DNA of 43,562 bases from a bacterium (GTDB lineage: Bacteria > Zhuqueibacterota > Zhuqueibacteria > Zhuqueibacterales > Geothermadaptataceae). Numbering within the stretch: the first letter of the stretch is position 1; each line of letters begins with the position of its first letter. The DNA is taken from assembly GCA_024275575.1 (NCBI GenBank), contig JAJRYV010000013.1:1-43562 (forward strand), in the 5' to 3' direction. Shown here one piece after another: positions 1 to 43,562 of this stretch. A model generated the notes under the pieces. That model was not told the DNA's origin and ran no database searches. It saw nothing but the letters and a program-made list of their open reading frames with translations. A program made the position numbers and the translations under genes.

Positions 1-152
1 CCTTCGCCTGGCTACGAGATGTGCTCACCCGCATCGCCGATCATCCCTTCAAAAAAACTCGATGAGCTCTTGCCGAATGTTTGGCAGACACTGCCCGGTT
101 CCAACAAGCTATAATGCGGTGAAAAACAAGGTGTGCTCGGCCGAATGCTTAC
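1..152 (+). mobile_element. IS66-family element, right end only
   Basis: The window opens inside an insertion sequence. It holds the last codons of an IS66-type transposase, a short non-coding tail, and a terminal sequence whose complement begins GTAAGCATTCGGCCGAGCAC. The GTAA start is typical of IS66-family inverted repeats, so the element should end at about 152. The next eight bases (153-160, aaagaact) could be a target duplication, but the other end lies outside the window. The element abuts a decayed ABC transporter gene and probably truncated it. Confidence 0.7.
3..114 (+). pseudogene. IS66 transposase C-terminus, frameshifted
   Basis: Translation from base 3 gives FAWLRDVLTRIADHPF, and a second frame from base 58 gives LDELLPNVWQTLPGSNKL followed by TAA at 112-114. 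Together these match the conserved C-terminal tail of IS66 transposases (WL..VL.RI..HP...LDELLP..W). The two halves are joined only if one A is skipped in the A7 run at 51-57; read straight, the frame stops at TGA (63-65). The break is either decay of the element or a homopolymer sequencing error. The rest of the protein lies left of the window. Confidence 0.7.
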
Positions 153-162
153 AAAGAACTAA

Positions 163-721
163 AACTACCGCGAAGCGGTTTCGTTCAACTTGATAGCTGT
201 GCGTAAAATCGGTGGATAAAACTGGTTCCCCAGGAGCCCTTTCTTTTTAATCGAACTATCATCGAAAATATGCGGTTTGCAGCACCCGGTGCTACGGAGG
301 CCAAGTAATACGCGCAGTAAAATCGGCGCATGCTTATCCATTTATTAGCAGACTCCCGCAGGGCATTCATACGAATATCGGGGAAAAAGGTGCATTAATT
401 TCAGGAGGTGAAAAGCAACGATTAGCAATAGCAAGAGCCTTGCTTGCAGAACCACAAATATTACTTTTTGATGAACCAACCGCATTTCTTGATTCGAGGT
501 CAGAACAGGTCATCCAGGAAGCAATACAATCTTTTATCAAAATTGCGAATCATTCCTGTATTGTCATAACCCATCGATTGAAAACTGTTTTAAACGCAAA
601 TAACATTATTGTTCTAAACAATGGAAGAATCGTTGATCAAGGTAAGTACGATGAATTGAAAATCAGGTGCGAATTATTTAACACACTTTTTAGAAGGCAG
701 ATACAGGTAGCGGGACACTGA
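163..721 (+). pseudogene. ABC transporter ATPase remnant, 5'-truncated and frameshifted
   Basis: This is the C-terminal half of an ABC exporter-type nucleotide-binding domain. Reading three frames in turn gives NYREAVSF...VRKIG, then KLVPQEPFLFNRTIIENM (Q-loop), then GALISGGEKQRLAIARALL (signature motif), LLFDEPTAFLD (Walker B and D-loop) and VITHRL (H-loop). Joining them needs one base restored near 205-212 and one near 293-299. The third frame is open from about 300 to the TGA at 719-721, and an ATG at 440 would encode only its last 93 residues. Walker A and any membrane domain are missing, cut away at the IS66 boundary. The piece is more AT-rich than its neighbours, which suggests an acquired gene now decaying. 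It could not make a working ATPase as it stands. Confidence 0.75.
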
Positions 722-818
722 AGATGCCAAATAGTTAACATCTGGCAATATACTTCGCCCGGCGGATTCACTTAAAATTTGATCTGTTCCGCACAGCGGA
801 CTGAAGACGATAAAATAT

Positions 819-2066
819 CTATTGCAGTTTTTCAGATATTTTTTCTGCCAAAATTTCCGCCATCAACTTATGTCCTTTTTCATTAAAATGGTGGTCGGTG
901 AGAAAATGAAAGCGTTCACCCTGTTGTGCCCGCCGGGCAAATTCGGCGGAGGTTGAAATATAACCGATTTTTTTCGACACGGCAAAAGCGCGCAGTTTTT
1001 TATCCGGCAGTTCGAAATCAAGCTCATCGCTTGCGACGGCAAAACTGCGGGTGAATATCTCGCGGTCGCGCGGGTAAACCTGCTCTTTTAAGGGAAAACT
1101 CCACAAGAGAAAAGCAATGTTGCGGGCTGCGCAAGTCTGGTGTATTTTTTCAATCAGCGCCAGGGTTATTCGCCAGCGGGCTGCCCAGGTTTTATCTACG
1201 AAAAAACGATAAAAATCAACTTGTTCTTTAGGCAGCGGATTGTGCAAAATACCGTATTTTTTAAACCATCCGATCAGCGCCGGTGAGGCTGATTTTAAGC
1301 GCCGTGCGACAAAACCGTAGGTGTATAAATTTTTGCTGAAAAAAACTTTCCACGCTTTTTGATGTCCACTTTTTTCTGCGACTTCAGTGTGGTGAAGCTG
1401 TGGCAACTCCCTGCTGTAAATTTGTTTTTTCTGCAAATATTGCGGCACCGGCACACCGCGAAGAACCGGCACACCCTTATCATCAAATTCAAAATACGGC
1501 TTGCTGAAAACTCGGCCGGCGCTATGCACCGTAACATTGTTTTCCAAATCATTGGCGGGAACGAACCCCAGCACCACGATATCCGGCTGCAGCGCCAAGC
1601 CCCGTGACTGCAAATAGAGCAGTTCCTGATCGGTGCCGTATCCCCGAACACCAGCGTTGATCACTTCGATTTTTTTCTCCGGGAACGCCATCTGCAACAT
1701 CTTTTGCAGGTGATATTCGAGGGTATTTTCACGGGCGACTTCAAAACCGGCGACGACCGAATCTCCGAGAAGCAGGATGCGAATTTCATTTTCACTTTTT
1801 GTCGCCGTCAGTTCGTCATCACGCAAGCCCAGAGCATTGGTTTGAATCTGAGCTGAAAACTCGGGGCGGCTGAAAGTGGCTTTGCTGTTTGGCTGCATCG
1901 ACCAACCGAGTTCGGCGTTGTATAGCCAGATAAGACTTTCATCCGCTGCGTTTGCCCCATAGTCAAAGTGTGTTCCGGGGAAAAAACGCAGACCGGTTTC
2001 AAATAGCAAAAAGCAGAAAAAAAATGTAACGATGAGCAGGGTGATATTCTGGAAAAATCTTTTCAC
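819..2066 (-). CDS. Membrane-anchored SGNH/GDSL hydrolase-like protein
   Basis: A 415-residue protein with one N-terminal membrane segment (about residues 7-25), so the catalytic domain should face the periplasm. SGNH landmarks are in order: block I LLLGDSVVAG with Ser103, a block II-like NAGVRGYG near 137-144, a block III-like segment ending VPANDLENN, and a C-terminal TDHHFN (391-395) that supplies Asp/His in the D-x-H-(F/W)-N form seen in AlgX/AlgJ-like members. The family removes or transfers acyl groups on polysaccharides or lipids; the substrate here cannot be read. It is the last minus-strand gene of its group and is separated from the RND pump gene by 271 bp holding an interspersed repeat, so it is probably not tightly co-transcribed with the pump. 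Confidence 0.8.
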   Translation of the reverse strand: MKRFFQNITLLIVTFFFCFLLFETGLRFFPGTHFDYGANAADESLIWLYNAELGWSMQPNSKATFSRPEFSAQIQTNALGLRDDELTATKSENEIRILLLGDSVVAGFEVARENTLEYHLQKMLQMAFPEKKIEVINAGVRGYGTDQELLYLQSRGLALQPDIVVLGFVPANDLENNVTVHSAGRVFSKPYFEFDDKGVPVLRGVPVPQYLQKKQIYSRELPQLHHTEVAEKSGHQKAWKVFFSKNLYTYGFVARRLKSASPALIGWFKKYGILHNPLPKEQVDFYRFFVDKTWAARWRITLALIEKIHQTCAARNIAFLLWSFPLKEQVYPRDREIFTRSFAVASDELDFELPDKKLRAFAVSKKIGYISTSAEFARRAQQGERFHFLTDHHFNEKGHKLMAEILAEKISEKLQ

Positions 2067-2147
2067 TGTTTTAACCTTTATTATTCACAAATTCTTTAAA
2101 AAGGCTTGATAACTAATTGATTTCAATGTAGTTCTTCCAGTCCACAG

Positions 2148-2292
2148 GTATTTATTCAGCGCACCAGACGGACGCTGAGCTTGCCAAAGCGGGATATTTT
2201 TTAATCGTCCGAAACGTGCTTCCTTCGATAAACTCAGGACATCGCTTCGGCAAGCTCAGGGAGCGCTTCTCGCGCGCACGCTGAACAGATAC
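2148..2292. repeat. Interspersed inverted-repeat element, copy 1
   Basis: The left end GTATTTATTCAGCG pairs with the right end CGCTGAACAGATAC. Inside are a second pair of inverted motifs, CGCTGAGCTTGCC and GGCAAGCTCAGGG. It fills most of the gap between the SGNH hydrolase gene and the RND pump gene. Six more copies with the same plan occur in the window. Confidence 0.7.
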
Positions 2293-2337
2293 GCTCGCTG
2301 AGACGCAGAATTTTGTTTTTAAATATTTAATGCAATA

Positions 2338-5300
2338 CTACGCCGGGCCCGAGACTTTGCCGGCTGAAACCTGCAACGCTTTGTCCGCCACTGTTTTTAC
2401 CCAGAGCGTCAGGTCATCAAGAAAGACATAAACGACGGGGATGATAAACAATGTCAATGGTGTGCTGGTGAGCAAGCCGCCGACGATGGCGATGCCAACG
2501 GGGCTGTACATAGCAGCACGGCCTTCCTGCGGACCGAAGATTTGCGGGAACATCGCCGGAACGACCAGCGGCGCCAGTCCAAGAATCGTCGTCAGTGTGG
2601 TCATCAAAATGGGACGGACGCGGTTTTTACCGCCGATTTTTATCGCTTCCGTACGCTTCAATCCGGCCCGCCGCCGTTTATTTATCGCATCGATGAGAAT
2701 GATGCCGTTGTTGACGACCAGGCCACAAACGACGAGAATGCCGAGCCAGCCCATGGTCGTGAGATTCGTATTCGTCAGCCAGAACATGAGAAAAACGCCG
2801 CTAAGGGCAAAGGGGACTGAAAATAAAATCGTAAACGGATGCACATAGGATTCGAACAAAGATGCCATCACGATGTAAATCAGCACGATTGCCAGCGAGA
2901 TGGCGAACATGGAATCTTGCTCACCCTGGCGCATAGCGCGAAAATTTTTACCCAGCGCCCAGCTATAGCCGGGCGGCAATTTGAGATCAGCGAGCCGTTT
3001 ATTGATTTCACGACTGGCGGTAAACATGCCGCGTTTATCGGTATTGGCAAAGACCGTTACGGTGGAACGCCGGTCTTCACGCACGATGGATTCGGGGCCT
3101 TTGCGCATTTTCATATCGGCGACGCTGGAGACGAGTACCATATTTTGCTCGCTGTTTTGCAGCGCCATGTTCTCCAATTGCTGGCGGCTGGTGCGATCTT
3201 CTTCAGCGAGCTGCATGAGAATATCAACTTCCCGGTCCTGCGTTTTGAATTTGGCAGTGGAACGGCCGCCGAGCGCCGAGGAAATAGTGCGCGCCACATC
3301 CTGAGCGGAAAGACCGATATTCTGCGAGCGAACACGGTCAACACTGATCTGCAACTCTTCGTCCCCGCGCTCGAGAGAGGTGTCGATATCTTTCACTCCT
3401 TCGATGCCCTGCAGGCGTTCGCGGATTTCTTCGGCAAAGGTTTTCAGAATGGAAAGACTTTCTCCTTTGAGCTCGATCGATACCCCTTCCTCATTGCCGC
3501 CACGGCCATGGCGGCGCGCGACTTTGAAAACAACGCCGGCAAATTCCGGTAAATTTGCACGGATATCATCATATAGTTCACTGGTATTTTTTTGCCCTTC
3601 TTCATCAGGAATGAAGTAAATTGTAATTCGCCCGCCACGCTTGCGGTAATCCGTCATCACGTTATCAATTTCAAAGCGGTCTTTATTGCCAAGCAGCAGC
3701 GTCTCCACCGAATCAAAAATTGTGTGCACCTGTTGCAGGGAAAAATTGCGGTCAACCTCGGCGTTCAAATCCATACGGCGTTCCGGTGTACGCGGCATCC
3801 AGTCGCGGTCGATTAAATCTTTCAGATACCAGGTTCCCCACAGCAGTCCGACGCCCAGGAGCAGGACAAACAGTGAAACCGGGAAATGGACCAACCTGCC
3901 GATTATTTTGCCATAGCCCGAACTCAAATTGGCAATGAGGCGATTTTTCTTTTTTTCCTCACCGGTGAAAAGGCGAGAGGAAAGCAGTGGAATAAGCGTC
4001 AGGCTTATCAACAAACTGGCGACGGAAGCAACGCAAATGGCAATGCCGAAATCACTCATCCAGCGGCCGAAACCACCGGAATTCATGAACAGCATAGGCA
4101 CGAAGACGATCACCGTTGTCAGCACGGCAGCGGTAACAGCTACAGCCACTTCTTTGGCACCGATGATTGCGGCGTCGCGAGCGTTGAGCGCCTCCTCCTG
4201 TTTATGGCGATAAATATTTTCCAGGACCACGACAGCCGGATCGACCAGCATGCCCACAGCGAACATCAGCCCGGAAAGAGAGACGATATTGATCGTCACT
4301 GCGGAGTTAAACGGCGCCATGCGCAATAAATACATCAGCAGAAAAGTTGCGATGATTGAAATCGGAATAGCCAGGGCGATGATGATGGTACTGCGGACCT
4401 TGCGCAAGAAAAAATAGAGAATAAAAATTGCCAGCACGGCACCGAACAAACCTGCCCCGGTCAAATTTAGCAGGCTGCTTTTTATTTCTTTCGACTGATC
4501 GCGGTAAACCTGCAATTCAACCCCACGATACTCGGGCTGCTGCATTAATTCCTGTAAAAACCGGCCGCTTTTTTCAGCAACCTCGATGACATTGGCAGTG
4601 GAAGCTTTGTAAACGCGCAAAACCACGGCACTATTTTTATTCAGACGGCCAAAGCGCGTTTTTTCGGGAAAATCGAATCTCACCGAGGCCACATCACGCA
4701 AGACAAGCCCACTGCCGCGAATGGGTGTATTGGCGATTTCTTCCACCGACCGGTATTCACCGATGGTGCGTACGGAAAATTTGCGGCCGCCGTGTTTCAC
4801 CGTGCCGCCGGCAACATTAAGATTGTTTTGCCGCAAGCTGGAAGCCAGTTGGAAAAAATCAAGTCGATGCGCCCGCATGCGCTCAAGATCGAGTTCGACG
4901 AGCACTTTGCGCTCATCCATCCCCCGAATCTCCACATTGGCGACACCTTCGATGCGTTGAAGCTGCGGTACCAATATTTTATTGATTAAATCATATAATG
5001 CATCGTTTCCTTTTTGCCAGGCGACGCTGAACTGAAAAACCGGCAAATCACTGCTTTGCCAGCGCCGGATGCGAATGCGTTCAACATCTGCCGGCAGATT
5101 TGGACGCACCCGATCGAGCCGATCGCGCACTTCGACGGAAGCGAGATCCATGTCGGTGCCTGCGAGAAATGAAAGCCTGACATTGCTGCCAGTGCTCGCC
5201 GAGGTACTGGTCATTTTTTCGAGATTGGAAAGTGTGCCCATCATATCTTCAATCGGTTTTGAAATGAGGCGCTCAACTTCCTGCGGCGATGACGAGGGAT

Positions 5301-5451
5301 AGGGCACATCGATGCGCAGGGTTGAGGAAGATATTTCCGGCAAAAATGTCAGCGGCAGGCGGTTCAGGCTGAGAATGCCGATGACGATGATGCTGAGAAT
5401 AATCATCAGCATGGTAATAGGGCGTTTGACGGCAAATTCTGAAATATTCAT
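2338..5451 (-). CDS. RND-family efflux pump, inner-membrane permease
   Basis: At 1037 residues this matches the AcrB/HAE1 family length. It starts with the usual cytosolic MNISEFAVKRPITM and first membrane helix, followed by a large periplasmic loop, helices near 335-560, a second periplasmic loop and a C-terminal helix bundle (about 850-1025). Such pumps form trimers that use the proton gradient to expel drugs, lipids or metals through a membrane-fusion protein and an outer-membrane channel. The helix-4 proton-relay motif reads VDPAVVV: Asp404 is present, but the adjacent residue is Pro405 rather than the second Asp of AcrB. It lies 30 bp downstream of the membrane-fusion gene on the same strand, so the two form an operon. 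No TolC-type channel is encoded here. Substrate unknown. Confidence 0.93.
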   Translation of the reverse strand: MNISEFAVKRPITMLMIILSIIVIGILSLNRLPLTFLPEISSSTLRIDVPYPSSSPQEVERLISKPIEDMMGTLSNLEKMTSTSASTGSNVRLSFLAGTDMDLASVEVRDRLDRVRPNLPADVERIRIRRWQSSDLPVFQFSVAWQKGNDALYDLINKILVPQLQRIEGVANVEIRGMDERKVLVELDLERMRAHRLDFFQLASSLRQNNLNVAGGTVKHGGRKFSVRTIGEYRSVEEIANTPIRGSGLVLRDVASVRFDFPEKTRFGRLNKNSAVVLRVYKASTANVIEVAEKSGRFLQELMQQPEYRGVELQVYRDQSKEIKSSLLNLTGAGLFGAVLAIFILYFFLRKVRSTIIIALAIPISIIATFLLMYLLRMAPFNSAVTINIVSLSGLMFAVGMLVDPAVVVLENIYRHKQEEALNARDAAIIGAKEVAVAVTAAVLTTVIVFVPMLFMNSGGFGRWMSDFGIAICVASVASLLISLTLIPLLSSRLFTGEEKKKNRLIANLSSGYGKIIGRLVHFPVSLFVLLLGVGLLWGTWYLKDLIDRDWMPRTPERRMDLNAEVDRNFSLQQVHTIFDSVETLLLGNKDRFEIDNVMTDYRKRGGRITIYFIPDEEGQKNTSELYDDIRANLPEFAGVVFKVARRHGRGGNEEGVSIELKGESLSILKTFAEEIRERLQGIEGVKDIDTSLERGDEELQISVDRVRSQNIGLSAQDVARTISSALGGRSTAKFKTQDREVDILMQLAEEDRTSRQQLENMALQNSEQNMVLVSSVADMKMRKGPESIVREDRRSTVTVFANTDKRGMFTASREINKRLADLKLPPGYSWALGKNFRAMRQGEQDSMFAISLAIVLIYIVMASLFESYVHPFTILFSVPFALSGVFLMFWLTNTNLTTMGWLGILVVCGLVVNNGIILIDAINKRRRAGLKRTEAIKIGGKNRVRPILMTTLTTILGLAPLVVPAMFPQIFGPQEGRAAMYSPVGIAIVGGLLTSTPLTLFIIPVVYVFLDDLTLWVKTVADKALQVSAGKVSGPA

Positions 5452-5481
5452 ATTTTTTTCGTTTGAGTAAGTATGTATTGT

Positions 5482-7002
5482 TTAGCGCCGATCGCCGCGC
5501 ATTTTACGGAAATTTTCCTGCAGGAATTGATATTGCTTCAACAGATTGGTCTCCATATCCGGATCTTTGGCGATTTCCTTTTTAAAAGCCTGAGCGACTT
5601 CCGGAGCCCGGTTGGAGATACGGGCCAGCATGCCTTCGATAAATTCGGAAAACCAAGCCATCTTTTTCGCCGGGTCGTTTGCCATTTCCGGTTCTTCTTG
5701 CAGCCACATTTCAAATATGCGCTTGCCCATGCGCGAATCCAAAATCTCCTTTTCCAGTTGCGCCAACAATTCGAGATCAACTTTTTCCTCCGCTCTGCTT
5801 TTCTGCTCACTTGTCAGCATCGGGCGGCGGTGATTGAGCTCAATGCCTTTGCCGGATTCTACGCCTTTTTCATTCTGCGAACGGATGCTTTTTACCAAGC
5901 CGGCCGCAGTCACATCTTTGATGGGCAACCCTTCCCGCAGCCCGTCCTGCCCGATAGTGACAACCCTCTGCCCTTCTTCGAGTCCCTGTAAAACTTCGAC
6001 GATATCACTGGAGGAGAAACCCACCTGCAGGGCAACTTTGTGCGCCCGGCCTTCCTGCATGAGGTAAACCTGCTCATTTTCGCTTTCCAGCAAAATCGCT
6101 TTCTTAGGAATAAGCAGCGTGTTTTCATGCTTTTCCGTTGTAATATAGATCGAGGCAAACATACCCGGCTTCAGCCAGTTTTGCGCGCCGTCGATATCGA
6201 TCGTTACTTTCACAGTGCCGTTTGCCGGATCGACGACCGGGCTGATCATCGTGACTTTACCGGCAAATTCTTTGCCCGGTACGGCGTCGGCTGTAATACG
6301 CGCCGCCTGCCCGACAAATACGCGCATGATATTTTTTTCTGGCACGTGAATACGCGCGCGCAATGGCTCAAAATCGGCGATGGTGAACAACGCTTGGTTG
6401 GCGGCAATGCGCTGGCCGAGCTCGATTTGCCGACTGGTGACGATGCCCGAAATCGGCGCACGGACCTCCGTGTATTCCACCTTTAATTTCGCCGCTGCAT
6501 AGGCCGCTTTGGAACTTTCGTACTGCATCTGTGCAGTATCAAAATTTTCTTTGGCAAGCAGATTTTTTTCCAGCATATTTTTCGACCGTTCAAGTGCCTT
6601 GCGGTCTGTCTCCATTTTGACTTTTGCCTGTATTAAATCAATTTTCAACTCGGCTTCATTGAGCTGCGCCAGCAATTGACCTTTTTTTACAGATTTGCCT
6701 TCCTCTGTTTGCAGTTTAACAACGTGTCCAGCTACTTTGGTAACGACATCGACCACTTTCGCCGCTTCGATCGTCGTCGTATGCAGTAAAAATATTGAGA
6801 TATCACCGCGCTCAACCAGCGCAGTCTGCACCGGGATTGCCGCTTTCCCGACATTTCCACCACCGGATGCATGCGTACTTTCCCCATTTTTATCAGAGCT
6901 GCAGGAAGATGAGCTCAGAATCATGACCACCAATGCCGGAATAATGAACACCCTCCAGTCGCTGTGATTTTTACGCTGATTTTTTGAAACCGTTAAATTC
7001 AT
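5482..7002 (-). CDS. RND membrane-fusion protein with C-terminal extension
   Basis: A 506-residue periplasmic adaptor of the HlyD/AcrA type. A basic start and hydrophobic stretch (17-30) end in SSSSC, so Cys34 is a likely lipidation site. Then come a biotinyl-lipoyl-like half (about 84-120), an alpha-hairpin (about 120-175), the second lipoyl half with APISGIVTS (182-190), a beta-barrel region with NGTVKV (261-266), and a membrane-proximal domain to about 365. Adaptors usually end near here. This one continues for roughly 135 residues of charged, mostly helical sequence (370-506), rich in Glu, Lys, Met and Trp, that I cannot assign. It is the first gene of the pump operon. Confidence 0.9.
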   Translation of the reverse strand: MNLTVSKNQRKNHSDWRVFIIPALVVMILSSSSCSSDKNGESTHASGGGNVGKAAIPVQTALVERGDISIFLLHTTTIEAAKVVDVVTKVAGHVVKLQTEEGKSVKKGQLLAQLNEAELKIDLIQAKVKMETDRKALERSKNMLEKNLLAKENFDTAQMQYESSKAAYAAAKLKVEYTEVRAPISGIVTSRQIELGQRIAANQALFTIADFEPLRARIHVPEKNIMRVFVGQAARITADAVPGKEFAGKVTMISPVVDPANGTVKVTIDIDGAQNWLKPGMFASIYITTEKHENTLLIPKKAILLESENEQVYLMQEGRAHKVALQVGFSSSDIVEVLQGLEEGQRVVTIGQDGLREGLPIKDVTAAGLVKSIRSQNEKGVESGKGIELNHRRPMLTSEQKSRAEEKVDLELLAQLEKEILDSRMGKRIFEMWLQEEPEMANDPAKKMAWFSEFIEGMLARISNRAPEVAQAFKKEIAKDPDMETNLLKQYQFLQENFRKMRGDRR

Positions 7003-7399
7003 TGTTAATCATTCCTTTAATTCGCTTATATGCAAGTGCTTATAAAAAGTGTACCCTACTCAATTCATAAACTTAGTTGTTTGCCTTCGGAATACATTGC
7101 CTTTATGCTATGCGAGTTGCAACCCATAAAGGGGCTGCACTCCGGCATTAACAAATTGTTTATTAAATGAATGCAGATTTAATTATTTTAAAATTCATCA
7201 ATAATGCAGGTTCAATGTCATTAAGTTAGTGGATGTTGACCCTTACGAAGTTAGAAAAATCAACAATTTAATCTCAAAGCGTATTACTACATCATAACTC
7301 CCATATTCCCAGTAACCTTCGCAAGGGTGCCCACGGCTTAACTTAATGATATTGTCCACTTGGCAGTCTGAACAGGTTCCATTTGGGTACCTTATTTTA
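7003..7399. other. Intergenic region with a hairpin and a mobile-like repeat
   Basis: No convincing gene is seen. The region must carry the promoter of the minus-strand pump operon at its left end, although I cannot pick out clear -35/-10 boxes. An 8-bp inverted repeat (CCTTTATG 7100-7107 and CATAAAGG 7125-7132) lies 100 bp upstream of the adaptor start and could be an operator or hairpin. The right half is the 132-bp element described separately. Confidence 0.5.
7213..7354 (+). repeat. MITE-like element, copy A
   Basis: An element of about 132 bp (core 7218-7349) with imperfect terminal inverted repeats. Both ends begin TCATTAAGT and share CCCTT(A/G)CGAAG about 25 bp in. The bases just outside (CAATG left, TATTG right) extend the symmetry to 7213-7354. 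An inverted copy at 42012-42143 differs at 12 of 132 positions by my count, with no gaps. It encodes no protein. Size and structure fit a non-autonomous transposable element; no clear target duplication is visible. Confidence 0.75.
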
Positions 7400-8548
7400 T
7401 CAGTATCGATAGCGCCGAAAAAATGCCAGCCAAATTCCTGTCATAGCCAGTAAAGGCCCGGCTATGCCGATGCCCCAGGCAAAATAGGACAAATTATTTT
7501 GCCGTTTCACCGCAAACAGGTTTGCCGCAATTTCTTTTAGCTCACTTTGCGGCAATTCACCCATCAGGCGGTAACTTACGCCATGCATCTGCCCTCGCAA
7601 TAGACGAAGGTGGGACCAGGATGGCTTTTTACCGCGCTTACGAAGTTTGCCGCCAGGTTCTTCAAACAGGGAAATTGTACTGAGTCCGTCGGTATATAAA
7701 AAATGCAGGATCTCATGTTTGTGGTGCTGCAATTTCCGGATGAGGTGCAACTTGAATCCCGCCGGCACTTTTTCAGGCAATAAAAAGTTATCCTTAAATT
7801 CGGACAGGAAACCGGTGAGATCATGAAATTGCATTGATTCCGGATTGTGCATTTTCAGCAGTGCTGTTCCTTTTTTGGCCTGCAGAAACAAGGCAGGATC
7901 AGGAACACCGTAATCGATACTCTCCCAGTATTGCTGTCGTGAAAATACAGCGCCTGAATCAGCGGGCACTTTTATTTCGGTACGCAATATTAAATCAGAC
8001 CCGGCATCGAACAGGATAGCGACTGAGGGTCGCTTTGCCCACAGTGATGAAATAATTATGCTTTTTGTCGATTTGCCGAGAAAACTGGGACCGGAATCGA
8101 GCTCGATCTGATAATTTTCACACAATAGATCGATATCGATAAAGAAACGCTGTTTGCGATAGCGAGCATGCAGTTTCCGCCACATTATCCATTTATTGCC
8201 GCTCTCACTGCTGCTGAAATAGAGTGAATCACCATCGCGGATAAGCATTTGCGCCGTACTGTCATCTTTTTGCGGCAGTAATTTATAGACCGCACGATTA
8301 TCCGGCCAGACATGAATTTGCCATCGTACATTTTTATTGACGCCGGTAAACTTTTCTTCAATGGCATAGAGACCTGATAATGTCGTCTTTTCGGTTGCGG
8401 CCTGCAATCGATATAAAATTTGTTTCGCTGCATGTTTATCCAGTTTTTGAGCGGCTTTTACAGGATGAACGCAGCCGGGCAACTGGCCGATAACAAGGCA
8501 AGCGATAAAGATAAACAAGAGGTTTTTAATAATTTTGCTTCCAAGCAT
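7400..8548 (-). CDS. RseB/MucB-like envelope-stress regulator
   Basis: A 382-residue exported protein third in a sigma-factor gene group. The N-terminal hydrophobic segment ends LPGC, a possible lipobox. Residues about 35-215 look like the LolA-like first domain of RseB. The segment from PAGFKLHLIRK to FLYTDGLSTISLFEE matches the RseB/MucB C-terminal domain. A second hydrophobic stretch near the C-terminus (about 356-376, followed by FFRRYRY) could anchor it in the membrane, which typical RseB lacks. In proteobacteria RseB binds the periplasmic part of the anti-sigma factor RseA and shields it from proteolysis until lipid or porin signals arrive. Role assigned by family and position; a 177-bp gap with a repeat separates it from the anti-sigma gene. 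Confidence 0.72.
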   Translation of the reverse strand: MLGSKIIKNLLFIFIACLVIGQLPGCVHPVKAAQKLDKHAAKQILYRLQAATEKTTLSGLYAIEEKFTGVNKNVRWQIHVWPDNRAVYKLLPQKDDSTAQMLIRDGDSLYFSSSESGNKWIMWRKLHARYRKQRFFIDIDLLCENYQIELDSGPSFLGKSTKSIIISSLWAKRPSVAILFDAGSDLILRTEIKVPADSGAVFSRQQYWESIDYGVPDPALFLQAKKGTALLKMHNPESMQFHDLTGFLSEFKDNFLLPEKVPAGFKLHLIRKLQHHKHEILHFLYTDGLSTISLFEEPGGKLRKRGKKPSWSHLRLLRGQMHGVSYRLMGELPQSELKEIAANLFAVKRQNNLSYFAWGIGIAGPLLAMTGIWLAFFRRYRY

Positions 8549-8579
8549 TTGTTATCAATCTCATTACATAATGAATAAC

Positions 8580-8694
8580 GCACCTCGTTCAGCATGCACC
8601 AGAGAAACGTTCCCTGAGCTTGCCTGCCCCTCGGCGGATGGTTATGTCCCGCTTCGGCAAGCTCAGCGTCTGCTTGGTGCGCTAAAAAGATACT
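8580..8694. repeat. Interspersed inverted-repeat element, copy 2
   Basis: The left end (CGTTCAGCATGCACCA) mirrors the right end (TGGTGCGCTAAAAAGATAC). An internal pair CTGAGCTTGCC / GGCAAGCTCAG is perfectly complementary over 11 bp. It lies between the anti-sigma and rseB-like genes, so if these are co-transcribed it would form a long hairpin in the message. Confidence 0.65.
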
Positions 8695-8725
8695 GACTAA
8701 CTGAGAATAGGGTGCCCGCCGGGAT

Positions 8726-9193
8726 TTATTCGTCATGCCCGAAATCGGAGGCCAGCATATCGCCGGAGACAATTTTATGCTGTTCAAAATAAAATTCGTA
8801 ATCCTGTTCCTGCACCGGTGTCGTCAAGCGTGGCCATAACCAGATGAGAACAAAAATACCCGCAGCAAAAGCGGTCGTCAGGGAGACGGCGCGTTGCCGG
8901 TCGAAAAATGTGCGCCCGTGTGAGTGCCAATCTTGTGAACGTTTTGGCGATTCGAGTTCCTGCCAAACATTTGTTTTAATCGCATGGGCTGCGGGGGCAT
9001 CAAGCTCGAACATGTTCATTTTTTGTGCGGCGTTTCTGATCGCCAGCAAGTCGGTATAAAGCCGGGCAGCTTTTTCATTTCGGTGGCGAAATTCCTGGGC
9101 TACTGTGGAAAGTTCTGCCCGGTAGCCATCCAGCCAGTCCTGCAATTCCTGCTCAAAAGATTGTAAATTCATTAGTTTTTCCTCGAACTTCAC
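8726..9193 (-). CDS. Single-span membrane protein, probable anti-sigma factor
   Basis: A 155-residue protein with a helical N-terminal cytoplasmic half (1-100), one membrane span (about 105-122, ending IWLWPRL) and a short periplasmic tail. It follows the ECF sigma gene by 62 bp and precedes an RseB-like gene, the classic place for an RseA-type anti-sigma factor that sequesters the sigma at the membrane. No zinc-binding HxxxCxxC motif is present, so it is not a ZAS-type protein. A start at the second Met (MNLQSF, 9172) is possible. Sequence alone would not identify it; the call rests on topology and neighbours. Confidence 0.6.
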   Translation of the reverse strand: MKFEEKLMNLQSFEQELQDWLDGYRAELSTVAQEFRHRNEKAARLYTDLLAIRNAAQKMNMFELDAPAAHAIKTNVWQELESPKRSQDWHSHGRTFFDRQRAVSLTTAFAAGIFVLIWLWPRLTTPVQEQDYEFYFEQHKIVSGDMLASDFGHDE

Positions 9194-9255
9194 CCGGAAA
9201 AAGTGCGACGCACTTCCTATCTTTCATTTTTTCATACAAATTTTGACACTATCTT

Positions 9256-9849
9256 TCAACCGGTAAAATATGCTTTCAATTGCGTGCGAAGTCGCATTCG
9301 GGCAGCATGCAAACGCGAGGTTATCGTGCCTTCGGGAAGGCGTAAAATTTTAGCGATTTCACGAATTTTTATCTGCTCGATTTCGAAGAGAATAAAAACA
9401 GCACGCAATTTCTGCGGCAATTTCTGCACAGCGGCATTGATCTGCTGTTGCAATTCATTATTTTCCAGATTCTCGGCAGGTGTGGAGACGTGCATTTTTG
9501 CACGCACGTGTTCATCCGGGGAGACTTCGCCTGCCGGTTGAAAATAGCGCCGCGCACGCCGCAACGCCCGCTGTCTGTTGGAAACACGATTGAGTAAAAT
9601 CGTCAATATCCAGGTTGAAAATTTATAGCGGGCGTTGTAGCGAGGCAAAGCTTTGTAAGCCGCAACAAATGTATCCTGTAATACATCTGCAGCATCTTCC
9701 GCATTCAGACCATACTTGCGGGCAAAGCGGTAGCACAGCGCAAAGTATTTTTCCATCAATTGGTCAAATGCCGGTTTTTCACCTGAAGCAGCCCGCTTCA
9801 CCAGCTCACAATCATCGACTTTTTGGGATTTCGCTAATCGCAATATCAT
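9256..9849 (-). CDS. ECF-type RNA polymerase sigma factor
   Basis: A 197-residue sigma-70 family protein with only regions 2 and 4, the ECF plan. Region 2 spans about 26-95, with AEDAADVLQDTFVAAYK (core and -10 recognition) and FSTWILTILLNRV. Region 4 spans about 132-190, with LPQKLRAVFILFE and the helix-turn-helix KIREIAKILRLPEGTITSRL. A short linker contains no region 3. It heads a minus-strand group with an anti-sigma candidate and an RseB-like sensor, so it likely responds to envelope damage and activates its own operon. The adjacent RND pump is a plausible target, but I do not see a clear shared promoter. Confidence 0.92.
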   Translation of the reverse strand: MILRLAKSQKVDDCELVKRAASGEKPAFDQLMEKYFALCYRFARKYGLNAEDAADVLQDTFVAAYKALPRYNARYKFSTWILTILLNRVSNRQRALRRARRYFQPAGEVSPDEHVRAKMHVSTPAENLENNELQQQINAAVQKLPQKLRAVFILFEIEQIKIREIAKILRLPEGTITSRLHAARMRLRTQLKAYFTG

Positions 9850-10283
9850 TCATTATTCCATTTTATCAAGAGCCGGTTTCCCGCGGCTCACCGGTTTGCT
9901 GATTTACAACCCGCTGTCTGGCGCCGATCTGTTGCCGATACCTTGGCGCCTTTCCGGCAAGACCACTATTTTAGTCCTACACCGGAAAAATGAAAATCAT
10001 CATTTTTTTCTGATCTGAAGATAACGACTGTAAACAAGCAGCACAAGTAAATTACACCGGCATGGGGCAGTGGAAACAATTTCACCCATTTTAATCTGGC
10101 AACAACATAATTGAGCATGGCTTGTGGCAAGCATCATCGGAGATGATCTTGTCGACAAAGCGACAATTTAATGCATAGCCACAGGTTTTCGTATTAAACC
10201 ATTTGTTCATTTCAGTAAAATTACTTTATTCTCTATACGAATTTTCACTTTTGCCAAACAATGATTAGGATCAGGTATTCACG
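9850..10283. other. Divergent intergenic region
   Basis: 434 bp separate the ECF sigma gene (minus) from the DUF2157 gene (plus), so promoters for both should lie here. TTTCCGG near 9951 and CCGGAAA near 9982 form an inverted pair around a 25-base loop that itself contains GAC/GTC symmetry, a possible regulatory site for the sigma operon. I see no coding sequence, tRNA or certain promoter. Confidence 0.4.
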
Positions 10284-11603
10284 ATGCGGCTCATCCGCCT
10301 CTTAAAAAAAGATCTGGCACAGGAAACCACGACGTGGGTCAGCAAAGGCATCATTTCCGAAGAGCAGGCGCATGCGATCTGTTCGCATTATGGCATCGAC
10401 ATTCGGGATCAAAGCAGTCCTTTTTATGGGTACAGCGTACTCATGAGCTTGGCCTATTTGTTCATCGGGCTGGCCGTAATCACTTTGATCGGCGCCAACT
10501 GGGAGAACATTCCCCGGGCGCTACGCATGCTCGGGCTCATCGGTTTGACATTATCCGTCAACTGGTATGGTTTAAACAAGATGCGTGCAGGTGCAAAAAA
10601 GGCCGCGATCAACTGGTTCTTTCTCGGCAGCCTGTTTTACGGTGCATCAATCATGCTTATCGCACAGATTTACCATATCGGTGAGCATTATCCCGATGGC
10701 ATTTTTTGGTGGGCGTTGGGCGTATTTCCAATCGCAATTTTACTCGACAGCATTCTTCTGATGATTCTTGCCGGCAGCCTGGCTTTTATCTGGTTTTTTA
10801 TGGAAGCCTCGCTTAATTATTACCCGGCATTTTTCCCGGTCTTTTTGCTTATTCTGGCCTGGCAGGTTCTGCGCGGCAAAGAAAGCTTCATCCTTTTTCT
10901 CGGTTTGATCATGGGACTGGTTTTCTGGGCTGAATATACACTGGGCTGGTTCCTCAATACTCAGCCGGGTTTTTATTTCGGCAACGAGAATATCATCTTC
11001 GGCACCGGTTTTTTCCTGGCACTGCATGGCTTTGCGAAATGGCTGCTGCAGCGCAACAAAAATGAGTTCATCGATTATGGAACGCTGCTGGGTATCTGGA
11101 GCCTGCGCTTCGGGATTATTCTTTTTTTCGTGCTCAGTTTCGATGAACCGTGGCGTGACCTGTTGCGCACACAATGGAAAATGCCCTGGTTGAATTTCGG
11201 CCTGGCAGCCGGCCTTGCGGCAATCGCAATTATATTTGCCTATCGGGCTAACAAACAATTGATATCAACGATATTTTTCTCAGCGCTCTATCTCCTCGGC
11301 CTGGCTGCTTTAATCAAGACAAAAAATGAAGACATGGCGCCGGTTTTTCAATTCATCGATAATTTTATCCTGCTTTCCATTGGCATCTGGCTGATCGTTC
11401 AGGGAATCAAACACAATATTTCCCACTATTTTTTCCTCGGTGTTTTCACAATCCTGCTGACGGGGTTATTGCGCTATATCGATTTTATCGGTGATTACCT
11501 CGGCGCGACGATTTTGTTCATTCTTTTTGCCGCCATTTTACTGGCTGCTGCAAAATACTGGAAATCCCAACACGACACGGCAGGAGCGAAAGATGACAAA
11601 TAA
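10284..11603 (+). CDS. DUF2157 polytopic membrane protein
   Basis: A 439-residue protein. A cytoplasmic N-terminal helical segment (WVSKGIISEEQAHAICSHYG, about 18-37) is the hallmark of DUF2157. It is followed by about twelve hydrophobic spans from residue 50 to 430 and a polar tail. The function of the family is unknown. The gene overlaps the next one by 11 bp, and DUF2157 and GDYXXLXY proteins are often neighbours or fused in other bacteria, so the two probably work as one membrane complex. Confidence 0.82.
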   Translation: MRLIRLLKKDLAQETTTWVSKGIISEEQAHAICSHYGIDIRDQSSPFYGYSVLMSLAYLFIGLAVITLIGANWENIPRALRMLGLIGLTLSVNWYGLNKMRAGAKKAAINWFFLGSLFYGASIMLIAQIYHIGEHYPDGIFWWALGVFPIAILLDSILLMILAGSLAFIWFFMEASLNYYPAFFPVFLLILAWQVLRGKESFILFLGLIMGLVFWAEYTLGWFLNTQPGFYFGNENIIFGTGFFLALHGFAKWLLQRNKNEFIDYGTLLGIWSLRFGIILFFVLSFDEPWRDLLRTQWKMPWLNFGLAAGLAAIAIIFAYRANKQLISTIFFSALYLLGLAALIKTKNEDMAPVFQFIDNFILLSIGIWLIVQGIKHNISHYFFLGVFTILLTGLLRYIDFIGDYLGATILFILFAAILLAAAKYWKSQHDTAGAKDDK

Positions 11604-12120
11604 ATACATGCTCCCGGGGCTCACGCTCATCATTTTTTTTCAGATAGCAGTGCTTACAGGTGAATACCTGACAGCGGTATACCCGCTGTGGAGCGGTCGT
11701 GAAATAAAATTAAAAACAATCCCGGTAGACCCACGCAGCTATTTTCGCGGTAACTATGCCCGCTTGCGCTACCAGATCAGCACTATTCCACGGACTGAAC
11801 TTGGAACCGCAGCCCTGCCGCGGCAAAACGAAATCATCTATATCCACTTGCGGGAAACGGCGGGCGGATTATTCGAATATGCCGGTATCAGTTTGCAAAA
11901 ACCGCGCGATGGCCTGTTTATTCGCGGGCGGGTGCACTATCCCCACTGGCAGCAGGGTGCACAAAATCTTGAAATTCTCTATGGAATCGAAGCCTGGTTC
12001 AGACCGATGGCCGAGGCGGCAACTCTGGAAAAAGCATTACGTTCAGGTGGTTTTGCTAGTATAAAAATCGCTGCCAACGGCAAAGCTGCATTGCTTGACG
12101 TACAGCCTGTAAACTATTGA
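11593..12120 (+). CDS. GDYXXLXY-domain membrane-anchored protein
   Basis: A 175-residue protein. I chose the ATG at 11593 because CAGGAG lies just upstream and the N-terminal membrane segment (about 6-30) follows directly; the frame stays open further upstream, but that would add residues unlike the family. The extracytoplasmic part has the family motif as RGNYARLRY, with Asn in place of the usual Asp of GDY, after DPRSYF. A second FIRGRVHY segment is also typical. It overlaps the DUF2157 gene and is probably translationally coupled to it. Biochemical role unknown. Confidence 0.75.
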   Translation: MTNKYMLPGLTLIIFFQIAVLTGEYLTAVYPLWSGREIKLKTIPVDPRSYFRGNYARLRYQISTIPRTELGTAALPRQNEIIYIHLRETAGGLFEYAGISLQKPRDGLFIRGRVHYPHWQQGAQNLEILYGIEAWFRPMAEAATLEKALRSGGFASIKIAANGKAALLDVQPVNY

Positions 12121-12169
12121 AATATATTCTTTTATATTGACTGCCAACTGAATAACGAGATGATTATTG

Positions 12170-12256
12170 TAGCGATTCAGCCTCACTCCCGATAAATTCC
12201 ATTTACTTTTAGATAAAGCCCGCAATGGCGGCTGGGTTGCTGAACAGTTAGTTACG
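12170..12256. repeat. Interspersed inverted-repeat element, copy 3 (short)
   Basis: The left end GTAGCGATTCAGCCTCACTCCCGATAAA is nearly the same as the left part of the copy at 40385, and the right end GCTGAACAGTTAGTTAC is a variant of the family right end. The internal GAGCTTGCC core is missing, so this copy is shorter (about 87 bp) and may be an internal deletion. Confidence 0.5.
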
Positions 12257-12310
12257 CATTGTCTGCGCTCTTCGTGCATGATCAGTGATATTCCCTGTAT
12301 AAACGGTAAA

Positions 12311-12340
12311 CATTTTGGCCCATCCCAAAATGATTTTTTT
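12311..12340 (+). terminator. Rho-independent terminator
   Basis: A perfect 8-bp stem (CATTTTGG 12311-12318, CCAAAATG 12325-12332) with a 6-base loop is followed by A and seven Ts. It ends transcription coming from the DUF2157/GDYXXLXY pair and separates it from the AbgT gene, whose promoter must therefore lie within the next 60 bp. Confidence 0.85.
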
Positions 12341-12403
12341 ATCATGGCACCTGTCAAATGCTAAAAAATAGTAATCAACCAATAACTAAATGAGGGCTGG
12401 CCT

Positions 12404-13960
12404 GTGAATTTGCGCAAAAAAAAGAAAAAGCAAGACCGACCTGTAGAATCATTATTTACCCGATTTTTAACCACAGTTGAACGGGCAGGCAACGCGCTGC
12501 CGCATCCGGCGGTGATTTTCGCAATCTTTGCGCTCATCGTAATTTTCATGTCCGGCCTCGCCGAAATGCTCCACTGGCAGGCAAAACATCCGACGACCAG
12601 CGAAGTAATCAAACCTTTTAATTTAATCAGCAAAAGCGGCTTGCACCGCATCCTGCTGGATATGGTGAAAAACTTTACTGATTTTGCTCCCCTGGGAATC
12701 GTGCTGGTGGCCATGCTCGGTATCGGCATTGCGGAAAAAAGCGGCCTGATCACTGCCGCTATCCGGCTGCTGGTGATGTCGGCGCCGAAACGATTACTCA
12801 CCATGATTCTCGTTTTCTCCGGCGTCATGTCCAACGTCGGCAGCGACGTGGGTTACGTTTTATTGATTCCCCTTGCCGGCGTCATATTCATCGCTGTCGG
12901 CCGCCATCCCATCGCCGGTATGGCGGCAGCGTTTGCCGGCGTATCAGGTGGGTTCAGCGCCAATTTATTGTTGGGCACGGTGGACCCGCTGCTTTCCGGT
13001 TTGTCGCAGGAAGCAGCGCATATCGTCGATTCTGCTGTCATCGTTCATCCAACGGCAAATTATTATTTCATGTTCGTCTCGACATTTATCGTTACGGCGG
13101 CGGGCACCTGGGTCACGGAAAAAATCGTCGTACCGCGTCTCGGCGAGTGGAAATCGGACAGCCCGGCGGAAGCGATCAAAAAACTCACTCCGGAGGAAAA
13201 GAAAGGCTTGCTCTGGGCTGCGATCGTCGCGACCCTGCTCACGATCATTATCATGATTGGTATCGTGCCGGAACATGGTTTTCTGCGTGCGGAAAACGGC
13301 AGCATCTTAACCTCACCGCTGATCAAAGGCGTCGTTGCCTTTTTGCTGATTTTCGCCGGTTTGACCGGACTCGCTTATGGTTTTGCCGCCGGTACTTTCA
13401 AGAATGATGACGATGTCGTCCGCGGCATGGGGGAAGCGATGAAATCGCTGGGCCTGTACCTCGTGCTGGTTTTTTTCGCAGCACAATTTGTGGCCTATTT
13501 TAAATGGAGCAACCTCGGGGTGATTATGGCCATCAACGGGGCAAATTTTCTCTCGCACCTCGGACTTGGCGTCATTCCGCTGATGATTATGTTCATCATT
13601 CTCTCCGCCTCCATCAACATGCTGATGGGCAGCGCTTCGGCAAAATGGGCGCTTATCGCTCCGATTTTCGTGCCCATGTTCATGCTGTTGGGCTATTCGC
13701 CGGAATTGACGCAGGTCGTCTATCGCATCGGCGACAGCATCACCAATGTCATCTCGCCGATGATGAGCTTTTTTGCGCTAATCATCGCCTTTTTTCAAAA
13801 ATATGATGCCAAAGCCGGGCTTGGTACCGTAATGGCGACGATGTTGCCCTATACCCTGGTCTTTTTCATCATATGGGCGCTGTTGCTGGTGATCTGGATT
13901 ACCTTCGGCCTGCCGCTGGGGCCGGGCGCAGGTTTGTACTATGAAGCACAACCGCAGTAA
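12404..13960 (+). CDS. AbgT-family transporter
   Basis: A 518-residue polytopic inner-membrane protein starting at GTG, with GAGGG about 8 bases upstream. A basic N-terminus ([11 protein letters not shown]) is followed by [11 protein letters not shown], the opening typical of AbgT, and by many hydrophobic helices with the paired re-entrant segments [17 protein letters not shown] (about 146-162) and [20 protein letters not shown] near 405. AbgT of E. coli takes up p-aminobenzoyl-glutamate, a folate breakdown product; other members export sulfonamides. Direction and substrate here are unknown. No aminobenzoyl-glutamate hydrolase gene is adjacent, and the gene appears to stand alone between a terminator and an AT-rich spacer. 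Confidence 0.9.
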
Positions 13961-14036
13961 AAAACTCAACTTAAAAATGAGACCAATTGCGGGGGTGTTG
14001 TGTTGGTGGTGGATAGTTCGTGAAGAAGGGAATATA

Positions 14037-14107
14037 TAGCTAATATTCAATATCCAATTTTCAATAACCAAATGGGGGGAATTTGGACATTCGATATTTG
14101 ACATTGT
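14037..14107. repeat. AT-rich TTCAATATTC-type repeat
   Basis: The spacer before the NupG-like gene carries tandem-like variants of a short motif (AATATTCAATATCCAATTTTC, then ACATTCGATATTTGACATTG). The complement of the same string occurs at 29233-29275, and a degenerate version occurs at 16583-16618. The copies lie in gaps between genes and encode nothing. Origin unknown. Confidence 0.5.
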
Positions 14108-14128
14108 TTTTTTTAAACCGGAGGCAGG

Positions 14129-15325
14129 ATGAACAAAAAAATCTATTCTCAACTCAGCATCATGATGTTTCTGCAATTCTTTGTCTGGGGCGCCTGGGCG
14201 GTGACGCTGGGTACATTTCTCAACAGTATCGATTTTTCCGGTGATGATATCGGCAATGCTTATTTGATGACATGGGTCGCTGCGATTTTTTCGCCGTTTT
14301 TTATCGGTATCGTGGCCGACCGTTTTTTTGCTTCGGAAAAAGTGATGGGGACTTTGCATCTGCTGGGCGCTGTTTTGATGTACTTCGCCTCCAATACAAC
14401 CGAGCTGTGGCCACTTATTTTTATTATGCTTTTATTCAATCTGTGCTACATGCCGACGTTGGCGCTGGTCAATGCCATTTCATTTAATCAGATGGAACGT
14501 CCGGACAAGGAATTTCCCAAAGTACGCTTATGGGGCACCATTGGCTGGATCGTTGCCGGGTTGATTATCAGCTTTGTTCTTGGTGGTCTTTTCGAAAACG
14601 TCGAATCCACAGCCATTCCGATGAAGATGGCTGCGCTTGCCTCGCTCATCATGGGATTGTATTCTTTCACTCTACCCCACACACCGCCAAAAGACGCCGG
14701 GAAAAAATTTGCCGTCGCCGATATTCTCGGTTTAAAAGCCCTCAGCCTGATGAAGGAACGCTCTTTTCTCATTTTTACCGTGTCTTCTCTACTTATATGC
14801 ATTCCACTGGCTTTTTATTACAGCTTTGCCAACCTGTTTTTGAATAACATCGGCATGCAATACGCCGCAGCAAAACAATCGCTCGGACAAATGTCGGAAG
14901 TGCTTTTCATGCTGGTGATGCCGTTTTTTTTCGTGCGTCTCGGTGTGAAAAAGATGCTGCTCGTCGGTATGATCGCCTGGGTTGTGCGTTATGCCATGTT
15001 CGCCATGGGTGATCTCGGCGCCAATGTCTGGATGCTTTACGGCGGTATTTTGCTGCACGGCATCTGCTACGATTTCTTTTTCGTCACCGGGCAAATATAT
15101 GTGGATAAAGTTGCCGGTGTTGAAATTCGTGCCAGTGCGCAGGGATTTATCGCATTGATTACCTATGGTATCGGCATGAGTCTGGGGACCAAACTGGCCG
15201 GAAAACTGGTGGATATCAACACCAGCGCCGGGGTGATGGACTGGCCGGCCATCTGGTGGATTCCCTGTGTTTTTGCCGCTGCAATTTCACTGTTATTCTT
15301 TATTACTTTTAAGGATGATCGATGA
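14129..15325 (+). CDS. NupG-like MFS nucleoside/sugar porter
   Basis: A 398-residue protein with 12 predicted membrane spans. The opening SQLSIMMFLQFFVWGAWAVTL is characteristic of the nucleoside:H+ symporter branch of the major facilitator superfamily. GGAGG sits 9 bases before the ATG. Members import nucleosides by proton symport, but in FCB and planctomycete genomes homologues often sit beside Gfo/Idh/MocA genes and may carry modified sugars. Its stop overlaps the next gene's start in an ATGA junction, so transporter and oxidoreductase are translationally coupled, which favours a sugar-like substrate shared by both. That substrate is inference. Confidence 0.85.
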   Translation: MNKKIYSQLSIMMFLQFFVWGAWAVTLGTFLNSIDFSGDDIGNAYLMTWVAAIFSPFFIGIVADRFFASEKVMGTLHLLGAVLMYFASNTTELWPLIFIMLLFNLCYMPTLALVNAISFNQMERPDKEFPKVRLWGTIGWIVAGLIISFVLGGLFENVESTAIPMKMAALASLIMGLYSFTLPHTPPKDAGKKFAVADILGLKALSLMKERSFLIFTVSSLLICIPLAFYYSFANLFLNNIGMQYAAAKQSLGQMSEVLFMLVMPFFFVRLGVKKMLLVGMIAWVVRYAMFAMGDLGANVWMLYGGILLHGICYDFFFVTGQIYVDKVAGVEIRASAQGFIALITYGIGMSLGTKLAGKLVDINTSAGVMDWPAIWWIPCVFAAAISLLFFITFKDDR

Positions 15326-16578
15326 AACGACGAAATTTCCTCAAAACTGCCGCCGGCATCACAGCCGCTTTTACCATTATTCCGCGTCATGTTTTGGGCG
15401 GCACAGGGTTCACCGCACCCAGCGATGAACTCACCCGCGCCGTCATCGGTGTTGGCGGTATGGGACGCTGGCATGCCCGGCTGCAAAATTCACGTCTGCT
15501 CGCCCTCTGCGATGTCGATGCTAATCATCTGAAAAGAGCACTGGAAATGGTCGGTCCGGCTGTGCAGGGTTATCATGATTTCCGCGAAGTTTTACAGCGC
15601 GATGATGTGGATATCATTCACATCGCAACGCCGCCACACTGGCACGCTTTGATGGCCGTGATGGCCGCTGATGCGGGTAAAGATATCTGGTGCGAAAAAC
15701 CCATGACCCGCACCATCGGTGAAGGGCAAAAAGTCATCGCAGCGATGCAACGCAATAACACCATTTTTCGCATCAATACATGGTTTCGTTTCCGTGGTAA
15801 TTTTTATCGTTTTCATTCCACGGTAGCGCCGGTTAAAAAAGCGGCAGAAAACGGTTTGCTCGGCTGGCCGTTAAAAATCACGATCGGCAAACATCAGGGG
15901 TTTGAATGGAAATTTTTCTGGAGCGGCCATCCTGTCGCCGCGCCCGAGTGGATTCCCGATGAACTGGATTATGATATGTGGCTTGGCCCGGCGCCTTACA
16001 AACCCTATCACAAACACCGAACTCACCAGACTTTTCGCGGTTATTGGGATTATGACGGCGGCGGCCTCGGCGATATGGGGCAGCACTATCTCGATCCGGC
16101 ACAATATATTCTCGGCAAGGATGATACCAGCCCGGTGGAAATCGAGGCCGATGCACCGCAGGCTCATCCCGACGCTGTCGGCTCCTGGCGACGCATTTAT
16201 ATGAAATATGCCGATGGCTGCGAAATCATTCTCGATGGTGATGCCCGCGATAAAAACGCGCCGTTTATCGAAGGTCCGGCAGGCAAAATTTTTCCACGGT
16301 TAAAATCCGATATTCCTGATTTGCAAAAAAAACTGGCTTCATTACCCGATCCGCAGCCGCAGGTTACCGATTTTATCGAAGCGGTGAAAAAACGGCAGCG
16401 ATTTGCCTTAAATGAGCAAAATGGTCATCGTTCCACGACACTGGTGAATCTCGGGAAAATTGCCCTCCAGCTCGGCCGAAAATTGTATTTTGATCCGAAA
16501 TCACAGCGTTTTATCGACGATGAAGCAGCGAACCGTTTGATTGACCAGCCCATACGTCGGCCCTGGGTTCTGCGGTAG
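15322..16578 (+). CDS. Tat-exported Gfo/Idh/MocA-family oxidoreductase
   Basis: A 418-residue protein beginning MKRRNFLKTAAG, a twin-arginine signal (RRNFLK) with a hydrophobic stretch to about 27, so it is exported folded with its NAD(P) cofactor. The Rossmann nucleotide-binding loop is GVGGMG (43-48), and the catalytic-region motif EKP is intact at 125-127 (WCEKPMTR). The C-terminal half is the family alpha/beta domain, with GGGLGDMGQHYLDPAQY. The family oxidises or reduces sugars, cyclitols or glycosides, often at C3. It is coupled to the NupG-like porter by a 4-bp overlap and sits upstream of a DUF1080 protein, a combination that fits 3-keto-sugar metabolism. Confidence 0.9.
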   Translation: MKRRNFLKTAAGITAAFTIIPRHVLGGTGFTAPSDELTRAVIGVGGMGRWHARLQNSRLLALCDVDANHLKRALEMVGPAVQGYHDFREVLQRDDVDIIHIATPPHWHALMAVMAADAGKDIWCEKPMTRTIGEGQKVIAAMQRNNTIFRINTWFRFRGNFYRFHSTVAPVKKAAENGLLGWPLKITIGKHQGFEWKFFWSGHPVAAPEWIPDELDYDMWLGPAPYKPYHKHRTHQTFRGYWDYDGGGLGDMGQHYLDPAQYILGKDDTSPVEIEADAPQAHPDAVGSWRRIYMKYADGCEIILDGDARDKNAPFIEGPAGKIFPRLKSDIPDLQKKLASLPDPQPQVTDFIEAVKKRQRFALNEQNGHRSTTLVNLGKIALQLGRKLYFDPKSQRFIDDEAANRLIDQPIRRPWVLR

Positions 16579-16803
16579 AATTTTCAATCAACAATATTCA
16601 ACACTCTATGCCCAGTTTTCAACTTGCACCAATTTGAAGATTACTCCCGGGCGTCGGGAGAGAATGTACGAATGGTCAGGATAGAAAAGGTAGGGTATTT
16701 GTTACTTTCATTAACATCATTTGGATGAATACAATCACAGGTGATGCAAAGAAGCAAGGGTGGTTCTGGGCATTATCATCTTTTTAAACCAGGCATAATA
16801 ATC

Positions 16804-19800
16804 ATGATCAAAAAATTATTCCAAACAATTTTTTTTGCATTGCTGTTTGTCATTTCTTTTCTCGCAGCACAAACATCCGCTCAACTTCCAGGTAATTTGA
16901 CTGCATTGCTCGATGTATTGCCTACAGAAAATTCTGTTATTGCTGAATTACTGCTTGAGCGGATTATCGCGCAGGATGACGGCGTCGAAATTCTTTGCGA
17001 GGCGCTGCAAAAGCAACCGCGGGATTCGGTGCTGCAATACGCTATCAACGGCCTGGCAAAATATGTATCGCAAAAGAAAAAAAGCAAACGCCGCGATTTT
17101 AATAAAGCGCTTTGCACCGGCCTGACCGCCCACGCCGATGGGAACGTTGTTGCCAATGCTTTTGTGCTGGAGCAACTCAAAATAAGCGCATCCGCTGCTG
17201 AACTGAAAAAAATAAAATCTTTTTTGTTTGATGATAAACTTATCGATCCGGCCATTGCTGTTTTTATTGCTGTGGCCTCGCCGCAGGGAGGGAAGATCAT
17301 TTTAAATGCATTGAAACAGGCTTCCGATGCTCAGAAACTTAAACTCCTGCAAGCCCTTGGGGATTTAAAATACCAACCGGCGGAAAAAAAGTTGACCGCG
17401 TTTGTGCGCAATGAAAACGAGCGCTTGAGCACGGCGGCACTGCAGGCTATGGTGGCGCTTGCCTCACCAAAAATGATTGGCGAGGCCATTGCTTTTCATC
17501 AAAAAAAAGAAAAGAAAACTGCAACGGATTACAATGCTTTGCGCCTGCAGGCAGCGCGGCGCTTGATTGCGCAAGGGGATAAAAACTCCGCGCTGCAAAT
17601 CATCAAACCCATTGATGCGCACGTTCTGACACCGCATCTGTTTACTCAGCTTCTGCAGCTATCCTGCGATCTTGCCCCAGCCGCCGGATTGGCAAAATGT
17701 CTCACTGCCGCAAAAAATACCGATCCTAAAATCGCTGTCGCTGCTGTAAAAATCGCCGCTGCAAACAGGAGCAGTGAATCGGCGACAAAGTGGATATCCC
17801 ATTTTGATCAAATAAATGCTGTCGCACAGCCGCATACCGTTGACTTGATCGCACATGCAGCCATTGCAGCGGCTTACCCGTTTCTCGAAAAAGTCTTGCA
17901 AAGCGATAATCAAGCAAACCGCCTTGCTGCCCTGCGCAATTTACCCTCGGTTGCAGGAAAAAATGCAGTGCCCCGGTTGCTGGCCCATTTGCAGGGAAAG
18001 CCGGCAAAAAAAGAAATCGTCACCGTCATGGCGGTATTATCCGGCCTGCCCTTGGCTGACAGTGCAACACCGCTGATTGCGAAATTCCCCACCCTGCCCG
18101 ATGCTGCACTGGTCGCGGCTTTGCAATTTCTCCAACAAAAAAAATACAGCGGCAGCGTGGATGATATTATTGCCTTGCTCGGGCATAAAAACAGGCGTAT
18201 TCGATTTGCTGCGTTGCAAGTTTTGCAGATATCTGCTCCTGCAAAACGCATCCCCGACCTTCTCAACTACGCAAGAAATGCAACGAGTGCACGGGAACAA
18301 GCCGAGTATTTCAACACGATCAAAACGATTGCGCAATATCGGCAGGTATTACCCGTGCAAGTGCTTGCAAGTCTTGCCCGCTTGCAGGCGGCTGAGGACC
18401 TTGCGGCCAAAACTTTTGAATTGCCTCTGCTCGCCGGATTCGGCGCCAGCGAAGCGCTTGTTTCTATTTTTCAATTAACAAAATCTCCTGATAGCAAACT
18501 CGCCGATGCGGCTCATCGAGCGCTGTTCGCCTGGCCGCAAACCAACGCTTTGGAAACACTCCTGCAAATTGCGAGCGATTCTGATGAGCAAACCTGGCAT
18601 GTGCTCGCGGTGCGCGCCATCAAGCGGCTTATCGATTCGTCTGATTTTATTGCGGCTGCAAAAGTACATTATATCAGCCGGGGCCTTGCCGTCTGCCGTT
18701 CGGATGATGAAACCCGCCTGTTGCTGGGATCGCTATCGCAGGTACAATCAGCTGATGCGTTGCGATTGGCATTAAAATATCTTGAAAATGATTCCTTAAA
18801 AATGGCGGCAGGGGCGGCAGTTGTGCAGATCGCCGCAGCGCAGGGATATGATGAAATGGATGAATTGACTGCAGGGCTTTTGCAAGCAGTGTTGAAAAAT
18901 GCGGTTAATTCACCAGCATTTGACCGCATCGAAAGTGGATTTATAACACAGAACGAAGCGCCGGATAGTTTTGTGACATTGTTTAACGGCAAAGACCTCA
19001 GCAGCTGGCGCGGTTTGGCGGCCGATCCGCTGCAACGCCAAAAAATGACGGCAGAAGAATATGCACAGGCTCAGGTCCGGGCAGATTCGAGCATGCACCG
19101 GCATTGGCGCGTCGAAGACGGGATGATCATTTTCGATGGCCTGGGGCAGAGCTTATGTACGAAAAAAGATTATCAAAATTATGAATTACGCCTCGAGTGG
19201 AAAATAGAGAAAGACGGGGACAGCGGCATTTATCTACGCGGTGTGCCGCAGGTGCAGATTTGGGACCCGGCTTTTAACAAGGGCGTCGGCTCCGGTGGTT
19301 TGTTCAACAACAAGATCGGTGCAGACAAACCGCTGCACCTCGCGGATCGTCCCATCGGTGAGTGGAACTCCTTCCGTATAACGCTGATCGACGACCGCTG
19401 CACGGTGTACTTGAATGATGTGCTGGTAGTCGATAATGTGGTGCTGGAAAATTATTGGCAGCGCGATAAAAAACTCTATCCTGCCGGCTCCATCGAATTG
19501 CAGGCGCACCACAGCCCGCTGGCCTTTCGCAATATTTTCATTCGTGAGCTGCCGCCGACAGTGGATACGACTGTTGTCGATTTATTCAACGGCGTTGATT
19601 TATCCGGCTGGCAAATTATCGGCAACAGCGACGATTCGTGGTTTGCCGAAAACGGTATACTGACGACAAGTGGAAAAGGCGGCGGTTGGATTTCCACTGA
19701 AAGAGAATACGCTGATTTCACCCTGGAATTGGAGTTTCGTGTGCCTTCAGGCGGCAATAGCGGTGTTTTTCTGCGGGCGCCACATGCGGGTGATCCGGCT

Positions 19801-20133
19801 TACACGGGCATGGAAATTCAGATTTTGGATGATTATGCAAAAAAATACGCTGAACTAAAACCGTGGCAGTACAGCGGCAGTATTTATGCCGTACAAGCGC
19901 CGGCCAAACGGGTTTCGAAAGCGGCGGGGCAATGGCAGAAAATGAAAATAACCTGCAAAGGGCCGTCGGTGAAAGTCGATTTAAACGAAGAAAGAATTAT
20001 TGATACGAACTTGATCGAGAACATGGCCAAAACAGCGCATCATCCTGGATTGAAGCGGCGCAAGGGATTTATCGGTTTTCAAAATCACGGTGCGCGGGTT
20101 ACGTATCGGAATGTGAGAATTCGGGAGTTTTGA
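16804..20133 (+). CDS. HEAT-repeat protein with two C-terminal DUF1080 domains
   Basis: An exported protein of 1109 residues. I take the ATG at 16804 because it begins a clean signal peptide (MIKKLFQTIFFALLF...SAQ); the frame extends to 16741, but that would put 21 polar residues before it. Residues about 30-700 are alpha-helical repeats of HEAT type, with Ala/Leu-rich pairs such as RIRFAALQVLQISAP. Two DUF1080 (3-keto-disaccharide hydrolase/concanavalin-like) domains follow: about 720-915 (VTLFNGKDLSSWRG ... GDSGIYLRG ... FRNIFIREL) and about 925-1109 (VDLFNGVDLSGWQ ... GGNSGVFLRAP ... YRNVRIREF). DUF1080 proteins cleave or bind 3-keto-glycosides; the helical part may be a scaffold. It fits the Tat oxidoreductases on both sides. 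Confidence 0.85.
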   Translation: MIKKLFQTIFFALLFVISFLAAQTSAQLPGNLTALLDVLPTENSVIAELLLERIIAQDDGVEILCEALQKQPRDSVLQYAINGLAKYVSQKKKSKRRDFNKALCTGLTAHADGNVVANAFVLEQLKISASAAELKKIKSFLFDDKLIDPAIAVFIAVASPQGGKIILNALKQASDAQKLKLLQALGDLKYQPAEKKLTAFVRNENERLSTAALQAMVALASPKMIGEAIAFHQKKEKKTATDYNALRLQAARRLIAQGDKNSALQIIKPIDAHVLTPHLFTQLLQLSCDLAPAAGLAKCLTAAKNTDPKIAVAAVKIAAANRSSESATKWISHFDQINAVAQPHTVDLIAHAAIAAAYPFLEKVLQSDNQANRLAALRNLPSVAGKNAVPRLLAHLQGKPAKKEIVTVMAVLSGLPLADSATPLIAKFPTLPDAALVAALQFLQQKKYSGSVDDIIALLGHKNRRIRFAALQVLQISAPAKRIPDLLNYARNATSAREQAEYFNTIKTIAQYRQVLPVQVLASLARLQAAEDLAAKTFELPLLAGFGASEALVSIFQLTKSPDSKLADAAHRALFAWPQTNALETLLQIASDSDEQTWHVLAVRAIKRLIDSSDFIAAAKVHYISRGLAVCRSDDETRLLLGSLSQVQSADALRLALKYLENDSLKMAAGAAVVQIAAAQGYDEMDELTAGLLQAVLKNAVNSPAFDRIESGFITQNEAPDSFVTLFNGKDLSSWRGLAADPLQRQKMTAEEYAQAQVRADSSMHRHWRVEDGMIIFDGLGQSLCTKKDYQNYELRLEWKIEKDGDSGIYLRGVPQVQIWDPAFNKGVGSGGLFNNKIGADKPLHLADRPIGEWNSFRITLIDDRCTVYLNDVLVVDNVVLENYWQRDKKLYPAGSIELQAHHSPLAFRNIFIRELPPTVDTTVVDLFNGVDLSGWQIIGNSDDSWFAENGILTTSGKGGGWISTEREYADFTLELEFRVPSGGNSGVFLRAPHAGDPAYTGMEIQILDDYAKKYAELKPWQYSGSIYAVQAPAKRVSKAAGQWQKMKITCKGPSVKVDLNEERIIDTNLIENMAKTAHHPGLKRRKGFIGFQNHGARVTYRNVRIREF

Positions 20134-20239
20134 GTGCGATTCCGGTCGACAATACTTTCAAATATGCCATCAAATTCATTATACTTTTATTTCATAATCC
20201 AAAAGTGATTTTTCAATATTATATTTGGAAGACTGGCAG

Positions 20240-20783
20240 ATGAATACAAAGTTTTTTGGGGAAAATACATTTTTATTAATTGCTGTTTTCAGTTCTCTGG
20301 TTTTCTGCCAAAGCATCCGGGGACAAGCCTATTTTTTAGAAAAAGATGAAGGACGCATGATCAGCTCTGTAAGTGGGAGTTTGGATCAAAATTCTTACGG
20401 GATCGGAGCATCAGCAGGAATCATTCCCGGTGAGTTCATTGATATTCGGTTTACAGCAGGTAAAAAAATAATACGACAGCATTTGGAGCTACTGTGTACT
20501 CTCAGTATCTTTTTAGTCAAAAAATTAAAATGATCCCAGAGATTGGTTTCATTAAGAATTGGTTAAAAGTTGGAGCTGGAAAATATAGAGAAATTGAAAC
20601 TGAACATTTTTTACCCAATTTGAACATATTTCCAGGGATAGACGAGAAAATTATACAGAACTATTTACTAGCCTGAACTTATGCTACAAATTATCGCTTC
20701 AACATCGATTGATCTGGCAACTTATTGGGAAATTCGACAACGAAAATTTCTACTTACAGTTTAATATGGGACTAATGTTGTAG
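20240..20783 (+). pseudogene. Outer-membrane beta-barrel protein, two frameshifts
   Basis: The ATG at 20240 begins a signal peptide (FLLIAVFSSLVFC...GQA) and then alternating polar/hydrophobic sequence typical of a small barrel (SVSGSLDQNSYGIGASAG, FIDIRFTAGKK). The frame is lost at an A7 run (20462-20468). Adding one base restores TAFGATVYSQYLFSQKIKM through about 20650. A second missing base near the AAAA at 20645-20649 restores YTELFTSLNLCYKLS, ending in FYLQFNMGLML and TAG at 20781-20783. The aromatic end resembles a barrel C-terminus. It is AT-rich compared with its neighbours. Either the gene is decaying or the assembly dropped two bases. Specific family not recognised. Confidence 0.6.
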
Positions 20784-20802
20784 AAAAGCATAGCAACGTT
20801 AC

Positions 20803-20831
20803 TTGACATTTAGTGACAATTAAAATACAAT
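20803..20831 (+). promoter_or_regulatory. Sigma-70-type promoter
   Basis: TTGACA (20803-20808), a 17-base spacer and TACAAT (20826-20831) make a near-consensus housekeeping promoter. It lies 154 bp before the ATG of the second Tat oxidoreductase, giving a leader of about 145 bases. The leader contains a weak imperfect hairpin (around TGCGATG ... CATCGTAGCA, about 20897-20921) followed by GTTTTTAAA. That could attenuate, but the stem is short. Confidence 0.7.
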
Positions 20832-20984
20832 TTCAGTCAGTTGGATTTTGTATTTTTATATCCGTGTCACAGCGCGTGCAGGTTTCTTGCCGGGTGCGAT
20901 GCGTATAGCCCATCGTAGCATCTGTTTTTAAAATATCTCTGTGATTAGAGAATAAATATCAAATTGTTTTAAAGGAAACAAGTA

Positions 20985-22352
20985 ATGAGCGCAAAAGAGC
21001 CTCCATCAAAAAAGCAAATGCCGCGTCGTGATTTTCTCAAATCTACAGCCGCCACCGGTGCGGGATTTATCATCACACCACCGTTTATCCGGGCGCAATC
21101 CCGCGGTCGCGCCAAAAAAGTATGGGGGCCGGAAACCCTGAATATCGGTTTGATCGGCTGCGGCGCCGAAGGCCAGGTGTTGAGGAACGCCGCCCGGAAC
21201 ATCCCCAATGTCCGCTTTAAAGCCGTCTGCGATATCTGGGAGGAATACAACCAGAAACTGGTCTATCGCCGCCTGAAAGCATACGGTCACGCCCCCAATA
21301 AATACGTCGATTACCGCGAACTTCTCGACAAGGAAAAAGACCTGCACGGCGTCATCATCGCGACGCCGGATTTTCACCATGCCGAACAAACCATCACAGC
21401 GCTGGAATCCGGGTTGCATGTCTATTGTGAAAAAGAGATGTCCAACACGCTGGCAAATGCCAGGAAAATGGTGCGGGCACAAAAACGCACCGGCAAATTG
21501 CTGCAGATCGGGCACCAGCGGCGCAGCAATCCGCGTTATATCCATTGTTATGAAAAGCTGATTAAAGAAGCCAATTTGCTCGGCCGCATCACCACCATCA
21601 ACGGCCAGTGGAACCGCGCGGTGCAGCCCGATAACGGCTGGCCGGAAAAAGCGACGATTTCACCGGCGCGTTTGAGGAAATACGGTTTTAAAAATATGCA
21701 CCAGTTCCGTAACTGGCGCTGGTATAAAGGTCTGGGCGGCGGCCCAATCGTCGACCTCGGTTCGCACCAGCTCGATATTTACGCCTGGTTCCTCGGTGCC
21801 CCGCCGGTTTCGGTGATGGCCAGCGGCGGCACGGATTATTATGAACCGGCAACGCACGAATGGTATGACACCGTGCAAACCATGTTAGAATTCACCTCTC
21901 CCACCGGTAAAGTTCGCGCCACCTACCAAACGATCACCACCAATAATAATGAAGGTTATTTCGAAGCTTTCATGGGCGACCAGGGCGCGTTGATCATTTC
22001 CGAATCAGCGGCGCGCGGCGGCGTTTACCGGCAACAAACAGCACCGCTGTGGGATGAATGGGTTGAAAAAGGATATATTAAAGCGCCGGAAGAGAAAAAA
22101 CCGCAAAACACCGGCGCTGTGCTCGATGTGCGCGAGACCCTGGCGCCGCCGGTACACGAAATTCCGGTGGAGTTTAACGACCCCTACCACAAACCGCATC
22201 TCGAAAATTTTTTCAATGCGATTCGTGGTGATGAAGAACTCAATTGCCCGGCGGAAATTGGCTATGAAACAGCCGTGATGGTGCTGAAAGTGAACGAAGC
22301 TGTGGAAGCACAGAAACGTTTATTTTTCAAACCGGAAGAATTTCATGTCTGA
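20985..22352 (+). CDS. Tat-exported Gfo/Idh/MocA-family oxidoreductase, EKE variant
   Basis: A 455-residue protein with AAAGGAAACAAG before the ATG. PRRDFLKS at 13-20 is a twin-arginine signal. The nucleotide-binding loop is GLIGCGAEG (55-63). The position of the usual EKP reads EKE (149-151, VYCEKEMSN), so the conserved proline is replaced by glutamate. The C-terminal half has WRWYKGLGGGPIVDLGSHQLD, a conserved substrate-side segment of this subgroup. Like the first Tat oxidoreductase it should act on a sugar or glycoside outside the cytoplasm; the two are only distantly alike and probably have different substrates. It has its own strong promoter and is followed by a repeat element, so it is likely monocistronic. 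Confidence 0.88.
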   Translation: MSAKEPPSKKQMPRRDFLKSTAATGAGFIITPPFIRAQSRGRAKKVWGPETLNIGLIGCGAEGQVLRNAARNIPNVRFKAVCDIWEEYNQKLVYRRLKAYGHAPNKYVDYRELLDKEKDLHGVIIATPDFHHAEQTITALESGLHVYCEKEMSNTLANARKMVRAQKRTGKLLQIGHQRRSNPRYIHCYEKLIKEANLLGRITTINGQWNRAVQPDNGWPEKATISPARLRKYGFKNMHQFRNWRWYKGLGGGPIVDLGSHQLDIYAWFLGAPPVSVMASGGTDYYEPATHEWYDTVQTMLEFTSPTGKVRATYQTITTNNNEGYFEAFMGDQGALIISESAARGGVYRQQTAPLWDEWVEKGYIKAPEEKKPQNTGAVLDVRETLAPPVHEIPVEFNDPYHKPHLENFFNAIRGDEELNCPAEIGYETAVMVLKVNEAVEAQKRLFFKPEEFHV

Positions 22353-22669
22353 AAATGGGATATGAAATTTACAAAAGATGTTTTAATCCGTTTCATCCGT
22401 CAAATCGATGTTCCGGTTTTAAAAACATGGAGCTAAGCGAATAAATTTGTAACTGTTTAGCCATCGCTGTTTATGCTCAAAAGGTATATTGTAAAGCTTT
22501 AACGCATGCTGACATCAAAGCGGACGCCGAACTTGCCGAAGCGGGAGCGGCGCCACGGAACACTCGGGGAGCTCGAAACACTCCCTTCAAGTTCAGGGAG
22601 CATTTCGCTCTATTGATCGCGAATGAGGCTAAACGAGATACATAAATTTGAATGAGGAATAGTAGAAGA
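22353..22669. other. Intergenic region, mostly repeat
   Basis: No gene is seen. The first 85 bp hold an ATCCGTTTCATCCGTCAAAT string, a degenerate motif resembling one at about 40651. The remainder is interspersed repeat copy 4. The promoter of the cytochrome genes should be here or within the repeat but is not obvious. Confidence 0.45.
22449..22641. repeat. Interspersed inverted-repeat element, copy 4
   Basis: The left end GTAACTGTTTAGCC mirrors the right end GGCTAAACGAGATAC, and the symmetry continues outward as ATAAATTT on both sides. The interior has GCCGAACTTGCCGAAGCGGGA and a degenerate TTCAGGGAGC. At 193 bp it is the longest copy. It ends about 28 bp before the cytochrome start and may affect its expression. 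Confidence 0.65.
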
Positions 22670-24526
22670 ATGCAAATGATAAAATGGCTGTTTTTTTTAC
22701 TCATCAGCAGTGCGCAGGGTCTGTTCGCTCAAACAGAAAAACTCGGTGATCAATCCGATGGTAATCGTTCGTTGCCGGTGCATCGCATCAAACTTTTCGA
22801 TGAAAACGGCGATGTTGTCAAACCCTACCACGAGCGCCGGTTACCGTTTTCCACACGAGAGACCTGTGGCGGCGATTGCCACAGCTACGAGACTATCGCA
22901 CAAGGCTGGCATTTTGAATCGGGATTTGGCGAAAATCCGGCCGGGCGGCCGGGGCAGCCGTGGATTCTGAGCGATCAATTCAGCGCTACGCAAATTCCCC
23001 TTTCCTGGCGCGGCTGGCAGGGAACACTGCACCCGGATTCCCTCGGTTTCACTGCTTTTGAGTTTGTTAAAAAATTCGGCGGTTTTTATGCCGGAGGCGC
23101 AGCCGGTGAAATCGATTCATTGCATGCCATCGATTTTCTCGCCCGCTGGGACGTCTCCGGCAAGCAGGAAATCAATTGTTTGGCCTGCCATGAATCAAAC
23201 CGCGGCTACGACCCGGCAGAATATGCGGCACAAATCAAAAAAGAGAACTTTCGCTGGGCCGCCACTGCCGCGAGCGGCATCGGGCAGGTCGAGGGCTCGG
23301 CGGCTAAAATGCCTGATCATTATAACCTCTACGATAATTTCGACCCTCCGGCCCCCAACAGCCCTCTGCCGATGGTTTTTTATGAAAAGACAGCCTTCAA
23401 TCGCAAAGGCGAAGTGTTGTTTTCTATCCAGCGCCGCGTGTCTAACGAAAAATGCTACGCCTGCCACAGTACCGTAGTCTTCAGCAGCGATGGCGAACGC
23501 CGGCAGAGCGATGAAGATGTACATATTTCCGCCGGCTTAAATTGTATTGATTGCCACCACAACGGGCTGGACCACAAAATGAACCGTGGATTTGCAGAGG
23601 AAAAAAACGGCGCGCCCTCGCTCACCTGTGCCGGTTGTCATCTTGGAGATAATGCTGCAGCGCTTGCCGGGCGATTGGGGGCTCCAAAACCGCAGCATGC
23701 CGGTCTGCCGCCATTGCATTTTGAAAAACTGAGTTGCGCAACCTGCCATTCGGGGCCATTGCCGCAAACCGAACCGGTTGATATTAAAACCTCGGTTTCA
23801 CACCGGCTGGGAACCCGTGGCGTCAACAAATCGCCGGCAACTGTTCCGCATATTCAGGCACCGGTTTTTCTGCCCGGGCATGACGGCAAAATCGCACCGC
23901 ACAAAATGATCTGGCCTGCTTTCTGGATTGCCCGGCAAAATGAGAAAGAGAAAATTTTATCCTCAGAAATCGTACGGCCTGTGGTTCTGGAACTGACAGC
24001 CTACCGCGATACACTCAGAACAGGTGATTGGCCGCAGTTTTCCGATTCTCTGCTGGTCGCGATTTTAAACATGCTGGCAGCACAGGATACGACGCTGAAA
24101 TCGGTAGGATATATCAGCGGTGGCCGCTTGTACGCAGTGGCAAACGACAGCGAACTCGTGGCTGAGAAAACTGAACTTGGCAGACCCTACGCCTGGCCGC
24201 TGGCCCACGATGTGCGTCCGGCGCGGCAATCTCTCGGCGTCAACGGCTGCGGCGATTGTCACGCTCCCGGAGCCCCCTTTGATTTTGCCAAAGTGAGCGC
24301 GAAAACCGCAGTGCTGTCAGCCGATTCCGAAGAGCAATCGATGATTGCCTTTCGTGGTGGTAACGAAATTTCAGCACAAATCTTCGCATTCACCTTCTAT
24401 TCTCGCCCCCTGCTGAAAGTTCTCGTTTTGATTTCCAGCCTTGTTTTGGCTGCAATTTTAGCGTTATATGCGTTAAAAGCACTTTCCGCATCGATGCAGA
24501 AACATACCGACGAAGAGCTCATTTGA
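22670..24526 (+). CDS. Membrane-anchored multihaem c-type cytochrome (6-7 haem sites)
   Basis: An exported cytochrome of 618 residues from the ATG at 22670, preceded by GAGGA; an in-frame ATG at 22652 (624 residues) lacks a ribosome site. Numbered from 22652, six CXXCH haem sites are at 176, 268, 298, 326, 362 and 533, and a CX3CH (CGGDCH) at 72 may bind a seventh. Extra His residues (HFESG, HHNGLDH) can be distal ligands. A single C-terminal membrane helix (about 588-612) anchors it with the haems facing the periplasm. Its stop lies 14 bp before a b-type cytochrome candidate, so the pair probably passes electrons between the quinone pool and a periplasmic partner. Partner and direction unknown. 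Confidence 0.85.
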   Translation: MQMIKWLFFLLISSAQGLFAQTEKLGDQSDGNRSLPVHRIKLFDENGDVVKPYHERRLPFSTRETCGGDCHSYETIAQGWHFESGFGENPAGRPGQPWILSDQFSATQIPLSWRGWQGTLHPDSLGFTAFEFVKKFGGFYAGGAAGEIDSLHAIDFLARWDVSGKQEINCLACHESNRGYDPAEYAAQIKKENFRWAATAASGIGQVEGSAAKMPDHYNLYDNFDPPAPNSPLPMVFYEKTAFNRKGEVLFSIQRRVSNEKCYACHSTVVFSSDGERRQSDEDVHISAGLNCIDCHHNGLDHKMNRGFAEEKNGAPSLTCAGCHLGDNAAALAGRLGAPKPQHAGLPPLHFEKLSCATCHSGPLPQTEPVDIKTSVSHRLGTRGVNKSPATVPHIQAPVFLPGHDGKIAPHKMIWPAFWIARQNEKEKILSSEIVRPVVLELTAYRDTLRTGDWPQFSDSLLVAILNMLAAQDTTLKSVGYISGGRLYAVANDSELVAEKTELGRPYAWPLAHDVRPARQSLGVNGCGDCHAPGAPFDFAKVSAKTAVLSADSEEQSMIAFRGGNEISAQIFAFTFYSRPLLKVLVLISSLVLAAILALYALKALSASMQKHTDEELI

Positions 24527-24540
24527 TCGAGGATAAATTT

Positions 24541-25164
24541 ATGGTATTTAATATCTTTTCTCTCATAACCGTCATCATCACAGTGGTGTGGTTTTTTGTG
24601 AGGTTGCGTATTGCCAATCATCAAACCGGGGCGGTGATCAAATGGTGGCGTCAAAGCGTAAAAATGGCATGGAGAGAGGTACAAAACAAAGGCTGGTTCA
24701 GGCAAACCGGCATGCGTCGTTTAAGCTATTTCCTCGTGCTGGATTTGATGCTTGTTCTCAGCCTGAGCGCTCTGATTCAACCCTGGTTTTTTCAGCAAAA
24801 CATGTCCGGCCTGCTACTACTTATGCATATGATCACCGCACCTTTTTTTGCCGTCTTTCTGGTTTTATTCGCCTTTTACTGGTCACATACGATGCGTTTT
24901 AATGACAAAAAAAACAAGCAATCACGGAATCTGAAACTGTGTTACTGGAGTGGACTGACCACTGCTTTGATCGTCATCGCTGCGAGCACGATAGCTATGT
25001 TTCCGCTTGCCGGCAACAGCGTTCAAATCACCCTCGCTACAATTCATAAATATGCGGCAGTGGTACTGGTCGTTCTGTTCTTCCTGCATGCCTATCTCAT
25101 CATGACAATGAGATTTGAACCAGCGAAAGCGAAACAAAAAGACAGCAAGAAAAAGGCAGTTTGA
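24541..25164 (+). CDS. Five-span membrane protein, probable b-type cytochrome
   Basis: A 207-residue protein. The ATG at 24541 has GAGG 8 bases upstream, and this start removes codons that overlap the cytochrome gene. Hydrophobic spans lie near 3-21, 62-80, 88-114, 136-156 and 167-190. His96 and His116 bracket span 3 and His169 and His183 bracket span 5, a layout able to hold two bis-His b haems as in cytochrome b561-like subunits. I do not recognise a named family with certainty. With the multihaem cytochrome directly upstream it forms a two-gene module that could oxidise menaquinol and hand electrons to the periplasm. The lysine-rich tail is cytoplasmic by the positive-inside rule. Confidence 0.6.
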   Translation: MVFNIFSLITVIITVVWFFVRLRIANHQTGAVIKWWRQSVKMAWREVQNKGWFRQTGMRRLSYFLVLDLMLVLSLSALIQPWFFQQNMSGLLLLMHMITAPFFAVFLVLFAFYWSHTMRFNDKKNKQSRNLKLCYWSGLTTALIVIAASTIAMFPLAGNSVQITLATIHKYAAVVLVVLFFLHAYLIMTMRFEPAKAKQKDSKKKAV

Positions 25165-25166
25165 GC

Positions 25167-25299
25167 GTGTCGGTTCAGCCTCACTCGCGCGCATTAGCGC
25201 GAAGCGATGTCCTGAGCATGAAGGGCACGCTTCGAGCCCTCCGTAGTGCCGCTTCCGCTTCGGTAAGCTCTGCGTCTGCCTGATGTGCTAAACAGATAC
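25167..25299. repeat. Interspersed inverted-repeat element, copy 5
   Basis: The left end GTGTCGGTTCAGCC starts two bases after the stop of the b-type cytochrome gene, and the right end is GTGCTAAACAGATAC. The interior has GCTTCGGTAAGCTC near the right end. If transcribed, it would put a hairpin at the 3' end of the cytochrome message. Confidence 0.65.
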
Positions 25300-25400
25300 T
25301 TCTTTTGCGTGAGAATTATTCAGGATAAATTCGATTTCACATTTGCAGCGCCACCGCAGGAAAACTCCTTTTTCCTGCAAAAAACAGATTGGAGAACCTG

Positions 25401-27749
25401 ATGCGATGCTTGACCTTTTTATGGCTCATTCTTCTGAATTTAAACCTTACTCTTGCCAGTGAACCTGTAAAAGTTGGAAAATATCCGCAGGAAGTCCGCA
25501 TTTTTTATAAAGTTGCAGACGGCTTAGCGTCGGATGAAGTGAATGCGGTCGTCGTTACCCGCTCAGGTATTGCCTATGCCGGCACTGCACAAGGCCTGGC
25601 TTATCTCGATGCTCCGGCATTTGGGCAATCAGGCAAAACATGGGAAAATGTGGCAAAACTCGATGGGCTCTCTATTCTTAAATTAGCTGTGGATGGGGAT
25701 GATGTCATCGCTCTCACCGAAAAAAAATCAACAGCTTTTCTCTATCTGCTAAATGAGCAAAAAGTTAAAAAAGAAATCAAATTGCCACAGGATTTCCTGA
25801 AAGCTGCCCTACTGCTTTCAGGAAAGAAATTGTTTATCGGTAACGCATCGGGACTTTATGCCATCGATTTAAAGGGCAAAGGAAAAACTAAATTGATCGG
25901 CTTGAAAAACCATGCTGTTCGCCAATTAACGCTCACGCACGACGGAAAAATCATCGCTGCCACCGATCGCGGCCTGATGAAATTTGATCGCAAAAAGAAA
26001 ACAAGCGAAGCCATTTATCCACGCTCAGGCGATCAAAGCTGGGCGCCGATTGATGTGCGCGCGGTTTTCCACGACAGCAAAAGCCGCCTGTGGTTTGCCA
26101 GCCCCCAGGGCGTGGGTTGCTTCGATGGAAAATGGACACTCTTTACCGGTGCCGAGGGTTTGCCCTATAATGATTTTACCTGTGCTGCACCAGGCCAGAA
26201 CGGCGTTGTCTGGTTTGGCACAGGCAAAGGCGCCATTCGCTACGACGGCTCCCACTGGGCTTACCGCCAGGGACGACGCTGGCTCGACGATGACGCTGTT
26301 CGTGACATTGCCGTAAACGCCAAAGGTTTTGCCTGCATTGCGACAGCAAAGGGTTTGAGCGTGATTTACCACACTCCGATGACACTGGCCGAAAAAGCAA
26401 AATTTTATGAGGATGAAATCGATCGCTACCACCGCCGCACACCATACGAATTCGTGCTGGAAGTCGGCTTGCCCGAAGCCGGCGTGAAAAAAAATGTGCG
26501 CAAGCACGATAGCGATAACGACGGCTTGTGGACCAGCATGTACGGCGCCGGGGAATGTTTTGCCTACGCCGCAACAAAAGACCCGCTGGCAAAAAAACGG
26601 GCGGATAAAGCCTTCAAAGCGATGGAGTTTTTACGCAAGATCACCGAGAATGCCGAACATTCACCGCCTATGGGTTTTGTCGCACGCACGGTTTTGCCGA
26701 CCGATGGCCCCGATCCCAACGTGGGGCGTGTCGAACGGGATCGGGAGAATAAAAAGAACAACGATAAATTATGGAAAGTCTACGAGCCGCGCTGGCCGCG
26801 CAGCGCTAACGGCAAATGGTATTGGAAGACCGATACCAGTTCCGACGAACTCGACGGGCATTACTTTCTCTATGCGCTGTATTTTGATCTCGTCGCAGAA
26901 ACGGAAGCGGAAAAAACCGCGGTTCGCTACCAGGTTAAAGCGCTCACCGACCATTTGATCGACCATGATTTTCAGCTCATCGACCACGACGGCAAACCGA
27001 CACGCTGGTCGCGTTTCAGCCCGAAAGAACTGAATTTCAGCAAAGACTGGTTTGTCGAGCGCGGCTTAAATTCTCTGAGTATGTTGTCCTATCTCGCCGT
27101 TGCCGAGCATGTCACCGGCGATTCGAAATACGGCGAAATCAAAAAAGACCTGATCGAAAACCACAGCTACATGCAAAACCTCATGCGGCAGAAGTTTCAT
27201 CACGGCATCGGCACCGGCAACCAGTCCGACGATGAAATGGCGTTTATGGCCTATTACCATCTGCTGAATTATGAAAAAAAACCTGAATGGCGTTCGCGTA
27301 TCGCCATGTCGTTATGGGATAGCTGGAAAATCGAAGAACCGGAGATGAATCCTTTTTTCAATTTTGTTATCGCCGCAGTTGCCACCGATTTGAGCTATAC
27401 CGACGCTTATGGCACATACTCGACGGCGCCAACCGGCGACTGGCTTAAGGACGCCATCAACACCTTGAAACGCATTCCCCTCGACCGCGTCAACTGGCAT
27501 CACGACAACAGCCGGCGTATCGATATTTTGCGCCTGCATCCATCAAACGAGGCTTTCGATGAAAAACCATTTGCGGGCAAAGGCTACCGCACAAACGGCA
27601 AAGTTATCCCGGCGGATGAAAGCTATTTCAACCACTGGAATCACGATGTCTGGCGCCTGAAATCCGGCGGTAACGGCCACGGTCTCGGCGACGGCACAAT
27701 TTTCCTGCTGCCGTATTACATGGGTTTGTATCACGGATTTATTCAGTGA
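25401..27749 (+). CDS. Exported beta-propeller fused to a helical-barrel domain
   Basis: A 782-residue protein. The ATG at 25401 has TTGGAG upstream and begins a signal peptide (CLTFLWLILLNLNLTLAS). Residues about 30-335 are propeller blades of the two-component-regulator type, with recurring cores such as GIAYAGTAQGLAYLD, KSRLWFASPQGVGCFDG and VVWFGTGKGAIRYDG. Residues about 345-782 are helical, with aromatic and acidic patches (DNDGLWTSMYGAGECFAY, TDTSSDELDGHYF, HHGIGTGNQSDDE) that resemble an (alpha/alpha)6-barrel sugar-active enzyme, but I cannot assign a family. No kinase or DNA-binding part is present, so this is not a hybrid regulator. Context points to carbohydrate handling in the periplasm or at the surface. 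Confidence 0.65.
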   Translation: MRCLTFLWLILLNLNLTLASEPVKVGKYPQEVRIFYKVADGLASDEVNAVVVTRSGIAYAGTAQGLAYLDAPAFGQSGKTWENVAKLDGLSILKLAVDGDDVIALTEKKSTAFLYLLNEQKVKKEIKLPQDFLKAALLLSGKKLFIGNASGLYAIDLKGKGKTKLIGLKNHAVRQLTLTHDGKIIAATDRGLMKFDRKKKTSEAIYPRSGDQSWAPIDVRAVFHDSKSRLWFASPQGVGCFDGKWTLFTGAEGLPYNDFTCAAPGQNGVVWFGTGKGAIRYDGSHWAYRQGRRWLDDDAVRDIAVNAKGFACIATAKGLSVIYHTPMTLAEKAKFYEDEIDRYHRRTPYEFVLEVGLPEAGVKKNVRKHDSDNDGLWTSMYGAGECFAYAATKDPLAKKRADKAFKAMEFLRKITENAEHSPPMGFVARTVLPTDGPDPNVGRVERDRENKKNNDKLWKVYEPRWPRSANGKWYWKTDTSSDELDGHYFLYALYFDLVAETEAEKTAVRYQVKALTDHLIDHDFQLIDHDGKPTRWSRFSPKELNFSKDWFVERGLNSLSMLSYLAVAEHVTGDSKYGEIKKDLIENHSYMQNLMRQKFHHGIGTGNQSDDEMAFMAYYHLLNYEKKPEWRSRIAMSLWDSWKIEEPEMNPFFNFVIAAVATDLSYTDAYGTYSTAPTGDWLKDAINTLKRIPLDRVNWHHDNSRRIDILRLHPSNEAFDEKPFAGKGYRTNGKVIPADESYFNHWNHDVWRLKSGGNGHGLGDGTIFLLPYYMGLYHGFIQ

Positions 27750-27827
27750 AAAAATTGGTGAGCAATTTACATAGTTTCTCTTCGTGACTTTCGTGCACTT
27801 AATGGCTAAAAGCCGGAGGACTGAAAA

Positions 27828-28787
27828 ATGAGCACTGAAGCAAATCAGAATAAAATCGATGAAGCGACGCTTATCGATATGCTGCGCAAGGAGGCGCAAA
27901 ACGTCAAAGATTGCTTCACGAGATTTTCATTTCAAGGACTGGCATTTTCGACTGCAATTTTGAGCGCAATTGCCCGCTATCAATTCGATCATCCATTCAT
28001 CGGGCTCTCGAGTTTTGGGGTGATTGTGCTTTTGCTAGTCATCACGCGTATCGGTACCTACAAATATGCGACTGCCAACCGGCATTTCGGCTATGAACTG
28101 CATTTGCAACGCTCACTCCACATGACTGACCGCCCCGGGGGCTGGCAGCAGCGCATGCGGGAAATCGGCTGGGAAGAAGCAGTGCGTGCTTGGCGGGTGG
28201 TGCAGGCAACACAATTTCGTTATCTGTATCATACCATGCCAATGTGGCCAAACAATCGGAAAAAAAAACCAAAACCAGATTTGAAGATAGGTGAATACGA
28301 GTGGTTTGTGCCTGCAAAACTCGTTGGCGAAGGTAAATATCACGCCGGTAGTTATCTCAAATCCATGCTTGCCGTCTTTTATCTGATGATAATACTCGCT
28401 TGCAGTTCCAGTATTGCCATGATTTTTCAACTGTGGTTTAAATATCCCGAGAACCATGGTATTTTACTATTGACTATTCTATTTGAACTCATAATACTCG
28501 TGATTATAGTTCTGCGCATTATCGGTAACAATCGCCGCCGTAAAATCCTTGAGGAAGAAATCCTGTCCATCCATTCCTGTGGAATAATGTGGCAGGCCGT
28601 AGTTATTGCCCATTTCCGCGCCATCGCTGCTTTGGCACTAAGCAACAGTGATGGCAACGGCAATCTCAAAAATTATACCCATGAACTTGCGAAACAGGCA
28701 GTGGACCTGCGCGAAAATATTTTTCGTATCCACGCCTGGATTGACGGAACATGTGGTATGAACCCAAAAAAAAATAGCGAGGATTAA
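27828..28787 (+). CDS. Four-span membrane protein of unknown function
   Basis: A 319-residue protein with GCCGGAGG before the ATG. Two hydrophobic hairpins (about 33-48 with 58-74, and about 182-205 with 212-234) are separated by a 105-residue polar loop rich in Trp, Arg and Lys (PGGWQQRMREIGW, PNNRKKKPKP). The C-terminal 80 residues are amphipathic, with an NLKNYTHELAKQAVDL segment. I do not recognise the family. The stop codon TAA is followed at once by the ATG of the VOC-fold gene, so the two are translated together and may act on the same process. Confidence 0.7.
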   Translation: MSTEANQNKIDEATLIDMLRKEAQNVKDCFTRFSFQGLAFSTAILSAIARYQFDHPFIGLSSFGVIVLLLVITRIGTYKYATANRHFGYELHLQRSLHMTDRPGGWQQRMREIGWEEAVRAWRVVQATQFRYLYHTMPMWPNNRKKKPKPDLKIGEYEWFVPAKLVGEGKYHAGSYLKSMLAVFYLMIILACSSSIAMIFQLWFKYPENHGILLLTILFELIILVIIVLRIIGNNRRRKILEEEILSIHSCGIMWQAVVIAHFRAIAALALSNSDGNGNLKNYTHELAKQAVDLRENIFRIHAWIDGTCGMNPKKNSED

Positions 28788-29213
28788 ATGGCAGCACGCA
28801 AAAAAGTCACCGAAATCGAGGGGATTTTCTTCAAATGCAAAGAGGTGAATAAAATGAAGGATTGGTACCAGAGACATTTGGGATTGAAAACCAACGAATA
28901 CGGCGCCTTGTTCGAATTCCGCAGCACGGATGACCCGCAGCAAAAAGGCTATCTGCAATGGAGTCCGTTTCCGGAAAATAACAAATCTTTTAAGCCTTCA
29001 AATCGAGAATTTATGATCAACTACAACGTCGAAAATCTCGAAACGCTCATCAAAGAGCTGAAAGCCGAAGGGGTGAAAATCGTCGCTGAAATGGAAGTTT
29101 ATGAATACGGCAAATTCGTCCGCATCCTCGATGCTGAGGGCAACAAGGTCGAACTCTGGGAGCCGGTGGATCAGGTCTTTACCGATTTATACGAAAACAA
29201 AACGACACACTAA
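28788..29213 (+). CDS. Glyoxalase/VOC-superfamily protein
   Basis: A 141-residue protein of two beta-alpha-beta-beta-beta modules, as in glyoxalase/bleomycin-resistance/dioxygenase proteins. FFKCKEVNKMKDWYQRHLGL opens the first module, and FVRILDAEGNKVELWEPV closes the second, with the Glu metal ligand in VELWEP. An expected first-module His is not evident, so metal binding is uncertain. VOC proteins isomerise, cleave or bind small molecules; the substrate cannot be inferred. The start directly abuts the stop of the four-span protein. Confidence 0.82.
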   Translation: MAARKKVTEIEGIFFKCKEVNKMKDWYQRHLGLKTNEYGALFEFRSTDDPQQKGYLQWSPFPENNKSFKPSNREFMINYNVENLETLIKELKAEGVKIVAEMEVYEYGKFVRILDAEGNKVELWEPVDQVFTDLYENKTTH

Positions 29214-29232
29214 AAAAACAAACGACCATCAA

Positions 29233-29275
29233 AAAACTTGAAAATTGGATATTCGATATTGAATATTGAAAAACC
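29233..29275. repeat. AT-rich TTCAATATTC-type repeat, inverted copy
   Basis: TTGAAAATTGGATATTCGATATTGAATATTG-like sequence lies directly before the GH31 start. Its complement matches the repeat at 14037-14107. It leaves little room for a ribosome site upstream of the GH31 gene. Confidence 0.5.
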
Positions 29276-29289
29276 TCCCCGGGTAGCTT

Positions 29290-31038
29290 GTGCTTAAATA
29301 CACTCTTCTGTTTTTAATTTTGATTGCGAGTTTGCTCTGGCTATTCTGGCTCTGGCCTTTCTGGGGCATGCCATTCAATGCGCAACGCCACGGCAAGCCG
29401 CCGTTGACGCCGGCCTGGGCGCTGGAATGCTGGATGTGGGAAGATGATGCCAACACCGCAGCTCGCGTCGATGAATTGCTGCGCGGTTATGCCGGGCATG
29501 ATATTCCAGTGCGCAGCATCATTCTCGATAGCCCGTGGAGCACGCGCTACAACGATTTTATCATTGACACATTGCGCTATCCGCAACCGGAAGAATGGTT
29601 CCACAGGCTCCAAAATGACGGCTACCGTGTCGTTTTGTGGATGACCAGCATGGTCAACAGCGATAACAAAGACACCAAAATCAAGAATGCACGCGCCTGG
29701 TTTGACGTTGTGAAAAAACAGGGTTTTCTCACAGGAATTGGCAATCAGGTTAACTGGTGGAAAGGCCGCGGCGGTTTTATCGATTACAGCAACCCTGCTG
29801 CGTTGCAATGGTGGCGCGCCCGTCAGGAAAAAATATTCGATTACGGCATCGACGGCTGGAAGCTGGACGGTACAGCGACATTTTTTTCCAGCAAATATTC
29901 GGGTGTGTCTTTGCCCTATGGCAAAACATTTTCCGGACGCATAACGACACGGCAATATATGGACTTGTACTACCGCGAGGAATTCCGCCACGGTGTGCAG
30001 CGAAATCCCGAATTCGTTACCCTCGCCCGCGCTCTCGATGGAGACTATATCCACCCGGAAGGGTTTGCTCCCATCGATGCGGCGCCGGTAACCTGGGTTG
30101 GTGATCAGGAGCATATCTGGCAGGCAGCCGATTGCGAAACCGTTTTTGCCGATAAAATCTTCGGCGGCAGCGAAGGGCTGGAGACTGCGATTCGCGATGT
30201 TTTAAACAGCGCGAAGTTGGGCTACAACATCATCGGTTCCGATATTGCCGGCTTTTCCGGGCGGGAGATTCCGCCACGGCTCTATATCCGCTGGGCACAA
30301 TTTTCCACCTTCTGCGGTCTCTTTCTCAATGGCGGCCATGGTGAACGCGCCCTGTGGAAACGTAGCCCGCAGGAACTGGAGATCATTCGCAAATTTTCCT
30401 GGCTGCATACAGAACTGGTGCCGTACATGTATAGCTACGTGGTCTCTGCACACGAAGGCCGACAGGTGCTGCAACGCCCCACGGGACAGGGTTACCACTA
30501 TCTTTTCGGTGATGATTTTCTGGTCGCGCCCATCTTTCGGGATTCGCTGGAAAAAACGGTCTATCTGCCGCCCGGGAAGTGGCACTATCTTTTTGATGAC
30601 CGGGAAGTGATCGCTGGTGGCAGCATATTGCAGCGCTCCTTTCCACTCGATGAATTCCCGGTTTTTGTGCGCGACGGCGCTATCGTGCCGCTGGCTATTG
30701 AAAGGCCATACAGCGGTTTCGGGGATCAAAGTTCAATCGGTTTTACGACTTGGCTGATTTACCCGGAGGGGAAAAATCAGTTTACTCGAAACTATCCTGG
30801 CGACTCCGCAGCAACCACGGTTATCGTCGAAAAAAAGGAGCATGAATTATCTATCCGATTTAGCGGCAGACAAACACCACATATCTTACTGATTTCAGCA
30901 GAAGAAATACCGGAATCTGTTGCGCTTGACGGCAGGATCCTCACACCTGGCAGTGATTGGTTTTTTAATACAGCAAAACAGCGAATACGAATTAAAACAG
31001 AATTTTATAAAAATTGCAACTACCGCATCGTTTTTTAA
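29290..31038 (+). CDS. Glycoside hydrolase family 31 alpha-glycosidase, membrane-anchored
   Basis: A 582-residue protein starting at GTG with no clear ribosome site. A hydrophobic N-terminal segment (about 4-25) should anchor or export it. The GH31 barrel follows: IILDSPW (77-83), WMTSMV (117-122), the nucleophile region GWKLDGTA with Asp193, the acid/base region IGSDIAGFSG with Asp318, and ELVPYMYSYV. A C-terminal beta-domain covers about 430-582. The family cleaves alpha-glucosides, alpha-xylosides or sulfoquinovosides. It is shorter than most members (650-900) because the N-terminal beta-sandwich domain is largely absent. The adjacent YdjC-like lipoprotein and ribulokinase suggest glycan use. 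Confidence 0.88.
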   Translation: MLKYTLLFLILIASLLWLFWLWPFWGMPFNAQRHGKPPLTPAWALECWMWEDDANTAARVDELLRGYAGHDIPVRSIILDSPWSTRYNDFIIDTLRYPQPEEWFHRLQNDGYRVVLWMTSMVNSDNKDTKIKNARAWFDVVKKQGFLTGIGNQVNWWKGRGGFIDYSNPAALQWWRARQEKIFDYGIDGWKLDGTATFFSSKYSGVSLPYGKTFSGRITTRQYMDLYYREEFRHGVQRNPEFVTLARALDGDYIHPEGFAPIDAAPVTWVGDQEHIWQAADCETVFADKIFGGSEGLETAIRDVLNSAKLGYNIIGSDIAGFSGREIPPRLYIRWAQFSTFCGLFLNGGHGERALWKRSPQELEIIRKFSWLHTELVPYMYSYVVSAHEGRQVLQRPTGQGYHYLFGDDFLVAPIFRDSLEKTVYLPPGKWHYLFDDREVIAGGSILQRSFPLDEFPVFVRDGAIVPLAIERPYSGFGDQSSIGFTTWLIYPEGKNQFTRNYPGDSAATTVIVEKKEHELSIRFSGRQTPHILLISAEEIPESVALDGRILTPGSDWFFNTAKQRIRIKTEFYKNCNYRIVF

Positions 31039-31398
31039 AACAATGCACATCCAGCTGAATGATGATCAAATTTATTGGAACACGGATACAGGACTCTTGA
31101 CTTAAAGCTCCGTTGTTCAATTTGATAAAGATATCCGCTGCATATTAAAACATGCGGCTACGCGAACACAACCTCGCTGAAGCGAGCTTGATAATTGAGC
31201 CGCCTCCAGGTGGGTTTTTTAAAATAGTTGCGGGATTCATTCCGCAGCGGACGTTGCATCACCGCTGTTTTCAAATGGTTTACGCTCTCAACTTGACAGC
31301 TTCGCCTCGGACCGATGGCATATTTATCGCTTTCCGAGTTAAATGGATAACCAGTGCGCTTATGCGTAAATTTATAGATAATTGACTGAGGGAAAAAA
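31039..31398. other. Intergenic region before the YdjC-like gene
   Basis: 360 bp with no convincing gene. One open frame of 77 codons (31152-31385) crosses the terminator hairpin, has no ribosome site and looks random. GAGGG lies 11 bases before the YdjC-like ATG. A promoter must lie downstream of the terminator at 31220, but I cannot identify its boxes. Confidence 0.4.
31200..31220 (+). terminator. Rho-independent terminator of the GH31 gene
   Basis: CCGCC (31200-31204) pairs with GGTGG (31209-31213, one G-T pair) around a TCCA loop, followed by G and six Ts. It lies 160 bp after the GH31 stop. Confidence 0.6.
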
Positions 31399-32394
31399 AT
31401 GAAATTTAAACTGATCGCTGGTCTGATTTTTAGTGTATTCATGCTGACAACCGGATGTAAAAAGGAAGCGACTATTGTGAAAAATGACACCTTGCAGGGT
31501 GATACTTGGGCGCAAAAACTGGGTTTTCCCAAAGACCGGGTCGTGCTCATTTTACATGCCGACGACATCGGCATGTGCGCCGAGGCTAACGAGGCGGTAA
31601 TCACAATGCTCGCCGATGACCAAATTCAATCCGCTGCGATGATGGCGCCCTGCGCCTATGCCGATGACTTTGCCGAATGGTACAAACAACACCCGGGAAA
31701 AGATGTGGGTATGCATTTGACCCTCACCAGCGAATGGCAAACTTGGCGCTGGGGACCGGTTACAGATGCAGAAAAAGTGCCTGGCCTGATCGATCCCGAA
31801 AAGAAAATGTGGCGCGATGTGAGGTCCGTGGTGCAACATGCCTCAGCAGCGGAAGTGGAGGCTGAAATCCGCGCACAAATTGATAAAGCCCTGGCACTGG
31901 GCGTTCGCCCAAGCCACATGGACACCCATATGGGCACACTTTACGGTACCTATGATTTTACTGCAGCTTACCTGAAAGTCGCAGAAGAATACGGCATTCC
32001 CGCCATGGCCATCGATATGCGCCCCGAGGTTGCAGAGAAGTTTCGCGCCCAGGGTTATCCCATCACCGACGAGCTGCTCGCTCTGCTGGATGCTTATCAA
32101 CTGCCGAAACTCGATGATTTCCATTCGGTCGGCGGCGGCGCAACTTATGAAGACAAACTACAAAAATTCTTTGATCAGGTGAAAAATATGCAGCCCGGGC
32201 TCAATGAGATCATTTTCCATCCCTCGGTCGAAACCGACAATCTCAAAACAATCACCAACTCATGGCAACAACGCGTCTGGGAATCGCAAATGTTCGCCGA
32301 TCCTGTTGTGCAGCAATTTTTCAAGGACCAGGGCATCATTTTCACCAACTGGAAAGAAATTATGCAGCGGTTTAAAGAACGAACCGGGTCTTGA
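31399..32394 (+). CDS. YdjC/ChbG-family carbohydrate deacetylase-like lipoprotein
   Basis: A 331-residue protein with a lipoprotein signal (FMLTTGC, Cys20), so it is tethered in the envelope, unlike the cytosolic E. coli ChbG. The metal and active-site motifs of the family are present: LHADDIGMC (53-60), VGMHLTL with His106, and SHMDTHMG with His173, Asp175 and His177. ChbG removes an acetyl group from chito-oligosaccharides; other members act on unknown acylated sugars. Its position between GH31 and ribulokinase genes suggests trimming of a substituted glycan. It is flanked by terminator-like hairpins and is probably transcribed alone. Confidence 0.85.
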   Translation: MKFKLIAGLIFSVFMLTTGCKKEATIVKNDTLQGDTWAQKLGFPKDRVVLILHADDIGMCAEANEAVITMLADDQIQSAAMMAPCAYADDFAEWYKQHPGKDVGMHLTLTSEWQTWRWGPVTDAEKVPGLIDPEKKMWRDVRSVVQHASAAEVEAEIRAQIDKALALGVRPSHMDTHMGTLYGTYDFTAAYLKVAEEYGIPAMAIDMRPEVAEKFRAQGYPITDELLALLDAYQLPKLDDFHSVGGGATYEDKLQKFFDQVKNMQPGLNEIIFHPSVETDNLKTITNSWQQRVWESQMFADPVVQQFFKDQGIIFTNWKEIMQRFKERTGS

Positions 32395-32428
32395 TTTTAG
32401 CCTGAAAAATTTGTTTGTTGCTAAGGTT

Positions 32429-32467
32429 GTGGGGAGATAAGACAAAAAATTTGTCTTATCTCCCCAC
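32429..32467. other. Perfect 18-bp hairpin
   Basis: GTGGGGAGATAAGACAAA (32429-32446) and its exact complement (32450-32467) are separated by only three As. There is no T-tract after either arm. It lies 35 bp after the YdjC-like stop and could act as a processing or stability barrier, or a terminator without a U-run. It may also be a mobile-element footprint. Confidence 0.8.
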
Positions 32468-32669
32468 CTGATTACAAACTGAAAAGACAGAAAGAATGAG
32501 TAGAGAGCTTAAAGGAAAAACCACTGTTACTTGGTTTTCTTCTTTTGAAGATAAAAATAAACATGAATATGATCGCTTTTGCCGATCTGCTCAAAGCGAA
32601 AAATTTTTCGAAACGTCTGCGTGATCAAGCTGATGCGGAAGAACTTGAAAAAAGTAGTGGAGATAGTTG

Positions 32670-32696
32670 ACCGGTTAAATTTAAGCCGGTTTTTTC
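32670..32696 (+). terminator. Rho-independent terminator upstream of ribulokinase
   Basis: ACCGG (32670-32674) pairs with CCGGT (32686-32690), and the inner TTAAA/TTTAA continues the stem with one bulged G. Six Ts run from 32690 to 32695. It ends 80 bp before the ribulokinase start, so it isolates that gene from upstream transcription. Confidence 0.65.
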
Positions 32697-32776
32697 AGGT
32701 GAAATTCGTTCTCCCTCGCAGAATTTAGAAATTCCGAAGACTTATATTTTACCAGTTGAATATTTGAGGAGGGAAG

Positions 32777-34420
32777 TTGGAAAAAAAATATACGCTGGGT
32801 TTCGATTTCGGTACCGAAAGCGAGCGCACGCTGTTGGTCGAAACAAGCAGTGGAAGAATTGTCGCCGGGGCAGTCGCGCGCTATAGAGATGGTGTCATCG
32901 ACCAAAAATTACCCGGTTCAAATGAAAGATTGCCCGCTGAATGGGCGCTGCAAAATCCACAGGATTGGCTCCATTGCCTGCAAATAACCGTGCCCGAAGT
33001 TCTCCAAAAAAGTGGCGGCCGGCCGGAACAAATCATCGGTATCGGCATCGATTTTACCGCCTGCACGATTCTGCCCACCCGGCACGACGGCACACCGTTG
33101 TGCTTCCTGCCGGAATTTCAAAAACGGCCACACGCGTGGACGAAACTGTGGAAACACCACGCTGCGCAGCCTTATGCCGACCGGGTCAACAAACTGGCCG
33201 AAGAACGGGATGAAGCTTTTCTTGCACGCTACGGTGGCATCATCTCCTCCGAATGGTCACTGCCCAAAACCTGGCAAGTGCTACAGGAAGACCCGGAGAT
33301 TTATCAGACTGCTGATTATTTCGTCGAAGGCGCTGATTGGGTAGCCTGGCAGCTCAGCGGTTCGCTTTTTCGCAATACCTGCGGCGCCGGTTACAAAGGT
33401 TTGTGGCACAAAAGTGATGGTTTTCCTTCGCAGGATTTCCTGGCAGCGTGCACGCTGGAGCTCAGCACACTTTTTACTGAAAAATTCGCCGGCCCCATGG
33501 CTGCCCCCGGTGAAAAAATCGGTGAACTCAACCAAGAATGGGCAGAAAAACTTGGTTTGAAAGCTGGAATTGCCATCGGCGGCGCCATCATCGACGCGCA
33601 TTCGGCGGCCATCGGCGGTGGCGTCACCGGGCCGGGCACATTATTCATGATCATGGGTACCTCTACTTGCCATATGCTGATGGCCGAAAAAGAAGTGCCA
33701 GTTGCCGGTATTTCCGGGGTGGTCGAAGACGGCATCGTACCCGGGTATTTCGGCTACGAAGCCGGGCAGGCTGGGGTCGGAGATATTTTTGCCTGGCTGG
33801 TGAAAAACGGGGTGCCGCCGGCCTACCATGAAGAGGCCGAAGAAAAAGGAAAGTCGTTGCACGAAACTTTATCTGAAAAAGCGGCAACGTTCAAACCCGG
33901 CCAGTCCGGCCTGCTGGCTCTCGATTGGTGGAACGGCTGCCGCACGCCACTGGTAGACGCTGATTTAACCGGTGTGATGGTGGGCTACTCCCTGCAAACC
34001 AGCGCGGAAGAAATCTACCGCGCGCTCATCGAAGCCACGGCTTTCGGCACCCGCAAAATCGTCGAACTTTTTCGCACCTCCGGGGTGAAGGTGAATTCGG
34101 TTTGCGCTGGCGGCGGCCTGACGAATAATAAACTATTGCTGCAAATTTACGCCGATATTCTCGGTGTACCAATCGAAGTGGCGGCCTCGCCGCAATCCAG
34201 CGCCCTGGGTGCAGCCATTCTCGGCGCTGTTGCCGGCGGAGCGCACCCGACCATTGCTGACGCGGCCGATAAAATGGCGCCGCCGCCGGAGCGGGTGATC
34301 CGGCCGATCGGCGAGAATCAAATTGTATACTCTCGGCTCTACCAAGAGTATGAGCGACTGGCTGTGTTTTTCGGCGAAAACCATAATTCAGTTTTGAAGC
34401 AAGTGCGGATGTTACGGTAA
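32777..34420 (+). CDS. araB: Ribulokinase (FGGY family)
   Basis: A 547-residue cytoplasmic sugar kinase starting at TTG, with a strong GAGGAGGGA site 2-10 bases upstream. The phosphate-1 loop LGFDFGTESERTLLVE is near the N-terminus, GIGIDFTACTILP (about 93-105) is ribulokinase-like, and GYFGYEAGQAGVGD and the C-terminal FGGY segment CAGGGLTNNKLLLQIYADIL match the family. Length agrees with AraB (about 550-570). It phosphorylates L-ribulose, and in some relatives other ketopentoses, with ATP. No isomerase (araA) or epimerase (araD) is in the window, so arabinose use is likely but incomplete here. It is bounded by a terminator upstream. Confidence 0.88.
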   Translation: MEKKYTLGFDFGTESERTLLVETSSGRIVAGAVARYRDGVIDQKLPGSNERLPAEWALQNPQDWLHCLQITVPEVLQKSGGRPEQIIGIGIDFTACTILPTRHDGTPLCFLPEFQKRPHAWTKLWKHHAAQPYADRVNKLAEERDEAFLARYGGIISSEWSLPKTWQVLQEDPEIYQTADYFVEGADWVAWQLSGSLFRNTCGAGYKGLWHKSDGFPSQDFLAACTLELSTLFTEKFAGPMAAPGEKIGELNQEWAEKLGLKAGIAIGGAIIDAHSAAIGGGVTGPGTLFMIMGTSTCHMLMAEKEVPVAGISGVVEDGIVPGYFGYEAGQAGVGDIFAWLVKNGVPPAYHEEAEEKGKSLHETLSEKAATFKPGQSGLLALDWWNGCRTPLVDADLTGVMVGYSLQTSAEEIYRALIEATAFGTRKIVELFRTSGVKVNSVCAGGGLTNNKLLLQIYADILGVPIEVAASPQSSALGAAILGAVAGGAHPTIADAADKMAPPPERVIRPIGENQIVYSRLYQEYERLAVFFGENHNSVLKQVRMLR

Positions 34421-34693
34421 AGGACGAATCTGCAAGATACCGGCGGAACAGCTACCTTTACCCGATGATAAATTAGCAAACAAGTGACATTCAATTCTAT
34501 TGCATTTTTTTCTTGCAAAAATGTGAAATTCATGTTACTTTTCAGCTCTTTTTCTGACCACCATAATATGGTACAGACCCTCCATCGCCATATTTTTAAA
34601 AAACCAGACCAATTGCGGGAACAACTCGCATCAAACTGCTGTTGTGAGCAGGGAAAAAAATAACCAGAAAAATGCTGCACAAGGAACTGAACG

Positions 34694-35029
34694 ATGACTG
34701 TACGCAAGACCGAGGAAATTACGATTGTAAAACCCAACACACGCCGCCTTGACGGTGATTGTGCAAATACTTGTTCGCAAAAAATTCAACGTATCATCAA
34801 ATCAGGAATCGATCGCATTTTGCTCGATTTATCGGAAATATTATATATCGACACACGTGGCCTCGGTTTTATTATCGACACCATGCATGCGGTTGAGGAG
34901 GAAGGCGAGGTCACCATCTGTTGTCCTCAGGGCCGGGTGCGTGATTTTCTGGAACTCACACGGATGGATAATATTTTCCGCATTTTCCCAAACCAGGATG
35001 CTGCCCTCGCAACACTGCAAACCAGATAG
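34694..35029 (+). CDS. STAS-domain protein (anti-anti-sigma type)
   Basis: A 111-residue protein with AAGGAACTG before the ATG. It is a single STAS domain: RILLDLSEILYIDTRGLGFI (41-60) is the conserved beta-strand and phosphorylation loop, with Thr54 where SpoIIAA-like proteins carry the phosphorylated Ser/Thr, and VTICCPQGRVRDFLELTRMD continues the fold. Such proteins bind partner kinases (anti-sigma factors) and release a sigma factor when dephosphorylated. No kinase or phosphatase gene is adjacent, and the ECF sigma module in this window uses another mechanism. A palindrome ACCATA-A-TATGGT (34560-34572) lies 120 bp upstream and might be an operator. Confidence 0.85.
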   Translation: MTVRKTEEITIVKPNTRRLDGDCANTCSQKIQRIIKSGIDRILLDLSEILYIDTRGLGFIIDTMHAVEEEGEVTICCPQGRVRDFLELTRMDNIFRIFPNQDAALATLQTR

Positions 35030-35094
35030 ATAATAATTTGAGCGGATTTACCAAAGCTTTCATTTGTCCCTTCAAAAAGCGTTATATTTACGGT

Positions 35095-35130
35095 GCAGAT
35101 AACGACCTCATTCAACTATCTGCGCTTTTT
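35095..35130 (+). terminator. Probable terminator after the STAS gene
   Basis: GCAGATA (35095-35101) and TATCTGC (35117-35123) form a 7-bp stem with a 15-base loop, followed by GCTTTTT. An upstream AAAAAGC can extend the pairing with a bulge. It separates the STAS gene from the men operon. Confidence 0.55.
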
Positions 35131-35295
35131 GCTTTGCCGCAAGACGTCTGTAGATCGAAAAGCCTTTGTTGCATTTTCAGATTATAATCCTTATTTTAAG
35201 CATTTCTAATAATCAGCCACAGATTAAATTCAATATTAATATGATGATCTGCTGACCATTTAATTCGACTTCCGAATTCGATTTTTCTTAGTGAA

Positions 35296-36711
35296 ATGTA
35301 TAAAGCAAGCATGGAAACACAGCAAGATTCGACGACAGAAATTCGGCCCCGAAAAAAACTCACCCTCAAATCAGCCATCTCCACACTTGAGAAACAGATC
35401 AGCCGGCACAGCCGTGCAGGCGATAGCGAATCAATTCGACGATTTAAAATACCCATCAAAACAATCGACCCGCTCAAATGGCTTGAAGCTCAGGAAACAA
35501 CAAACAGAATATACTGGGCTGATCGTGATACACATTTTGCCATGGCCGGACTGGGTTCAATCCATACGATCGCTGCTGAAGCAGATATCGATTTCACCAA
35601 CCTGTTTAAGCGTTTGCACAATTTTCTCACAAAAAATCAAGCTGGTTTACGGTTTTATGGCGGGTTACGCTTTTACGAATGTTTTGAAAATGATGCGACC
35701 TGGCAGCATTTCGGCGCTTACCGCTTTATCATTCCGGCTATCGAGCTCTGCCAGAGCGAGGCAGGTACATTTCTGGTCTGCAATTTCCACGATCCGGCAA
35801 AAGCGAAATCTCTGCTGCAAAACATCGTTATTCCCAACGATTCCGCACAGCCTTCTGTGACGACGAACGACATATTGAATTCGACACTGATTAAAAGAAC
35901 AGACATCCCCCATGAAGAGGCTTGGGACAAAAACATTTCCGCTGCTTTGCACGCTTTCAAGGCGCGACAATTAGATAAGGTTGTGCTCGCACGAAAATCA
36001 GTTTTCGAGTTCGAAAAAAAAATCAATCCTGTTAAACTAATCCAAAAGTTACGGCAGGCGAACAGCAAATTGTTTTATTTTCTGTTTCAATTTTGCCCGC
36101 AATCCGCTTTTCTCGGCGGTTCGCCGGAATTGCTTTACAGACGAAACGGGCGGTATATAAAAAGTGAGGCCATCGCGGGAACGCGCCCCTGCGGAAAAAC
36201 GCCGCAGGAGACTGCAAAATACGGGCAGGACTTGCTGCAATGCGAAAAAGACCGACGGGAGCACCGTTTTGTTCAGGACAGTATCGAGAAAAATTTACGT
36301 GGAATCTGCGAAAACATCGACATCGACGATCACGTTAGTTTGTTGCAGCTATCGCGGGTGCAGCACCTGCATTGCAGGTTGCAAGGTGTGCTTTCACAGG
36401 GCGTCACCGACGACCACATCATTCAACTGATGCACCCGACGCCGGCTGTCGGAGGTATCCCGAAGGAGAAAGCCATCGCCGCCATTCGTCAACTGGAACA
36501 TTTCGACCGCGGCTGGTATGCCGCACCGATCGGTTACATCAGCCAGGATGAAGCGGAGTTTGTCGTCGCTATTCGTTCGGGATTAATTCGCCAAAACACC
36601 TTGTCACTCTTCAGCGGCGCCGGCATCGTTGAGGGCTCAAATTCTACCAGCGAATGGGAAGAGATCGAAAATAAAATATCGAATTTTATGAAGGTCATCT
36701 CCACAAGATGA
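35296..36711 (+). CDS. menF: Isochorismate synthase
   Basis: A 471-residue chorismate-binding enzyme that converts chorismate to isochorismate, the first committed step of menaquinone synthesis. The C-terminal two thirds carry the family core: FQFCPQSAFLGGSPELLYRR, EAIAGTRPCGKTPQET, QCEKDRREHRFVQDSI, LMHPTPAVGGIPKEKAI, and FSGAGIVEGSNSTSEWEEIENK at the end. The lysine general base of MenF-type enzymes is probably within LDKVVLARKSVFEF. The start could be ATG 35296 or the in-frame ATG 35311; neither has a strong ribosome site. It overlaps menD by 4 bp. Salicylate or siderophore use is less likely because menD, menH and menB follow. Confidence 0.9.
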   Translation: MYKASMETQQDSTTEIRPRKKLTLKSAISTLEKQISRHSRAGDSESIRRFKIPIKTIDPLKWLEAQETTNRIYWADRDTHFAMAGLGSIHTIAAEADIDFTNLFKRLHNFLTKNQAGLRFYGGLRFYECFENDATWQHFGAYRFIIPAIELCQSEAGTFLVCNFHDPAKAKSLLQNIVIPNDSAQPSVTTNDILNSTLIKRTDIPHEEAWDKNISAALHAFKARQLDKVVLARKSVFEFEKKINPVKLIQKLRQANSKLFYFLFQFCPQSAFLGGSPELLYRRNGRYIKSEAIAGTRPCGKTPQETAKYGQDLLQCEKDRREHRFVQDSIEKNLRGICENIDIDDHVSLLQLSRVQHLHCRLQGVLSQGVTDDHIIQLMHPTPAVGGIPKEKAIAAIRQLEHFDRGWYAAPIGYISQDEAEFVVAIRSGLIRQNTLSLFSGAGIVEGSNSTSEWEEIENKISNFMKVISTR

Positions 36712-38471
36712 TACGCCAATCGTGCAATATCAATTCTCTCTGGGCTGCGCTGATCGTCGAGGAGCTGGTGCGTAACGGCGTCGGGCAGTTTTGTATTTCT
36801 CCGGGATCACGATCAACCCCTCTAACGATAGCGGCGGCCGATAATCCCTTTGCCACAACATCCGTTTTTTATGATGAGCGTGCAGCGGCTTATTTCGCTG
36901 CCGGATATGCCCGCGCCACCAACACGGCGGCTGTTTTGATCTGCACCTCCGGCACGGCAGTTGCCAATTATTTCCCGGCTGTCATCGAAGCAGCGAATGA
37001 GAACCTGCCTTTGTTGATTTTATCTGCCGACCGCCCCTCTGAATTACGGGATACGGGCGCAAATCAAACCATTGATCAACCCGGTATTTTTGGGAAGTAT
37101 GTGCGCCGGCAGTTTGATTTCCCCTGCCCCACCCCGGAAATTCCACTAAAATATGTGCTCACAACAATCGACAGTGCCATTCATCATACCCAGCAATCGC
37201 CGGCCGGTCCTGTGCATATCAATTGCATGTTTCGCGAACCCCTGGCACCGCCCGCTAACGGCGTGACCGATGGCCTGAATTTCAATGAAATTAACCGCTG
37301 GCTTGAAACTTCGAAGCCGTGTACGGTTTATTTTTCGGCAAAAAAAAACATGCCGGATGAGGAAATAAAAAAGGCAGCTTCGACTATTAATTCATCTGCT
37401 TCCGGATTGATTGTTTTGGGTGAATTGCCTCAGGATTGCGATCGTCGGGCGGTGCTGCGTTTTTGTTGCGAACTCAATTGGCCGGTATTTGCGGATATCC
37501 AATCGGGGTTGCGTTTAAAAAAAACCGGCGCTCCGTTTTTGCCGTATTTTGATCAATTACTGCTCAGCGAAAAATTCAAAACAGCTTTCAACCCCGATAC
37601 CATCGTTCAATTGGGTGATCGCATCGTTTCAAAACGATTGCTGCAATTTATTGAAAACACGGTGCCTGATAATTATATTCTCGTTGCCGATCACCCTTAC
37701 CGCCGCGATGAGTTGCATCAGGTTTCCATGCGTTTTGATTTGCCGATCGCTTCATTTTGTCAATCATTGCACAATCATTTGATCCTCGCACAATCGTCGA
37801 CCAACATCATCGGGGCTAATGCTGCAGCCGGAGAACAGATAGCCAAATTTTGTCAACAATCGCATACTTTGAATGAAATCGTTATCGCCCACAGCATTGC
37901 TGCGATCATTCCACCGGGGCGTGGTCTTTTTCTCGGCAACAGCATGCCCATCCGCGACATGGATATGTATGGCGGTTTGAGCGAGAACGACATCGAAATT
38001 GCGGCAAACCGCGGCGCCAGCGGCATCGATGGCAACCTGGCGACGGCTTGTGGTTTCGCTGCCGGCCTGCAGAAGCCAGTGACGGTTTTACTCGGTGACT
38101 TGGCAGCCTTGCATGATCTCAATTCTTTGCATCTCATTTCGCAATCATCGCAGCAAATGATCATCATTCTGATCAATAACCACGGCGGCGGCATTTTCGA
38201 TTTTTTGCCGGTAGCGCAAGTGACGCCTCATTTCGAAAAATTTTTCAGCACGCCGCATGAATTTAATTTTAAAAATGCCGCAAAGATGTTCTCGATTCGA
38301 TATCGATCGCCTGCGAACATAATAGAATTCAAACAAAGTTATCAAAAACTTGTCGATACAGGTCAACCGGCGATCATTGAAATCTTCACAGATCGCGGGC
38401 AAAACCGGCAACTGCACCGGCAGTTGCAAACACGGTTAGCGAATAATATAAACAGGTATTTAGCAGACTGA
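36708..38471 (+). CDS. menD: SEPHCHC synthase (MenD)
   Basis: A 587-residue thiamine-diphosphate enzyme that joins isochorismate and 2-oxoglutarate to give SEPHCHC. The N-terminal domain shows QFCISPGSRSTPL (27-39) and FYDERAAAYFAAGYAR with Glu57, the residue that activates the cofactor. FLGNSMPIRDMDMYG and ANRGASGIDGNLATACGFAAG lie in the C-terminal domain, with the diphosphate/Mg2+ motif VLLGDLAALHD...INNHGGGIFDF. Length and motifs match MenD throughout. It is translationally coupled to menF by an ATGA overlap. Downstream, 111 bp containing an interspersed repeat separate it from menH. Confidence 0.95.
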   Translation: MIRQSCNINSLWAALIVEELVRNGVGQFCISPGSRSTPLTIAAADNPFATTSVFYDERAAAYFAAGYARATNTAAVLICTSGTAVANYFPAVIEAANENLPLLILSADRPSELRDTGANQTIDQPGIFGKYVRRQFDFPCPTPEIPLKYVLTTIDSAIHHTQQSPAGPVHINCMFREPLAPPANGVTDGLNFNEINRWLETSKPCTVYFSAKKNMPDEEIKKAASTINSSASGLIVLGELPQDCDRRAVLRFCCELNWPVFADIQSGLRLKKTGAPFLPYFDQLLLSEKFKTAFNPDTIVQLGDRIVSKRLLQFIENTVPDNYILVADHPYRRDELHQVSMRFDLPIASFCQSLHNHLILAQSSTNIIGANAAAGEQIAKFCQQSHTLNEIVIAHSIAAIIPPGRGLFLGNSMPIRDMDMYGGLSENDIEIAANRGASGIDGNLATACGFAAGLQKPVTVLLGDLAALHDLNSLHLISQSSQQMIIILINNHGGGIFDFLPVAQVTPHFEKFFSTPHEFNFKNAAKMFSIRYRSPANIIEFKQSYQKLVDTGQPAIIEIFTDRGQNRQLHRQLQTRLANNINRYLAD

Positions 38472-38503
38472 TGGATTACGGCGAAACTCCCACTCAAAAA
38501 TTC

Positions 38504-38601
38504 ATAACTGTTCAGCCGGCGCGGCGAACGCTGAGCTTGAAGCGAGGACGCCCCTTAGGCAAGCTCAGGGAATGTTTCTCTGATGCAGCCTGAACAGATA
38601 C
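38504..38601. repeat. Interspersed inverted-repeat element, copy 6, overlapping menH
   Basis: The left end ATAACTGTTCAGCC mirrors the right end GCCTGAACAGATAC. Inside, GCTGAGCTTGAAGCG and GGCAAGCTCAGGG are the nested inverted motifs. The right end runs over the first codons of menH: the ATG at 38583 and the codons for MQPEQI all lie within the element. Confidence 0.7.
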
Positions 38602-39407
38602 AAAAAATCTCCCACAACGGATTGGCTTACTTCACACAGGGTAAAAAACAAAATCCGCCAATCCTTTTCCTGCATGGATTTATGGGGTCCAGTCGCGACT
38701 GGCTTTCCATTGCCGGGCACTTTGCCGAAAGCTGTTTTTGCCTCCTGCCCGATTTGCCGGGACACGGTGCGAGTACGGATATTGCGGAAAACCACTACAC
38801 AATGCCGGCCTGTGGAAAACTTATTATCGCTTTGATGGATGATTTACAAATTCGTACAGCCCATTTGGTCGGCTATTCGATGGGGGCGCGACTGGCCTTT
38901 TATCTTGCTGCATTTTTCCCGTCGCGCTTTCGCTGCATCGTGCTGGAATCGGCTTCGCCGGGTTTGCACAGCGCAGAAGAACAAAAGCAGCGCATTCTGC
39001 AGGATGAATCACTGGCACAAAAACTCGAATCAGACAAGATGGAAGAATTTCTCGATTTCTGGTATGAATTGCCCTTGTTTGCAACGCTGCAAAAACATAA
39101 ATTGCTGCACATGCTGAAAAAATCCCGCATGCAAAATCAGCCGGCGAAACTCGCGCTTTCACTGCGCAAAATGGGCACCGGATCGATGCCGGATTTATGG
39201 CCGCATCTGGCGTCGATCGACAAACCGGTTTTGCTGATGACCGGAGAGAAAGACCGGAAGTTTTGTGCAATAAACAAAGCGATCGCAAAACAATTACCCG
39301 ACTGCCGGCATGAAATCATGACCGCTTGCGGGCATAATATGCACTTTGAAAACCGTGAAATGTTTATCGATTTAATCACTTCATTTTTTCGTGAGAACCG
39401 CCGTTAA
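38583..39407 (+). CDS. menH: SHCHC synthase, alpha/beta hydrolase (MenH)
   Basis: A 274-residue alpha/beta hydrolase between menD and menB. MenH eliminates pyruvate from SEPHCHC to give SHCHC. The oxyanion-region motif FLHGFMGSSRDW (29-40), LPDLPGHGAS (55-64), nucleophile Ser99 in GYSMGAR, Asp224 in GEKDRKF and His251 in CGHNMHFE form the expected triad. The first ATG lies inside an interspersed repeat and only a weak AGGGA precedes it. Residues 1-8 are therefore element-derived, or the true start is a non-ATG codon nearer the conserved core; the next Met (residue 34) would remove part of the fold. Confidence 0.85.
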   Translation: MQPEQIQKISHNGLAYFTQGKKQNPPILFLHGFMGSSRDWLSIAGHFAESCFCLLPDLPGHGASTDIAENHYTMPACGKLIIALMDDLQIRTAHLVGYSMGARLAFYLAAFFPSRFRCIVLESASPGLHSAEEQKQRILQDESLAQKLESDKMEEFLDFWYELPLFATLQKHKLLHMLKKSRMQNQPAKLALSLRKMGTGSMPDLWPHLASIDKPVLLMTGEKDRKFCAINKAIAKQLPDCRHEIMTACGHNMHFENREMFIDLITSFFRENRR

Positions 39408-39508
39408 GATTGCAATTATGGCAACTAATAAATTGAGATGGCACTGTGCAAATCGATCATCACAATCCATACAGATTACAAAAAAACAGCTTCAATTTGG
39501 AGGAAAAG

Positions 39509-40330
39509 ATGGGTCAAATGAATTGGGTTTCAGCCGGAGAATACAGCGATATTAAATATCACAAAAGCGAGGGCATCGCCAGGATAACCATCAACCGGCC
39601 GCAGGTGCGCAATGCCTTTCGCCCGCTGACGGTCAGAGAAATGATCGACGCCCTCGACAACGCCCGCGATGACGCAAAAATCGGTGTGATCATTTTGACG
39701 GGAGAGGGCGAAAAAGCTTTCTGCTCCGGCGGCGACCAGAGCATTCGCGGCGATGCGGGATACGTTGACAATCAGGGGGTGCATCGGCTGAACGTGCTCG
39801 ATTTTCAGCGTGATATTCGCACTTGCCCCAAACCGGTGATCGCCATGGTTGCGGGATATGCGGTCGGCGGCGGTCATGTTTTGCACATGATTTGCGATCT
39901 CACCATCGCAGCGGATAATGCCATTTTTCAGCAGACCGGGCCAAAAGTCGGATCATTCGACGGCGGCTGGGGCGCCAGCTATATGGCGCGCATCATCGGC
40001 CAGAAAAAAGCGCGGGAAATCTGGTTTCTCTGCCGGCAATACAATGCGCAGCAAGCGCTGGAAATGGGGTTGGTGAATACCGTTGTACCCTTCGAAAAAC
40101 TCGAAGAGGAAACCGTACAATGGTGCCGGGAGATTCTCGCCAATTCGCCGCTGGCCATTCGTTGCCTCAAAGCCGGGCTCAATGCCGATTGTGACGGCCA
40201 GGCCGGATTGCAGGAGCTCGCCGGCAATGCGACGCTGCTTTTTTACATTACCGAAGAGGGGCAGGAAGGGCGCAATGCATTTAACGAAAAACGCAAACCG
40301 GATTTCAGTAAATTTCCAAAGCGACCGTAA
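39509..40330 (+). CDS. menB: 1,4-Dihydroxy-2-naphthoyl-CoA synthase (MenB)
   Basis: A 273-residue crotonase-fold enzyme that cyclises o-succinylbenzoyl-CoA. I take the ATG at 39509 because GGAGG lies 7 bases upstream; the frame extends to a GTG at 39446 without a ribosome site. Motifs: [15 protein letters not shown], the CoA/oxyanion segment [24 protein letters not shown], and [22 protein letters not shown], which holds the MenB-specific Asp/Gly-rich loop. The C-terminal [20 protein letters not shown] is diagnostic of MenB. It closes the men operon. menC, menE, menA and the thioesterase are absent from the window. Confidence 0.95.
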
Positions 40331-40880
40331 TTAAGCCGGCAATGTGAGAGATGAAAAATGAATTTACCACAACAGAATCTCAGCGTATCTCGTTTAGCCT
40401 CACTCCCGATAAATAATAAATAGCAGCGAAAGCGCCCTCGCTGAGCGTAATGCTCGTACCGCTCGGCGAGGACGCCTTCGCTCGAATATTCAAAAACTCT
40501 GCCGGCTAAACAGATACCTCTCAACTCGAGTAAGCCACAAATTTTAATAAACTTGTATTTGTTCAAACAGAAAAAATTGATAGTGCTGTCCACTTGTTAG
40601 CGATCCTTTATTTGAGCCGCTGATATGCACGGATAAACACTGTTTTAAAAATATCCGTGTTCAATCGGCGTAAATCCGTAGCTGACATACGAACGTGGTT
40701 AGATTTTCATAATACGAGTTATCGTTTTTTATCCGAATTTGGTCTTTTCTGTGCTCCCAGCGGCTCTGCTGCCGTATTTATAAATGAAGCAGATCAGGGA
40801 GCGCCGAGATTTTTGATTTATTATAGTTCACCTTTAATCGCTTTGCCACCCTGATTTACATAAATGATTCACAAATTTTA
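40331..40880. other. Convergent intergenic region, no gene
   Basis: 550 bp between menB (plus) and the FemAB-like gene (minus). It contains repeat copy 7 and a degenerate ATCCGTGTTCAATCGGCGTAA string at about 40651-40678, of a kind also seen at 22388. A 65-codon open frame (40657-40854) begins in that string and lacks a ribosome site. I see no clear terminator for either gene; the repeat hairpin may serve that role for menB. Confidence 0.5.
40385..40517. repeat. Interspersed inverted-repeat element, copy 7
   Basis: The best-preserved ends of the family: GTATCTCGTTTAGCC (40385-40399) and GGCTAAACAGATAC (40504-40517) are complementary apart from one extra base. The interior has CCTCGCTGAGCG and CGCTCGGCGAGG, complementary at 11 of 12 positions. 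Transcribed from menB it would form a long two-tier stem. Confidence 0.75.
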
Positions 40881-41873
40881 TCAAAAAATACGCTGCAACG
40901 TATCCCGGAAAACACCCTGCGTGCCATAACCTTCCTTAAAGCGGGACAATCCCCAGTTGACTTCCATATTGTTGGTGAAGGTGCCGAAATCGAAATATTC
41001 GAAACCTTTGGCAGCGTAATACTGAAAAGCCTCGTAGAAAAGAATATTCAGCGGGCGGAATTTTTGATAATCCGGATTGTGGCTGATATAAAATGCCAGC
41101 GTCGTGCGCGGACAGGCATCAAAAAAAACGACGCCGGCGCACATCCGGCCCTCTGCAAAAGAGGCGAGCAAGTGGACTTTTTCGGGGAAATGATCGGCGA
41201 GCCATAATAATTCCTGCAAACTGTGGGTCGGCGTAACGCCGTGGCGCAGTTGCAGGTTGCTGGCCAGAATTTTGTAAAACGCTGCATAATCTTCCGACCA
41301 TTTGACTTCCACAGCCAGCTTGGTGGCCCGGCGTACCGCCCGGCGCGACTCTGCAGTGAACTGGCTGAGCGCACATTCGGCGTCGTGATGCAATTTGCAA
41401 ACAGCAGTGAGTTCGCGTTTGCGATAGCGAAAGCCATGCTGATACAGCAAAAATTCATAATAATTGCTCGGCCGCTGCAGATAAACCAGCGGCGGTACGG
41501 TCATTTCAATACCGGCAATTGCGGATTTCCCGGCATATTCGAGCAGTGTTTTGATGATACGTTCGGTATCGCGCAGGCTGGTGTCCGGTTTAACGATGAT
41601 GCCACCATAGCTCGCGCCGGCGTGGGAACGTAAAATCTTCTGTTCATCCGCAGGGCGAAATGCTGCCGGTAAAACAGCCAGCAAACGACCTGCTTTGTAA
41701 AACATCAGCGAATGATCGACGAAGCGTTCGGCCGGGTGATAGTTGAGAAATGTGCGCAAGCTGAACATCGTGCCGTTGTTGCTTTTTTCAACAAATACAT
41801 CCCATTCGTCAGCCTGTGCGGGAGAGAAACAGGTTATTTCGATTTTATCCATAATTGATTGTAACCCGAGCAT
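40881..41873 (-). CDS. FemAB/GNAT-like acyl- or aminoacyl-transferase
   Basis: A 330-residue cytoplasmic protein with the double-GNAT plan of the FemAB-like/Acetyltransf_6 group. The first half has TFLNYHPAERFVDHSLMFY and a SYGGIIV core. The second half has ECALSQFTAESRRAVRRATK (about 165-185), LLASFAEGRMCAGVVFFD and the closing YFDFGTFTNNMEVNWGLSRFKEGYG, typical of peptidoglycan-bridge and exopolysaccharide-associated FemAB proteins. FemAB enzymes add amino acids from tRNA to peptidoglycan; relatives transfer acyl groups. The start at 41873 has AGAAGG upstream; ATG at 41852 is an alternative. It is probably separate from the PD40 gene because of the repeat-filled gap. Confidence 0.78.
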   Translation of the reverse strand: MLGLQSIMDKIEITCFSPAQADEWDVFVEKSNNGTMFSLRTFLNYHPAERFVDHSLMFYKAGRLLAVLPAAFRPADEQKILRSHAGASYGGIIVKPDTSLRDTERIIKTLLEYAGKSAIAGIEMTVPPLVYLQRPSNYYEFLLYQHGFRYRKRELTAVCKLHHDAECALSQFTAESRRAVRRATKLAVEVKWSEDYAAFYKILASNLQLRHGVTPTHSLQELLWLADHFPEKVHLLASFAEGRMCAGVVFFDACPRTTLAFYISHNPDYQKFRPLNILFYEAFQYYAAKGFEYFDFGTFTNNMEVNWGLSRFKEGYGTQGVFRDTLQRIF

Positions 41874-42011
41874 TGCCCTTCTGCCGGTTTTGCAACCCGG
41901 GACAATTTCATTTTAGCCAAAATTTGACTTCTCCGTGCCGCTTGCCCACCGTCGAAAGATGTTCGGATAAACTATACCTGGCTTTTAGTTATCGACAACA
42001 TCAAGTCGAGG

Positions 42012-42147
42012 TCATTAAGTCAAACCGTGGGCACCCTTGCGAAAATTACTGGAAATACAGGAGTTATGATATAGTAACATGCTTTGAGATTAAATTGTTG
42101 ATTTTTCAAACTTCGCAAGGGTCAACATCCACTAACTTAATGATATT
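42012..42147 (-). repeat. MITE-like element, copy B
   Basis: The inverted copy of the element at 7213-7354. The core is 42012-42143 (132 bp), with about 91% identity to copy A by my count. It keeps both terminal TCATTAAGT motifs and the paired CCCTTGCGAA motifs. Its right edge touches the stop codon of the PD40 lipoprotein gene (42146-42148), so the element supplies or overlaps the end of that gene. Confidence 0.75.
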
Positions 42148-43123
42148 AAATATCAAGTATCCATAACGTCGTTCCCGATGAAACATCAGGTGAATCTGGT
42201 GAAGATTCAAAAACTATTTGCCTGCCATCCGGGGAGATTGACGGTGCGCCATCATAACCATCATAGTCTGTCATGCGAACTGGTACTCCGCCGTCGACTG
42301 GAATTTTATAGATATTCGCTAATTTGACTTGATCATTTTCTGAACTGTAGATTATCCAAACCCCGTCATTTGAGAAAACGGCGTCTGTTTGATCTCCCTC
42401 GCCGTTCGTAATCATTGTCTTGTTTGAGCCATCAATATCGATACCCCAAATATTCCACTTCCCATCATCTTTTTTTTGAAAAAGTATTCGGTCTCCGGTG
42501 GCTGACCAGTTCGGTTGTTGACAATTATCAGCAGCAGGTGTCAGGTCAATATATGCTGAGGTCCCATCAATCCTATACTTTGTTATTATGCCATCATTTT
42601 CTACGTCGACCGTATGGGATTCAAACACAATCCATTGTCCATCCGGGCAAAAGGACGGCTCAAATGATTGCTTACTTGCCCTGCTCGTTATTTGTATTTC
42701 GCTGCCGGTTGTTCCGGCTTTTGAAATAAGAAATATCTCATCATGCGGCTCTCTTGCTGAAGAAAAAATGATTGAATCTAATTCTTCATTCCATACTGAA
42801 CCAGGAAGATTGACATTGCCGTTACCATCAGAAATCAATTCAGACAGTTCTTCTGTATTGAAGTTGTAAATGAACAAGTCCGATACGCCTTTGTTATATC
42901 CACCCCGAAATCGGGTAAAAACAATAGATTTCCCATCTGGCGAAAATGCTGGATTCTGCAGACTTCCCGCAAGTGGAATCTCTATACGATAGGCTGCATC
43001 CTGCCTTACAGGAGGTTTTAAAGGGAAATTTGTGCCCTCATCGCCGGAACAACTCACAAGCAAAACAACGACCATGATGGTGAGTAAGTTCAAATGCAGA
43101 AGACTTTTCACTGTTCTATACAT
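42146..43123 (-). CDS. PD40/TolB-like propeller lipoprotein
   Basis: A 325-residue exported protein with a lipoprotein signal (LLVSC, Cys25). Residues about 40-325 are WD40-like (PD40) blades, as in the TolB propeller, with repeated cores NPAFSPDGKSIVFTR, EPSFCPDGQWIVFES, QPNWSATGDRILFQK, DAVFSNDGVWIIYSS and APSISPDGRQIVFES. It lacks the N-terminal TolB domain, and no tol or pal genes are adjacent, so it is not TolB itself. Such proteins usually bind proteins or glycans in the periplasm. The gene is more AT-rich than its neighbours. It follows argF by 118 bp on the same strand. Confidence 0.82.
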   Translation of the reverse strand: MYRTVKSLLHLNLLTIMVVVLLVSCSGDEGTNFPLKPPVRQDAAYRIEIPLAGSLQNPAFSPDGKSIVFTRFRGGYNKGVSDLFIYNFNTEELSELISDGNGNVNLPGSVWNEELDSIIFSSAREPHDEIFLISKAGTTGSEIQITSRASKQSFEPSFCPDGQWIVFESHTVDVENDGIITKYRIDGTSAYIDLTPAADNCQQPNWSATGDRILFQKKDDGKWNIWGIDIDGSNKTMITNGEGDQTDAVFSNDGVWIIYSSENDQVKLANIYKIPVDGGVPVRMTDYDGYDGAPSISPDGRQIVFESSPDSPDVSSGTTLWILDI

Positions 43124-43241
43124 TTTATTCTGAGACCTGATAAATCATTAACCGGGGAAATCGACTTCGCTGCGTTTGCACCTCCGGCGATACCGCCTGT
43201 GCCGGAAGCGACAGAAATCGCTCCCGAGACAAACAAAGCTA

Positions 43242-43562
43242 TTATCCCATCAATCTGGCCAGCAAGGCTTTTTCGAGATGCATGCGGTTTTCCGCCTGAT
43301 CGAAAACCACTGATCGCGCTCCATCCATGACTTCGGCGCTGACTTCTTCACTGCGGTGCGCCGGCAGACAATGCAGGAAAATGGCTTCATCATTGGCGTG
43401 CGAAAACAGCGCTTCATTGATCTGAAATCCCTCGAAAAGTTTCAGCCGGGCGGCAGCTTCCGCTTCCTGGCCCATACTGGCCCAGACATCGCCATAGAGC
43501 ACGTCGGCGCCGGTTGCAGCCTCTTCCACTGAATTCGTCACGATGATTTCACTGACACCGGC
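43242..43562 (-). CDS. argF: Ornithine carbamoyltransferase, C-terminal part (cut by window edge)
   Basis: The last 106 codons of a carbamoyltransferase; the gene continues past the right edge. AGVSEIIVT opens the visible part, YGDVWASMGQE is the ornithine-loop region, and FLHCLPAHRSEEVSAEVMDG contains the HCLPAH motif whose Cys and surrounding residues bind ornithine and carbamoyl phosphate. FDQAENRMHLEKALL closes the fold. The enzyme makes citrulline from ornithine and carbamoyl phosphate in arginine synthesis. HCLPAHR(S/G)EEV favours ornithine over N-acetylornithine transcarbamylase. It is upstream of the PD40 gene, with no sign of shared function. Confidence 0.9.
   Translation of the reverse strand, partial: AGVSEIIVTNSVEEAATGADVLYGDVWASMGQEAEAAARLKLFEGFQINEALFSHANDEAIFLHCLPAHRSEEVSAEVMDGARSVVFDQAENRMHLEKALLARLMG

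Follow-up and report, generated by a model that had tools for sequence, protein, structure and literature searches.

The DNA analysed here (the window, 43,562 nucleotides in length) encodes a seven-haem cytochrome c (gene A) and a five-helix cytochrome b (gene B), and their joint conservation across genomes supports the view that the two belong together. Directly upstream of this pair lies gene C, a candidate exported sugar oxidoreductase, and the pair probably feeds electrons from extracytoplasmic sugar oxidation into the respiratory chain. Judged from sequence comparison, it is about an even call that C, A and B constitute one unit, a quinone-linked periplasmic module for sugar oxidation. 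The features on which this reading draws are the following.

15322 to 16578, forward strand: second exported-type Gfo/Idh/MocA oxidoreductase, of another subfamily (PF19051, 450 bits).
16741 to 20133, forward strand: HEAT-repeat protein with two PF06439 (3-keto-disaccharide hydrolase) stretches (PF06439, 302 bits).
20985 to 22352, forward strand: gene C, Tat-signal Gfo/Idh/MocA oxidoreductase (455 aa; P0003).
22652 to 24526, forward strand: gene A, seven-haem cytochrome c (624-aa open frame; PF14522, 39.7 bits; P0001).
22866 to 22882, forward strand: haem site 1 of A, a CX3CH motif (CGGDCH, residues 72-77) in a column that is CXXCH in most relatives.
24541 to 25164, forward strand: gene B, five-helix cytochrome b (ATG preceded by GAGGA; P0002 is read from a TTG at 24523).

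The probable start of gene A is the in-frame ATG at 22670, which yields a better signal peptide than the start at 22652 and is the one adopted in the initial annotation. The same annotation described a membrane-anchored protein with six CXXCH sites and one CX3CH, in agreement with the reading frame, which shows all seven motifs (CXXCH at residues 176, 268, 298, 326, 362 and 533) and a C-terminal membrane helix, located at residues 585-623 in the predicted model (pLDDT 83.5, pTM 0.83). The CX3CH spacing is restricted to haem site 1, where it occurs in 11 of 80 relatives while the rest carry CXXCH, and is thus no chance artefact. Seven haem sites are found in 79 of the 80 relatives, the exception (L159) being a gene split over two frames. 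Eight histidines outside the motifs (H44, H87, H291, H308, H349, H356, H384 and H519) are invariant among 61 aligned rows, with one unknown residue in the H44 column, and would suffice to ligate all seven haems in bis-His fashion. A sequence search of the PDB returned no meaningful match to A, and plasmid and viral collections contained no relatives.

Membership of A in the NapC/NrfH, octahaem tetrathionate reductase (OTR), MmcA, OmcA/MtrC and DmsE families was considered and rejected, all scores lying under the curated cut-offs. The NapC/NirT profile PF03264 matched with 19.5 bits over 48 residues (cut-off 24.1), TIGR04315 with 24.7 bits (cut-off 375) and the MmcA-type TIGR04314 with 35.6 bits (cut-off 250); weak matches to the latter two were obtained for 33 and 30 of 50 members of the A family, respectively, all far below the cut-offs. 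Nor did A attain the cut-off of any family of nitrite reductases. The initial annotation had likewise set the pair apart from NrfH/NapC and from known nitrite and tetrathionate reductase pairs. The best structural match of the A model is nevertheless OTR (1sp3; Z 7.9, rmsd 4.5 over 303 residues, against 5.0 for the next match), although Foldseek returned no match at E <= 0.001 for either this model or that of an A-B fusion protein (L109). OTR and its octahaem relatives carry eight haems, whereas A carries seven and lacks the second. When aligned with two distant octahaem proteins (L077 and L080), A coincides with them at seven of the eight haem columns, and the second column reads CGYCHPGGG in octahaem relatives versus FGRHMPGGS in a relative of A (L090). 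In OTR, catalysis takes place at haem 2. Provided that the haems of A follow the same order, A may have given up its active-site haem and retained the electron-conducting ones, the pattern to be expected if an enzyme had been turned into a relay. The same phylum contains OTR-like proteins with eight haems and a membrane helix at the C terminus (L077:8135-10600, L080:8720-11185, L079:1-2313 and L076:8131-10704); the last is fused to a cytochrome b of the formate-dehydrogenase-gamma type (TIGR01583, above cut-off), and L078 and L079 have CX4CH at haem site 1.

The distribution of the pair was analyzed at two levels. Among 82 genomes of the same phylum searched with A, 17 full-length relatives were found, each with seven haem sites and each with a B relative directly 3'. 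An alignment scan of named genomes using A alone identified 229 relatives, of which 80 loci were kept (60 clusters at 70% identity). Fifty of these loci are from Planctomycetota and the others from Calditrichota/KSB1, Acidobacteriota, Fidelibacterota (Marinimicrobia), Omnitrophota and Bacteroidota, giving a spread over at least six phyla, with some loci coming from unplaced or doubtfully labelled genomes. B adjoins A in 66 loci and is fused to it in 7, that is, in 73 of the 78 loci with downstream room, which answers the call of the initial annotation for a survey of co-conservation. The fusions (L109, L136 and five others among the 80) occur in Planctomycetota and Acidobacteriota. Four of the five loci without B carry a different cytochrome b in its slot: the planctomycete loci L143, L153, L158 and L160 encode there a protein of 237-252 aa that is a clear PF01292 cytochrome b but looks unrelated to B, the PF01292 match having been tested in two of the four.

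The ATG of B at 24541 lies 14 bp past the stop codon of A, the spacing initially reported; the alternative TTG start at 24523 overlaps that stop. B contains five hydrophobic segments. The window sequence has the four histidines (H102, H122, H175 and H189, numbered from the TTG) to which two haems had been assigned, but the family retains only the first and third of them: H102 and H175 are each conserved in 55 of 56 representatives, whereas H122 is histidine in 17, H189 in 26 and both together in 9. One haem b is therefore well supported and likely, and the second would be optional at best. From the pattern of charged loops, the two invariant histidines appear to sit in helices 3 and 5, close to the periplasmic end of each. 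PF01292 matches the window B with 17 bits (cut-off 30.1), the relative in L090 with 36.9 bits, and 11 of 17 family members at E <= 0.05. In the model of the L109 fusion (pLDDT 77.7), the B-like C-terminal bundle resembles in fold the quinone-reducing cytochrome b FdnI, its closest match (1kqf_C, Z 11.8), followed by cytochrome b561 (5oc0, Z 10.7); since Z values in that range also arise from unrelated helical bundles, the Pfam matches weigh more. B appears to be a divergent PF01292-type cytochrome b of the FdnI/b561 type, which makes quinone chemistry likely. FdnI and the Ni-Fe hydrogenase cytochrome b provide four haem ligands, whereas B has two conserved histidines, and the four-His, two-haem-b ligand set of PF01292 is absent as a conserved feature among the 56 representatives.

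Gene C matches PF01408 (63.8 bits), PF22725 (56.2) and PF02894 (54.2), with PF01408 and the C-terminal domain above cut-off, and its Tat signal scores just under the cut-off of PF10518 (21.4 bits). A twin-arginine motif is present in 60 of 64 orthologues, and C has the Rossmann glycines; the catalytic-type residues K150, D257 and H261 are invariant, and the usual EKP reads EKE here. Solved relatives in the PDB are sugar oxidoreductases, DgpA and glucose-fructose oxidoreductase among them, which is consistent with C being a candidate NAD(P)-binding sugar oxidoreductase. An orthologue of C lies directly 5' of A, on the same strand, in 71 of the 74 loci that extend far enough upstream to show it; clustering at 70% identity gives 52 of 54. 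As the scan used A alone, this adjacency was not selected for. The three remaining loci (L105, L142 and L144) extend as far and carry A and B but no C, which counts against the module. In the phylum set, C is present in 19 of the 22 genomes with A, and A lies at or near a contig end in the other three. Although Gfo/Idh/MocA genes abound in Planctomycetota as a rule, those found elsewhere in these loci reach no more than about 105 bits, whereas the orthologue beside A has a median near 618 bits; the small number of weak scores among these orthologues comes from cut or split genes. The position of C directly 5' of A, overlooked initially, shifts the likely role of A and B from that of a generic quinol-to-periplasm conduit to that of a redox partner for an exported sugar oxidoreductase.

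The gap between C and A has a median of 29.5 bp across loci and measures 299 bp in the window, where it contains a repeat of approximately 140 bp (22500-22640) with 35 full or partial matches across the host genome. A 47-nt part of this repeat recurs inverted (79%) 3' of B, at 25233-25279. A mobile cassette delimited by such inverted arms around A and B was considered and dropped, because the upstream arm is part of the genome-dispersed repeat. Further 3' of B (25389-27749), a 786-aa protein with two-component-regulator propeller repeats is encoded, and its gene is kept beside the pair in the closest relatives only (L088 and L089).

The surroundings of the three genes are compatible with a function in sugar metabolism. 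The neighbouring HEAT-repeat protein with PF06439 stretches is probably part of the same pathway, and a PF06439-like gene lies within 3.5 kb 5' of A in 44 of 63 loci. Four menaquinone-type genes (chorismate-binding, MenD-like, MenH-like and MenB-like) occupy positions 35296-40330, approximately 10 kb from the pair and with other genes intervening; together with the two Gfo/Idh/MocA genes they account for the menaquinone genes and Tat oxidoreductases reported initially.

Under the proposed mechanism, C would be exported in folded form via the Tat pathway with its nicotinamide cofactor bound and would oxidise a sugar outside the cytoplasm. The substrate may be a glycoside, with oxidation plausibly at C3, a guess suggested by the neighbouring 3-keto-disaccharide hydrolases. 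The bound cofactor would be beyond the reach of cytoplasmic recycling, and its electrons would pass from C to A, whose seven haems would form a relay held to the membrane by a single helix. From there they would reach the conserved bis-His haem b that B is predicted to hold close to the periplasmic side, and finally a quinone, presumably menaquinone. Such a scheme resembles LacABC, the lactose 3-dehydrogenase of Caulobacter, in its membrane-linked extracytoplasmic 3-oxidation of sugars and in having PF06439 proteins nearby (PMC9007349). LacABC, however, is a three-component dehydrogenase, whereas here the candidate dehydrogenase is of the Gfo/Idh/MocA type and the putative acceptor is a seven-haem cytochrome c paired with a cytochrome b. 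The single haem b on the periplasmic side of B would be unusual for a transmembrane quinone reductase and speaks against the module.

The architecture of the pair has a described counterpart in Geobacter CbcBA (GSU0593/GSU0594; Gmet_2929/2928), in which the membrane-bound heptahaem CbcA accompanies the PF01292 protein CbcB (PMC7726332; PMC10989804). Compared by described anatomy alone, A and B are likewise a membrane-bound heptahaem cytochrome c beside a PF01292-type cytochrome b, and this two-part likeness suggests that they might act as a menaquinol oxidase passing electrons outward to periplasmic or outer-membrane cytochromes in extracellular electron transfer, with C a mere neighbour from a sugar cluster. 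The host genome (G000) would provide a suitable setting, with 37 matches to the cytochrome c7-type family PF14522, in open frames whose length reaches 1,300 aa, on contigs C71, C72, C111, C138, C142 and others; this abundance of multihaem cytochromes suggests that the organism may also perform extracellular electron transfer. For Seep-SRB2, a CbcBA operating in reverse has been put forward (PMC10553843). A general conduit, however, would not be expected to have C beside A in nearly all loci across at least six phyla, and the recurrent neighbours of A are of sugar type, with no porin-cytochrome cluster among them. PF09699, the family assigned to CbcA, gives no match to A at E <= 1, and CbcBA is followed by cbcCDE, in place of which A and B are partnered by the Gfo/Idh/MocA gene; no genes of the cbcCDE type (further c-type cytochromes such as cbcC and cbcD, or the membrane protein) were found in the window or among the recurrent neighbours of A. 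We hence regard the outward-directed oxidase as unlikely.

A similar layout, an N-terminal multihaem part followed by a C-terminal b-type part, is found in CbcL, MtrH and MtoC (PMC6295460) and in the seven A-B fusions. CbcL has nine haem sites, six helices and three conserved histidines, against seven haem sites in the fusions and two conserved histidines in B, and the CbcL/MtrH/MtoC proteins are single chains, whereas the window has two genes. The suggestion in the initial annotation of an undescribed complex between quinol and periplasm is supported as to quinone chemistry, which is likely, but an anatomy of this kind had been described for CbcBA, which the annotation did not name. We group the three genes with quinone-linked assemblies of a multihaem cytochrome c and a cytochrome b, and the tie to an exported Gfo/Idh/MocA enzyme was found in no description in the literature, the search covering few subscription papers.

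Electrons could also run in the opposite direction, from menaquinol through B and A to C, which would then reduce a keto-sugar or another carbonyl in the periplasm. Multihaem quinone modules are discussed as running both ways in the case of CbcL, MtrH and MtoC (PMC6295460), and Gfo/Idh/MocA enzymes in general catalyse both directions. Spending respiratory electrons on sugar reduction, however, offers no evident gain, and the PF06439 hydrolases nearby are expected to act on 3-keto sugars, which must first be made by oxidation. Reverse flow accordingly appears improbable.

Relatives of C are not confined to loci with A. In the phylum set, 21 genomes have C and no close A, and a sister clade of C without A (17 rows, support 100/100) is mostly followed by a four-helix membrane protein of the DoxX/DoxD family (L236, L238-L240, L242, L244-L247 and L249-L252). 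DoxD is a subunit of thiosulfate:quinone oxidoreductase, which makes a quinone-reactive partner for C plausible, and we read the DoxX-type protein as a possible alternative membrane partner. Clusters of both kinds share ApbE, a secreted discoidin-type protein and a ten-helix protein with the motif RPMHTDEAVHA. That C might instead be redox-neutral, oxidising and re-reducing its substrate on bound NAD in the manner of GH109 with A and B merely resetting enzyme left in the wrong redox state, would accord with the genomes having C and no close A and with the redox-neutral glucose-fructose oxidoreductase of the same superfamily, but is very unlikely given that the clade without A keeps another quinone-type membrane protein beside C, as if a membrane partner were generally needed.

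Returning to sugar oxidation linked to quinone reduction, the weakest link of the proposed mechanism is the step from hydride to haem. This transfer normally requires a flavin, and no flavin protein that would split the hydride into single electrons was identified, the sole hint being the gene for the flavin transferase ApbE in 26 of the 60 A clusters. The covalent-flavin motif D.[ST]GA[TS] is absent from the clustered proteins, and none of the terms looked for is present in a published survey of flavinylation (PMC8238504). We put at somewhat under even the chance that the locus represents a new type of respiratory sugar dehydrogenase, spread over at least six phyla, in which a Tat-exported, nicotinamide-bound Gfo/Idh/MocA enzyme would be reoxidised through a dedicated seven-haem cytochrome c together with a quinone-reducing cytochrome b. 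In the sister clade, a DoxX-type protein would take over this task.

How the many exported Gfo/Idh/MocA enzymes of Planctomycetota, Calditrichota/KSB1 and other groups recycle their cofactor lacks an explanation. If true, a dedicated relay of haems leading to quinone would provide an electron acceptor for one conserved branch of these enzymes and couple extracytoplasmic carbohydrate oxidation to the respiratory chain. Some CbcBA-like pairs, which metagenome studies take to indicate extracellular electron transfer, would then have another purpose.
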